From a virus, in the IMG/VR virus record IMGVR_UViG_3300033151_000074, positions 1-44,073 of that record: a stretch of DNA of 44,073 bases; one strand, given 5' to 3'. Below the pieces are notes generated by a model that saw only the letters and a list, made by a program, of their open reading frames with translations, searched no databases and was not told the origin of the DNA. The position numbers were made by a program, and so were the translations under genes. Positions 1 through 44,073 of the stretch are shown here, piece by piece. Within the stretch, counting starts at the first letter, position 1. Each line of letters begins with the position of its first letter.

Positions 1-35
1 TGTAATCGTTTAAGTTGGTGGCTTGGATTTGGATG

Positions 36-341
36 TCATGCTGATTCATCAATCACCCTCTCTATCGCTTCCTTCAGGTCGTCCAGAGCTTCCTTTGCGC
101 TGGTCACGGACTCATCTAGTATCAACTGGCTTGCTGGCCCACCTAGAGCCTCCTGTATTGCCTTGGATTCGTCACCCTTGCACATGTCTCCGGAATCTAC
201 CCACTCTACGTCATGCATTGCCTGCGCAACATTACGAAGCAGTCTGGCGAAGGCCTTGCGCTCGTTACTTCCGCTGTGGCTCAGTTGGTCTGCCATATCA
301 GCAACTTTGCAATATGCGTAATCGTATGATCCTCCACTCAT
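36..341 (-). CDS. Conserved small phage protein (MSGGSYDYAY type)
   Basis: A 101-residue acidic soluble protein with no signal peptide or membrane segment. The N-terminus MSGGSYDYAY and the central HDVEWVDSGD stretch match a small phage protein family I have seen often but whose function is not known. The start is supported by an AGGAGTGAGAC ribosome binding site before ATG, and the ATG overlaps the stop of the upstream gene as ATGA, so translation is probably coupled. It is the last visible gene of the leftward early operon. Beyond its stop, the first 35 bases hold only a nine-codon open frame and no supportable gene. Confidence 0.8.
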   Translation of the reverse strand: MSGGSYDYAYCKVADMADQLSHSGSNERKAFARLLRNVAQAMHDVEWVDSGDMCKGDESKAIQEALGGPASQLILDESVTSAKEALDDLKEAIERVIDESA

Positions 342-1051
342 GTCTCACTCCTGACTTTGATGGCGATAAGATCGCCTGGTATGCGCTCACCGGATTCAAG
401 CTGCTTGTCAGTGGCCCATGCGTGACCATTCATACCTGTATCAAATTGGACCGGGTAATGGATGTACGCCTTGTTTGGGTCTTGAGCATAAAAATACCCA
501 ACAAGCCGACCTGAGTTTATCCAAGTGTATAGCCAACGGTCGTTAAAGATCATCCTGCCGTCCTCATCTTCCTCTCGCTCTATACGCTCATACTGTGGCT
601 GTAGCTGGGCGTGGTAGGCTTCTAGCCAGCGTTGGGCATTGGATAGGATGGTAGGGTCTTTTTTAGAAGTTAACTCTTGCCCCAACTCACCCCAACCGTT
701 TTTTGTACAAGCTAATCCACCATGGTGCGATCTGTTTCCTGGACAGCAACTACAAGTAATGCTAATACCTTGACAGCGACCCTTTTGATTGATAATCTTC
801 TCACACTCTTCAGCCATCCTCTTAGCCAGCTCCTTGTCTTCCGGTATCACGATCTTGAATTCTTTGGGCTTTGGTTCTTCTATGGTCCAACACCCTAGCT
901 TGTCCTCACTGATTAGCACTGGCGATCTATCATACGTCCAAAGAAAGTCGTCTCGATTCCATATCGCATATAATGCATCTCCATACTCATCTAACCAAAA
1001 CACCTCTTTATCTGCCTTTGCCGCTTCTATTGCCTCTAGTAGATTACTCAT
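338..1051 (-). CDS. Hypothetical early protein, 237 aa
   Basis: I do not recognise this protein. It is rich in Trp, Tyr and acidic residues and has a short Cys cluster near residue 100 (CSCC), which could bind metal. There is no signal peptide or membrane segment. The start uses a GAGGTGTTGGT leader and overlaps the stop of the preceding Cys-rich gene as ATGA. It ends in an ATGA overlap with the next gene. This chain of four-base overlaps marks an operon of co-translated early genes. Function unknown. Confidence 0.7.
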   Translation of the reverse strand: MSNLLEAIEAAKADKEVFWLDEYGDALYAIWNRDDFLWTYDRSPVLISEDKLGCWTIEEPKPKEFKIVIPEDKELAKRMAEECEKIINQKGRCQGISITCSCCPGNRSHHGGLACTKNGWGELGQELTSKKDPTILSNAQRWLEAYHAQLQPQYERIEREEDEDGRMIFNDRWLYTWINSGRLVGYFYAQDPNKAYIHYPVQFDTGMNGHAWATDKQLESGERIPGDLIAIKVRSET

Positions 1052-1518
1052 ACCAACACCTCACCTTTCCGATGCCGCACACAATGGCAGCTCGCACAAA
1101 TCTCCACAACGTAACAGCCATGCTTACATTTCCATGGTTGAAATCCCTTGCCGCAACGCTTACACACTTTCGTCTTGCTCCGGCACTTCTTACACATCCC
1201 GTTGATCAAGATCTCTGCACGCCCGACTGATCGGTTCTTCTGTCCGTTGTCTGGGCAGTATGGGCACAGATCGTCAACGTAGAGTGGAGTACATTTGGCA
1301 CACCGCGGCTTCTTGTTGCCCTTACGCAGCTTACCGTTGCATGACGTGCATCTTCGCGATCCTGCTGGCACTGTGAGGGCTGTGAGTCGATCCTTCAGCG
1401 TCTTGATGCGTCTGTAGTCAGCGTCGTCTCTGCTCAGCAGCTCAGCCTTGATGTTGGCGATCTCTTGAGCGTCACACTCGTCTTCGTAGTCTAGGTCTGA
1501 GTGGTCGGGTTTAATCAT
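1048..1518 (-). CDS. Multi zinc-ribbon protein
   Basis: A 156-residue protein whose last 100 residues hold several CxxC-type pairs: CTSC, CAKC, CPYC, CKKC, CKRC and CASC, plus interspersed His. This fits two to four tandem zinc ribbons or rubredoxin-like knuckles. The N-terminal 50 residues are charged and probably helical. Such proteins commonly bind nucleic acid or proteins, but no specific role can be assigned. The start ATG overlaps the end of the upstream gene. It is one of an unusual number of Cys-rich small proteins in the window. Confidence 0.75.
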   Translation of the reverse strand: MIKPDHSDLDYEDECDAQEIANIKAELLSRDDADYRRIKTLKDRLTALTVPAGSRRCTSCNGKLRKGNKKPRCAKCTPLYVDDLCPYCPDNGQKNRSVGRAEILINGMCKKCRSKTKVCKRCGKGFQPWKCKHGCYVVEICASCHCVRHRKGEVLV

Positions 1519-1978
1519 TGGATGTGACCTTGAACCGGATCGCTTTGCAAATCTCTTTAGTGCGACCTTCTAGTGCGCTGTGGTATAGCAGACCCGTTTC
1601 ATCTCTCCACATAACGCCTGATCCGAATAACTTTTCACCAAGAGCGGTTTTCCACACGTAGCCTACGAACAGACTGTGAGATGCAGCCCCATCAAGAAAG
1701 ATAGATTTAGCCTTTCCGTAAGAACAAGACCACATGTCGCATGATAGCTCCGGAACCACATCAACATACTCAGGCTTAGGCTCATCCCACGGCTCGACGA
1801 TCTCGAAGTCCGGGTTGCTGTGATACGCCGTGCCGTCTACATTCCATGCGGTGTATTTTCTTTCTTCGGACACGATCACGTAGCCAATTATCGGATACGT
1901 CTTTGATCCGACGTTGGTGGAAAGAACTATCGCCTGGTAGCCCTCCCTGGTTCTGTAAATTCCAACTTCAATCTTCAT
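1511..1978 (-). CDS. Hypothetical early protein, 155 aa
   Basis: No family is recognised. The predicted protein is of mixed composition, apparently beta-rich at the N-terminus (MKIEVGIYRTREGYQAIVLS), and soluble. A GAGAGGAAACC ribosome binding site precedes the ATG. That site lies directly after a long stem-loop (1998-2038), so expression of this gene may be set separately from the gene before it. The stop overlaps the start of the zinc-ribbon gene. Confidence 0.7.
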   Translation of the reverse strand: MKIEVGIYRTREGYQAIVLSTNVGSKTYPIIGYVIVSEERKYTAWNVDGTAYHSNPDFEIVEPWDEPKPEYVDVVPELSCDMWSCSYGKAKSIFLDGAASHSLFVGYVWKTALGEKLFGSGVMWRDETGLLYHSALEGRTKEICKAIRFKVTSND

Positions 1979-1997
1979 TGGTTTCCTCTCGTAAAAT

Positions 1998-2038
1998 GAC
2001 CCAGGGCAGGGGCCGAAGCCTTAGTCCAGCCCTGGGTC
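1998..2038 (-). promoter_or_regulatory. Intergenic stem-loop before RBS (element D)
   Basis: A perfect 10-bp inverted repeat, GACCCAGGGC at 1998-2007 and GCCCTGGGTC at 2029-2038. Inside it, on the minus-strand transcript, sits a small GGC-UUCG-GCC hairpin. Four U residues follow, then a GAGAGGAAACC ribosome binding site. It could be a weak terminator, an RNase-processing site or a translation insulator. The same layout occurs three more times in this operon. Confidence 0.55.
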
Positions 2039-2050
2039 TCCTAGATGTTC

Positions 2051-2254
2051 TCAGTTTGCGCCACTCGGATGGCTGACCGGGTGCCTTCGACCCGCGCCTG
2101 TCCGTTCGCCCACAAAGGGGCATCTATGGGAAGTTAGGAGGGCATCGTCTACGTCCGAGCGTTTTGCCGCGCCCTCTGCGGCAGTACATTTCAAATAGAT
2201 CCCAAAGACAAGTAGCGCAAGCAGGAATGGTGTTACTGTTATGATCTCAATCAT
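2051..2254 (-). CDS. Small single-pass membrane protein
   Basis: A 67-residue protein with one hydrophobic segment at about residues 5-22 (TVTPFLLALLVFGIYL), then a charged, low-complexity tail with His and Gly. An AAAGG motif ten bases before ATG is a fair ribosome binding site. It lies between two structured intergenic elements. It might be a small inner-membrane phage protein, but a coding role is less certain than for its neighbours because the tail looks unconserved. Confidence 0.5.
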   Translation of the reverse strand: MIEIITVTPFLLALLVFGIYLKCTAAEGAAKRSDVDDALLTSHRCPFVGERTGAGRRHPVSHPSGAN

Positions 2255-2272
2255 GCTTGCCTTTCGTTAAAG

Positions 2273-2354
2273 CATCCCCCACCACGCGGTTTTTATCTGT
2301 CGTACTCCATCCAAGGAGTCTTGATAGTATTGCTCTGCGCGTTGGTGGGGGATG
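2273..2354 (-). promoter_or_regulatory. Intergenic structured RNA candidate (element C)
   Basis: Arm 2273-2288 pairs with 2338-2354 to give a stem of about 16 bp with one bulged base; the core CATCCCCCACCA pairs with TGGTGGGGGATG. Inside is a second hairpin, ACTCC (2304-2308) with GGAGT (2315-2319). It fills the whole gap between the coiled-coil gene and the membrane-protein gene and ends close to that gene's ribosome binding site. There is no U-tract, so a simple terminator is unlikely. Confidence 0.55.
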
Positions 2355-2358
2355 GTGG

Positions 2359-2793
2359 TTAACCTTCCTCTGTCGTATCGGCTTCTTCCTCGGTCTCAAC
2401 AGTGGTGACCTCTTCCGCTTCACCAGAGTCAAAGTCCATGGACGTCTGAAGCTCGTCAGCGTTAAGCTCACGCGACTCAACTACCTCGCCGGTATCCATG
2501 CGCACAAGCGTCACGAGATCGTTGTCGTAATCAAACGTCTGTTCGACCTTGACATCTTTCATCTCATGCTTGTCGCGCAGCAACCGACCATACTTATTGA
2601 TGTCCGTCTCAGCCTTCGTGATGTCGTTCTTGAACTGCTCCTTAACACACTTGAACGAATCCTCAAGGGCGCCGAGATCAGCCTGTCTGCGGCCAAGCTT
2701 TTCGCCGGTCTCCAGCAGGTCTTTTTCGGTCAACTCTACGCGCAGCCACTTATCGTACTTGCGCACCTTCGTCTTCTTCGTTACCTCTGTCAT
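2359..2793 (-). CDS. Hypothetical coiled-coil protein, acidic tail
   Basis: A 144-residue highly charged protein. Residues 20-85 have heptad-like Leu/Ala spacing typical of a coiled coil, and the last 30 residues are almost entirely acidic (EEVTTVETEEEADTTEEG). The chosen ATG has AAGGAG five bases upstream; the GTG one codon earlier is too close to that site. It sits directly downstream of SSB in the recombination cluster. Function unknown; an accessory to SSB or recombination is only a guess from position. Confidence 0.7.
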   Translation of the reverse strand: MTEVTKKTKVRKYDKWLRVELTEKDLLETGEKLGRRQADLGALEDSFKCVKEQFKNDITKAETDINKYGRLLRDKHEMKDVKVEQTFDYDNDLVTLVRMDTGEVVESRELNADELQTSMDFDSGEAEEVTTVETEEEADTTEEG

Positions 2794-2821
2794 CACATCT
2801 CCTTCTTCTAAAAGTTACACG

Positions 2822-3226
2822 CTAAAAGGGAACTCCCCCTTCTCCAAGTCCATCTCCATCACCACCGGCAGGAGCCTCATTACGCTCAGCCGGCGCACTA
2901 CTACGATCGTTACCCGGAAGGAACGTGAAGCCTCTTGCGCTGATCTTAATCTTGGTGCGCTTCTTACCGGTCTCACGATCTTCCCACTCATCTTGCTCAA
3001 GCTCACCCACAACACAGATGCCGGTGCCCTTGCGAACCATGTCTCCAACGATCTCTGCAGTCTTGCCCCAGAATGTCACAGGGATGAATACCACTGTCTC
3101 CTTGCCGCTGAACTTCTTGTTGATTGCCACCGTCGCGTCACACACGGCTTTGCCACTGGGAATGTATCTCAGCTCTGGATCTCTGATCACCGTTCCCATG
3201 ATTGTTATGTTACTCATTCCTTGCAT
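2822..3226 (-). CDS. ssb: Single-stranded DNA-binding protein
   Basis: A 134-residue OB-fold SSB. It has the usual N-terminal strand (SNITIMGTVIRDPELRY), the central VVFIPVTFWGKTAEIV region and the ISARGFTFL strand, followed by a flexible Gly/Ala/Asp-rich tail ending in GGVPF, like the protein-interaction tip of bacterial SSBs. It coats single-stranded DNA during replication and recombination. ATG at 3226 has AAAGGAG nine bases upstream. A second ATG at 3217 overlaps the upstream stop as ATGA and is a possible alternative. The nearby RecT and exonuclease make a recombination set. Confidence 0.93.
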   Translation of the reverse strand: MQGMSNITIMGTVIRDPELRYIPSGKAVCDATVAINKKFSGKETVVFIPVTFWGKTAEIVGDMVRKGTGICVVGELEQDEWEDRETGKKRTKIKISARGFTFLPGNDRSSAPAERNEAPAGGDGDGLGEGGVPF

Positions 3227-3414
3227 GTTGCTTTCTCCTTTGCCAATCTCAAACAATCGTCAAGTATGTCGCTCTCTTTATCTTTCTTCTTTTTACACTC
3301 GGGGCATATGCCGTGTGACGCATGACCCCATTCGTCGAGCGTGAATCCATGCTTATCCTCACGCTCCTCAACCTTGACCATCTTGCACCAACTACATACG
3401 GTAATCCAAAGCAT
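3214..3414 (-). CDS. Small CxxC...CPEC zinc-ribbon protein
   Basis: A 66-residue protein with one zinc ribbon: CSWC near the N-terminus and SHGICPEC about 30 residues later. The CSWCK and SHGICPEC pair resembles a short module seen at the ends of signalling and phage proteins; here it is nearly the whole protein. ATG at 3414 is preceded by GAGGGGGG. A longer frame runs upstream to 3489 but would pass through stem-loop element B and lacks a ribosome binding site. The end overlaps the SSB start by 13 bases. Confidence 0.72.
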   Translation of the reverse strand: MLWITVCSWCKMVKVEEREDKHGFTLDEWGHASHGICPECKKKKDKESDILDDCLRLAKEKATCKE

Positions 3415-3432
3415 GAAATCCCCCCTCAAGAT

Positions 3433-3501
3433 GTGGCGCTGGCCGGCGAATTTGGCGTTCGGGAAAATGGCCAGCGCCACGGAATCCACCCCCTTTGGTG
3501 G
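3433..3501 (-). promoter_or_regulatory. Tandem intergenic hairpins (element B)
   Basis: A perfect 12-bp inverted repeat, GTGGCGCTGGCC at 3433-3444 and GGCCAGCGCCAC at 3469-3480, with a small inner hairpin (CGAA with TTCG). On the minus transcript it is preceded by another hairpin, CCACC with GGTGG (3486-3501), directly after the stop of the coiled-coil gene. The ribosome binding site of the next gene follows within ten bases. No U-tract follows. Probably a processing or translation-insulating structure. Confidence 0.6.
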
Positions 3502-4521
3502 TTAAGCTTTATGGCAAATGACGGCCATGGCTTCAAGGTCTGTGCTGATCGTATCCATGATGGCAGAAAGGTCGCTATCTTTGAGGTCCGGAATTTGCAT
3601 GATAGTGTCGCCAATGAGAATAGCGAACGCCCTCATCTTCTCACGATCAGGCTTCAACGCTTCTTGTCGTTCGGCATCGGCCTCCTCATCAGCCTTACGC
3701 TGCTTCTCAACCTCAACCTTGCGAGCTTCACGATCCTCAGCCTCTTTCTTGTCGAGCTCTATCTGCTCATCTGCTTCAATCTTAGCCTGCTTGTCGGCCT
3801 CCAGTTCGGCCTTCTCATCGTCGAGGGCTTTGCGGTCGGCATCGAGCTTGTCCTGCGCCTCCCTCTGCTCTGCTTCACGCTTGGCATCCTCCTCGTCCCG
3901 AACTCTCAACTTGGCGTCCAGCTCGGCACGATCCTTCTTGAGCTGCTCCTGTTCGTCCTCGAACTTCTTGCGTTCTTCGAGCCTGGCTTCGAGTGCGACC
4001 TGGCCATCACGTAATGAGATCTGAGCTGCCGGAACGAACTCTTGGAATAGCTCATCGCTAATATCGATTGTTGCGAATAGATCACAGGCATCTTCGATCT
4101 CTGCTACCGTTGAACCTTCCTTAACGATAGAAGCTTCACGGATGGCTCTCAGGCGATCCTGGATCTCTTCAACCCGCTTACGCTCAGCCTCTTCCTTCTC
4201 AGCCTTGACGCGAGCCTTCTCGTCATCAACAGCCTGCTTGCGCTCCTTGAGTGGATCCTCAATAGCCTTCAGCTCTGTGGTGATACGGTTGGCCTCTACC
4301 TGAACCAAGCGACCCCATGCCAACGCATCGGCCTTCAACTCTTTGCGATGCTTGTCAACACCAACGCGCCAGCCACGCAACTCTGCGATAGCCTTCTTCA
4401 CCACATCGTAACTCTTGGTGTCTGTGATCTCCAGGTCAGCCAGGCGCGTCTTCATCTCTGCAATCATTCCGTCTGTTACTGAGTACTCTACCACTTGGGT
4501 TGTTTCTTCTGCTTCTGTCAC
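3502..4521 (-). CDS. DUF1351-like coiled-coil phage protein
   Basis: A 339-residue protein that starts EATEE-like and continues with a helical head (YSVTDGMIAEMKTRLADLE) and KHRKELKADALAWGR, a pattern I know from phage proteins near RecT annotated as DUF1351 or, loosely, TolA-like. Residues 80-130 and 200-300 are long charged coiled coils rich in Glu, Lys and Ala. GTG at 4521 is chosen because AAGGAG lies six bases upstream; the open frame reaching 4611 runs through structured element A. It is next to RecT. A role in recombination or replication is inferred from context only. Confidence 0.8.
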   Translation of the reverse strand: MTEAEETTQVVEYSVTDGMIAEMKTRLADLEITDTKSYDVVKKAIAELRGWRVGVDKHRKELKADALAWGRLVQVEANRITTELKAIEDPLKERKQAVDDEKARVKAEKEEAERKRVEEIQDRLRAIREASIVKEGSTVAEIEDACDLFATIDISDELFQEFVPAAQISLRDGQVALEARLEERKKFEDEQEQLKKDRAELDAKLRVRDEEDAKREAEQREAQDKLDADRKALDDEKAELEADKQAKIEADEQIELDKKEAEDREARKVEVEKQRKADEEADAERQEALKPDREKMRAFAILIGDTIMQIPDLKDSDLSAIMDTISTDLEAMAVICHKA

Positions 4522-4543
4522 TTCGTTCTCCTTCTTCAAAAGA

Positions 4544-4626
4544 GCTCGCAGCCGGCAGGTTCCAGCCAACCTGATAGGACGTCCTGGTGTAGCTATTACG
4601 TGTGTTACCACGCCTCGGCTGCGAGC
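4544..4626 (-). promoter_or_regulatory. Cloverleaf-like intergenic RNA candidate (element A)
   Basis: An 11-bp perfect stem, GCTCGCAGCCG at 4544-4554 with CGGCTGCGAGC at 4616-4626, closes a loop that itself holds hairpins CAGGTT/AACCTG and CGTG/CACG and the palindrome AGGACGTCCT. This gives a multi-branched fold of about 83 nt between the RecT stop and the GTG start of the next gene. A T-rich run and AAGGAG follow on the transcript. It looks more elaborate than a terminator. Confidence 0.55.
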
Positions 4627-4632
4627 AAAAAA

Positions 4633-5586
4633 CTATCCATTGGCCTTAATATAAATGTCCTTCGCATTCTCCCAAGCCGCAGCGTCATCAGCAGACACGT
4701 CCTTGCGGGTAAGCGTCATCAGCGATGCCATGCCAGCTTCTTCCAGTGCAGCGTCAACAGCGTCAGGGGCCTTGTCGTAGAGCTTGGCAAACATGTCGTA
4801 GATGTCTGTGGGTGGCGCAACGACGTCTGGCTCTGGCTTCGACTTCGGTGGCTTCTTCTCGCTGAAGTCGTGCTCGCCGGCATCCAGTGGGCTGGTATCA
4901 ATCACCGATGCGCTAACGTCAAGCATCTCCGCACGATCATCTGCCTGCAATGCGATGTTGATAGAGCTGGACTTGGGCAGCATCTTCATGAGTCGCTTGA
5001 TTGCCGACTTCACCCACATCTCAGCTTCCCATTGCTTCCAAGGACTGCTACTGCTTGACGCACTCTTGCTTGACTTCTTGATAGCCTCAACATCAACGCG
5101 AGACAGCACCTTGTAGATCTTCTCGCTGGAGCCCTTGATCTTAGCCCACGCATAAGCATGAGTAAGCTTGCCGCGAGCAGTCTCGGTCGGGATATGGCGA
5201 ACGGTATTGTTGCCGAGGTCATACGCGAAATCATCGTTCTCGTACACCGCATGAGCATTGATGGCCTCAATCAATCCGGATCGGTACGCCAGCTCAATCA
5301 AGCCCTGATAGCCGGGGATGAATGTAGCCTCCTTGCCATACGGGATCAGCCAGCACTGGCCGTTGACCCCAGGCTCCAAGCCAAGCTGTGATGCAGTAAT
5401 GATTGCACCCGCCAGACTCTTCTGGTCACACTGCATGAGCTTCGGGTTCTTACGGCACTCGGTCAGCACGATTCTCATCATGCGATCGGCAGTAAGATGT
5501 TTCGGTAGAGCGTTCTGCATCGCCGGCTTTAAGCTTTCGATGAGAGTCATTACTTTGTCCTTTTTTGCCACTGCGTTACCTGCCAT
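4633..5586 (-). CDS. recT: RecT-family single-strand annealing protein
   Basis: A 317-residue RecT/Red-beta-like recombinase that anneals complementary single strands after exonuclease resection. The family core is clear: SLAGAIITASQLGLEPG (residues 57-73), QCWLIPYG (77-84) and FIPGYQGLIELAYRSG (89-104), then an EMWVKSAIKRL helix. Residues after about 230 form a Pro/Lys-rich linker and a small helical C-terminal domain, probably for partner binding. AGAAGGAGATCTAA before ATG is a strong ribosome binding site. The partner exonuclease lies one gene upstream. Confidence 0.95.
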   Translation of the reverse strand: MAGNAVAKKDKVMTLIESLKPAMQNALPKHLTADRMMRIVLTECRKNPKLMQCDQKSLAGAIITASQLGLEPGVNGQCWLIPYGKEATFIPGYQGLIELAYRSGLIEAINAHAVYENDDFAYDLGNNTVRHIPTETARGKLTHAYAWAKIKGSSEKIYKVLSRVDVEAIKKSSKSASSSSSPWKQWEAEMWVKSAIKRLMKMLPKSSSINIALQADDRAEMLDVSASVIDTSPLDAGEHDFSEKKPPKSKPEPDVVAPPTDIYDMFAKLYDKAPDAVDAALEEAGMASLMTLTRKDVSADDAAAWENAKDIYIKANG

Positions 5587-5609
5587 TTAGATCTCCTTCT
5601 ATATGTGAG

Positions 5610-5918
5610 TTAAACGATCTCTACTTGAACGTAAACGTAACCACCCCGGAGCGGTCGCCAGAGGGTGGCCATCTTGTCGTATAAGAACTCGTGGTCCTCA
5701 TCAGATGTATATGCCCAGTTTGGGCTAAGCCATTCGTTGTCGCTAAGATGGACCCGAACGCTATTCTTCATCGGTTTGCGAGAGCACCACACCCTGATCT
5801 TTGAGCATCGAGGCACTTCAAAATGCTTGTCGATAAACTCATCACAAATGTATGGCCCATCCTTAGCAAGCCACTCATCGTAGGCGCTACGCAGAACCGG
5901 TGTTGATACAGGCTTCAT
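5610..5918 (-). CDS. Hypothetical protein between recT and exonuclease
   Basis: A 102-residue protein with many aromatic residues (WLAKDGPYICDEF, WLSPNWAYTSD, ATLWRPLRGGYVYVQVEIV) and no membrane segment. No family recognised. Its ribosome binding site AAAAGGAGATC lies in the downstream copy of a 22-bp tandem duplication, and the duplicated copy supplies a second identical site upstream. It is flanked by the two recombination genes and probably co-transcribed with them. Confidence 0.72.
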   Translation of the reverse strand: MKPVSTPVLRSAYDEWLAKDGPYICDEFIDKHFEVPRCSKIRVWCSRKPMKNSVRVHLSDNEWLSPNWAYTSDEDHEFLYDKMATLWRPLRGGYVYVQVEIV

Positions 5919-7034
5919 TTAGATCTCCTTTTGGCCACAAGTAGATCTCCTTTTGGCCACAAGTTTACGAATAGTTTTAGTAGTTACCGCCCCTGCTTCC
6001 TCAAGCTGCTCCATAACAACCTTGCACATGGCTGCACCCTGTCTCGGTGGCGCGATGTCTTTGACGGCGGTCATCAGCTTAGTCTTGCCAACGGTGACGA
6101 TCTCGTTGATTGTATCCATTGATAGGTGCTGCTGCAGGACATCAAGGTTGAGAGCGATTGTCTTGCGTTCCTCTTCCTTGAAGCCGAGCACCCTGCCGTC
6201 TCCGATGGACATAGGGCCGTTGGTTTCAACCAAGTTACGCACAGCCTTGTCGAAGTCCTTGCAGATCTTCTCGACCATCTTGAACCGAGGGTACGTGCTC
6301 ATAACAAGAGCTGGCGTGATCTCCTGACCTTCCTTCTGGCCGATCGCCAGCATGCCCTCAACGGATGTTCTTGTCAGTGATGTCTGAGCTTCGCATTCGT
6401 AGCGCAGGTTGCAGTTTACACACACTTCGCCGGGATGGTACTCGCTGGATGATGCGGCTTCAATCAAACGCTTCTCGAAGTCGGCAAGCACTGCCAGCGA
6501 TACATCTTTAACAGGCGCCCGGTTATCCCTCAGCCATGCAGTAACGATCTTGAACGACTGCGCCTCTGGATACTTCCAGCTCAGCAGGTATGCGTATGCA
6601 AGGAGCTGATCGCTGTAGTCACCCTCTACACGCCCACTCTTCCAGTCAATGACCACGAGGGTATCTGGTTCGTTAGCATACCATCCGGCAATATCCATGT
6701 GACCAGTGAGCTCGTAGTCGGTGTCAGGGATCATTACCTTATGCTCGGTCTCGATCTCTAACACATCAAGAAGTGGTTCATATGTATCCCACAACTTGCG
6801 ACCGATATAGTAAAGTATTCTAAGGTCTTTCGGCTCAACGTCAGGCCAGTTATCACACGCCCTCTCGATGTCCCACTCATGCGAGCCGTCCACGTCACTT
6901 GACAGAACTGCATGTATCGCGCTACCAATGTGCGCCGGCTTCTCGTCAGTCCGTATCGGAACCTTCGCCGGGAACTTGCTCGCATTGCACTGCATGATCC
7001 CCGGTACTGCACTCGCTCTGATTGTCTTCGTCAT
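5919..7034 (-). CDS. Cas4/RecB-type PD-(D/E)XK exonuclease with Fe-S cysteines
   Basis: A 371-residue nuclease of the RecB/Cas4 kind, the expected partner of RecT that resects double-strand ends. Motifs in order: GSAIH with His41, GHMD with Asp114, VVIDWKSG with Asp130 and Lys132, and SDQLLAYAY with Gln143. Four cysteines, Cys16 and then Cys205-x2-Cys208-x5-Cys214, have the Cas4/AddB spacing for an iron-sulfur cluster. About 150 residues follow the nuclease core. The first 29 codons overlap the upstream zinc-ribbon gene; GAGGAAGCAA precedes the ATG. The last residues, after KLVAKRRS, come from a 22-bp duplication that shifted the frame. Confidence 0.88.
   Translation of the reverse strand: MTKTIRASAVPGIMQCNASKFPAKVPIRTDEKPAHIGSAIHAVLSSDVDGSHEWDIERACDNWPDVEPKDLRILYYIGRKLWDTYEPLLDVLEIETEHKVMIPDTDYELTGHMDIAGWYANEPDTLVVIDWKSGRVEGDYSDQLLAYAYLLSWKYPEAQSFKIVTAWLRDNRAPVKDVSLAVLADFEKRLIEAASSSEYHPGEVCVNCNLRYECEAQTSLTRTSVEGMLAIGQKEGQEITPALVMSTYPRFKMVEKICKDFDKAVRNLVETNGPMSIGDGRVLGFKEEERKTIALNLDVLQQHLSMDTINEIVTVGKTKLMTAVKDIAPPRQGAAMCKVVMEQLEEAGAVTTKTIRKLVAKRRSTCGQKEI
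5920..5963. repeat. 22-bp exact tandem duplication containing an RBS
   Basis: Bases 5920-5941 and 5942-5963 are identical. Each copy carries an AAAAGGAGATC ribosome binding site for the leftward gene at 5918. Because 22 is not a multiple of three, the exonuclease C-terminus changed from a predicted KRRSK-stop, whose TGA overlapped the next ATG as ATGA, to KRRSTCGQKEI-stop. Confidence 0.95.
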
Positions 7035-7182
7035 TTGCTTCCTCTTCTTCTGCGTAAGCCAACTTCCACGTCAAGCGATACCAGTAGTAATACATGTCCT
7101 TACCGCATCGCTTGCAGTACTCTGCTTCAAACTCAATCGCCCCTCTGCACATTGGGCATTCGTACATTAATTTACCAGCCAT
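6946..7182 (-). CDS. Small zinc-ribbon protein overlapping exonuclease start
   Basis: A 78-residue protein with an N-terminal zinc ribbon, CPMC then CKRC about ten residues later, followed by an aromatic patch and an acidic tail. It overlaps the exonuclease gene by 89 bases in a different frame; the overlap covers only the acidic tail, so the tail may be shaped by the nuclease sequence. It also overlaps the upstream membrane-protein gene by 11 bases. The ribosome binding site is weak (GGAG twelve bases upstream), so coupling to the upstream gene is likely. Confidence 0.65.
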   Translation of the reverse strand: MAGKLMYECPMCRGAIEFEAEYCKRCGKDMYYYWYRLTWKLAYAEEEEANDEDNQSECSTGDHAVQCEQVPGEGSDTD

Positions 7183-7342
7183 AAGCGTGTGCGAGCTCCA
7201 TCAATCCCCAGAGGCCGGTAATGGCAGCAGCAATGGCCAGAGGGATCCACCATGGGCCTTCGACGCGCTGAGCCTTGGAGTGCCAACGTGAGCAATCCGT
7301 GATCGCTTGTTGGGCTTTGTATTCGTCAGTTTGTTTGGACAT
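7172..7342 (-). CDS. Small single-pass membrane protein, 56 aa
   Basis: A short gene read directly from the sequence. It starts ATG-TCC-AAA-CAA with GAGGAGATCAA just upstream, a strong ribosome binding site. The first 30 residues are polar; residues 31-50 (WWIPLAIAAAITGLWGLMEL) form a likely membrane segment, and the protein ends AHAYGW. It overlaps the following zinc-ribbon gene by 11 bases. It could be a small holin-like or membrane regulatory protein; no family is recognised. Confidence 0.68.
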   Translation of the reverse strand: MSKQTDEYKAQQAITDCSRWHSKAQRVEGPWWIPLAIAAAITGLWGLMELAHAYGW

Positions 7343-7373
7343 TTGATCTCCTCACGCAGAAGAAATTATTGCT

Positions 7374-7538
7374 TTACCATCCCATAGCATCATTGTACGC
7401 ATGCTCTGCTTGCTCTTCAGCATATCCGCGCTGAGCGTCCCTAATGTCACGCATCTGTTCGCGAAACTCTTCATTGCTGATGGTGCCGTCTTCCAAATCC
7501 TGCTCTAGTGATTCTACCTCGCGGTCTAAATTGTCCAC
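7374..7538 (-). CDS. Small acidic coiled-coil protein
   Basis: A 54-residue protein, DNLDREVESLEQDLEDGT onward, very acidic and helical. GTG at 7538 is preferred because GAAGGAGAAG lies just upstream; an alternative GTG at 7565 in the same frame has no such site. It is the first gene of the early leftward block after a 258-bp gap. No function can be assigned. Confidence 0.6.
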   Translation of the reverse strand: MDNLDREVESLEQDLEDGTISNEEFREQMRDIRDAQRGYAEEQAEHAYNDAMGW

Positions 7539-7796
7539 ACCTTCTCCTTCAATGGAAGCGCCCACCCCGACCGACCATAGCCAGGGTGAACCCGATCCAC
7601 CGGTGAACTATCGGTGGTGTATGAAACTCAAAAGTTGTTGGGGGTTAAGACTGCTGCCCCACCTGTTCACCGTACAATCATCTTGCTTCTTGGTCGTGAT
7701 TGCTGAAGGTGATATTGACGCAGAATCTCAAATAGTCAAGAAGTGTTTGAGAAGTTTCTGAAAATAGTTTCAGATCGCACTCTGGATGGTCGAGGA
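7539..7796. other. Intergenic region between late and early blocks
   Basis: No gene is visible in these 258 bases. On the minus strand there is a possible weak promoter: TTGACT (7739-7734) with AATATC 17 bases downstream, a poor -10. CTGAAA-ATAG-TTTCAG (7758-7773) is a perfect 6-bp inverted repeat just past the lipoprotein stop. CGGTGAAC near 7601 can pair with GTTCACCG near 7670, enclosing smaller hairpins, and CCACCG/CGGTGG lies at 7597-7617. It probably contains the end of late transcription and/or an early promoter. Confidence 0.4.
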
Positions 7797-8204
7797 TCAG
7801 CCTTGGTCAAAGCGACCGATTCTGAGCACCTCCTTGTATTGGTTGTCCAGAATGCCGCGCTTGTGAGCTACCCATGAGAGGAGGATCAGCATGGCTACTG
7901 CGCCAATACCGGTGTAGAGGCAATAGTTTTTCCACACACCGATCTCCTTCTGGGCCATTACAGACTTCTTGATAGCAACCTCACCCCGCGCACGCTCAAG
8001 ATCCGCCATGCCCCTCATGCGCAGCGTATCAGCCTGTGCTGAGGCCAGGGCGGTGATATTCCCACCCTTGGTCTGATTATTGAAGGTATATACCCCGCTC
8101 ATCTCATCTTTGCGGAGGTTGGCCTCTTGCTTGCCGGAGGCGTTGAAACCCCAGCAGCCGGGCAAAAGGAGCAGTACAACAAGGGTAATCAGCGTCATCT
8201 TCAT
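7797..8204 (-). CDS. Lipoprotein with C-terminal membrane segment
   Basis: A 135-residue protein with a typical lipoprotein signal peptide, MKMTLITLVVLLLLPGC, placing the lipidated Cys at residue 17, and a second hydrophobic segment at about residues 94-112 (YCLYTGIGAVAMLILLSWVA) with a charged tail. Lipidation plus a transmembrane helix could link two membranes, as unimolecular spanins do, but the order of Cys and helix and the short length leave this open. The start overlaps the stop of the 1752-residue protein gene as ATGA. It is the last gene of the late block. Confidence 0.7.
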   Translation of the reverse strand: MKMTLITLVVLLLLPGCWGFNASGKQEANLRKDEMSGVYTFNNQTKGGNITALASAQADTLRMRGMADLERARGEVAIKKSVMAQKEIGVWKNYCLYTGIGAVAMLILLSWVAHKRGILDNQYKEVLRIGRFDQG

Positions 8205-11200
8205 CGGTTAGCCTTTCTGTTGGCCTTCAATAGGAGTTGCTCTACTCTGGGTTCGAGTCGTTCTCGTGTTCTGGTAGCGGTGCTGAGAGCTCGCTGAACA
8301 GCCAGGTTTCGTTCCTGTGACGTTTTGGCGGCTGACGTGGCTCGTAGCTGGTCGTAGAAAGAGCGTGCCTCAGCGGTCCTGCTCTGTCCTGTACGGGCGA
8401 ATATGTCCATTACGGCCTCTGGGTCTCTCGATCCGAAGGCTCCAGGGTCTCTCAGGAAGCCCAGAGACTTGGTTGTGGTGCGGAATGGTGTCTTATCCTC
8501 ACGACCGATGTCGGATAGCCCTTGAGCCACCCTGCCGTAGTCAGAAGTGAAGCTGTTTATGACGAAATCGGTCTGCCTTGGGTCCACATTCAGCATGCTT
8601 GCCAGCCATTTACCCAGGTTCGAGGCACGTTTCGCCCCTTTTCTCAGGCTGATATGCAGGTCTTTCTCGTAATCAGGCACGATATTCTTGTCCCGGAACA
8701 GGTCTTTATTGGTCATCAGCTCGATAAACGGCTTCATTGGGCCCAGGAGCATGGCTTCATCGGTGGGGCTGAGTGACTTGGCAAGGGACGGTAGATACCC
8801 CTCAAGAGCTCTCTTGTTGCCTGTGACGCGATCTATGATCCTCTCAACACCTGTACCAAGGGCACCCTGCTCAAACGGCTTTGGCACCGTCATCCAGTGA
8901 TCACCCACCTTGAAGTTCCAGAAGTTGTCCCGGCGCCATGCAGGTAGCTGACGATATTCGTCACCAGCACCCACAGAGTCGTTATACATCATCGTGCCAA
9001 CAGACGGAGCGATAACGTAGGTAGCCATACGCTTGGCGAACTGCCACTTGTCTTTCATACCGGTACGGATAAGCTTGGCAGTACCCTGGAGGGCAGGATT
9101 CAGGAACGGAATCACTCGGTTAAGCTGCCTGCCCCACGATCCGGCAACAGCAAAGTCCATCAGATCTCTGGACCTGGAGGCAGCAACCCGCTCGATCTCA
9201 GCAGCAGGCATGTTCGGATGGGCCTTTCTCAGCTCATCCATGGCCCCGGTAAACTCTGCCATACGGTTCTGGGTCTCAGACTTTGAGATCAGTTCGCCCC
9301 ACTTCTCCCAGTTGCCAGACAGGAAGTCACCCATTCGCTTGGGATCCATCATGATATTCTTCTTGTCGGTAGCCAGGTCGCGCATCTGACGAGTGACCAT
9401 CTTGTTCCAGCCCTCGTTCACGTCGTCATACCATCCAGCTTGATCGCCACCAGCCTCAATGAATCTTGAAACCTCATCAGCATCAATCGGCTTGAAGCCA
9501 GCGAGGATGCCAGTTCCAGTGTCAGACACGATAGCCCTGTGTACACTATCCTTGATAAAGTTGCGTAGCGCGAAGCCGGGAGTCTTGGTCACAGTAGCCT
9601 TGATCAGGTTCGACGGAGCACTGAGCACCTTCATTATCGAGCCAGCAGGTTCAGCCCTGCCAATGTTCTCGATCGACCCGAGCAGGTTCTTGTCAGCGAA
9701 CTGCCAGTAGGTCTTCTCACCATTAACGAATACCGGCACAGAGTCGGCTTCACCTTGACTCACTCTCTTGATGCCCATGTCGGCAAGCATATCTGGATCT
9801 ACTTCGCTCACCCAACGCTGCATAACTTCATTGACATCAGCCCTGCGCTTCCAGTTGACCATGGAAGAGATAGTCTCGGTAACAGGGTTCTTAATCTGAC
9901 GCTCCGATCCCTCGAATGTATGCCACAGCTTGCCACCAGCACCACTGGATCTCTGGACCTCATCATCCATGACGCGCTGGAATGGCGTGTAGTAATCACC
10001 CTTGGCAGCAGCAAGCTCGTAAGCCTCGTCATCAATCAGCCCCTTTGCGTGGACGTAATCAAGCTTGGCTCTGTTGATCTCTTGCGTGACTGCGAACGTC
10101 TTCTCTAAAGCCTCACGCTCTGGAGCACTTGCGGTATGAGTCATAAACTGACGATGGAACTCCATGTCCGTCATGCCATGGTCAGCACCAGCACCAGTCA
10201 TTGTCTCGCCCCACTTGTTGACCTTCTGCATCAGCATAGCGGTAACATCTTCACCAGCCTCGGCAGCAGCCTTAAGCTCATCGACTTGGCCAGCATCGAG
10301 AATGCCACGAGTAACAAACTTGGCAGCACTGGCAGGATCATCAAGGAATGTCTGGGCAGCAACAGCCATCTCGTCAAACTCACCAATGGCTCTGCGTGAA
10401 ACCGCATAGTTGTCGGCGAGCTTCATCACTCTCTCCATATCCGCATCACTGAACTTGCCCTTGGATTTCTTCAGGAAGTCGGCAATGGGTTGAGCAATGT
10501 CAGTAACCATGTTGCCGGTCTTGCCCTTGTACAGAGCCTTGCCGGTGAATGGATGCTTGAGGCCCTTGGTGATAACATGCTTCGCGTGACCGAGTAATCC
10601 GGGAAGGTTCTGCAGGAGTACATGAGCAGCAGCCCTGGAGCCGAGTACTTCAGCGCCCTTGGCAGTTTCTTTCATCAGGCTACGGATACGAGTCTGCGTA
10701 TCAAACAGCGGCTCAACGATACCCGTAATGAATGCTTCCTTGCGACCCTTGGGGCTCTTTAATGTCTGGGCGAATTTAAGCAGCTTGTCAACCTTGCCAA
10801 CAGGTTCAGCAATAGACTGAACGTGCTCACTGTCCAGCACCTTGTCGTAAATGTTTTTGGTCTCGTATTGGAACTTGTTCAGGGTAACACCAGTGTCAGC
10901 CTCGCGAGCAAACACATCGCCTTCACGCCACTTCGCAATGGTGCCCGACTCTGTGGATCTGCCGGTCACGCCTTCGTACATCTTGACAAAGAACTCCTTG
11001 ATGCGATCGAACATGGATCTGTTCTCGCTAAGAGCATTGGCCAGGCCACTCGCAATCTTCTCTTCATCGTCACCGAATCGTGACACGAGAGACACCCATT
11101 CATTGTCTGAGAAGAGGCCCAGGCCCTTTGCAAAATGTACCATCTCGTGATCGAACGTATCCTTGGTTGCCATGAGCGATAGGTCTACCTGACCAACGCC

Positions 11201-13459
11201 TTTGGAATCCATGATGTAACGCCCAAGAACTTCCTCTCCGGGTCTTAAGCCCAGAGGTGCAGGTATGTCATCAATGGTTCTGACAACAGCCTTTGCGCCA
11301 TTGTTCATCGTCAGGTGAGTGTTGCCGCCAACCGTGTCCACGTTCTTGATGTGAGGTGAGCCGAGTACGGACTGCAGGACTTCTACTGGGGTTCCGGTTC
11401 TGCGAGAGGTGGAGTACAGGTACGCCGCTTCATCGCCACGCCCAGCAAGCTCAAGTTGCTCTCGTGCATCGGCGAGGTCAAGTGGAGTCGCAGTCCTAAG
11501 ATCAGGAAGGATGTCCGTGAGCGTGCCGCCAACCTCTTCGCTGGCCTGGAAATCAAGTGAGAGCGGTGCCTTCTTAGCCCTTGAGACCAAGCCCCTCAAT
11601 TCGTTGCGAGCATATCCACTGATGGATGCCCGGATCTTGTTCATGGGATCTTTGCCTGCAATCACCACGTCGTCAGCAGTCTTGCTGGTAAGCAGGTTAG
11701 TGTAGATCTGCTGGGTAGCATCTTCCAGAGCGTCTGGATCTTTGATGTACTTGGATGCGCTTCTACGGGCAGCGTCGAGTGTCTGGTCTATGATACCCTC
11801 GTCGGTGGTCAGAAGGTCTCTGAAGGTTTGACCTGGAGCTGCTGGTGGAGTAACACCCAACGCTTTCGCTGCGGGTGTGGGCAGGGCTTTGGTGGTAGGC
11901 TGAACAAGGGAGTCGTGAATCATGCTCTCGATGCGTTTGGCTTTATCGGCCAACTCCTTCTTTAGCGAATTCTTTCCGGCCTGAGTAAGCGGCCCCTTAT
12001 CCAAGTACTCCCCAAGGTCAAGATGAGGCTTACCAAGACTCTCCATGTGATTCTCGGCAACGACACGTAGTATGCGCTGCAGACGGCCCTCCCTGTCCCT
12101 CGCCAGCTTCTCGGTATACTGTGACGCGGTGTATGCGCCAAGCTCATCATCTGGCCTAATGCCATAAGCCTCGTCAAGAACCTTGCGCGACAAGGCATCC
12201 TCGATGTCTATCTTAGAGAGATTGTCTACCAGTGCGTCTGCGCTCTGGTGAAGCTCGGCCTTGCCTATAGCATCACGCTTCTTCATTAAGGCATTGACGA
12301 TTGGATCATCGAAGTGGTCCTCAAACCGGCCACCCTGCTCCAATATCTCATCAATGCGATCATCCATAAGCGATTGAATTTCATCATACGACTTGCCGGC
12401 GGTGTCTGGAATTGATTGACCAGCAGTCAGTGGCCTTGCGTCGGTCGCATATTCCACTGCAGCCTCAACCCTTATCGGTTTGTCAGCGGGAGTGAGTAAG
12501 TTCTTGACAGGGTCAGGTAAGGCTTTGGATGCTGGAGCTGTTGGTGCGCCCAACTGTCTCTGCCCAGCCCCCGTAAGAGCCTCAAGCGTCGGATCAATCG
12601 TGCCGACATCCTGTGGTGCCTCAGCGAGACCTCTGCCGAAACGTTGTGGCTCTGGAGCGAGTAGCTGTCTGAGCTGATCGTCACTGGTAGCTATCGGCAT
12701 ATCGTCGAAGCTGAATGATTTGGTTGGCAGCGGGATGTCACCTGGATCGCCAAGCCTTGCCAGATCTACTGCTGACTCTCCAGCATTGAGACCACGCCCC
12801 GTAAGCTGAACCATTGGGTTGCGGTTGAATACTCTGCCGCGATTGAACAGTGTTGATGCTGCATCTCGCGTAGTGCGATCGGTCAGCGACTCAAGACCAG
12901 TCCTGGCTACTTGGGCAATATCCTCAGCGCCCATGCCTGCTCTTGCCAACCGTTTAGATTGACCAAGAAGACTGCGACCAGCCAAAGCACCTGGAGCGGT
13001 TGCGAAGTCCAGAACCGTCAGAGGGTCAGTACCGATCTCGCCGGCAATTAGACCAGCCTTGCCGAGACCTGTGCTTGCGAAACGCTCAGTCTCTTCAGGG
13101 CCTTGATGACGGAGAACGGTTTCGTATCCGGTCAGAGTCTCTTGGCCGAGATCGAGCGGCTTGCCCTGCAATGTCTGGAAACCAGATCGCTGTCCACGGT
13201 CAACACCGAGTAGGCCGGCAATGCCACGTAGGGATGGGTCAACGTTAAGCTGGCTCTCAGGACTGAAGTCGAAGTCGCTGGCCATTGATCCTTCTCTGGA
13301 TAGCCCAACAGCGTTGAGTCCAGGCATGATCAGATTATTGAACGCAAGGTTGCCGAGCCTGCTTGTGGCCGTTAGCGGAGCAAGAGCCGTCTGTAAGAAT
13401 CCAGGGTCACGATCGGCCCCGGACATCTCTGCAACCATACTATCAAAGATCTCTCCCAT
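8201..13459 (-). CDS. Giant polyvalent ejection protein with sigma-like and zinc-protease-like segments
   Basis: A 1752-residue protein at the end of the tail module, where P22 and T7-like phages encode ejected internal proteins. Residues 555-640 resemble sigma-70 region 2: DPDALEDATQQIYTNLL, then SISGYARNELRGLVSRAKK followed by SLD. Residues 771-775 are HEMVH, the HExxH zinc-protease motif, in DTFDHEMVHFAKGLG. The C-terminal third (YRQLPAW near 1502, then VPKPFEQGALG) resembles the LPD38 domain of large polyvalent proteins. The rest is mainly helical. Its start overlaps the upstream stop as TAATG. It probably enters the host with the DNA; the enzymatic roles are inferred from motifs. Confidence 0.85.
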   Translation of the reverse strand: MGEIFDSMVAEMSGADRDPGFLQTALAPLTATSRLGNLAFNNLIMPGLNAVGLSREGSMASDFDFSPESQLNVDPSLRGIAGLLGVDRGQRSGFQTLQGKPLDLGQETLTGYETVLRHQGPEETERFASTGLGKAGLIAGEIGTDPLTVLDFATAPGALAGRSLLGQSKRLARAGMGAEDIAQVARTGLESLTDRTTRDAASTLFNRGRVFNRNPMVQLTGRGLNAGESAVDLARLGDPGDIPLPTKSFSFDDMPIATSDDQLRQLLAPEPQRFGRGLAEAPQDVGTIDPTLEALTGAGQRQLGAPTAPASKALPDPVKNLLTPADKPIRVEAAVEYATDARPLTAGQSIPDTAGKSYDEIQSLMDDRIDEILEQGGRFEDHFDDPIVNALMKKRDAIGKAELHQSADALVDNLSKIDIEDALSRKVLDEAYGIRPDDELGAYTASQYTEKLARDREGRLQRILRVVAENHMESLGKPHLDLGEYLDKGPLTQAGKNSLKKELADKAKRIESMIHDSLVQPTTKALPTPAAKALGVTPPAAPGQTFRDLLTTDEGIIDQTLDAARRSASKYIKDPDALEDATQQIYTNLLTSKTADDVVIAGKDPMNKIRASISGYARNELRGLVSRAKKAPLSLDFQASEEVGGTLTDILPDLRTATPLDLADAREQLELAGRGDEAAYLYSTSRRTGTPVEVLQSVLGSPHIKNVDTVGGNTHLTMNNGAKAVVRTIDDIPAPLGLRPGEEVLGRYIMDSKGVGQVDLSLMATKDTFDHEMVHFAKGLGLFSDNEWVSLVSRFGDDEEKIASGLANALSENRSMFDRIKEFFVKMYEGVTGRSTESGTIAKWREGDVFAREADTGVTLNKFQYETKNIYDKVLDSEHVQSIAEPVGKVDKLLKFAQTLKSPKGRKEAFITGIVEPLFDTQTRIRSLMKETAKGAEVLGSRAAAHVLLQNLPGLLGHAKHVITKGLKHPFTGKALYKGKTGNMVTDIAQPIADFLKKSKGKFSDADMERVMKLADNYAVSRRAIGEFDEMAVAAQTFLDDPASAAKFVTRGILDAGQVDELKAAAEAGEDVTAMLMQKVNKWGETMTGAGADHGMTDMEFHRQFMTHTASAPEREALEKTFAVTQEINRAKLDYVHAKGLIDDEAYELAAAKGDYYTPFQRVMDDEVQRSSGAGGKLWHTFEGSERQIKNPVTETISSMVNWKRRADVNEVMQRWVSEVDPDMLADMGIKRVSQGEADSVPVFVNGEKTYWQFADKNLLGSIENIGRAEPAGSIMKVLSAPSNLIKATVTKTPGFALRNFIKDSVHRAIVSDTGTGILAGFKPIDADEVSRFIEAGGDQAGWYDDVNEGWNKMVTRQMRDLATDKKNIMMDPKRMGDFLSGNWEKWGELISKSETQNRMAEFTGAMDELRKAHPNMPAAEIERVAASRSRDLMDFAVAGSWGRQLNRVIPFLNPALQGTAKLIRTGMKDKWQFAKRMATYVIAPSVGTMMYNDSVGAGDEYRQLPAWRRDNFWNFKVGDHWMTVPKPFEQGALGTGVERIIDRVTGNKRALEGYLPSLAKSLSPTDEAMLLGPMKPFIELMTNKDLFRDKNIVPDYEKDLHISLRKGAKRASNLGKWLASMLNVDPRQTDFVINSFTSDYGRVAQGLSDIGREDKTPFRTTTKSLGFLRDPGAFGSRDPEAVMDIFARTGQSRTAEARSFYDQLRATSAAKTSQERNLAVQRALSTATRTRERLEPRVEQLLLKANRKANR

Positions 13460-14460
13460 TAGAACAATCCTCCAATACCTGGAGCACTCCTCAGGTCTGA
13501 ATACAGCTCACCTTGAATGCTCTTGCGCTTGAATGCTAGTGACCTAAGTCTCTGAATCTCGTCCTGGGTTGCAACGCCTTCTTGAATCTTCCGCTCAATC
13601 TTGCTGATCTCATCACCGAACTGCCTGTCGAAACGATACTCGGAAGCCACAGTGCTTGGACTCGTGAGGAACCTTCCTGCAGTACCGAGAAGACTTGGGT
13701 TAACAGTCGGTTGCCTGCCAATCGCAGTTCTTACTGCTTGGGCACCTGACCCCTGAACACCAGAGATGGACTCAAGTCTACGAGCAGCATCCCTGACAAC
13801 CTGGCTTGACTGAGTGCCTCCTGCTGCAAGAGCCGAGGTGATATCCTGCTGAGTGTTCTGCTGAAGGTCGGCAAGCTTGATTCGGTCAGCCAAGCTCGTG
13901 GCCTTAACCTGTCGTGGTGCAAGATTGCGTGCAGCCTGCGGGAACATGGCATTGAATGCAGGATCTCTGCCTATGCCGGGATCGCTTAGATTGAAGTTCT
14001 CGCTCAAGAAGCCCTGTGTTGCCGCAAGACGATTCTGCGGAAGCCCTGCCTCAAACTGCCTCTCAGACAAACCCAACCGATCACGACTGAGATTGTTCTG
14101 AAGACTACGCTGCACAATATCCTGCTGCCGGTAATCACCCTGCCGAGCAAACAAACGATCACGCTGAGCAAGATCCTGTTGACGGAAGTCACCCTGGCGA
14201 GCAAACTGCTGCTGACGAAGAGACATGTTCGCATTGAACTGACGATCCTGCTGAGACATCTGCTGACCACGCCAATAGTTCTGCTGGTTCTGGTTGGCAA
14301 CAAAGTTAGCCTGGTCCTGCTGATCATTGGCAAGCCGTAGCGAGTTAGCAAAGTTCTGCTGACCTTGAGCATCACGCCTCTGTATGCCCTGCAGATTGCC
14401 ACGTAAGCGACCGCTGAGACCAGCAATGTTTCCGGCAAGTGCTCCAAATCCTGTTGGCAT
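13459..14460 (-). CDS. Gln-rich internal virion protein, 333 aa
   Basis: A Gln/Arg/Asn-rich protein with repeats in residues 60-150, including two copies of a RQGD(F/Y)RQQD(L/I) unit. The fold is predicted to be long and helical. The C-terminal part has a Ser/Arg-rich helical region ending SAPGIGGLF. GGGAGATAGAA precedes ATG. It sits between another Gln-rich protein and the giant protein, so it is probably one of three ejection or internal core proteins, comparable in position to P22 gp7/gp20 or T7 gp14/gp15. Assignment rests on position and composition. Confidence 0.72.
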   Translation of the reverse strand: MPTGFGALAGNIAGLSGRLRGNLQGIQRRDAQGQQNFANSLRLANDQQDQANFVANQNQQNYWRGQQMSQQDRQFNANMSLRQQQFARQGDFRQQDLAQRDRLFARQGDYRQQDIVQRSLQNNLSRDRLGLSERQFEAGLPQNRLAATQGFLSENFNLSDPGIGRDPAFNAMFPQAARNLAPRQVKATSLADRIKLADLQQNTQQDITSALAAGGTQSSQVVRDAARRLESISGVQGSGAQAVRTAIGRQPTVNPSLLGTAGRFLTSPSTVASEYRFDRQFGDEISKIERKIQEGVATQDEIQRLRSLAFKRKSIQGELYSDLRSAPGIGGLF

Positions 14461-14471
14461 TTCTATCTCCC

Positions 14472-15356
14472 TTACTGTAGCTGACCGATGCTCTGGCCGA
14501 TTTGTCCGAATGGTTGCTGTAACTGCTGACCTTGAGCAAGTTGCTGTAGCGGATTGAACGATCCAAGGAACCCTGCATACGCACGTCCGAGGTTCTGTCG
14601 CTGACCAGACAGGTTGGCTAACTGATTGATTGCCTGCCCACGGTTCTGAGCCTCAAACTGAGCGGCGTTGATGTCAATGCCGGATAGGGTCGAGTTGGCC
14701 TCTTGTCCAGAACGACCGCGAATCATACTCATCAAGTGCTCACGAGATGCACCAGATACTCCCCTGCCGGCAAGACCCCACCGAGCATTGTTCAGAGCAG
14801 CACCTTGATTGGCGGCATTACGCTGTAGAGCTTGACTCTTCATCTGACGGATAGCATTGGGATCCATGCCCGGATTCTCTGCCTGCTGCATCGCCAAGCT
14901 TTGAGTCTTACGAGTCAGCGGATCGTTGAACATACCCTGAAGAGTCTTTGCGCCAGTCTGGAAGTTCTGCTGCATCTGACCCATGGCCTGATCAATGAAC
15001 CCACCCATCTGCTGATTCTGACGAGAGGCAACACCTTGAGCGAACTGAGCACGCTGTTGGCCTTGAGCACGATTCTGGAACTGCATCATCTGCTGGTTCT
15101 GAATCAAGTTCTGAAGCGGCTGCAAGAAGTTCTGAAGCGGCACCTGGAAGCCAGATAGATTCTGACGAGGGTCTCCAGTCTGCTGTACTGACTGAGGTCC
15201 GGATGTTCCGGCCTGTCGAGCAGATCCGCTTTGCGCCTTGGGCGATGGAGGCCGTCTGTACGCAGGTTGAATCTGTCCCTGTCTCTGACCGCCAGCACCG
15301 AATGCAAATGGTGAGGCTGCTGCGAATGCGCTTAGTCCTGCTGTGAATGGTGGCAT
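14472..15356 (-). CDS. Gln-rich internal virion protein, 294 aa
   Basis: A 294-residue protein rich in Gln, Asn, Ala and Gly. The N-terminus (FTAGLSAFAAASPFAFGAG) is small and apolar, and residues 75-90 hold a short repeat, PLQNFLQPLQNL. CAGGAGAATAAC before ATG is a clear ribosome binding site. Composition and place next to the other Gln-rich gene and the giant protein suggest a DNA-ejection protein that could form a conduit across the envelope. No specific family can be named. Confidence 0.7.
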   Translation of the reverse strand: MPPFTAGLSAFAAASPFAFGAGGQRQGQIQPAYRRPPSPKAQSGSARQAGTSGPQSVQQTGDPRQNLSGFQVPLQNFLQPLQNLIQNQQMMQFQNRAQGQQRAQFAQGVASRQNQQMGGFIDQAMGQMQQNFQTGAKTLQGMFNDPLTRKTQSLAMQQAENPGMDPNAIRQMKSQALQRNAANQGAALNNARWGLAGRGVSGASREHLMSMIRGRSGQEANSTLSGIDINAAQFEAQNRGQAINQLANLSGQRQNLGRAYAGFLGSFNPLQQLAQGQQLQQPFGQIGQSIGQLQ

Positions 15357-15369
15357 GTTATTCTCCTGT

Positions 15370-16083
15370 CTATGTGTATGGTCCGGTTGGAACGGGGAAG
15401 GTCGTGTCCGTGTTTGCTGCTACGCCCTTTAGGACTCTTAATTCATCTATCCAGCCATTGAGATAGTAAGTCGAAGAAGATCTCATTATTCCTATATCCA
15501 AAGGTTGTCCACCATCCTCAAGCGCCCCTGAAATAGACGAAGCCGAACCTATCTCTGAGCCATCTATAAACGCTCTCAGGAAATCTCCGTCCCTCACCAA
15601 AGCTACGTGATACCATGTGTCAACAACTGGAGACCATGACCAAGAGTGCTGCTTGGTCCCGCCAGCACCAGTATCGGTAAATACGCCTAACGCCGAAGCT
15701 CCGTCTGCATAAACGAGATTAAACGACACGTCATAAGGGCTGGCCTGGAACTGAGAGACAAAAGGGTTCTGGTCAGCAAAAGAGTTAAATCTAGCCATAA
15801 GCTCAATAGTGAACTCGCCACTTCCGAATTGCCAGTCCGGGCTGTCGATAACGTCAACATAGTCAGAATTACCGTCAAGCAATAGTGAAGCTCCACCAAA
15901 GACACTCTGCGCAGTGTCGATCTGGGCGGTGCCGTTTGCTACGGGAGAATGTCTTCCAGTGGCATCCGTAATAGTGGTGGACTCATCTGCACCGTCACAA
16001 TGCAGAAGGAGTACCGACCCCACGCCACCGGGAGGTGTATCGTCAGCAAAGTGCTTCCTGCGATGTTTAAGTATATGATTCAT
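15370..16083 (-). CDS. LamG/concanavalin-like domain protein
   Basis: A 237-residue protein. After a basic N-terminus (ILKHRRKHFADDTPP) comes one LamG-type jelly roll: LLLHCDGADESTTITDATGRH, FGGASLLLDGNSDYVDV, FTIELMARF, WYHVALVRDGDFLRAFIDG and YLNGWIDELRVLKG. Such domains usually bind glycans, so a receptor-binding or virion-decorating role fits. ATG at 16083 follows the stop of the previous gene as TAAAATG; a GTG at 16095 is an alternative. It belongs to the fibre gene group. Confidence 0.8.
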   Translation of the reverse strand: MNHILKHRRKHFADDTPPGGVGSVLLLHCDGADESTTITDATGRHSPVANGTAQIDTAQSVFGGASLLLDGNSDYVDVIDSPDWQFGSGEFTIELMARFNSFADQNPFVSQFQASPYDVSFNLVYADGASALGVFTDTGAGGTKQHSWSWSPVVDTWYHVALVRDGDFLRAFIDGSEIGSASSISGALEDGGQPLDIGIMRSSSTYYLNGWIDELRVLKGVAANTDTTFPVPTGPYT

Positions 16084-16084
16084 T

Positions 16085-16978
16085 TTACCATTCACTCACT
16101 ACGTTAGTCTTCTTGTATTGAACAAGAACGCCAAACAGCCAGGCGTCTTCCGCCATGTCATCAGTTCCATCAGTGTTGCGATAGACCTCGAAAGGTATTA
16201 GATCATCAAGAGCCGGAGTGCCACCAACAGTCAGGGCAGCAGTTGCCGCCGTGAGCTGTAAGTCAGCGCCGTCATTAGCGAGCACCGCGTCACTTACGGT
16301 CACAGGTGTACCCAATGCAGCATCAATGGCGTCGTCGTCACTCAGAGCACCAGCCTTGATCCCCCACTCAACCGTATCGGCTATGCTTGAGCCAGTCGCA
16401 GAGCTCCAGAAGAACTTGACCTTAACCGTGCTGCGATCCCAACTCTCAGGCATCACCAGCTTGAACTGTGCTCGCTCCTCGGTAGCACCAGTATCGAACG
16501 CTAAGTAATCCACGTCGATATCGTTGGTGCCGTATTCATTGGTTCCGGCCTCAGCCCCATCGGTAGTGCAGGGAATCATTGCCGCAGCGTCAACATAGAG
16601 CGTATCGTAAGATGCTGCCACACCGGTTGCTGCCCCATCGAATGCGAGATACCAACCGGCTTGGGAATCGTAAACAAGTGTCTGTCCGGCATCGAGTGAC
16701 TGCTTGACCAGAATACGCTCAGTCGCGCTCGCATCAGTCTTCACAGTAACGTCGTGTGTCGCAGAGTCAGCGTTATAGATACTCACGTACCGGACAAGCC
16801 TTTGGCCTGCAGCAGGAGCCGCTACCATGTCCACGTCAGTCGTGTCGTTGGTAACTCCATTGTTCTGCCCAACAACATCGGCAGTGGTGTCAATATACGA
16901 CGCAACGAAGTCCATCTCGGTTGCTGCTGCATCACCAAGGACTACCTGTAACTTGGTGGTGGTTGGTAATACAATCAT
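16085..16978 (-). CDS. Phage structural protein, fibre-associated, 297 aa
   Basis: A beta-rich Ala/Thr/Asp-rich protein. Residues 1-115 look like a small phage beta domain (ARYVSIYNAD and VLVKQSLDAGQTLVYD type strands), a motif common in phage structural proteins. Residues 120-297 hold another sandwich with WDRSTVKVKFFWSS and WGIKAG, like carbohydrate-type folds. ATG at 16978 has GGAG six bases upstream. It lies between a fibre-like gene and the LamG gene. A short fibre or fibre adaptor is the likely role. Confidence 0.65.
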   Translation of the reverse strand: MIVLPTTTKLQVVLGDAAATEMDFVASYIDTTADVVGQNNGVTNDTTDVDMVAAPAAGQRLVRYVSIYNADSATHDVTVKTDASATERILVKQSLDAGQTLVYDSQAGWYLAFDGAATGVAASYDTLYVDAAAMIPCTTDGAEAGTNEYGTNDIDVDYLAFDTGATEERAQFKLVMPESWDRSTVKVKFFWSSATGSSIADTVEWGIKAGALSDDDAIDAALGTPVTVSDAVLANDGADLQLTAATAALTVGGTPALDDLIPFEVYRNTDGTDDMAEDAWLFGVLVQYKKTNVVSEW

Positions 16979-16979
16979 G

Positions 16980-18890
16980 TTATGCTCCAAACCATAAGCG
17001 TGCGCGGGTCATGTCACCTTCGCCAAGCGTAACATCTCTATCAGGCATGGTGATCGTTCGTGTCTCTCCGGTGGAGACTGTTGACGCCTCGAATGCAATC
17101 GACTTCGTTGAGTCGGTGTTGTCATTTATCCTGAACAGAGAGTCGCTGAACTCTGAGACAGTACCGCCAACAGCCCCGCCACTTGCGGTAGTAGGGGTGA
17201 TCCCACGAAGGTCAACTGTTGAGTAATACACCCATGACCCGCCAGTCTTTCTAAAGGTGAGCCTTGCGACCAGGAATCCCGTTGAGGACTCTTTACTGAA
17301 CGCCCTTGGTATGGAGAATTCGTCGTAGCCGCTGGAGTCTGTTACCGCACCAGCCAGGGTGTTATAGGTTCCGTTCGGCAAGTTGACTAGTAAGGGAGCA
17401 TACTCGCCGCCCTTGTTCGCCACCTCTATCAGAGTAATGTTAAAATACTTATTGTTGAGAGTCCCGCCTGCCGCGTCATCAACTACGTCATAAAGGTTCT
17501 GCGTCTGAAAGTATGGAGTCGTGTCATGGTTGATGACGTGGATATCTCCGGCTACGGCTGTATTCTTGGCAGCAATAATCTGCTGGTGCATTTGATACAC
17601 TACGCCCGCTCCAGTCTGGACAGTCACGACCCCTGCCGAGCTTGTCGTATAGTCATCGCCACCCTCGCCAGCAATGCCGCTAAACCACAAGGCACCGTCT
17701 CTGCGAATGCGCTCCGTAATATGTGCCAGATGCCCGAGGCTGTTATGGTACAGAGGGTCATTCCAGTTCTGGTTAACCAAGGCACCGTCAGCCGCAACAT
17801 AAGCAGCAGTCTGAACGAGGAAGTATGAGACCTTGATATGCTCCTCGGTAGGCCATTGGGTCTCGCTATTAGTCAATGCCTTCGTGCTGATCGGGACGTA
17901 TACGAAGTTCTCTTGGGGTACGGTAGCCGTGCCTGCTGACAACTCAATACTGCAGATCGGATCGGTGCAGTCCAGCGTGAACTCGCCGGTAGAGAACTGC
18001 ATCGTCAGATCGCCAGTGCCGCCACGCTCAAGAGTCATTGTGATCGTAGCGCCATCGGAAGTCACGAGAGCATCGAAGCCCTCCCTAAACGTACCGGAGA
18101 AGAACCCTGCAAGATCCTCGCCGCGACCGTTACGGATGTTGACATCGAGCATCCCCTCAGTCGCATGCTTCACCAAGATCGTTCCGACTCTGATGATCCA
18201 GTTAGGAATGGTTGGTGGCGTGACCGTCAGTTGACCGTCGATGATATCAAGATATACGACATCATTGACCTCTCCGAACGTGGTGTCAAAATCCCGCACG
18301 ACGCCCATAGTTGTGTACGCACCGCGAGCATCCTCAGCAACATCATTGGTACAGATTGCGATAGTGTTTCTTGCCGACAGGATAGCGGCATTGGCCAGCA
18401 TGACCTCCGGAATGCCATCGGTTGCGCCGCTAAGGTAAACCGCCAAGCCGTTGTCGATCTGCTCGCCCTGCTTATTGCGAGGACGCTCTGCCAGCACTAG
18501 CTCTTGACCTAGCTGGGTCGAGCCGCCATCCGGTCTGCCCATGTCGGTAGTTCCAGAATCGGCATTCCAGGCAAGCTCACCAACCCCCACATCGACGCCT
18601 GCGGTAAGATTGAAGTTAATCTTGTCTATCTCGGTATCACCGGTTACGAGACCTTCGAGAACAGTAATCTGTGCCGCACTCGCAAGGCCTTCTAGGGAAT
18701 TCGTTGCAAGCCGAATTGGATCTGACCCGCCATCATAGTGTGTGGAGGCATGAGTCGTTGACGACTTCTTGGATAGCCCACCAGCAACGGCGCCAGCAGG
18801 TTCATTGAGTCCGGACCACGTTTCGTTCATCCATCTCTCGATGATCGCCGCGTCAGTATCTTTACCTCTGTATTGAAAACCCTTACCCAC
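16980..18890 (-). CDS. Tail fibre or spike-like structural protein, 636 aa
   Basis: A large beta-rich protein. The N-terminus (KGFQYRGKDTDAAIIERWMNETW) may be an attachment head. The middle contains repeated short beta segments, and the end holds FRINDNTDSTKSIAF then RTITMPDRDVTL, a pattern seen near the C-terminus of many phage tail proteins. GTG at 18890 has GGGGAG about ten bases upstream and overlaps the end of the beta-helix gene. Likely a fibre or an appendage that joins the spike to the tail. Confidence 0.7.
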   Translation of the reverse strand: MGKGFQYRGKDTDAAIIERWMNETWSGLNEPAGAVAGGLSKKSSTTHASTHYDGGSDPIRLATNSLEGLASAAQITVLEGLVTGDTEIDKINFNLTAGVDVGVGELAWNADSGTTDMGRPDGGSTQLGQELVLAERPRNKQGEQIDNGLAVYLSGATDGIPEVMLANAAILSARNTIAICTNDVAEDARGAYTTMGVVRDFDTTFGEVNDVVYLDIIDGQLTVTPPTIPNWIIRVGTILVKHATEGMLDVNIRNGRGEDLAGFFSGTFREGFDALVTSDGATITMTLERGGTGDLTMQFSTGEFTLDCTDPICSIELSAGTATVPQENFVYVPISTKALTNSETQWPTEEHIKVSYFLVQTAAYVAADGALVNQNWNDPLYHNSLGHLAHITERIRRDGALWFSGIAGEGGDDYTTSSAGVVTVQTGAGVVYQMHQQIIAAKNTAVAGDIHVINHDTTPYFQTQNLYDVVDDAAGGTLNNKYFNITLIEVANKGGEYAPLLVNLPNGTYNTLAGAVTDSSGYDEFSIPRAFSKESSTGFLVARLTFRKTGGSWVYYSTVDLRGITPTTASGGAVGGTVSEFSDSLFRINDNTDSTKSIAFEASTVSTGETRTITMPDRDVTLGEGDMTRARLWFGA

Positions 18891-21006
18891 TGGTAATGTT
18901 CTCCCCGCGTCCGTGACTGAGTGCGTGAATCTTCATGCCGTTGAATCTGAGCCGCACGTTCTGCTTCTTGCAGCTAATCTTCTGCTGATACCAATGGCCA
19001 CGGCAATCAACCGGGATGTGAATTCGCTCGGTGTCGCTGCCGATGTAGAGAGTCTGCCAATCAAGACTGTCTGTGCGATACTTGAACTCGATCGCGCTGT
19101 CGTTGCCGTCAATGTTTGCTGCGGTCACGAGTGATACTGGTGAGGTAGTGTCTCCATACGTCCCGCCAGCGTTATAGGCATCAACCGTGAAGGTGTATTG
19201 CCTACCTTGAGATAGATTGGTCAGCGTGTTGGTGCCAGACACAACGGCCTGAGATGTAGATACGCCAGTGTCAACGCGATAGATGTTCAGCACGCCGCTG
19301 TCGAAGTTCTCGCCAGGGGTATACCTGAGACTTAGGTTGTCAGGCCAATTGCTCTCAATCGAAAGCGTACCGGCAGCAGCAGAGCCAGGGACCACAAGTA
19401 TTGGTGCCACGGCAGTAGAGCCTGCAACCGATATCAGCTTGCCGGTTTCAACAGCGTAAGGCGTATACGTCTGCCCTGCAGTAAGGTTGCAAGTCGTTGC
19501 GCTACCAACATCGGCATCAATGATCGCGATCTCTACGCCGGCTGCATTGCGAATGGGTATGATAGTTCCGGCAGGAGCGGTTGCAGAGATCGTCCAGTTT
19601 ACTCCATCGCCAGAATCAGCGATTGCGAATCCGGTTGGGGCTGCAGATACCTCGCCGGTATACGTTCCAGTCAGTGAGCTTGAGGCGCCAAAGGTAACGC
19701 TGTCTTGAACCTCTGCGGTCGTGGCTTCGTGGTATGTTCCTTGCACGTTGTCTACGGTGTCATCTTCGGTTACGTTGCCAACGGCTGGGAAGTCTGGGGA
19801 ATACGTTCCGGTCTTGCTTGCGTTCTGGATTAGGTAGCCAGTGCTGTCGAGAACATTTGCCTCGCCTGGATCTGTGTTGCGTGCTGCCTCGTCGAAGGTT
19901 CCTTGCACGTCATTAACCGTGTCGATCGTTAGGACGTTTTCTACTTCTGGGAAATCCGGTACACCAAAACCGGTATACGCTCCAACGTTTCCAACGCCAT
20001 CAAGAGCTGCACCGGCACCAGCAGCAGTAGTCAGCAAATGAAGGTCTGTTGGGGGATTGACATAATCCGTTTCCGGTCCACCTGTATCTGCTGTAATTTC
20101 GCCGGATATAGGGAAGTCACTTAATCCTGTACGCGGTGTCGTGTTGTCTCGCGTCCTATTATTTACCTCTACAACCGAATTATTGGCCGTGGCCACATAT
20201 GCACTATCAATAAACTTGCTGCAATCGGTGATATGGTTATTAATAACCAACACAACAAAAGAACCCGTGGGATTGTTCCCTAGCTTAATGGCTGTGTCTG
20301 CATCATGTATCGTATTGCCGTAGAATAAGTTGCCGTCAAAACCGTTGTTTTGAATATTAATTGCGATTTGTCCTGACGGCATGTAAAACACATTATCAAT
20401 GAAAGTCCCACCTAAGCCATATGACACTGCTCCATTGGCATTTGGCCTGAACTGGCACCCAATAAACCGAGGTTCATTGTCAGAGTCAAACATGATACCG
20501 TGAGATGCGCCAGAGCATTCAAGATCACAATTAATGAAATCGTGGTAGTTATCACCTATGGCGCAACGTGCAGAAGCGTTATTCAGCGTATTAACAAAAG
20601 AGCAATGAATATACCCAACAACGTCAACACCCCCATTACCTACTAGGTGGGATGCCAGCGCTCCTTCAAAACTTAATGATTCAAGTTGAGTGTAGATAAG
20701 TGGGTTGAAAATCCCGGTAAGTGTGATGACTGGGTAATTCGTTAGGTCGAGTTTGCCTGTGCCGTCTACTCTTGCGCCTACCAAATCACCTATGGTGGCG
20801 TTGTACCCGCGCAACCTACCGCACCCCTGGCTAGTCCCTGCTAAGCCCACTGTGACCGCGCCGGAAGAGTATGCGCCCTTCAAGACGTTGACCGATATAC
20901 TCGGTCCCATAGCGGCAACACCTTCAGCGAAGGTAAACGGGTCACCTTCCGACCCTACACCACCACCACCTGCGTCATCTGCAACATAGTATTCTGTAAA
21001 AGCCAT
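18883..21006 (-). CDS. Right-handed beta-helix tail spike with C-terminal FN3-like domain
   Basis: A 707-residue protein. Residues 1-290 have the features of a pectate-lyase-like parallel beta-helix: a DPFTFAEGVAAM start, GCGRLRGYNA, and rung-like repeats such as FINCDLECSG, FIGCQFRP, FIDNVFYM and NLFYGNTIHDADTAIKLGNN. Residues 350-440 have two diverged copies of a module with DTVNDVQGTFDEA and DTVDNVQGTYHEA. Residues 530-620 resemble an FN3 domain (FTVDAYNAGGTYGDTTSP). Probably a receptor-binding spike that may cut or bind surface polysaccharide. It starts TAATG on the stop of the previous gene. Confidence 0.8.
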   Translation of the reverse strand: MAFTEYYVADDAGGGGVGSEGDPFTFAEGVAAMGPSISVNVLKGAYSSGAVTVGLAGTSQGCGRLRGYNATIGDLVGARVDGTGKLDLTNYPVITLTGIFNPLIYTQLESLSFEGALASHLVGNGGVDVVGYIHCSFVNTLNNASARCAIGDNYHDFINCDLECSGASHGIMFDSDNEPRFIGCQFRPNANGAVSYGLGGTFIDNVFYMPSGQIAINIQNNGFDGNLFYGNTIHDADTAIKLGNNPTGSFVVLVINNHITDCSKFIDSAYVATANNSVVEVNNRTRDNTTPRTGLSDFPISGEITADTGGPETDYVNPPTDLHLLTTAAGAGAALDGVGNVGAYTGFGVPDFPEVENVLTIDTVNDVQGTFDEAARNTDPGEANVLDSTGYLIQNASKTGTYSPDFPAVGNVTEDDTVDNVQGTYHEATTAEVQDSVTFGASSSLTGTYTGEVSAAPTGFAIADSGDGVNWTISATAPAGTIIPIRNAAGVEIAIIDADVGSATTCNLTAGQTYTPYAVETGKLISVAGSTAVAPILVVPGSAAAGTLSIESNWPDNLSLRYTPGENFDSGVLNIYRVDTGVSTSQAVVSGTNTLTNLSQGRQYTFTVDAYNAGGTYGDTTSPVSLVTAANIDGNDSAIEFKYRTDSLDWQTLYIGSDTERIHIPVDCRGHWYQQKISCKKQNVRLRFNGMKIHALSHGRGENITSG

Positions 21007-21302
21007 TAGTCAATCCTTACGGCCCTGACGCAAGCGGCCTGAACGGTATCGAGAACACCAGCGGTTTCCATCTGGGAAATGAATGATGCCAGCTCAGCAA
21101 GCTCTGCGTAGAGAACGGCGCCTGATACACCAGCGGTTCCCTCGGAGGCTCTGTCATCATAAACGGTGGCGTCGTTTGGTATCTGTGCGTTCATGCCAGC
21201 GGTCCACTCCAGCTTAGCCGCCAGTGCCTCGTAGTACATGTTGCGCATCCTCTCCATCAGTGGGCGAATCTTTTCCGCAACGTATCTGTCTTGCTCTGTC
21301 AT
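21006..21302 (-). CDS. Small hypothetical protein in tail cluster
   Basis: A 98-residue mainly helical protein (VAEKIRPLMERMRNMYYEALAAKLEWTAG, then AELAELASFISQMETAG). No signal or membrane segment. AAAGGAAAGTAGG upstream of ATG is a usable ribosome binding site. It lies between the holin candidate and the spike; it could be a chaperone or a virion part, but there is no direct evidence. Confidence 0.7.
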   Translation of the reverse strand: MTEQDRYVAEKIRPLMERMRNMYYEALAAKLEWTAGMNAQIPNDATVYDDRASEGTAGVSGAVLYAELAELASFISQMETAGVLDTVQAACVRAVRID

Positions 21303-21308
21303 GATAAC

Positions 21309-21572
21309 CTACTTTCCTTTTGATAAACGACGATCAATAGCCTTGAGCAACGATAGCGTTTCGCTCTGAACCATGCGCTGCTCTCTCAAATCTTCCTTGG
21401 TCGCGTATGTCGATACCGCGTACACAAACGATCCAGCCAAACCCATGAAGCACATGCCGATCAGCGTGATCGTAATAGCTCTCAGCGTTGGCGAGATTGA
21501 AACCTCAAACAGCTTGTCAACGTGATCATTCAATTTCTTCCGATCTTCCTTACATGCTTCCGGGCAAACCAT
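21309..21572 (-). CDS. Holin candidate, single membrane segment
   Basis: An 87-residue protein with a charged N-terminal helix (ACKEDRKKLNDHVDKLF), one membrane segment at about residues 29-53 (TLRAITITLIGMCFMGLAGSFVYAV) and a charged coiled-coil tail (KEDLREQRMVQSETLSLLKAIDRRL). Size and topology fit a one-pass phage holin or a holin-like membrane protein. No endolysin gene is seen beside it, so the call is moderate. Confidence 0.6.
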   Translation of the reverse strand: MVCPEACKEDRKKLNDHVDKLFEVSISPTLRAITITLIGMCFMGLAGSFVYAVSTYATKEDLREQRMVQSETLSLLKAIDRRLSKGK

Positions 21573-21574
21573 GC

Positions 21575-23338
21575 CTAACCCCCCATTCTCAATTCAGAGT
21601 GTTTAACGTCTTGCTCAAGATGTCCAGTGGAGAGTCCCAATTTCCCCCCAAGTGCCTCAATGCTGATTGCGCCAATGGTGTATGTGCTTGTGGAGTCTGG
21701 TATCGTTGTCCATGCTTCGGTGATTGCGACTGAGTTCGTGGTGTTGCTTTCGATCCAACGCTCTTGACCTTCGCCAGTGCCGGATGCTATTCGGACCATG
21801 ATGCCCTTGACCCCCAGGCCGTCCGTAGGTAGCTGTGCTGAGGTCTCGATGCCCTTGGAGGTCGCAGTGACCACAGAGCCGCTGTAATCGAACCCACCGG
21901 CCCCATCGTTGTAGGCAGCGTTGGTGAAGCCCATGAGAGCGTAACCGTTGCCAGCAGGTATCTCGATGTAGAGGAACTGTCTGCCAGTCGGCGCTACGAT
22001 GGATTTCATGTCCACGATCCGAAAACTTGTCCACACATCCCAAACACGTTGTCCAGGAGGTGCATTCAGTGTGTCCAGGTCGAGAACTGCTATGCGGTCC
22101 AGGAACTCGGTAGACTCGTATGCGAATGCGAAATAGAGCTTATTGTCGGAGACCGCTGAGATAGCGTACTTCTTGCCGTCCTGCACGCTGTTTCTGAGCA
22201 TGTCACCCAGCTCGTCTGAGATCACGATGGATCTGCCGTTGTAATACCAGCAGATGTCATCCCCTGCGAAGTGGATGCAGCCACCATTGGCCAGTACAAG
22301 GCTGTGCTTTGCGGTGCAACCATACGTGGCTCCGGTGCCCACGACGTTGTAGATGCCCTGTAGCGAGCTCTTGCTGACCAGGTATGACGTTTCCTCCGTG
22401 AAGAATAGCGCGTCACCAGCGAAGCCTATCAGCCCCTTAATGCGCCCACCGTCGTCCTGACCGACATTGAACCGGTCTGAGATGCCGAAGTACTCTGGCT
22501 CACCCGGAATGCTGGGAGCGACCTCTGTGGGGTCTCCAATGATCTCGTAAGACTCCTCTGATGGGTCTGAGCCGCGCCAGGGCTCCTGTACATAGGCTGC
22601 GGTGGCCGTGAACCGCTGAGAGGTGTCTACGCTCGCTATGGCATACCCAGTGGATTCGTCAGAGAACCGGAAGCTCTTGCCTTCCATGTCCTTCGTGAGA
22701 TGCACTGCGCCCGTACCGGTGAATACTGCAGAGCCCTCGGTGGCCGAGAAGTAGCCCTCGGTGTATTCCTCTTCGCCGCAAACCATGATGATGTCACTCA
22801 TGACCAGCTCGCAGATTGCCTTGGCTGGAGGACGACCGTAGCGGAATGGACCGGTCAGCAGAGTCTCTTCTTTGAATGGACCCTCAAGGAAGTCTGTGGT
22901 CGCAAGGGATGCATCGTTGCCGTTAAGAGTCAGCGAGGTGGTGCCGTTGGTGACCACGCCTGCGTAATAGAACGGGCTGATCTCATCAACGAGGGTGCGG
23001 TAGACGGTCTGGTACTTGATATGCGGATCACCATGGATCGGGATAGTCACGTCGATGGTCTTGCCGTCAAGGTCTACGGTGACTTCAATTGGATCTGGAT
23101 TACTATCGGTCTTCCAGGGGTTAGCCTTCTTGCCGAGAGTGCTAACCGGGACGATGTGGACCAGATAGTCACCGGCAGCAACATTTCCTGCATTGGTACT
23201 GTAGACAGCAGATCCCTGCGCGGGACCAATCGGTACGCCCCACTTGTAGAACGAGGTGCCAATCTGCTTACGCATGCGAGTGATCTCTGCAAGGTAGCGA
23301 ACGCCGGCCATGGTTACTGTTGTTGGGATGTCTATCAT
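21575..23338 (-). CDS. Tail hub/nozzle-like beta-propeller protein
   Basis: A 587-residue protein matching in character the tail hub or DNA stabilisation proteins of podoviruses (P22 gp10 type). Blade-like strands include EYFGISDRFNVGQ, GDALFFTEETSYLVS, IHFAGDDICWYYNGRSIVISDELG and LYFAFAYE. It begins in mid-domain, at MIDIPTTVTMAG, without the usual N-terminal strand of the family. That strand seems to be in the gene at 24758-26398. GGAGGTGA lies inside the end of the upstream gene, about ten bases before ATG. It would close the tail tube after packaging. Confidence 0.75.
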   Translation of the reverse strand: MIDIPTTVTMAGVRYLAEITRMRKQIGTSFYKWGVPIGPAQGSAVYSTNAGNVAAGDYLVHIVPVSTLGKKANPWKTDSNPDPIEVTVDLDGKTIDVTIPIHGDPHIKYQTVYRTLVDEISPFYYAGVVTNGTTSLTLNGNDASLATTDFLEGPFKEETLLTGPFRYGRPPAKAICELVMSDIIMVCGEEEYTEGYFSATEGSAVFTGTGAVHLTKDMEGKSFRFSDESTGYAIASVDTSQRFTATAAYVQEPWRGSDPSEESYEIIGDPTEVAPSIPGEPEYFGISDRFNVGQDDGGRIKGLIGFAGDALFFTEETSYLVSKSSLQGIYNVVGTGATYGCTAKHSLVLANGGCIHFAGDDICWYYNGRSIVISDELGDMLRNSVQDGKKYAISAVSDNKLYFAFAYESTEFLDRIAVLDLDTLNAPPGQRVWDVWTSFRIVDMKSIVAPTGRQFLYIEIPAGNGYALMGFTNAAYNDGAGGFDYSGSVVTATSKGIETSAQLPTDGLGVKGIMVRIASGTGEGQERWIESNTTNSVAITEAWTTIPDSTSTYTIGAISIEALGGKLGLSTGHLEQDVKHSELRMGG

Positions 23339-23339
23339 T

Positions 23340-24761
23340 TTAGTAAGTCACCTCCATCGAAACACTTTCCCTCTCGATGCTTGCGGCATAAGTGTGTTCG
23401 CCAACTCCTTGATATGTCGAGGAGAGCACAATGTTCGGTCCCGTAACCGAAATCCATACATAGACATCATTGCCACCCATGCTGGCCAGGAAGGTTTCTG
23501 CATCCAATTCTATCTCTATAACAACTGGTGTTGCAGGCACCCCTCCTGCAGTAATCTGAAGCGCATTTAGCTGAGCAAAGGTCATGCTCACGTCTGCCGT
23601 TGCAGCTCTTACCGCAGCGCCGTTTGCGTAAACAGTACCAGACTCGCTTAGGGTGATACTAAAAGTATGCTTGCTGCATTCGGTTGACGGAGACCATGCA
23701 GCCGTACCGGGGTCTGCGTCGTTGTAGATTGCAGACGCGATTACCTTCAGCGTCAGGTTCTTTCCGTCATCCCTCTCGTCGTTGGTAATGCTGAATTTCA
23801 TCCGGCCAGCAGTCCAGTATGAGAAGAAGTGTATCTTGGTATCGGCAGCGACGTTGCCAACATAAAACCTTGCCGGATTATTCTGAACGGGAGTGTCTGA
23901 AAGAGTGGTGTCTGCATCGCCAACGGCCAGAGCGTCTGTTTGCACACCCAGCCAGTATCCATACGCGGCAGGGTCGGTGTCTTCTACGCCAGGATAAGCC
24001 ACGCTGTCGTTACCGTAATATGATCCATATCCGTCATAGGTAGCAACGGTTGCAGCCTTGCCTATCGTAAACGTTCCTGTTGACGAAGACACGAGCCCGA
24101 TTGCCGATGCGGTTATCTTGGCGGCGGTCACCTCGGCCAATCCCCCGCCATCTACGGTAAGGTTTCCGGACCACTCCCCAGCAACCAGATCAACATCTCG
24201 TGTCTTGGCATCCGGATTCGGTGTTGTGAACTTGTCATCAGCATGGGCGCCAACGAGGGTAAGCGTTACGGTATCGGTATTGCCTGTCAGAACATTTCCG
24301 TTGCCGTCTTGTGCCTGAACCGTGAACGGGAATGCTGTACCCCTTCCAACAGTCGTCGGCTCAACCGTAATCACAAGCGTCTGAATAAGCACTGACCGCT
24401 GCATCAAGCCGTTCGGAGTGTAGTCCCTGCCAGTAATGCCTTTGATAGCATTCTCACTCAGGATAGTGCTCACGTAAACAAAGATCGGGGAGATGTTGGT
24501 ATCGGATAACTCAAGCTCGAAGTCTGCGATCGTGACCGTGCCATTGGTGAGAGTAGCCGTTGCATGGTTAGCGGTGACAGGCGAGTTGTTGCCGTCCTCT
24601 ACGCCAATGCCAACCAAGCAGGCCGTGTATCCAGTGTCGGTATCGCCGTCAGCATCTTGAGCAGTAATGACAAGTGGTGCCACGACGCCGTCCTCGAACA
24701 CGTCTGCAGTCGTGGTGATCTCCAGGTCATCTAAGCCAAGAATTGTAATCTCGTTACTCAA
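23340..24761 (-). CDS. Ig-like beta-domain virion protein, 473 aa
   Basis: A Thr/Val/Ala-rich protein made of beta-sandwich segments. Residues 10-90 and 110-220 look like bacterial Ig-like repeats (LVITAQDADGDTDTG and FTVQAQDGNGNVLTGNTDTVTLTL share the QDxxG spacing). The C-terminal 240 residues form another beta domain (MKFSITNDERDDGKNLTLKVIAS, VIEIELDAETF). TTG at 24761 is the start, with GAGGAGGT seven bases upstream, and it overlaps the upstream stop. It may form surface decoration on the tail hub. Confidence 0.7.
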   Translation of the reverse strand: MSNEITILGLDDLEITTTADVFEDGVVAPLVITAQDADGDTDTGYTACLVGIGVEDGNNSPVTANHATATLTNGTVTIADFELELSDTNISPIFVYVSTILSENAIKGITGRDYTPNGLMQRSVLIQTLVITVEPTTVGRGTAFPFTVQAQDGNGNVLTGNTDTVTLTLVGAHADDKFTTPNPDAKTRDVDLVAGEWSGNLTVDGGGLAEVTAAKITASAIGLVSSSTGTFTIGKAATVATYDGYGSYYGNDSVAYPGVEDTDPAAYGYWLGVQTDALAVGDADTTLSDTPVQNNPARFYVGNVAADTKIHFFSYWTAGRMKFSITNDERDDGKNLTLKVIASAIYNDADPGTAAWSPSTECSKHTFSITLSESGTVYANGAAVRAATADVSMTFAQLNALQITAGGVPATPVVIEIELDAETFLASMGGNDVYVWISVTGPNIVLSSTYQGVGEHTYAASIERESVSMEVTY

Positions 24762-26398
24762 GACAATACCTCCTCAGCATAGAACGCAAGGTCGGAATAC
24801 TTCGGAGTGAAGTAGTCTTGGGTTGCAGTGATGTAAGTGACGCACTGGACAACAATGTATCCGGCGCCAGCAAAGAATGCCCCTGCAGGCGTGAAGTTAG
24901 ACGTGAGAGCAATCTTGTCACCCTCAACCCAATCCTCGCCCTCGCAGTAGTATAGATAGTTAATGTCTGGATCATCTTGACCGCCAACGCTTACACCGAT
25001 CAGTTCTACGCGACCAGTGAACGTCGTGTCCAGATCCTCAGCGATCGCATCCTTGGCCGTGACCTTCAGATAGTACGTGGTGCCACACAGGTTGTTACCA
25101 AGAATAGTCTCGGCCACTGATACGACATCGCCAGCCTCGTCAACACACTCGACCGTGAAGATCGTGTCTGGCTTGAATACGTCAACCATGCCGACATGCG
25201 CGGTAATCGGTGAGTCTGGCACGTAGGCCCTCATGCTGACGGTTTCGCCAACAGAGGTTGCCAGCGTCAGCGTAAGGTCTGAGAATGTCGCAATGGTTGA
25301 GTCGGCATTAAGGACTCCTGTAATCTCGCTGAAGTTGTCGGTGACGTTGCTCGTGGAGTTGCTGACAACCAGTTTCGGTACTGCCGGGAACTCTGCAAGC
25401 GTCTCTGAGCCAAGTTCGTAGCAGCTCACCACCACGTCAAATGTTTGCCCGGACTGCTGAGCTCTTGGGTTCGGATAGAACAACCAGTCAGGTTCCGGGT
25501 CTTCAATGTCCTCGGCATCAACTACGGTAATCTGTGCCGATGCGGTAGCGAAGTCAGCTTCACCAAATGCATCGAACGTGTAGTTGTTGATAGCCAAGGT
25601 TGGAGTGAATGTCTTCACGCCGCTTACACGGAGATTTTCCGTGGTGCCATTCGGGTAGTACAGGATTACGGAACTGGCGTTAGTGCTGTACCAACGAATC
25701 TCTGCAGTGTCTCCAACCGCGATCTCTTGTGTAGTCGGAGTTACGACTATCGTTGGAGGTAGCGGATCCTCCGGTGGTGGCGGTGGTGGTGGGGGAGGAG
25801 GAGGTGGCGGTGGTGGCGGCGGCGGGTCATCCTCGCCCTTGTCATCAAACTCCTTGATGGTTAGCATAAGCGAAGAGTTGTATTCCAGCCCATCCCCACC
25901 AGTACCCCATACCTGAACGGTATAGGTGCCGGGCACGATGTAGTCATGAGTGATTGATGTGGATGATCCAGTGTAGTCAGTATCTCTGCTCTCGCCATCG
26001 TAAGCAACGTCCCAGTTCAGGGTTGATATGCTGAGGTCAGATGAACCGTAAGAGATGAACGTGATCTCAAGTGGGTTGGCAGCGTTGCAGAACAGTTCCT
26101 CGTTCGGGCTGGCAATGATTTTAAGGGCGTAGTCGCCATCTGTCCCTGGCACCGGGTCAGCCCCAATTACGAAAGTCCTGCCGCCTTGAGCGCCACCAAG
26201 GATCGCAAACGGATCGCCGAACAGCCTGTCAGTGATCGGCATGAATCCATCGCGTGTATCCATATACCCCTCACGCGAATGAGTAATCATGTTGATCAGG
26301 TTTAGATGTTGGCCAAGCTTCAAGTCATGAACGTCGGTATACTTGTTGATGCCGCCGAACTTTGCCGTGACTACTTGTGCCTCTGCATTGTTAATCAC
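24758..26398 (-). CDS. Tail hub N-terminal strand fused to Ig-like modules and polyproline
   Basis: A 546-residue protein. Residues 10-60 (FGGINKYTDVHDLKLGQHLNL, REGYMDTRDGFMPI) look like the N-terminus of podovirus tail hub proteins, where a FGG...N...TRxGF pattern is usual. A PKD-like domain (ITHDYIVPGTYTVQVWG) comes next, then 18 prolines in a row, then Ig-like modules (TQEIAVGDTAEIRWY; VSCYELGS; VECVDEAGD). GTG at 26398 overlaps the upstream stop as GTGA with GGAG seven bases upstream. The hub core appears to be in 21575-23338, which suggests a split gene. Confidence 0.72.
   Translation of the reverse strand: MINNAEAQVVTAKFGGINKYTDVHDLKLGQHLNLINMITHSREGYMDTRDGFMPITDRLFGDPFAILGGAQGGRTFVIGADPVPGTDGDYALKIIASPNEELFCNAANPLEITFISYGSSDLSISTLNWDVAYDGESRDTDYTGSSTSITHDYIVPGTYTVQVWGTGGDGLEYNSSLMLTIKEFDDKGEDDPPPPPPPPPPPPPPPPPPEDPLPPTIVVTPTTQEIAVGDTAEIRWYSTNASSVILYYPNGTTENLRVSGVKTFTPTLAINNYTFDAFGEADFATASAQITVVDAEDIEDPEPDWLFYPNPRAQQSGQTFDVVVSCYELGSETLAEFPAVPKLVVSNSTSNVTDNFSEITGVLNADSTIATFSDLTLTLATSVGETVSMRAYVPDSPITAHVGMVDVFKPDTIFTVECVDEAGDVVSVAETILGNNLCGTTYYLKVTAKDAIAEDLDTTFTGRVELIGVSVGGQDDPDINYLYYCEGEDWVEGDKIALTSNFTPAGAFFAGAGYIVVQCVTYITATQDYFTPKYSDLAFYAEEVLS
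25773..25826. repeat. GGN trinucleotide tract encoding 18 prolines
   Basis: A run of 18 GGN triplets on the plus strand, read as 18 Pro codons on the minus strand. It links a PKD-like domain to Ig-like modules. Simple-sequence tracts like this can change length by slippage, here in whole codons when they change by three. Confidence 0.9.
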
Positions 26399-27042
26399 TT
26401 GCTGGCTCCAGGTAGAGAGAGGAACTGCTTCAGGGATCTTACAAAGTGGACATTCATACGCTTGAGAGAGGCCAGATGATCCTTGTACCGCGCCTCAGAT
26501 CGAGATACCAACCGTTGACGCTCCTCATCGGACTCAAGCCTGATTGTGCGTGCGTACCATACGAGGTAGTCAGCTATCGGGTTGGGGCCATCAGGAGTAT
26601 CGCCGTCAGCCGAGAGCTCTGTAGGTGCAATCTGGTAGCGCACAGTGTACGTCTCATCGCTTGCAGGGTAGAGGGCAATCTTGGCAAACCCCGTATCCGT
26701 GTCGATGCCGTCAAGGGCATAGGTGTTGGTGTTGGCATTGCCGATGCTTATCTTCTCGTCGAGCTGACGTTGGCGCGTCCTGGGGTTCACCGGCTTATCA
26801 TTGGATGCGTAAACCCCAAGCAGATGGATAGTGTCTTCCGGGAGAACGAGAACGGTGCCACTATCGGTAGCAGCTATCTCGGTCGTCAGGTCATTCCAGT
26901 ACCACGGATTGTTATTGTAGTACAGAGAACGCAAGCCCTCATTGATGGCAAAGCGAACGTTCTCATTCAGGTTAGCCACCGAAGCGCCAGCATGACTCTC
27001 CATCGACTTAACCCGGTTTACCATCGTCACCAACGTTTGCAT
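26395..27042 (-). CDS. Head-tail adaptor, P22 gp4-like / phage adaptor family
   Basis: A 215-residue protein with a mostly helical N-terminus (LVTMVNRVKSMESHAGASVANLNENVRFAINEGLRSLYYNNNPWYWND), a beta middle (LPEDTIHLLGVYAS, VRYQIAPTELS) and a C-terminal helix (RQRLVSRSEARYKDHLASLKRMN). This order is that of podovirus adaptors placed between portal and tail hub, such as P22 gp4 or T7 gp11. TAGGGAGCAACA precedes ATG. Its position before the hub gene supports the call. Confidence 0.78.
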   Translation of the reverse strand: MQTLVTMVNRVKSMESHAGASVANLNENVRFAINEGLRSLYYNNNPWYWNDLTTEIAATDSGTVLVLPEDTIHLLGVYASNDKPVNPRTRQRQLDEKISIGNANTNTYALDGIDTDTGFAKIALYPASDETYTVRYQIAPTELSADGDTPDGPNPIADYLVWYARTIRLESDEERQRLVSRSEARYKDHLASLKRMNVHFVRSLKQFLSLPGASK

Positions 27043-27055
27043 TGTTGCTCCCTAA

Positions 27056-27463
27056 TTAAATACTCATGGCAGTCATGGCTTCGCGTAGACGCAGAACCAA
27101 GGCACCTTCTCTGGTGTTACCCTTTGCACGCATCTGGTCGATCAGCGACTTCTCTTGTTCGGTCATGAGCCTGAATCCGTCTGGGCCATCTTGATTGTAT
27201 GACTTTTCCTTGCCCTTGAGGAACGCGATAATCTCCTCGTCGGCAGTTTCGTGCATTCCGTTTTTGATCTCAATACGCCGCCCTGGAGTCGCTTTGATTA
27301 CGCCGGTGATGGTTGGCCTATCGGTTGCTCCAACGATGGAGATGGTGCGGCTCTGGATCGGAGTGTTCCAAATGAACCGCGTGAGCTTGGCCTTGAGTTT
27401 GGAATCCTTCTCTTCGGCGGTCATCGGCTTCTCAGTCTTCACTTCGTTCTTCTTGTCTGACAT
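27056..27463 (-). CDS. Hypothetical protein between sugar genes and tail adaptor
   Basis: A 135-residue, Lys/Glu-rich protein. The first 30 residues are charged and probably disordered; residues 40-80 look beta-rich (RTISIVGATDRPTITGVIKATPGRRIEI). GAAGGAGAAGTAGA before ATG is a strong ribosome binding site. By position it could be a head completion or small virion protein. No family recognised. Confidence 0.7.
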   Translation of the reverse strand: MSDKKNEVKTEKPMTAEEKDSKLKAKLTRFIWNTPIQSRTISIVGATDRPTITGVIKATPGRRIEIKNGMHETADEEIIAFLKGKEKSYNQDGPDGFRLMTEQEKSLIDQMRAKGNTREGALVLRLREAMTAMSI

Positions 27464-27464
27464 T

Positions 27465-28469
27465 CTACTTCTCCTTCAGAATAAAACGGTCTTCTAAAAC
27501 ATCCATTGCCTGTGCAACGGCCTGATCCATGTTGAGGTAACTGTACGTCCCAAGTCTTCCAAGGAAGATCGTGTCTTCGTGGTCCTGCGCAAGCTTCTTG
27601 TACTGCTCATGCATCGCAGGGTTATCGCCAAACGGTTTGGGATAGTACGGTACGTTAGTGTCATCATGCTCTACCGGTGTCTCAATGGAGAGCACGGTCA
27701 ATCCTCTTGCCCTGCCATTCCAGTAGCCATGATCAATGCATCTCGTGTGAGGACTCTCCTCGCGACAGTCATTGACAACGGCACAAGGAAGTGGCTCAAC
27801 CCGGTACGCCCAGTCAAAGCTCAATGAGCGATAGCCGAGCTTGCCGTGGCAGTAGTTGAAATACGAATCAATCTTGCCGGTGAAGATAACCAGGTCACAC
27901 TGCTCTGCTCTCCACGCATTCTCCTCGACTCCAGTATGCACGGTAAGCCCCTTGCATATCTCCTGGAACATATACGAGTAGCCATGAGCGGGGATGCCCT
28001 GATACTTGTCCTGGAAGTAATCGCACGACTCCCCGACCTTACGCATCTTCAGGCGCCCCTTGACCTCTTCCGGCAGGTCAGAGTACTCGATACCCCACTG
28101 CTTCTTACTGTAGCCCTCGGTGACCTGCTGAACCATATGGTAGCTGAGGGTTTCATTCACGTTGCGGAAGGGAATCTGGATGAGGCCAAAGTCTGTCTCG
28201 GCCATGACCTTGTGACGGTAAGCCTTGAATGATGTGAACCGGTTAAGGAACGACCATACGCGCTCATCGTCAGTGTGGAATATGTGTGCGCCATAGACAT
28301 GCGCGATGCAACCGTGACGTGGCTCATCATAGCAATTGCCACCCACATGGCTCCGGGTGTCGTATACATGAACCTCTGAGCCTAGCTCCGAAAGAATTCG
28401 TGCTGCAGTCAGGCCAGAGATGCCGGCGCCGACTACTACTACTTTCTTGGGTACTATTTGGCCTGGCAT
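27465..28469 (-). CDS. glf: UDP-galactopyranose mutase, short form
   Basis: A 334-residue flavoenzyme that converts UDP-galactopyranose to UDP-galactofuranose. It has the FAD Rossmann motif VVGAGISGLTAARILSELG (residues 13-31), HVYGAHIFHTDDERVW, GYSKKQWG, YFQDKYQGIPAHGYSYMF, YRSLSFDW and the FAD-binding C-terminus FLGRLGTYSYLNMDQAVAQA. Bacterial enzymes have about 365-390 residues; here roughly 30-45 residues are missing between IPFRNVNET and GYSKKQWG, in the helical domain. The catalytic and FAD motifs are kept. Two glycosyltransferases lie just upstream. GGAGAGACA precedes ATG. Confidence 0.93.
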   Translation of the reverse strand: MPGQIVPKKVVVVGAGISGLTAARILSELGSEVHVYDTRSHVGGNCYDEPRHGCIAHVYGAHIFHTDDERVWSFLNRFTSFKAYRHKVMAETDFGLIQIPFRNVNETLSYHMVQQVTEGYSKKQWGIEYSDLPEEVKGRLKMRKVGESCDYFQDKYQGIPAHGYSYMFQEICKGLTVHTGVEENAWRAEQCDLVIFTGKIDSYFNYCHGKLGYRSLSFDWAYRVEPLPCAVVNDCREESPHTRCIDHGYWNGRARGLTVLSIETPVEHDDTNVPYYPKPFGDNPAMHEQYKKLAQDHEDTIFLGRLGTYSYLNMDQAVAQAMDVLEDRFILKEK

Positions 28470-29179
28470 TGTCTCTCCGTGACCTTGAAGTGTTCGCGCA
28501 CATACTCGTCGCCGTAAATGGTCTCGCTAAAGCTGCTGTCCTCGACGTGCGGAAGCTTCGCCGTGGGATAGATCACGCATGGATTGGTAATGTGACCGCA
28601 GCTAATGTTTGTCAGCACAGCGACCTTCATGTCAGCAACCTCAAGGTTAGCCTTCTTGTAAAAGAAGATGTCTTCCGTTCCGGCATTCTCAAGTGCGAAC
28701 CAAGGCATCGAGATGTTCTCGAACATGCTTACTCTCAGCAGGCACGCCCCGAAGCCGGTGGCCTTGCATTGATACGCCTTGCCAATGTCTTCCGCTTTCG
28801 GAGTCACTGGCTGGTACTTACCTTCCTCTTCGTCATGATCCATATAGATCAATGGGAAGTGTGGCTTGTTGCGCATACAATAGTTTCCGCTGACCGCATG
28901 GACATCTGGATTCTTGTTAGCAAAGTCAATCAGGATGTCTGGCATATTCGCAGGCCAGATCATGTCGGCATCGAGGAACAACAGGTACTCTGATCCGTTT
29001 TCGATAGCCTTCTCCACGAGCGCAGTTCTTGCGCCACAAATGAATCCATCAAACACCCATTCGGTTTCAATCTCGTGATCGGTGGTCTTTAGCGTATGCT
29101 TGAGCATTGCAGCATACGATGCCACCGTCGCGTTCTTTATGCCGCCATATGCAGCCATTGCAAAAGTTACTTTCGACAT
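28454..29179 (-). CDS. GT-A fold glycosyltransferase
   Basis: A 241-residue glycosyltransferase with the GT-A signature: FAMAAYGGIKNATVASYAAML at the start, YLLFLDADMIWP with the metal-binding DAD at residues 70-72, KATGFGACLLRVSMF, GTEDIFFYKKA and a later Cys-Gly-His near 194-196. This order is typical of inverting, GT2-like enzymes. It overlaps the UGM gene and is preceded by AGGAGAGAGC, so it probably works with UGM and the next transferase. The acceptor is unknown; a virion protein or surface glycan is likely. Confidence 0.85.
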   Translation of the reverse strand: MSKVTFAMAAYGGIKNATVASYAAMLKHTLKTTDHEIETEWVFDGFICGARTALVEKAIENGSEYLLFLDADMIWPANMPDILIDFANKNPDVHAVSGNYCMRNKPHFPLIYMDHDEEEGKYQPVTPKAEDIGKAYQCKATGFGACLLRVSMFENISMPWFALENAGTEDIFFYKKANLEVADMKVAVLTNISCGHITNPCVIYPTAKLPHVEDSSFSETIYGDEYVREHFKVTERQCQAK

Positions 29180-29187
29180 GCTCTCTC

Positions 29188-29985
29188 CTAGTTTACCTTC
29201 GTCTGCACTACGCTCTTCGCTTCAATCAAGTCCAGCTCGCTTCCGTCCATGCCAAAGAGATTCTGGAACATCTGGCATTGATAGTCGAGAGTGACATAGC
29301 TCGCCATATCCTTGTGAGCATCTGAGGCCCACAACATGTGAACCAATCCCTGCTCATCGTTCTTGAAAGCAGGCTCGGCAGATCCTTCAGCATTCGCAAG
29401 GCACTCTTCATACCACTTCTTGCAGAACTCGACCTCACCGATGAATGCTCCGGAGTTAAGGTAACGCCACTTGGTTGCGCCGTGATAAACTGCTTGGCGC
29501 TCCTCGTACTCCATGTAATCGCCTTTATAAATCTCTTTGTCAGGCCAGAAGTTTGTCTCTGCCCCGTACACAAGTTTGTAGTCTGAGAATTGCGATTTGT
29601 ATACCTCAAGAAGTCGCCCTGGGCTTTGCAGAAATACTGCATCCCATGCGTCGTGACCCATGACGTACTTGGTCTCGCACTTTTCGAGGTATTCGATCGT
29701 GAGAATGATTTGGTGGCGATACCATTCTTTAATACCGTGTCCGAGTATCTTTGCCTCACCGCCAGAACACATGCGCTGAAGGCTCCTGATGAGCGCACTA
29801 CCATGCGGATCATCCGACGTATCCCACGTAATGAACGAGAGGTCGTCTGGAATGTTCGCGAAGTTTGGCGCTGATGATTCAAAAGTCTTTTCCTCTAGGT
29901 ATTTCCAAAAGCTCCCGCCGATACATCCATTTGCGTGGATCGTACACGGCAGCGTTCCTGTATCTCTGTTTCTGACCATGAACAT
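29188..29985 (-). CDS. PLOD-type glycosyltransferase
   Basis: A 265-residue protein resembling the glycosyltransferase domain of collagen lysyl hydroxylases (PLOD/LH3). Shared features are HDAWDAVFL (residues 111-119), WRYLNSGAFIGE (173-184), KNDEQ (208-212) and LDYQCQMFQNLFG (233-245). Related stand-alone enzymes are known in phages and giant viruses. It would transfer a sugar to a hydroxyl of a protein or sugar acceptor. No Gly-X-Y collagen repeat is seen in the window. GAAGGAGTAGTTT before ATG is a good ribosome binding site, sitting after a strong hairpin. Confidence 0.85.
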   Translation of the reverse strand: MFMVRNRDTGTLPCTIHANGCIGGSFWKYLEEKTFESSAPNFANIPDDLSFITWDTSDDPHGSALIRSLQRMCSGGEAKILGHGIKEWYRHQIILTIEYLEKCETKYVMGHDAWDAVFLQSPGRLLEVYKSQFSDYKLVYGAETNFWPDKEIYKGDYMEYEERQAVYHGATKWRYLNSGAFIGEVEFCKKWYEECLANAEGSAEPAFKNDEQGLVHMLWASDAHKDMASYVTLDYQCQMFQNLFGMDGSELDLIEAKSVVQTKVN

Positions 29986-30021
29986 AAACTACTCCTTCAT
30001 CTTCTTCTACGACAATGCTAT

Positions 30022-30046
30022 GGGGGCAGGGCCACGCCCCACCCCC
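30022..30046 (-). promoter_or_regulatory. GC-rich hairpin upstream of sugar genes
   Basis: GGGGG at 30022-30026 pairs with CCCCC at 30042-30046 and the inner bases also pair, giving an 11-bp stem with two G-T wobbles and a three-base loop. No U-tract follows. It sits between the decoration-like gene and the first glycosyltransferase, so it may reduce or separate expression of the sugar genes from the highly expressed capsid genes. Confidence 0.6.
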
Positions 30047-30060
30047 GATAGCCTACTGAT

Positions 30061-30786
30061 CTACTGCGCTACTGGTGATGCACGATAGGACTTGCCTATC
30101 ACGTTCAGAGTACCGCCTGCGGTCTGTTGCTCGATACTGACAACAAGACGCTTACCATATCCGGGAGTGACGCCTTTGTCTGCAAGCACAGCATCAATCT
30201 CCGTGGACTGTATAACACTGGTAGCCTCAAGAGTCTCGGTATAGATCAAAGCGTCTGCCACACCACTCTTGCAGCCATAGACATTTAGCGTGTTCGTGCC
30301 GGAGCTATTGGTTGCAGTGAAGTTGATGGCGTTCACTTCGTTCATATAGGTGCTGTCGTTGACCAGACCATCATTAGCAAGGAACTTCCCGTACTGAATG
30401 GATCCAACAACGGCGGCAGCAGTGGACGAATAGTTCACTGCAACACCTTGAGAGCTAGTGGCAACAGCAGCGGCAGCAATACCGAAGCTTCCGGTAGCCA
30501 GTGCTTTGCTCTCAATTGCGTCAACAGCGACGCATTCCCAGTTCTCAAGAGCGTTGACTGCGGCCTTCATCAGAGTGACGGTTGCGTAGTCAGCGTATGC
30601 AAGAGAAGCGGTGGTGGTGGCATCATTTACCAACTCAACACTGGTAGCAGTGACCGCGACGGTGCCGGTTGCCGCGTCCGTATCAGTGTGACGGATACGA
30701 AGCGGAATGGCGCTCGTCAAGGTGTTTGCCTTGGTGGAGGTTGGTGCAAGAGCCTTGTGTTCCTCAATTAGTTTAAGACTTGACAT
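30061..30786 (-). CDS. Capsid-associated (decoration-like) protein
   Basis: A 241-residue Ala/Thr/Ser/Val-rich beta protein, low in charge, directly downstream of the major capsid gene. Repeated short strands (TGTVAVTATSVELVND, TLNVYGCKSG, LVVSIEQQTAGGTLNVIGKS) fit a head decoration or head fibre protein. GAAAGGTAACAT before ATG is the ribosome binding site. Being next to three sugar genes, it is a candidate acceptor for glycosylation. Family not identified. Confidence 0.68.
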   Translation of the reverse strand: MSSLKLIEEHKALAPTSTKANTLTSAIPLRIRHTDTDAATGTVAVTATSVELVNDATTTASLAYADYATVTLMKAAVNALENWECVAVDAIESKALATGSFGIAAAAVATSSQGVAVNYSSTAAAVVGSIQYGKFLANDGLVNDSTYMNEVNAINFTATNSSGTNTLNVYGCKSGVADALIYTETLEATSVIQSTEIDAVLADKGVTPGYGKRLVVSIEQQTAGGTLNVIGKSYRASPVAQ

Positions 30787-30823
30787 ATGTTACCTTTCTG
30801 TTTCCTTGGTTGAGGAAATGAGA

Positions 30824-32032
30824 CTACACGCCGATTCCATATGCGCGTGCGAAAGTCTCGACATTACGGAACTCTAATCCGTCCTCTACCTGCATTTCTT
30901 GTTTCGTTGCATCTTCACCTTCGCCTTGAAGGTTATCGCTTCCACGAGTTGTGGTGAGAGCGATGTCGGAACGTCCACCAAGACCACGACGCTTGAGGTT
31001 CTCAAGCTCGACGATCCATGCCTCGGCGTTCATTCCCCATTCGTTAGTCCATGCTTTATGAGGCATGATGTCCAGGGTGCCGTAGGTTGACTCGTAACGC
31101 TTGATGGTCAAACCGTATTCCTTGGCGCCTTGAACGGCCTGGAGCTTATTGTCAGCCCAGTCGTCGATGATCGACATGATGTTCCAGCCACAGATCATCA
31201 GCTTCTTGGAGCTACCATGGAAGAACGCATCCTTGAGGAAGTCGTCCCATTCGGCTTTGGTCATTGGGATTCCGGAGAAGTCCCGCTGAGGAGTCGAAGA
31301 ACCGCCAGCATCCATGAAGTATCGGAGGCCACCAGTGGTGGTGATCGTTCCAACGCCATTGGCAGTGGAGACGGTCTTGCTGCGTTTACCGAACAGGAAC
31401 TTGCGCTCACGCTGTTTCAGGAACTCACGGATGTTGCTTTCGCGAGCGAACTGAAGTGCGCCATCACCGTACAGGTCAATAGCCTGGACGCGGCCGGAAA
31501 CATCCCAACCTCTACGCATGTGCTCGATGTAGTTGTAATCGCGCTCGGGATCCAAGCTGACACGATCAACAGGACTCGAACCGGTTTCCATTGCAGTACC
31601 GAGGATCATGATGAGGTCGGTAGCAAGTTGAGCTGCGCCACCTGAACAAGTCGGGTAGTTGGGCTTAACTGCGATGGTTGCGGTGGTTGGCGTTGCTGTA
31701 ACAAACAGCTGCTCGCCAGTACGCATGTTGCGGAGCATCATGTTCTTGGTGATGTTTACATACTCACCGGACAGAACGACGATCTCTGCAGCGCCGGCAT
31801 CTGCACCGGCTGCGAGGGTAACGGTTGCGCTGAAGTCATCAGCCTGCATGAACTCGAATTTCTCTTCAGTGCAGGGCATGAAATCCAACTGGTCAACGAT
31901 GCGAGTGAACGGAGCGATGTCTGGCTCGACGCGCTTGATCAGATCACTCATGTCGATCTTAATACGATTACTAAGAATCGACTCTTGATCTACCTGGCCC
32001 TGTGAGGGTGAACCATATACAGGAGGAGGCAT
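30824..32032 (-). CDS. Major capsid protein
   Basis: A 402-residue protein placed right after the scaffold gene, with the usual HK97-fold size. The N-terminus (SILSNRIKIDMSDLIKRVEPDIAPFTRIVDQL) and the SYNYIEHMRRGWDVSGRVQ-like middle resemble SU10-type (DUF5309) capsid proteins. Later strands include LMICGWNIMSIIDDWA and AWIVELENLKRRGLGGRSD. AAGGAGATATACTT before ATG is a strong ribosome binding site, as expected for the most abundant virion protein. Family assignment is by reading, not by alignment. Confidence 0.85.
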   Translation of the reverse strand: MPPPVYGSPSQGQVDQESILSNRIKIDMSDLIKRVEPDIAPFTRIVDQLDFMPCTEEKFEFMQADDFSATVTLAAGADAGAAEIVVLSGEYVNITKNMMLRNMRTGEQLFVTATPTTATIAVKPNYPTCSGGAAQLATDLIMILGTAMETGSSPVDRVSLDPERDYNYIEHMRRGWDVSGRVQAIDLYGDGALQFARESNIREFLKQRERKFLFGKRSKTVSTANGVGTITTTGGLRYFMDAGGSSTPQRDFSGIPMTKAEWDDFLKDAFFHGSSKKLMICGWNIMSIIDDWADNKLQAVQGAKEYGLTIKRYESTYGTLDIMPHKAWTNEWGMNAEAWIVELENLKRRGLGGRSDIALTTTRGSDNLQGEGEDATKQEMQVEDGLEFRNVETFARAYGIGV

Positions 32033-32066
32033 AAGTATATCTCCTTGCTTTTATTCAGACAGTCTA

Positions 32067-32912
32067 TCAGTGCCAATCGGCGATCGAACCCTTGTAGGGA
32101 TGACCTCCGGTTACTGGACCTGTTTGTGTCTGACCTTGAACTGGTGCATTGGCGCGACTACCTGGCATCTGAGGCGGCAATCCGTTTGGACCTGGCTGTT
32201 GAGCATTGGGTACGGGTGCAAGCTGCTGCTGTTGTTGCTGCATCATCTGCTGAGCGTATCCTAATACCGTTGCCTGGTCTCCACCCATGCCGATGGCCAT
32301 TGCCTCAAATACTGACATTACTGGCATACCATCTGCAGAGTTACCTACCGCTGCCTCTTCCGCACGTTGTCGTTGATCGGGGGTCAGGTTGTGCTTATCG
32401 GCAAGAGCTCTAAAGTCACTCGCATACTGGTTAAGGTATGCCTGCTCTTGCTGCTGCTGGCTGTTCTGCGCATTAACCTTGTTCAATATCTCATTGGTCA
32501 TGGTCTCGCGCATGTAAGCAACGGCCTTCTCGCCGTCAGTCTTAGCCAGCTCGTTAAACGTATCCTGACTGAACTCGTCTGTCTGCGGTTGCTGTCCTAC
32601 GGGCTGCTGAGGATGCTGCACGTTGGCCGATTGATCGACAAGCCTTTGATTCAGCTCGGCGATCTCGCGATCCTTTGCGCTCTGCACCTTCCGCACCTCA
32701 TGCTCCAATACGCTACGTGGAACGAATTCACCCTGGACCGCTTCCCCCTCTGGAGGCTGCTGATCCGTTGGCTGACCTTCGACCGGTAGCGTAGCACCTT
32801 CACCTGGCGTTTGAAGCTGGCTCGGCTGTTGAGCTCCTGGATCCACTACGGGATCTGAAACCTGTGGCTGAGTTGGCTCCGGCCCTGGCTGTGTGCCTGT
32901 ATCTGCTGACAT
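32067..32912 (-). CDS. Scaffold protein
   Basis: A 281-residue Gln/Pro/Glu-rich protein. The first 80 residues are low complexity (TQPGPEPTQPQVSDPV), followed by coiled-coil helices (HEVRKVQSAKDREIAELNQRLVDQ; AVAYMRETMTNEILNKVNAQNSQQ) and a Q-rich, apparently flexible tail ending KGSIADWH. This is the layout of phage scaffolds encoded just before the capsid gene. ATG at 32912 has GAGGAGAAGAGT upstream; longer frames lack a site. Confidence 0.8.
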   Translation of the reverse strand: MSADTGTQPGPEPTQPQVSDPVVDPGAQQPSQLQTPGEGATLPVEGQPTDQQPPEGEAVQGEFVPRSVLEHEVRKVQSAKDREIAELNQRLVDQSANVQHPQQPVGQQPQTDEFSQDTFNELAKTDGEKAVAYMRETMTNEILNKVNAQNSQQQQEQAYLNQYASDFRALADKHNLTPDQRQRAEEAAVGNSADGMPVMSVFEAMAIGMGGDQATVLGYAQQMMQQQQQQLAPVPNAQQPGPNGLPPQMPGSRANAPVQGQTQTGPVTGGHPYKGSIADWH

Positions 32913-32923
32913 ACTCTTCTCCT

Positions 32924-33211
32924 CTACTTCAACTCTTCGTCGCACCTTTTTCTGGCAGCTTGGAACAATTCCAAGACACTCTCCAGAGTCTTCGTTGTTA
33001 CTACGTTACGGTTGTGATCCGACTTATTTGAGTCGCTCTCAATGGTATGGAACACTTTGCTCTTTCTGGCTGCGATCTCTTCCTTCACCTTCTCTACAAA
33101 GAAGTGCCATGCCGGATCACCTTCGATACTAGAAATATCTCCCTTAAGTCTCAGAGGATCACGCCCTCCGAGTAAATTGCGATTTCTGCTGTCCCATTGT
33201 ATGAATGACAT
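32924..33211 (-). CDS. Hypothetical protein between portal and scaffold
   Basis: A 95-residue charged, probably helical protein (WHFFVEKVKEEIAARKSKVF; LESVLELFQAARKRCDEELK). Small proteins at this position in podoviruses are sometimes portal- or scaffold-associated, but there is no motif to confirm that. It follows the portal stop within two bases, so translation is likely coupled. Confidence 0.68.
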   Translation of the reverse strand: MSFIQWDSRNRNLLGGRDPLRLKGDISSIEGDPAWHFFVEKVKEEIAARKSKVFHTIESDSNKSDHNRNVVTTKTLESVLELFQAARKRCDEELK

Positions 33212-33212
33212 A

Positions 33213-35270
33213 TTAACCCTTCTTCATCTGCGACTCTCGGTCTGCATCACTCTTCGGTGTTGCTGTTGGCATATTCATGTTGATACCGCTTGCGCCTGAC
33301 CCACCTCCACCGCCCGCCTGGGGTTGGGATCCGGCCATCAATGCGGCATTCTGCATCATGAACTGGATGTGAGCCTGTACGTGAGTCTGTGCTACCATTC
33401 CAAGCAAGGGGTTCTGCTGAATCATCTGCATAACCCTCGGGTCTTCAAACATCGACAAGTGGACTTGGTAGTGACGAGCGTCATTGTCATCTGGATCACG
33501 ACTGACTGGAACCCCGTTGATAATGTTTTCATTCTCTTGGAACGGATCATTTCCAATGCTGTTCTGCGGGAAGATCTCGTTGACATCCAGGCGACCCTTG
33601 TACTTATTCTCGAAGTACAGTCGCATGAGGGGAACACCGTCGCCATTCATCTGCTGAACTACTGCAGCCTCGTTGAGAGCTTCCTGTGTGGCTGACGTGT
33701 TCGATCCTGGGAAGCCAGTCGGCACGAGGTCTACGCCTGCAGTACCGGTGAAGTCCTTGGCCTCGATCGGACGGCTCTGTTGGCCATCGCCCATCGACGC
33801 ATTGAGCGGCATCCCCTCTTCACCAACTACGCGGAAGAAATCATGCGGCTGGAGGTAGAGCTTGTTGAGCGTGAGCGCGATCTTAAACGAAGACTGCATT
33901 GATGTCAGTGCGCGGTCCTCGATCGGAGAGAGCCTGGTGGCGCCCTGCTGCATGAGGTCACGAATGGCTGTTGCCGGCATCCCCGAGAACTGAGCTTGAC
34001 CACGAACCTCTGGAGTAAGCCCACTGATCTTGTCGGTTGCTCGCGAGGTAAGCCAGTCTATCACTTCAAGTAGCTGAGTAGCATTGACTGCCGGATGGAG
34101 TATCTGCGTGCCTTCAGGTCGGTGAGAGTGATGCCACTGACCAGCAACGATCTCTTGACCGGCCAGCTCCTCATCCCCGGTAATTCCGATTCCGAGAACT
34201 GCTGACTTAATGTTCACGGTCAGCAGCTCAAGGAGAGAATTACACATGTCCTGGGAACCTAGCATACGACTGACGAAAGAGTCGCCATGGATCTCACCTG
34301 TTTTCCGCACTGGAGCGAAGGTAGTGATCGGGAATGTATGCTTTATTTGGCGACTGGGGTCATCGAATATTTGTGGTTGCCATACGCCAATGACGAGCTG
34401 CTCATTAACAACGAGCACCCATCGTGGCTCTGGCTCTGTGTGCATCATGATGTCGAGGTAGACGCGCTGGTACTTGCCATCAACGCCGGCCTGCTTGGTG
34501 CTCATCTTCTCGCGAATGGTGTTGAACGGAACGTTTCCGGAAGTGTAGCCGTCAGTCCTGCGGAAGTGGTCAATCCTGAGTGCTGCCGTGGCGGTCATGT
34601 CTGAATCGCTGAACCACACGGTTGACTGCTCGCCATCGCGCATCTTGTATAAATCGCCAACGCTTATCTCGCGCCGAACGCACACAACCTTGATGTCTGA
34701 TTGATATTTGGCTTCGTCCCACCATACGTCGTAGTTATCCAGCACCTCTTCACGGCGCATGTTATTGGCTGCATCCCAAGTCTGCATACGAATGCCTGTA
34801 CCAAGCACGAGCGCGTTGTGGATGTAGTCGGAGATAACGTCGATGGTTGGGATCTCATTGGAATACTGGTAATTCAGGAACTCTTCGTTTCGGGTTGCGT
34901 CGTCGATGTCGTTCTTCTCGCGCCCAATGACCTCAACGAAAGTCGGGCCGTTACCTCTCATGCGGGTATAGAGGTGAGCGCCAATGAACTGGACGGCCTC
35001 ATACACCTGGGGAAGCAATAGGTTCAGTCGATCTACGCCCATCTCTGCGTTTGGATCATCAAACTGCGACGTGTAGTTGACGCTCTTGGTTCGGTTGCCA
35101 TCCTCGGCAAGCTCTCTGGCGTTATCGTAATACGCTTGAGCCTGTGCCCACTCCTCTTCTTTGGGTTGGCGTAGATCCTTCAGCCACTTAAATGTCTGCT
35201 TGTGGCTATCGTGGATCATCTTCAGCACGCCTGGCCAATCCTCGACACCTTCGGCACTAAGCTCTGGCAT
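33213..35270 (-). CDS. Portal protein, core (disrupted 5' end)
   Basis: A 685-residue portal, the dodecameric DNA gateway of the head. The core contains WPGVLKMIHDSHKQTFKWLKD, TYFDIMMHTEPEPRWVLVVN-like sheet, SFVSRMLGSQDMCNSLLELLTVNIKSAV and ending AQTHVQAHIQFMMQNAALMAG with a Gly-rich tail. An exact 38-bp duplication upstream shifts the frame, so the first 70 residues of the original protein are now in another frame. The ATG at 35270 lacks its own Shine-Dalgarno site but overlaps the upstream stop as TGATG, so it could be reached by termination-reinitiation. Confidence 0.85.
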   Translation of the reverse strand: MPELSAEGVEDWPGVLKMIHDSHKQTFKWLKDLRQPKEEEWAQAQAYYDNARELAEDGNRTKSVNYTSQFDDPNAEMGVDRLNLLLPQVYEAVQFIGAHLYTRMRGNGPTFVEVIGREKNDIDDATRNEEFLNYQYSNEIPTIDVISDYIHNALVLGTGIRMQTWDAANNMRREEVLDNYDVWWDEAKYQSDIKVVCVRREISVGDLYKMRDGEQSTVWFSDSDMTATAALRIDHFRRTDGYTSGNVPFNTIREKMSTKQAGVDGKYQRVYLDIMMHTEPEPRWVLVVNEQLVIGVWQPQIFDDPSRQIKHTFPITTFAPVRKTGEIHGDSFVSRMLGSQDMCNSLLELLTVNIKSAVLGIGITGDEELAGQEIVAGQWHHSHRPEGTQILHPAVNATQLLEVIDWLTSRATDKISGLTPEVRGQAQFSGMPATAIRDLMQQGATRLSPIEDRALTSMQSSFKIALTLNKLYLQPHDFFRVVGEEGMPLNASMGDGQQSRPIEAKDFTGTAGVDLVPTGFPGSNTSATQEALNEAAVVQQMNGDGVPLMRLYFENKYKGRLDVNEIFPQNSIGNDPFQENENIINGVPVSRDPDDNDARHYQVHLSMFEDPRVMQMIQQNPLLGMVAQTHVQAHIQFMMQNAALMAGSQPQAGGGGGSGASGINMNMPTATPKSDADRESQMKKG

Positions 35271-35518
35271 CAAGTTGGGATTGAACGCTGAGGGGATCTC
35301 GGGAGGGAGAGGCGCCGGATCTGGGGGAGGTGGCGCACCCTGTCCAGCAGCTTCTGCCTGGAGTGCCTGCTGCGCATACTGTTCTTGGATTCTGCCTGGA
35401 GTGCCTGCTGCGCATACTGTTCTTGGACTTGCTGATTCTCTGCGGCAACCGCTTCACGACGCTGCTGCCATTCGCCAAGATCGTATTTGCTGTCTGTACT
35501 GGCAATATTTGCTGACAT
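35270..35518 (-). pseudogene. Displaced portal N-terminus (frameshifted)
   Basis: An 82-residue frame starting SANIASTDSKYDLGEWQQRRE. Removing one copy of the 38-bp repeat restores a frame reading through QALQAEAAGQGAPPPPDPAP and on into LMPELSAEGVEDW, giving a 755-residue portal. As sequenced, the frame turns to a basic, foreign-looking tail and stops at TGA overlapping the portal ATG. Its start ATG overlaps the stop of the previous gene as TAATG. Either a real mutation or an assembly fault. Confidence 0.8.
35352..35427. repeat. 38-bp exact tandem duplication in portal gene
   Basis: Bases 35352-35389 and 35390-35427 are identical. The unit is 38 bp, two more than a multiple of three, and falls in the Gln-rich coiled coil of the portal N-terminus. 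It is the cause of the portal frameshift. Confidence 0.95.
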
Positions 35519-35988
35519 TAGGAGAGCACCCTCACGATTTCATCACGAGTAAAGCTACGGTTGGGGAGGTCATCGCCCTCGACATCCACACAGAAGTACC
35601 GACCTTTTGATTTGATCTTGTTGACGATGCCTGGAAGTGTAGTGTTTCTCAGGCTCACCCATACGCGAGAGCCGACACGAATCTTCATGTCGGGACGGTC
35701 TGGCACAATGGCCTTGAGGGGGGAGGCTTTCGGGAAATGCTTTTCTACTGGAACCTTGATGCGATTGGTAATAACGCCGCCCTGGTCAATGGTCACGTTC
35801 TTGGCCTCGATCTTGCGATACTTCGCGCTGTCGTTGTCAAGGTTGATGTGGAGAGCGGTCCTGTCGGCCCCGCCTGGATTCATGAGGAACACGCCGCCAA
35901 CCTCTTCGCCCTTATACTTGGCGATAACCCGGACACCCTCCTCAATCTTTGACCAGTTAATCTTCTTCTTACGGGTAAACAGGCTCAC
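35518..35988 (-). CDS. Hypothetical beta-rich protein between TerL and portal
   Basis: A 156-residue basic protein with two short barrel-like stretches, GVRVIAKYKGEEVGGVFLMN and IRVGSRVWVSLRNTTLPGIVNKIKSKGRYFCVDVEG, the second resembling SH3/Tudor-like folds. It overlaps the terminase stop by four bases and its stop overlaps the portal start, so it is co-translated with both. It may be a small packaging or portal accessory protein; no family recognised. Confidence 0.7.
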   Translation of the reverse strand: MSLFTRKKKINWSKIEEGVRVIAKYKGEEVGGVFLMNPGGADRTALHINLDNDSAKYRKIEAKNVTIDQGGVITNRIKVPVEKHFPKASPLKAIVPDRPDMKIRVGSRVWVSLRNTTLPGIVNKIKSKGRYFCVDVEGDDLPNRSFTRDEIVRVLS

Positions 35989-37718
35989 GATGCTCTCCTT
36001 GATAGAAATCTCTGGGTTCTTCTCGACGCTCCACGAAAACTGTGCATGGGCGCTTGCTTTGGCTTGTTGACTCTGCGGATCTGGAATACTTGGGTCTGGT
36101 TGGCTGCGGTATCGATCACATCGTCAGTGCCACCGCTCATGTACGTCATGGCCTCAAGTATCAACTGCTGCCGGCCAGATTCGACATTATTGCAGAAGTG
36201 GAGCCACCGGTTGGATGCCGGGGTTTCCAGCGTCATGATGCGGAATTCCTTCTTCTGGTTGGTGTTGTCCTTGAGGTCGAACTTCTTACAGCGAATGCCC
36301 ATCTCGATCTCGACGCGCAGAATGTCGGCCTCAAGCATAACGCCGGAGCCATGGGTCTCGATCGCCAGCCATGACCGTCTACGCTCCGTGCATAGGTCCG
36401 TGAAGTCACGATACCATCCGATTGCCTTGCGACAGTAGTTGCCCAGCTTCAGCTTGCCGTACTTCATTCTGGAGTACTCCAGGAAGAACCGGTGATTAAA
36501 GCGATCTGCCACGATCACCCACAGACATGCTGAGTCATTATGCTTCTTGTCGCCATATGCGGGGTCGCCAAACACTCCGACCTCGTAGGGGCCACGCTCG
36601 CCATCCTCTGGGAACGGGGCGATACTCCGGGCATTCTCCTTGTTGGAGATCCACTCGAAGAAACTCTGACCGTCACAGTCAAGTACGCTGTCGAACCATT
36701 CGCGCTCAAACGGTGAGTCTTCGTCAGATGTGGGGCGATTTCGGTACTGGGAAGAGAACATACGAGGGCCCATTGACAATTTAAGGTTCTCGAATGATTT
36801 ACGCGGAACGTCAATTACCTCGCCCTGGTACTCGACAGAATCGCCAACCTCGGTGTTCATGCAGCAGAACCGTACCTTGAAGATCGGGGTCTCGTTGCCA
36901 TCCTCGTCGGTGGTGACGCAATCCTCGACAATGGGATCCGCGACAATATTGTTCTTGTACGGGCTCTCGGTCTCGTTTCCACCAAACTCAAGGGGTAGGA
37001 TGTCGCCATATGGGTCGTTGATGTTATATCTGGTGAATGATAGCCAGACTTCGCACCCAGGATCAGCAACACAGCCAACCAGGTCCTTCAGGGACTCAAA
37101 TGCAGCCTCCATCTCCGGGATCGACTTGGCCATATGCTTGTCGATAAGGTCGTCCACCCACAGCACGGTGTCGAAATGGAAGCCGGTAAACGACGACTCC
37201 ATGCCGAAAGCCATGATTGACGGCTCGCCACCGATTCTCTTGGCATTCAGGGACAGGTTGGAGTTCTGATATGCCTCTTTGTTATTGACCGGGAACAACA
37301 GGTCGCCAAATAGCCTCTGGGCCTCATCTGACTTCCAGATATCGGACACCTGTTTGAGTGATTTCCTGGATAGGTCGCCCTTTGCGGCGAATATTGCCGA
37401 TCTGCCACTGGGCTTCTTGAAGTGGATGCGGGATAGTGCGCTGCCTAGAATCGTTGTCTTAAAGTGTCCACGAGGGATCGCGACAATCTTGATGGGGTTG
37501 TCTATTTCGCGCACTATCCGGTCCATTAATTCGCAAACTCGTTGATGAATCTCTCCGTCGCCCAGCATCCACGGCACTCTCCCGGTTTTGGCGTCATACA
37601 CGCTCAGCCCCATGGCCTCAGCAAACGACTGAGTGTCCGACAGGACGCGGGTACGCTCCTCGGCAAGAGATTTGGCGCTACTCAACGCCTGGGCAAATTG
37701 TGCTTCCGGTCTAACCAT
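35985..37718 (-). CDS. terL: Terminase large subunit
   Basis: A 577-residue packaging motor with ATPase and nuclease domains. Walker A is AIPRGHFKTT (residues 80-89) and Walker B is TVLWVDDLID (184-193, acidic pair 189-190). The RNase H-like nuclease begins at EVGVFGDPAYGDKKHND with its first Asp, followed by WLAIETHGSG and, near the end, TDDVIDTAANQ. ATG at 37718 overlaps the TerS stop; the longer frame lies wholly within TerS. The Arg/Ser-rich tail may bind DNA or portal. Confidence 0.93.
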   Translation of the reverse strand: MVRPEAQFAQALSSAKSLAEERTRVLSDTQSFAEAMGLSVYDAKTGRVPWMLGDGEIHQRVCELMDRIVREIDNPIKIVAIPRGHFKTTILGSALSRIHFKKPSGRSAIFAAKGDLSRKSLKQVSDIWKSDEAQRLFGDLLFPVNNKEAYQNSNLSLNAKRIGGEPSIMAFGMESSFTGFHFDTVLWVDDLIDKHMAKSIPEMEAAFESLKDLVGCVADPGCEVWLSFTRYNINDPYGDILPLEFGGNETESPYKNNIVADPIVEDCVTTDEDGNETPIFKVRFCCMNTEVGDSVEYQGEVIDVPRKSFENLKLSMGPRMFSSQYRNRPTSDEDSPFEREWFDSVLDCDGQSFFEWISNKENARSIAPFPEDGERGPYEVGVFGDPAYGDKKHNDSACLWVIVADRFNHRFFLEYSRMKYGKLKLGNYCRKAIGWYRDFTDLCTERRRSWLAIETHGSGVMLEADILRVEIEMGIRCKKFDLKDNTNQKKEFRIMTLETPASNRWLHFCNNVESGRQQLILEAMTYMSGGTDDVIDTAANQTQVFQIRRVNKPKQAPMHSFRGASRRTQRFLSRRAS

Positions 37719-38175
37719 TGTTTTCCAGTAGTAATTCGCCCATATAAGGCGCCATGAGCTCTTGGATCTGGACAATGACGTGCTCGGGTAGGGCAGTCAT
37801 GCGATCCAGGCTGAAGCTCAGAGACTCGTCTGTAATGATTTGCTTGACGTTCTGCCGAATGGCCTCTTGAATTAACGGCCGTAAATTCTTCTTGGCGTTG
37901 TTGGCCTGCAGATCGACACTCTTGCGAGCACGGTAGTACTGCTGCGCTGTATCGAACTCCGGGGCGTAGTGAGTCTCGTCATACCGCTCACGGAAGCCGA
38001 TAGCCTCATCAATCAGGCTCATATCGTGATCGACGATCTTCTGGATCACCTTGCGATCGTCGATGCACTTCAGGATCTCGTCATTGTGTGAGGATATGTT
38101 CTGGACAGTCTGCACGCTCGACTTGCCGCCAGTTACGTTTGCGTCTGGTGCCTTGCCTGGTAAGCGGTTGTGCAC
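37711..38175 (-). CDS. terS: Terminase small subunit (by position)
   Basis: A 154-residue mostly helical protein, first gene of the late operon and directly before TerL with eight bases of overlap. Helices include LKCIDDRKVIQKIVDHDMSLIDEAIGFRERYDE and KKNLRPLIQEAIRQNVKQII. GTG at 38175 follows a GGGGGT stretch; a TTG at 38193 is a less likely start inside the operator region. No HTH signature can be read with certainty, so the call rests on position and size. Confidence 0.7.
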   Translation of the reverse strand: MHNRLPGKAPDANVTGGKSSVQTVQNISSHNDEILKCIDDRKVIQKIVDHDMSLIDEAIGFRERYDETHYAPEFDTAQQYYRARKSVDLQANNAKKNLRPLIQEAIRQNVKQIITDESLSFSLDRMTALPEHVIVQIQELMAPYMGELLLENNG

Positions 38176-38196
38176 GCGACCCCCGTCTATCAAAAT

Positions 38197-38210
38197 GATA
38201 GATGTCTATC
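38197..38210. promoter_or_regulatory. Palindromic operator candidate at late promoter
   Basis: GATAGATGTCTATC: six-base arms GATAGA and TCTATC around TG. A further half-site, GTCTATC, lies at 38185-38191. It sits at or just past the expected start site of the late promoter, where a bound repressor would block transcription. The ten bases TGATAGATGT also occur near 40358-40367, in the leader of the upstream operon. Confidence 0.6.
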
Positions 38211-38220
38211 AATATGAGAG

Positions 38221-38249
38221 ACAATACGACGCTAATTGTCACTTGTCAA
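38221..38249 (-). promoter_or_regulatory. Late operon promoter, sigma-70 type
   Basis: On the minus strand, TTGACA (38249-38244) and TATTGT (38226-38221) with a 17-bp spacer. The -35 box is perfect and the -10 has four of six matches. It points at the terminase genes and would start near 38214. It is the strongest promoter-like sequence I found in the window. Confidence 0.8.
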
Positions 38250-38329
38250 GGGCGTTATTTGAGAAAGTGTGTAAAAATGGGGCACGGTAGGCGGGATGGT
38301 GCAGAAACGGGACCATTGGGGTAGGCCAT

Positions 38330-38357
38330 AAAAAAGCCGCCCCATCTCTGAGGCGGT
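38330..38357 (-). terminator. Rho-independent terminator of the 38448-39468 operon
   Basis: On the minus strand, a seven-pair stem with one G-T pair (CCGCCTC with GGGGCGG), a six-base loop and a run of six T. It lies 90 bases past the stop at 38448 and just before the late promoter, so it separates the two transcripts. Confidence 0.85.
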
Positions 38358-38447
38358 ACGTGTGTTTGGGTGTCACATGACTTCTCCTTCTTGTTTGCTT
38401 ATCCGTTAGAGCACTTATGTTACACCGGGAGCGGGGGATTGCAAGGA

Positions 38448-38759
38448 CTAATCAACTGCCTCGTAGGTCTTCTCGAAGATATCTGGCTTGCAGGGGTAGA
38501 TCTCGTCCGCCACACCCTTGATGATCCAATCACCCCAACTGACCTTGTGAGGGCCCTCCAGCGTCCCGCAAAGCAGCTCATTGGCGCTCTGACGCCCTTC
38601 CGCTATCGGGGCATCGGGGTCGATCCACAATGAACCCTCACCTGGATCCGCTTGCCAGGCCATATTCAGCCATGTCGGCCACTCACTGTTGTCCCACCGG
38701 CGCTCGAGCGTCATCTGGAACGCCTCGATAACAACCGGCTTCTTTCTAAACTTTGGCAT
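38448..38759 (-). CDS. Small phage protein (MPKFRKKPVVIEA family)
   Basis: A 103-residue protein starting MPKFRKKPVVIEAFQMT and ending KPDIFEKTYEAVD. This N-terminus and the SLWIDPDAPIAEG / GDWIIKGV...CKPDIFEKTYE pattern are typical of a small, widely shared phage protein of unknown function. GGAGATTGAAG precedes ATG. A longer frame upstream is a shadow of the Cys-rich gene. Confidence 0.85.
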   Translation of the reverse strand: MPKFRKKPVVIEAFQMTLERRWDNSEWPTWLNMAWQADPGEGSLWIDPDAPIAEGRQSANELLCGTLEGPHKVSWGDWIIKGVADEIYPCKPDIFEKTYEAVD

Positions 38760-38982
38760 CTTCAATCTCCTTTTCCCATAGATCACAAACATACGCGCAC
38801 CACACCCAACTGGTGGTATATTCTTTCCCGGTAGGTCTGCACACCTTCTTCTGGCTGAGAATGCGGCACTTACACTCTCCCTCATACCCATCATCACCGT
38901 GCCGACAGGTGCCGCAGCACTTTTCGACGTGACGAACCTCCACCTCGACCCCAGTCTTGGTAAAATACCCGGCATTTGGCAT
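38746..38982 (-). CDS. Small Cys-rich protein
   Basis: A 78-residue protein with eight Cys: CCGTC, CKC, a single C at KKVC and two near the end (WCAYVC). Spacing fits two small metal sites. AGGAGAATTCC precedes ATG, and the end overlaps the next gene by 14 bases. Function unknown; similar Cys-rich mini proteins are common in phage accessory operons. Confidence 0.75.
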   Translation of the reverse strand: MPNAGYFTKTGVEVEVRHVEKCCGTCRHGDDGYEGECKCRILSQKKVCRPTGKEYTTSWVWCAYVCDLWEKEIEDAKV

Positions 38983-38991
38983 GGAATTCTC

Positions 38992-39468
38992 CTAAACAGC
39001 GTAGAAACGCACGAAAGCGGGGGTTAGGGCGGGCTGAGCGGCTCTCGTAATGCGTGGAATGGCCGATAGTCCGTAATTCCTGGAGTCTACGAGCAGGTTC
39101 ACTTCGCAATGAGTCTCAAAATACAGATACCCGGCGAACCCAGGGGCCTCTGTAGCGTCTGATAGGCCGTATCTACGGTTAGTAAAGGTGTTGATAACTC
39201 GCAGATCTCCACAAGGACCTATCGGCTCAACCTTGCAATCCACGAACTCAGGCTTGGGGGCTGGGATAGAGATGCGGTATTTGAGCCCATGCCCTACCGT
39301 AAACACCCCGCGAGCTCGAGACTCCCAGATAATCGTGTCGCTGTCGCTGAGAAGTATATTCCTGAACCCCAAAAGTTGCCCATGCCACGCCTGGACATCC
39401 AAACCGCTCCGTAAGGCCTCAATTACCTTATCCGCATCTCTCGTCTCATCCCACTTCGTCTCCGGCAT
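38992..39468 (-). CDS. Hypothetical accessory protein, 158 aa
   Basis: A soluble protein of 158 residues. AAAAGGAGAAGATC before ATG is a strong ribosome binding site. The N-terminus DETRDADKVIEALRSGLDVQAWHG and IIWESRARGVFT segments resemble small phage proteins of unknown function. It is followed closely by the Cys-rich gene and ends at the terminator near 38330. Function unknown. Confidence 0.75.
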   Translation of the reverse strand: MPETKWDETRDADKVIEALRSGLDVQAWHGQLLGFRNILLSDSDTIIWESRARGVFTVGHGLKYRISIPAPKPEFVDCKVEPIGPCGDLRVINTFTNRRYGLSDATEAPGFAGYLYFETHCEVNLLVDSRNYGLSAIPRITRAAQPALTPAFVRFYAV

Positions 39469-39811
39469 GATCTTCTCCTTTTCTTCTGTCTTCGGCTAAA
39501 TGGATGGTACTAAACATTTTGTATAAAAATTACTCGCGTGATTCGTAGAGGTATCTATACTATATGGGGGACCTGACATGAGGGTGGGTGGGGGTGCCAC
39601 ATATGTTGCTAATGTTAGTATCTGTACTATCATACCAGCCTAAACTCTCTATACATAGGGTCATACGGTAGGGGCTAAGCTAGTCACTTAGTACCATAGG
39701 CACTGTTATTCCAGGTGTTATTACATGAACTGACTTTCATATGCTATCATGCGCTTGCACTGACCCTAGAAGACTCTTACCCACTATCACCACTGCTCAC
39801 CCGTATACTAC
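39469..39811. other. Non-coding region with repeated GTATCTRTACTAT motifs
   Basis: No gene is visible in these 343 bases. GTATCTATACTAT (39551-39563) and GTATCTGTACTAT (39618-39630) are near-exact direct repeats; GTATACTA recurs at 39803-39810. A CTAAG/CTTAG inverted repeat lies near 39677-39693. The upstream gene at 39812 shows no terminator here. Likely a regulatory or replication region; nothing more can be said. Confidence 0.45.
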
Positions 39812-40093
39812 CTAGTAGACGCTATCCTCTGATGTCCTACCTTGGCGCGCTATGTCTGGATGTAGGGGCTTAGACGTTGCTATCTGCCCTCCAAGCCCTT
39901 CCATTGCGTAACACGCTTTCTGCTTATGTATGAACTTACGGCACTCGATCAGTTGTTGTTGCAGGGTGTCAACGCGCTTTGTGAGGGCGCATACTGGGCA
40001 ATCGGGGTATTCGATCCATGTTGTTTCTCTGGGTCCGTGATGTCTTTCGCCCGTGATTGTCGTATTGCAGTTATCGCATATCATGGTTGGCAT
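39812..40093 (-). CDS. Small zinc-ribbon protein
   Basis: A 93-residue protein. CDNC near the N-terminus and CPVC about 25 residues later form one zinc ribbon, followed by a helical coiled coil (LTKRVDTLQQQLIECRKFIHKQKACYAME). ATG at 40093 has AAGGAG nine bases upstream; an ATG three codons earlier abuts that site. It is the first gene after a minus-strand promoter at 40447-40419, after a leader of about 320 bases. Confidence 0.72.
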   Translation of the reverse strand: MPTMICDNCNTTITGERHHGPRETTWIEYPDCPVCALTKRVDTLQQQLIECRKFIHKQKACYAMEGLGGQIATSKPLHPDIARQGRTSEDSVY

Positions 40094-40418
40094 GCGCTTC
40101 ATCTCCTTATCTGCTGTTCTTCATCTGCTATGGGCCATATGCCCGGGTGTTGCCTGCTTGTAGTGCTTGTTGCCCTTGAGGGATGCGGAATTGGGACGGG
40201 CTTGTCAGGAGGTCATACGCTGCATTTGTAGACACCGGTCGCCCTTACCCCTTATATGCGATCGAGTCCTCTTGATAGAGGCGTAACGCACGCAACCCAG
40301 CTTCGCCTGCCTTGATCCCCTTGTGGCTGTTCGGACTCTCAAATCCTGTTGGTTGCCACATCTATCAGCATTACGCTGTTCGGGGGTACAGATTGCGCTC
40401 CCTGTTACATTGTTAGAG

Positions 40419-40447
40419 AGTCTACCGTGGGGAGTGGTTGTTGTCAA
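40419..40447 (-). promoter_or_regulatory. Leftward promoter of zinc-ribbon operon
   Basis: On the minus strand, TTGACA (40447-40442) and TAGACT (40424-40419) with a 17-bp spacer; the -10 box has four of six matches. It points to the operon 40093-38448. Confidence 0.65.
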
Positions 40448-40496
40448 GGTGCGGTCAACTCCTTTTCTGATCTTTCTTGCCGATATTCTGAGATAG

Positions 40497-40527
40497 TTGT
40501 CTGAATGAGGGTTCGAGGTGTTATAGG
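40497..40527 (+). promoter_or_regulatory. Weak rightward promoter candidate
   Basis: TTGTCT (40497-40502) and TATAGG (40522-40527) with a 19-bp spacer, upstream of the first plus-strand gene. Spacing is longer than ideal; a regulated or activator-dependent promoter is possible. Confidence 0.3.
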
Positions 40528-40563
40528 GATGTTGGCCAACGGTGGCCTTTAAGGAGTGAGACC

Positions 40564-40761
40564 ATGTTCATGTCACCAAACGGAAAGATCACACTGGACG
40601 AGACAGAGAAGCAGCTTGTACGTGCTTGGGAACTGGAAGCAGAAGTAGAGACAGCAGAATGGTTCGACCGCGCTATGGGATTGACTGAGGAACCGGAACC
40701 ATTGTTCACCGACCTTGAGCGTCCTTTGGACATTGCTATCGCTTCCGCTCTTAGAGTTTGA
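40564..40761 (+). CDS. Small acidic protein, first rightward gene
   Basis: A 65-residue acidic helical protein (LDETEKQLVRAWELEAEVETAEWFDRAMG). AAGGAG lies seven bases before ATG. It leads the plus-strand operon that ends in the recombinase. No family recognised; by size and position it could be a regulator or inhibitor. Confidence 0.68.
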   Translation: MFMSPNGKITLDETEKQLVRAWELEAEVETAEWFDRAMGLTEEPEPLFTDLERPLDIAIASALRV

Positions 40762-40771
40762 AAGGGAAAAC

Positions 40772-41023
40772 ATGCTTAATGTTGATAAGATCTACGCTAG
40801 GGCAAAACACATGTATCAAGATATTACGATGATTAAAGAGCATCAGATGTGGGGGCATTGCCCAACCTTTAGACTAGCGCCAAGCCTGCTATTTCCGAAG
40901 GGTCAAAAGCTCTACTATGACAAGGGTGAGTTTCTTAGTGAGTCGGCCATGTTTGATCGCTTGCGTGAAGAGTGGCGACCAGTTGCGCAAGATGAAAGAG
41001 AGTGGTTTTGTAAGAACCTGTAA
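40772..41023 (+). CDS. Hypothetical small protein, 83 aa
   Basis: An 83-residue protein, LNVDKIYARAKHMYQDITM onward, with a Trp/His/Cys motif (MWGHCPTF) and charged C-terminus. The ATG at 40772 follows AAAGGGAAAAC, ten bases past the upstream stop. It is followed by double-hairpin element E. Function unknown. Confidence 0.65.
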   Translation: MLNVDKIYARAKHMYQDITMIKEHQMWGHCPTFRLAPSLLFPKGQKLYYDKGEFLSESAMFDRLREEWRPVAQDEREWFCKNL

Positions 41024-41030
41024 ACGCTTT

Positions 41031-41073
41031 GCCGGGTCGAGCGTATCAACCCGGCACCAGTGCAATTTTGCAC
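41031..41073 (+). promoter_or_regulatory. Double hairpin before RBS (element E)
   Basis: First stem GCCGGGT (41031-41037) with ACCCGGC (41049-41055); then ACCA; then a second stem GTGCAA-TT-TTGCAC (41060-41073). The ribosome binding site follows at about 41079-41085. Element F has the same order with paired base changes, so the structure appears conserved. Confidence 0.65.
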
Positions 41074-41092
41074 ATTGAAAAGGGATTAGACC

Positions 41093-41470
41093 ATGAAAGC
41101 GAACATTAAGAATCTGAAGGATGCAGTCAAGGGCAGTCACCGCAAGGAAAAAGGTTTCAGTGGTGAATACTCAGTCATTGACGGCAAGCTGAACAAGCTG
41201 GTGTCGTGTCGAATCTATTGGGGCACGTCTCGTTGCTATTGCTGCCTGTGGATTCATGGAGACAAGGTTTGCGGTAGCGGTTCCGGCTTGGCAGGTGGTT
41301 ACGGATACCACAAGGAAAGCGCAGCGGTCTCAGATGCTATCAGCGCGGCAGGGATCAAGCTTGACGAGCGGATTGACGGCGTTGGTGAGACTGCTATCAC
41401 GGAAGCACTTGAAGCAATCGGAAAGGCGTTGACTCGTCGCAAGATCAAGGTATTTAAGGCGCATGCGTAA
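41093..41470 (+). CDS. Conserved phage protein, 125 aa
   Basis: A 125-residue protein. The N-terminal half has a beta, Cys-bearing segment (SCRIYWGTSRCYCCLWIHGDK), the middle is Gly-rich (GSGSGLAGGYGYHKESAAV), and the C-terminal half is helical (SDAISAAGIKL, GETAITEALEAIGKAL). I have seen a similar order in phage proteins of unknown role. AAAGGGA precedes ATG by about seven bases, after element E. Confidence 0.75.
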   Translation: MKANIKNLKDAVKGSHRKEKGFSGEYSVIDGKLNKLVSCRIYWGTSRCYCCLWIHGDKVCGSGSGLAGGYGYHKESAAVSDAISAAGIKLDERIDGVGETAITEALEAIGKALTRRKIKVFKAHA

Positions 41471-41480
41471 CCAAAGGTTT

Positions 41481-41523
41481 GCCCGGCACCTCCCAACAAC
41501 CGGGCACCAGCGCAATGTCGCGC
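41481..41523 (+). promoter_or_regulatory. Double hairpin before RBS (element F)
   Basis: First stem GCCCGG (41481-41486) with CCGGGC (41500-41505); then ACCA; then GCGC-AATGTC-GCGC (41510-41523). Compared with element E, at least one pair in each stem is swapped while still pairing (G-C to C-G in stem 1, T-A to C-G in stem 2). AAGGAG follows at 41532. Confidence 0.65.
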
Positions 41524-41542
41524 AGAAGACGAAGGAGAAAGC

Positions 41543-41758
41543 ATGAAGATAGTCAAGATTAAGTCACAGCACAGAAGGGACTTCCTAGCGGTCTACAAGT
41601 GTGAGCATTGCGACAACGAGGAAGAGGGTCGCGGGTACGATGACGCAAACTTTCATAACAATGTTATACCGGAAATGAAGTGCAAGGAGTGCGGGAAAAC
41701 AGCCGGTGATGATTACAAGCCTAGATCCACAAAATACCCTGAAGGATTGCAGCTTTAA
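41543..41758 (+). CDS. Small zinc-ribbon protein
   Basis: A 71-residue protein with CEHC near residue 20 and CKEC near residue 50, a single zinc ribbon, in a basic context (KIKSQHRRDF at the N-terminus). AAGGAG lies six bases upstream of ATG, after element F. Possibly nucleic-acid binding; function unknown. Confidence 0.72.
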   Translation: MKIVKIKSQHRRDFLAVYKCEHCDNEEEGRGYDDANFHNNVIPEMKCKECGKTAGDDYKPRSTKYPEGLQL

Positions 41759-41764
41759 AGCCTT

Positions 41765-41813
41765 GGGGGGATGGCTTATCCTCCCACCATGCCTTTCGAG
41801 GGTTGGCAACCTC
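41765..41813 (+). promoter_or_regulatory. Possible third double hairpin (element G)
   Basis: GGGGGGA (41765-41771) pairs with TCCTCCC (41779-41785) with one wobble, then ACCA, then GAG-GTT/AAC-CTC (41798-41813) with one bulge. The order matches E and F, but the sequence is much more diverged, so homology is uncertain. Confidence 0.4.
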
Positions 41814-41840
41814 ACGATGAGAAGGAGAAAGAAGCTCAGC

Positions 41841-42209
41841 ATGAAAACCCAAACCATAAATCCAGACCTCAAGCCCTACTTGAACATAATGCTAGGCGAC
41901 TTAGAATCAAACCGCTTAGAAGTAGCATTAACCCCGGCTGATTCAAGCATGCACGATGGCCACATGATCCGCTCTGTCGTGAATCAAAATCCAGAGTGGT
42001 ATCAAGACCTCTGTAGCCGTTACCCTTGCGCCAGGACGAAGCAAAGGAGCAAGCACGATACGAAGGTGAAGCGTAGACTGATTGTCAAGGTGTTGGGTAA
42101 CATGGTGAGCGAGGGAAAGACGAAGAGTAATTACGGTCCAGACTTGTTGTCTGTGGCTGAGGAGTTGGAAGATGAAGATCGTTTTATGGCCTTTTGTGAG
42201 GCTGTTTAG
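41841..42209 (+). CDS. Hypothetical protein, 122 aa
   Basis: A 122-residue protein. Middle part basic (RTKQRSKHDTKVKRRLIVKVLG), C-terminal part acidic and helical (DLLSVAEELEDEDRFMAFCEAV). ATG at 41841 has AAGGAG 13 bases upstream, a rather long gap; an ATG at 41817 in the same frame lacks a site. The basic patch may suggest nucleic-acid contact, but no family is seen. Confidence 0.65.
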   Translation: MKTQTINPDLKPYLNIMLGDLESNRLEVALTPADSSMHDGHMIRSVVNQNPEWYQDLCSRYPCARTKQRSKHDTKVKRRLIVKVLGNMVSEGKTKSNYGPDLLSVAEELEDEDRFMAFCEAV

Positions 42210-42222
42210 AAGGAGAAGGATT

Positions 42223-42816
42223 ATGGGATACGAAACTAAATTCACTGGTGAGATGTTATTTACTAGCAACGCTACTTCCGAGGTCCTGGCTAAGCTGAGT
42301 AGCATCCTTGGGGAAGATGTCAGAGAACACCTTGATTGGGAGGACGTGCATGACCTAATTTTCATAGACCTCATGCTCAATGACAAATACACCGGCATTG
42401 AATGGGTTGCTGGTACAGAGAAGTGTTATGATATGGTAGGTCAGTTGAACCTAATCATAGACCTGATGAATAAAGACTTTCCTGAGTTTGGTCTCTCTGG
42501 TGAAATGTTAGCGCAAGGGGAGGAGGTTGCCGACCGCTATTATATTAGATGCGACGATGGCCCAGCCTATAAGGATCTTGAAGGATCTGTATGCAGAAAC
42601 ATGATTAAAGGCACATGCGCATTGATCGAGCGTAACAAGGAGCAGTGTGAGGCTATTGGTGCGCAGATGACAGAAATGGTTCGTCTTAACAGCTTGCGTC
42701 GAGACTCCACCAACGTTCTGAAGCAGATACTATTTACCGATCATGGGCAGATAGGCATGAGTGCAAGAAGGAAGGCAGTGAAGCTTCTCGAAAGGCTCAA
42801 GGGTGAAACCATATGA
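42223..42816 (+). CDS. Conserved phage protein (GYETKF type), 197 aa
   Basis: A 197-residue protein. Residues 1-105 follow a pattern known in phage genomes: GYETKFTGEMLF, then LGEDVREHLDW, then IEWVAGTEKCYDMVGQLNLIIDLMNKDFPEFGLSGEMLAQGEEVADRYYI. Function unknown. The C-terminal 60 residues (RLNSLRRDSTNVLKQILFTDHGQIG) are less familiar and may be a second domain. AAGGAGAAGGATT precedes ATG. Confidence 0.75.
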   Translation: MGYETKFTGEMLFTSNATSEVLAKLSSILGEDVREHLDWEDVHDLIFIDLMLNDKYTGIEWVAGTEKCYDMVGQLNLIIDLMNKDFPEFGLSGEMLAQGEEVADRYYIRCDDGPAYKDLEGSVCRNMIKGTCALIERNKEQCEAIGAQMTEMVRLNSLRRDSTNVLKQILFTDHGQIGMSARRKAVKLLERLKGETI

Positions 42817-43079
42817 TACTGTACCACGGAACAAACCAACGCCTTGATGAATTGAGTGCTGGATCATGGGTCGCTGCCAACCTCTTTCATGCCTACCGAA
42901 TAGCGGTGCGCAGGGCAAGAGAGCGAGGCGGCGACCCTATCGTGTTAGAGATAGAAGCAGAAGATGCTGAGCGCATACCCGGTCGGCATTATCCAAGCTA
43001 CCGACTGACTTGCCCGGCGAGAACTATCGCCACTTATCGTATGATCAGAGAAGGAGAAGGAAGATATGAAAACTGCTAA
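42813..43079 (+). CDS. Small ADP-ribosyltransferase-like (YHGT) protein
   Basis: An 88-residue protein starting ILYHGTNQRLDELSAGSWVA, with a later AYRIAVRRARERGGDPIVLEIEAED. A YHGT start followed by a helix and beta strand is seen in small ADP-ribosyltransferase-like phage proteins. A catalytic Glu cannot be placed with confidence, and the protein is short, so activity is uncertain. It overlaps the upstream stop by four bases. Confidence 0.6.
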   Translation: MILYHGTNQRLDELSAGSWVAANLFHAYRIAVRRARERGGDPIVLEIEAEDAERIPGRHYPSYRLTCPARTIATYRMIREGEGRYENC

Positions 43080-43278
43080 CGGCGCTCCGATCAGATGCTA
43101 CTTGGTGGCAGACGCATTGGAGGACATGGAGGATATGGTTGACGAGGGCAGGAAGTACACTAACATTCTCGACCATATTACATGGAGTCATGGACTAACC
43201 GATATGGAGTCTCGCATGGTGCGCGAAAAGTATGCTTCCAAGCACCTGTTTGAAGAACCGCTAAACTTAGACATGTAA
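43066..43278 (+). CDS. Hypothetical small protein, 70 aa
   Basis: A 70-residue protein rich in Asp, Glu and Met (EDMEDMVDEGRKYTNILDHITWSHGLTDMESRM). GAGAAGGAAGAT precedes ATG, and it overlaps the preceding gene by 14 bases. No family recognised. Confidence 0.62.
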   Translation: MKTANGAPIRCYLVADALEDMEDMVDEGRKYTNILDHITWSHGLTDMESRMVREKYASKHLFEEPLNLDM

Positions 43279-43288
43279 AGGGGGTAAG

Positions 43289-43507
43289 ATGCCAGTATCG
43301 TGTAAATATTGTATGTGCCAATTGGTTTGCCTAAAGGAGAAAGAAGACATGAAGATCGACTACGAACTGCTAAGTGAACAGAAGCAGGACCTGCTCGCTA
43401 TCATCATCACGAAGAAAGTAACCAAGGAGCAGATCGAAAGCCTTGACGGAATACTTAATCTGATTGACGGGCTGGAGGATCAGCACGAAGGAGAAGCCAT
43501 TGCCTAA
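43289..43507 (+). CDS. Small helical protein before recombinase
   Basis: Two starts are possible. ATG at 43289 (GGGGGTAAG upstream) adds a Cys-rich head, SCKYCMCQLVC, that could bind metal; ATG at 43349 (AAAGGAG ten bases upstream) gives a 52-residue helical protein (YELLSEQKQDLLAIIITKKVTKEQIESLDGIL). The end overlaps the recombinase start by eight bases, so the two are translationally coupled. Confidence 0.62.
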   Translation: MPVSCKYCMCQLVCLKEKEDMKIDYELLSEQKQDLLAIIITKKVTKEQIESLDGILNLIDGLEDQHEGEAIA

Positions 43508-44073
43508 CCAAGCAATAGGCTACCTCCGCGTATCCACAGAATTCCAGGCAGACGACAAGGACGACTTCTCTGACGAGGGGAAGTCCTTGGCGTTTCAACG
43601 TGAGAAGGTGCAAGCATGGTGCGATCTACGCGGGGCTAAGCTGATCGAGACATACAAAGATGAAGGCGTAAGCGGTAAGAACGTGGATCGTCCGGGGTTT
43701 CAAGCTGCTCTTGAGCACGCATGCAAGGCCAAGTGCTCGTTTGTTGTCTACTCGTTATCCCGTATGTCCAGAAGCTCGCAAGATGCGCTCAGAACGTCAG
43801 GGATGCTTAAAAAGGCTGGTGCTGACCTGGTGCTGATCACGGAGCAGATCGATACGTCTACCCCGATGGGCAAGATGGTCTTTACGATCATGGCGGCATT
43901 GGGTGAGTTAGAGCGCGAGATGATTGCAAAGCGTACCAGTGATTCGCACAAGAGGGCGCAGAGCAAGGGGAAGCTTATCACCAGAGCAGATAGGCGACCT
44001 TACGGGTATGACTATTGCCCGGTTGCTGAGAAGTTGATACCGAACGAGCATGAGCAGACAGTCATTGCGAGGA
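43500..44073 (+). CDS. int: Large serine recombinase/integrase, 3' end cut by window
   Basis: The N-terminal 191 residues of a serine recombinase. The TTG start has AAGGAG six bases upstream. The catalytic domain shows YLRVSTEFQ with nucleophile Ser12, SLSRMSRSSQD (residues 85-95), ITEQIDTSTPMGKMVF and ELEREMIAKRTSD, then the beginning of the recombinase domain (RADRRPYGYDYCP). This is the layout of phage serine integrases such as phiC31-type enzymes, which would insert the phage at an attB site. The rest, including the zinc and coiled-coil parts, lies beyond the window. Confidence 0.92.
   Translation, partial: MPNQAIGYLRVSTEFQADDKDDFSDEGKSLAFQREKVQAWCDLRGAKLIETYKDEGVSGKNVDRPGFQAALEHACKAKCSFVVYSLSRMSRSSQDALRTSGMLKKAGADLVLITEQIDTSTPMGKMVFTIMAALGELEREMIAKRTSDSHKRAQSKGKLITRADRRPYGYDYCPVAEKLIPNEHEQTVIAR

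Follow-up and report, generated by a model that had tools for sequence, protein, structure and literature searches.

A sigma region 2-like segment in an LPD38-type polyvalent protein of an orphan podovirus-like phage

Can a giant phage protein that probably enters the host along with the DNA carry a piece of a sigma factor, and what would such a piece do there? The question is raised by a 1752-residue protein encoded in an IMG/VR virus record of 44,073 bases, whose ends are without repeats; the whole of this record is the window to which all coordinates below refer. An earlier note, made from the letters alone, had read part of the protein as a sigma factor core which might contact host RNA polymerase or promoter DNA and so start phage transcription. 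The motifs on which that reading was built are all located exactly as described, on the minus strand: DPDALEDATQQIYTNLL at residues 574-590 (11690-11740), SISGYARNELRGLVSRAKK at residues 612-630, and SLDFQ at residues 634-638 (11546-11560). The protein and its parts, in order along the polypeptide, are as follows.

8201..13459, minus strand: 1752-aa LPD38-type polyvalent protein (open reading frame; LPD38 E 5e-30; phrog_9854 2.8e-42)
11561..11818, minus strand: sigma region 2-like helical module, residues 548-633 (ECF HMM, hhalign, AlphaFold2 of 534-645, fold comparisons)
11708..11725, minus strand: region 2.2 signature E-D-A-T-Q-Q, residues 579-584 (ECF alignment; the ECF consensus is E-D-L-V-Q-E)
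11570..11626, minus strand: region 2.3/2.4-like helix, residues 612-630 (alignment; 'ARN' kept, the ECF Trp replaced by Ser612)
11477..11560, minus strand: linker-like SLD...GTLTDILPD...TPLD, residues 634-661 (Sigma70_r3, RpoD_Cterm, alignments)
11300..11476, minus strand: expected place of region 4, residues 662-720 (none recognisable; AlphaFold2 pLDDT below 50)
10910..11257, minus strand: zincin-like metallopeptidase, residues ~735-850 (HEMVH at 771-775, conserved E799/E800)
8480..10189, minus strand: conserved C-terminal block, residues 1091-1660, including LPD38 at 1500-1658

The class of the protein is indicated by its LPD38 block, its metallopeptidase and its surroundings. LPD38 (PF18857) is found at 105 bits against a cut-off of 27, and no other Pfam family was returned for the whole protein. 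The metallopeptidase directly follows the sigma-like segment, and its H771, E772, H775 and E799/E800, an HExxH motif with a downstream Glu, match invariant columns in an alignment of eight metallopeptidases from LPD38 relatives. The gene lies downstream, in the reading direction, of structural genes on the same strand, which run TerL, portal, major head protein and tail/internal-virion-like genes, with the 1752-aa protein last; a RecT-like gene and an exonuclease gene are found 3' of it. The late genes identified are the following.

35985-37775, minus strand: large terminase (TerL)
33213-35273, minus strand: portal
30824-32032, minus strand: major head protein

A C-terminal LPD38, an HExxH metallopeptidase, large size and a position at the end of the structural block are traits shared with the phage-type polyvalent proteins (PMC5512222), which are delivered with the DNA according to Iyer et al. 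(2017; PMC5512222) and whose metallopeptidase has been proposed to cut them into working parts (PMC5512222). The virion RNA polymerase (vRNAP) of N4, a virion-borne transcription enzyme, is a member of this class and is always fused to such metallopeptidases (PMC5512222). From the family, as given by LPD38 and the metallopeptidase, and from the position of its gene, which closes the structural block, we infer that the 1752-aa protein enters the host with the DNA.

Curated profiles offer little purchase on the segment. When residues 530-720 were scanned alone against PHROGs, Pfam and NCBIfam, Sigma70_r2 and Sigma70_ECF of Pfam gave no match even at E 10. The best matches were sub-threshold in every library, namely a sigma-K factor in PHROGs (E 0.022), Sigma70_r3 in Pfam (E 0.13) and RpoD_Cterm in NCBIfam (E 0.14), and in three of three libraries this top match was a sigma-factor model. 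Matches around E 0.1 are individually of chance level, and only the agreement of the three libraries is notable. A sequence search of the PDB returned nothing relevant.

A dedicated profile was more discriminating. It was built from sigma factors of plasmids and four bacterial genomes, 22 ECFs being aligned, and as an HMM (HMMER) it scored the segment at 11.9 bits (E 7e-6 for a single target). None of 20,000 composition-preserving shuffles reached this score and, of the 7,123 natural 190-aa decoy windows that were scored (out of 9,283 prepared), the sole one to do so was a genuine phage sigma factor. Profile comparison with hhalign gave a score of 36.8 (prob 73) over 82 columns. The decoys here were some 1,900 equal-length windows of giant proteins (1000 aa or more): a first set of 1,301 peaked at 24.2 and another 631 at 25.2, while 631 shuffles went no higher than 20.6; Gumbel fits yield a P for 36.8 of 8e-6 from the natural windows and 5e-7 from the shuffles. 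Multiplied by the number of families that might have been named (all of Pfam), the former value becomes ~0.2, and sequence alone therefore does not settle the sigma identity. The profile search proposed in the earlier note thus had a divided outcome: no significant match in curated libraries, but selection of the segment by an ECF profile calibrated with decoys. A regular expression devised after the segment had been viewed was discarded as biased; it fits only one of the 22 ECF sequences.

The aligned stretch begins with the helix that precedes region 2.1, includes ARN, reaches the linker and ends short of region 4. A single colinear alignment joins region 2 to the ECF linker (SLD...LP..xTP), where SLDFQASEEVGGTLTDILPDLRTATP of the segment may be compared with SLDAESSEHEGLDGYSMLPSDNRTP of a SigW-like ECF, and residues 634-661 as a whole resemble both the region 2-to-region 4 linker of SigW-like ECFs and the region 3 start of larger sigmas. 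Such colinearity, and the clear separation of the segment from the giant-protein windows and shuffles, speak against a chance resemblance, in which 'ED..Q', 'ARN' and 'SLD' would by accident be spaced as in a sigma factor within an amphipathic, helical part of a rapidly evolving polyvalent protein, a part that would do no more than other helical linkers or packing domains do. The want of significance in curated profiles counts in favour of such a chance resemblance.

Structure prediction bears on the same alternative. AlphaFold2 without an alignment gave a mean pLDDT of 52 for residues 535-723, the first 90 residues being better, and for residues 534-645 alone a pLDDT of 70.9 (core 66-86) and a pTM of 0.56, with a helical region 2 layout. 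Searched against the PDB with Foldseek, the shorter model retrieved ECF sigma factors at ranks 1, 2, 4 and 5, and sigma factors, almost all of them ECF, made up 17 of its 50 listed rows, as against 15 of 50 with the longer model; no match was significant, the best E being 1.2. In VIA-align 2, where by the tool's own warning a Z below 8 can be generic among helical proteins, rows 1-5 for the shorter model were all sigma region 2 at Z 7.5-7.1 (ShbA 7.5, RpoE 7.5, SigK (4nqw) 7.4, Bartonella RpoE 7.3, CnrH 7.1), with SigK matched over 79 residues at an rmsd of 2.9 A. The first non-sigma row, a helical domain of DXR, is tied with sigma at Z 7.1; with the longer model, sigma region 2 filled rows 1-16 and the best of the rest stood at Z 5.9. 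Sigma factors formed only one part of a mixed list when the comparison was made with a viral library.

The ranges derived from structure and from the HMM agree within ~2 residues, and both contain an insertion of 6-7 residues between helices. This agreement is the best argument that structure and sequence see the same thing, with the reservation that both start from the same sequence. The three-helix region 2 layout to which the earlier note tied its reading is seen in the model of the segment folded alone, whose nearest solved structures come from ECF sigma region 2, although the Foldseek E values are insignificant. For the chance resemblance, these data cut both ways: Foldseek E values above 1 and the presence of other helical folds in the same lists favour it, whereas an alignment-free prediction that arrives at the same family in nearly the same register does not.

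In viral and genome contigs no close relative was found for either the segment or the full-length protein, and neither phmmer nor the ECF HMM detected a sigma-like segment in LPD38 relatives from viral contigs (80 loci), in those from bacterial genomes (80 loci) or in metallopeptidase relatives (23 loci). A tblastn search of the segment in phages gave only an insignificant match (E 2). Since some 180 related loci are without it, the segment would seem, by these sequence searches, to be a private cassette of an orphan phage or to have diverged past recognition elsewhere. With no homologue to show conservation, a chance look-alike becomes the main rival, and the missing relatives count in its favour. 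So do comparable scores that arise by chance with unrelated proteins: in two phyla, each searched through about 400 genomes, a 26-bit match of the segment to GlnE was judged to be chance, as was a match to an antisense-looking frame, and the former is a warning about scores of that size. Weighing these points, we regard chance as a serious though rather doubtful explanation, and residues ~545-661 as probably a true, degenerate sigma-2 module. One relative phage with an LPD38 protein (locus L083) also has a phage sigma factor as a separate protein, with an evident region 4 and 48 bits to a combined sigma profile, in an open reading frame on the minus strand (codons 319-611 of the reverse strand, frame 0).

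Among the signature residues, D580 and Q583 align with the D and Q that are conserved in region 2.2, while the acidic position of D-x-x-Q-[ED] is Q584. In known sigma factors the D and Q of region 2.2 contact the beta-prime clamp of RNA polymerase. Further on, Y-A-R-N (616-619) aligns with I-A-R-N. The segment resembles ECF sigma factors in the order of its motifs (ED..Q, long loop, ARN, basic run, SLD linker), as it resembles their region 2 (E. coli RpoE, B. subtilis SigW type, M. tuberculosis SigK/SigH) in predicted helical layout and nearest solved structures. It differs from them in remaining unmatched by Sigma70_r2, in the loss of the region 2.3 Trp, in a loop before the third helix that is ~7 residues longer, and in the lack of a recognisable region 4: no helix-turn-helix was found after the linker, and profile alignments stop near residue 660-680. 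It also lies inside a protein of 1752 aa, whereas an ECF sigma factor is a free protein of 180 aa. The sigma region 2 reading of the earlier note is partly supported: the ECF profile, against which the segment is an outlier, and the predicted fold speak for it, and the absence of a curated match, of the Trp and of a recognisable region 4 against it. The overall evidence for a sigma-like domain is suggestive, and the segment should not be filed as a sigma factor; its proper label is sigma-2-like.

These residues, together with the promoters of the phage, also separate the possible functions. The right-hand 37.7-44.1 kb of the window (37700-44073), presumed to be the early region, contains 12 sigma-70-type promoter-like sites against 6.7 +/- 2.5 in shuffles. 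Ordinary sites being enriched there, an injected sigma is unnecessary to explain early transcription. The most literal form of the sigma reading, an active virion-borne sigma that directs host polymerase to phage promoters and so starts transcription, draws on the same support as a degenerate module and has a precedent in N4 vRNAP as a virion-borne polyvalent transcription protein (PMC5512222). Faced with abundant ordinary promoters, a lost region 2.3 Trp and no region 4 with which to read a -35 element, we consider it highly improbable. True sigma-2 ancestry without any polymerase role, in which a module captured from an ECF was reused for DNA binding or structure (holding a genome end or a protein in the capsid, for example), accommodates the lost Trp and the unrecognisable region 4, and the enriched promoters are in keeping with it in that no sigma of the phage's own is obviously needed. 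It sits less well with the retention of the polymerase-facing D and Q of region 2.2, and we judge it unlikely.

That the sigma-2-like module works by docking on host RNA polymerase is a prospect falling a little short of even. Our preferred, if tentative, explanation has about that strength: a degenerate ECF-type sigma-2 module, carried as a cassette of a polyvalent protein, may dock on host RNA polymerase as a competitor or tether. The polyvalent protein would be packaged and then enter the cell with the DNA, as its family suggests, and the adjoining downstream metallopeptidase could cleave the polypeptide and free an N-terminal part with the module. The region 2.2 face might then dock on the clamp of host RNA polymerase, and the module, without region 4 and the region 2.3 Trp, would compete with or displace host sigma factors. 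It might alternatively tether the polymerase to the incoming DNA, rather than act as a complete promoter-reading sigma factor. Taken as a whole, the sequence of events in which a virion-borne protein delivers a sigma-2 module, freed by the metallopeptidase, to capture host RNA polymerase in the first minutes is speculative and, on balance, not to be expected.

Known virion-borne routes to transcription comprise a whole polymerase, as in N4, or an enzyme modifying the host polymerase, as in T4 Alt. Like N4 vRNAP, the present protein would be a polyvalent protein of the virion with a link to transcription and a fused metallopeptidase, with the difference that N4 vRNAP is the polymerase itself and the segment would only engage that of the host. 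It would share with T4 Alt, AsiA and other modifiers of host polymerase an action on that enzyme early after entry; Alt, however, is an ADP-ribosyltransferase, AsiA is an anti-sigma made as a protein of its own, and neither of them takes the form of a sigma-2-like module within a polyvalent protein. Among the LPD38 polyvalent proteins examined, the 1752-aa protein alone carries the sigma-like segment. Our literature search found no report of a sigma domain in polyvalent or ejected proteins, and the word 'sigma' is absent from the main text of the polyvalent-protein survey (Iyer et al. 2017, PMC5512222). If true, the injection of a sigma-2 cassette as part of a polyvalent protein would constitute a third route to host transcription at entry, and the cassette would be the first sigma-derived domain among such injected proteins, extending the list of cassettes known for the class.

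Several observations concern the phage itself, which is an orphan podovirus-like lineage. Searches with its portal, TerL and other proteins for near kin returned only distant podovirus matches, and the nearest phage by TerL, the Cobavirinae phage T5S1-k141_653015, has no match to the 1752-aa protein. On the minus strand, 13462-26398 holds several large tail/internal-virion genes (e.g. 18883-21006 and 24758-26398) for which PHROGs and the phage collection gave no match. The strands diverge within 37700-44073. Two further genes stand out in the window.

43464-44072, plus strand: serine recombinase (Resolvase N-terminal 6.5e-37), truncated by the record end
27465-28469, minus strand: UDP-galactopyranose mutase-like gene (Pfam GLF 1.4e-45)

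Because the record end cuts the serine recombinase, the record is incomplete on its right side, and the presence of this gene at the right edge makes the phage probably temperate. The UDP-galactopyranose mutase-like gene sits among structural genes, has relatives 35-41% identical in many viral contigs, which reach 225 kb in length, and perhaps serves in surface-sugar modification.

Follow-up and report, generated by a model that had tools for sequence, protein, structure and literature searches.

Virion glycosylation by phage-encoded glycosyltransferases (GTs) is established for the mycobacteriophages Che8, Corndog and Myrna, as reported in PMC12363180 and PMC11256854. The enzymes concerned (Che8 gp110, Corndog gp38 and the GTs of Myrna) act on capsid or tail proteins (Freeman et al. 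2023, as cited in these two papers), and the modification shields the particles from antibodies (PMC12363180, PMC11256854). These phages have another host and belong to another phage group than the virus considered here, which is uncultured. It is a 44-kb IMG/VR virus record (the window, i.e. the whole stretch of DNA that we analysed) of a phage with an SU10/P22-type portal, an SU10-type major capsid protein (MCP) and a terminase. Among its head genes lies a sugar block of three genes (27465-29985, minus strand) encoding, in order of transcription, a PLOD-type GT, a GT-A GT and a UDP-galactopyranose mutase (UGM).

In gene order, the mycobacteriophage Thibault (Omegavirus) resembles the window in that a homologous GT (gp11) stands directly after the MCP (gp10) and is followed by more GTs and a methyltransferase up to the connector (gp20), but its island as annotated contains neither a UGM nor a PLOD-type enzyme. 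The head-module GT of SU10-type phages (phrog_1574-like; MW202496, MW202462 and IMG/VR relatives) has the same active-site residues as the window GT-A and occupies the same place, the order in MW202496 and MW202462 being MCP, small gene, GT, adaptor. In those phages, however, the GT has no such companions; in the window it is joined by a PLOD-type GT and a UGM and has diverged from theirs (22-30% identity, long branch). LH3, the mimivirus proteins L230 and R699 and LH3-like phage proteins (CRP-6 gp58, S-CAM9) have the PLOD GT domain and both metal-binding Asp residues in common with the window PLOD-type enzyme. Unlike the LH3/L230 kind, the latter has no 2OG oxygenase, and its genome is without a detected one or a collagen-like fibre; its His motif is N-terminal, while that of LH3-like proteins is C-terminal. 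Finally, the serotype-conversion (gtrABC) module consists of a bactoprenol GT and a flippase with membrane segments and belongs to a temperate phage; the three block proteins have no membrane segment, and no phage integrase was found. What would set the window apart from the known cases is a virion-linked glycosylation cassette that also encodes the step making a galactofuranose donor, a proposal that our results support in part.

Position of the sugar block among the head genes

All genes of this region lie on the minus strand, in the order TerL (35985-37775), portal (33213-35273), scaffold-like gene (32067-32945), MCP of SU10 type (30824-32032; PF17236, 1.7e-30), decoration-like gene (241 aa; 30061-30786), PLOD-type GT (265 aa; 29188-29985), GT-A GT (241 aa; 28454-29179), UGM (334 aa; 27465-28469), the small gene g135 (27056-27463) and a tail or head-tail adaptor (26395-27042; weak match to phrog_2941, 0.01). 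The GT-A gene (from 28454) is thus placed between the MCP (from 30824) and the adaptor (from 26395). The preliminary description had reported a UGM, GT-A and PLOD-type block between the decoration-like gene and the adaptor, and both its coordinates and its gene calls are borne out by the open reading frames and profiles. Its flanks stand as well, with two amendments: g135, which it did not mention, separates the UGM gene from the adaptor, and the name "decoration" reflects position only, as the product of 30061-30786 has no family match in profile searches. Ser and Thr make up 22% of the residues of this protein, which, like the MCP, is a candidate acceptor.

The reading frames of all three block genes are intact, and each begins at a Shine-Dalgarno-like site (AAGGAG ahead of the ATG in the PLOD-type GT gene). 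The genes are tightly packed: there is a 16-nt overlap between those for GT-A and UGM, and g135 starts 1 nt after the UGM stop. A scan for promoters and terminators gave nothing better than shuffled sequences did.

The only close relative that we found, L082, is 52% identical in the portal, 53% in TerL, 31% in the MCP and 41% in the next structural protein. Its genes run MCP, decoration-like (positional counterpart, 23% identity), 70 bases, g135 counterpart (by position, 22% identity) and adaptor (about 38-39% identity), with the sugar genes absent; the adaptor is the conserved right flank of the insertion. In both phages the decoration-like gene is followed at once by a strong GC-rich intergenic hairpin (29991-30060 on the minus strand of the window, RNA MFE -31.3, z -3.9; L082:9878-9910, MFE -31.7, z -2.9), and the window block begins after it. 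Neither hairpin has a T-tract, and both may reduce downstream expression.

Because L082 has no block at exactly the same site, comparison of the two genomes indicates that the block is an accessory cassette inserted inside the late operon, or else one lost from L082. It had been stated earlier that the block lies in the late operon and not in an accessory region; the late-operon position holds, but the contrast is a false one, since the empty site in L082 points to an accessory insertion. As L082 does without the block, the latter is dispensable for assembly in this lineage. Its G+C content and codon use are close to those of the neighbouring genes and bear no mark of recent foreign DNA, so that the insertion would not be recent, or the donor genome would have been similar.

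The three predicted enzymes

The UGM is recognised by a match to PF03275 at 1.4e-45 (155.9 bits against a cut-off of 26.3), a match to the Klebsiella UGM in the PDB at 2.3e-57 and the glycines of the FAD-binding GxGxxG motif (G14, G16 and G19). We take the active site of the Klebsiella enzyme to comprise Y155, W160, R174, Y185, R280, E301, Y314, R343, Y349 and D351. Nine of these ten residues are kept in the window UGM (Y120, W125, R139, Y151, R243, E263, Y276, R305 and Y311), and the counterpart of D351 is N313, where other phage UGMs keep Asp. In the UGM tree the window protein forms the deepest branch, sister to short (~330 aa) viral UGMs with support 100/99, and sits on a long branch apart from the cellular UGMs. 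Judging from its family and conserved active site, the enzyme should make the rare donor UDP-galactofuranose. A contig binned as Flavobacteriaceae (L190) has a UGM nested in the viral branch and is probably a virus in the bin.

Pfam recognises the GT-A protein only below threshold (Anp1, 0.004; GT2, 0.012). In its family alignment L67, D72 and D170 are invariant and H196 is conserved in at least 90% of the sequences; the DxD, ED and His active-site positions are near-invariant throughout the phage GT-A family, with which the window protein agrees in homology, motifs and fold. Its AlphaFold model has a pLDDT of 81.8, and the nearest folds found by Foldseek are STIV A197, COLGALT1 and ppGalNAc-T, with TM about 0.5. 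Family alignment and the match of the model to GT-A enzymes establish this 241-aa product as GT-like. The family tree, with its long branches, does not fix its exact place beyond grouping it with the head-linked sequences at a split supported by 100/99. Single-sequence scans of viral contigs recovered no close relatives of the window MCP, of the GT-A or of the PLOD-type protein.

The PLOD-type GT matches PF25342 (GT_PLOD) at 4.9e-15 (55.8 bits against a cut-off of 27), and its PDB matches are mimivirus R699 (4.6e-6) and human LH3 (0.0035). Both aspartates of the D-x-x-D metal site, D112 and D115, are invariant in the family alignment. The profile match stops at position 198 of 246, twelve residues short of the C-terminus of the protein; the C-terminal part is missing, and the window enzyme lacks the H-x-N-G motif that PLOD-type GTs carry there. 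At residues 12-20 (29926-29952, minus strand) there is the motif LPCTIHANG, resembling the C-terminal P-C-x-Y-H-G-N-G of canonical phage PLOD GTs. The enzyme may thus be circularly permuted, with an H-x-N-G-like motif moved to the N-terminus. The N-terminal piece alone matches neither PF25342 in Pfam nor LH3 in the PDB, its motif scores 2.2 bits against a small HMM (about 10 of 2000 shuffles are equally good), and the AlphaFold model of the protein has a confidence of 51.

Related genes beside virion genes in other viruses

A profile search that did not select for genomic context yielded 80 viral loci with GT-A relatives. In 56 of them an SU10-type adaptor gene follows directly, in 44 there is an MCP gene no more than 1.6 kb upstream, and 59 show one or both. 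Collapsing the set at 75% identity left 24 groups, of which 12 were head-linked and about half had no head gene alongside by the criteria used here. In a thirteenth group, L107, which is nearest to the window GT-A by identity, a neighbouring gene product matches the C-terminal portion of a capsid/protease family. The Microcystis phage Mel-JY34 has an MCP homologous to that of the window (2.5e-12) with a GT directly after it. The gene orders compared here therefore indicate that a GT between MCP and adaptor is recurrent in distant lineages.

Comparison of 79 viral UGM loci revealed a second kind of association. Relatives of a 223-aa GT-like protein adjoin the UGM in 29 of them, mostly two in tandem, and UGM plus tandem often follows immediately on a large putative tail-fibre gene. 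The 223-aa proteins have no Pfam match, and the GT label comes from the look of their sequence and their place. The neck adaptor (Ad2) lies one to five genes from the UGM in 16 of the 79 loci, and sulfotransferases are near it in 17. UGM blocks are thus found among virion genes in more than one lineage, and their partner genes differ. In the environmental phages L014 (4165-9488) and L067, sulfotransferases and a UGM immediately precede neck genes (Ad2, Hc2), possibly reflecting sulfated virion glycans. Many phage UGMs belong to more extensive glycan islands, accompanied by GT10, GT11, GT17, GT25 and sulfotransferases.

The environmental phages L041, L049, L054, L079 and others resemble the window in having a UGM and two GT-like genes, here placed after it, in the midst of structural genes. 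Their UGMs are 35-41% identical to that of the window; their GT-like proteins (223-225 aa) give no BLAST match with window proteins, and they have no SU10 MCP. Looking for the three-gene block in other phages, as had been proposed, produced no second case: none of 50 GT-A-bearing records has a UGM, and none of 50 UGM-bearing records has an SU10 MCP, for which the same family search was positive in 32 of the 50 GT-A-bearing records. The PLOD-type domain was also absent from the 50 UGM-bearing records, a weak negative given that control genomes yielded no signal either. By these homology searches, the combination in the window is so far unique, seen once in the record sets examined.

PLOD-type GTs of phages have a virion association of their own. 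Proteins with GT25, PLOD-GT and 2OG-oxygenase domains, similar to LH3 and mimivirus L230, are encoded by Roseobacter phage CRP-6 (gp58, L083:5476-7245) and Synechococcus phages S-CAM9 (L102:3866-5710), S-PRM1 and S-8S55; L086-L101 also encode proteins of this kind. Their genes adjoin those of collagen-like tail fibres in which 55-125 Gly-X-Y repeats follow one another without a break, an arrangement which suggests that PLOD-type GTs in phages serve virion fibres. It is possible that these phages hydroxylate and glycosylate a collagen of their own. In the window there is no 2OG-Fe(II) oxygenase (PF13640) at E<=1 and no run of five or more Gly-X-Y in the virion genes tested, hence no collagen-like fibre. 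The acceptor in this phage must therefore differ from a collagen fibre.

Possible function of the block

The best reading of these observations, one we hold with slightly more confidence than doubt, is that late-expressed enzymes glycosylate a virion protein and that the glycan contains galactofuranose. In short, the particle probably bears a sugar coat of the phage's own making. The three-gene cassette inserted in the late (head) operon would probably be co-transcribed with the head genes, with the hairpin perhaps lowering expression beyond the decoration gene. UGM would convert host UDP-galactopyranose into UDP-galactofuranose, and a late protein synthesised simultaneously would receive from the soluble PLOD-type and GT-A enzymes a short glycan, probably with galactofuranose in it. 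Synteny and the protein-glycosylating nearest relatives suggest that the acceptor is most likely a capsid, decoration-like or adaptor/tail protein. The benefit might be protection or attachment. A virion target is favoured over lysogenic conversion or LPS modification because the nearest characterised relatives of the block GTs (LH3, COLGALT1 and ppGalNAc-T) glycosylate proteins, because none of the three block proteins has a membrane segment and no phage integrase was found, and because the synteny recurs. The preliminary description had proposed such a target, and it gains from the recurring GTs between MCP and adaptor and from the UGM and GT blocks beside tail-fibre or neck genes, but these do not name the acceptor.

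A bolder version, in which a head or connector protein receives a glycan built with phage-made UDP-galactofuranose, such glycosylation is a widespread habit of head operons, and the PLOD-type enzyme is circularly permuted, is tentative and, as a whole, rather doubtful. If true, virion glycosylation would not be peculiar to mycobacteriophages. Many environmental phages would have it as a recurring and interchangeable option in their head operons, with cassettes that would supply an unusual sugar donor as well. A GT between MCP and adaptor would then be a simple genomic marker for glycosylated virions, making it directly testable which phage particles are glycosylated, and why.

On the other hand, the cassette might add galactofuranose to the LPS core or capsule of the host late in infection and so block superinfection or adsorption of progeny to debris. 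The position in the late operon sets the timing only, and it also suits late surface modification; galactofuranose and UGM typically go with the surface polysaccharides of bacteria, many phage UGMs belong to the larger glycan islands mentioned above, and the LPS core is accessible to soluble cytoplasmic GTs. Nevertheless, the block has no flippase, polymerase, bactoprenol GT domain or membrane segment, the absence of an integrase leaves no sign of lysogenic conversion, and the relatives of the PLOD-type and GT-A enzymes are protein GTs, often beside virion genes. We thus consider a host-surface target unlikely, though it is the strongest of the alternatives.

It is also conceivable that a virion protein is glycosylated but the UGM is vestigial or serves another product, leaving the glycan without galactofuranose. 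Replacement of the otherwise kept Asp by N313 and the occurrence of GT-A relatives without UGM would fit this scenario, which the nine remaining active-site residues, the intact frame and the overlap of the UGM and GT-A genes make improbable. Least probable is that the GTs modify phage DNA bases, as GTs for hydroxymethylated bases, well known from phages, do, or a host protein in counter-defence or takeover, given the late-operon place next to the MCP, folds nearest to protein GTs and no base-modifying gene recognised among those scanned.

Two further proteins of the window deserve mention. The virion-type protein encoded at 24758-26398 combines a PKD-like domain with about 18 prolines in unbroken succession, in place of which its L082 counterpart has an acidic Pro-rich stretch. 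The product of 15370-16095 has a Laminin_G_3/ConA-like lectin domain, is related to baseplate-wedge/virion proteins and is a possible receptor binder.
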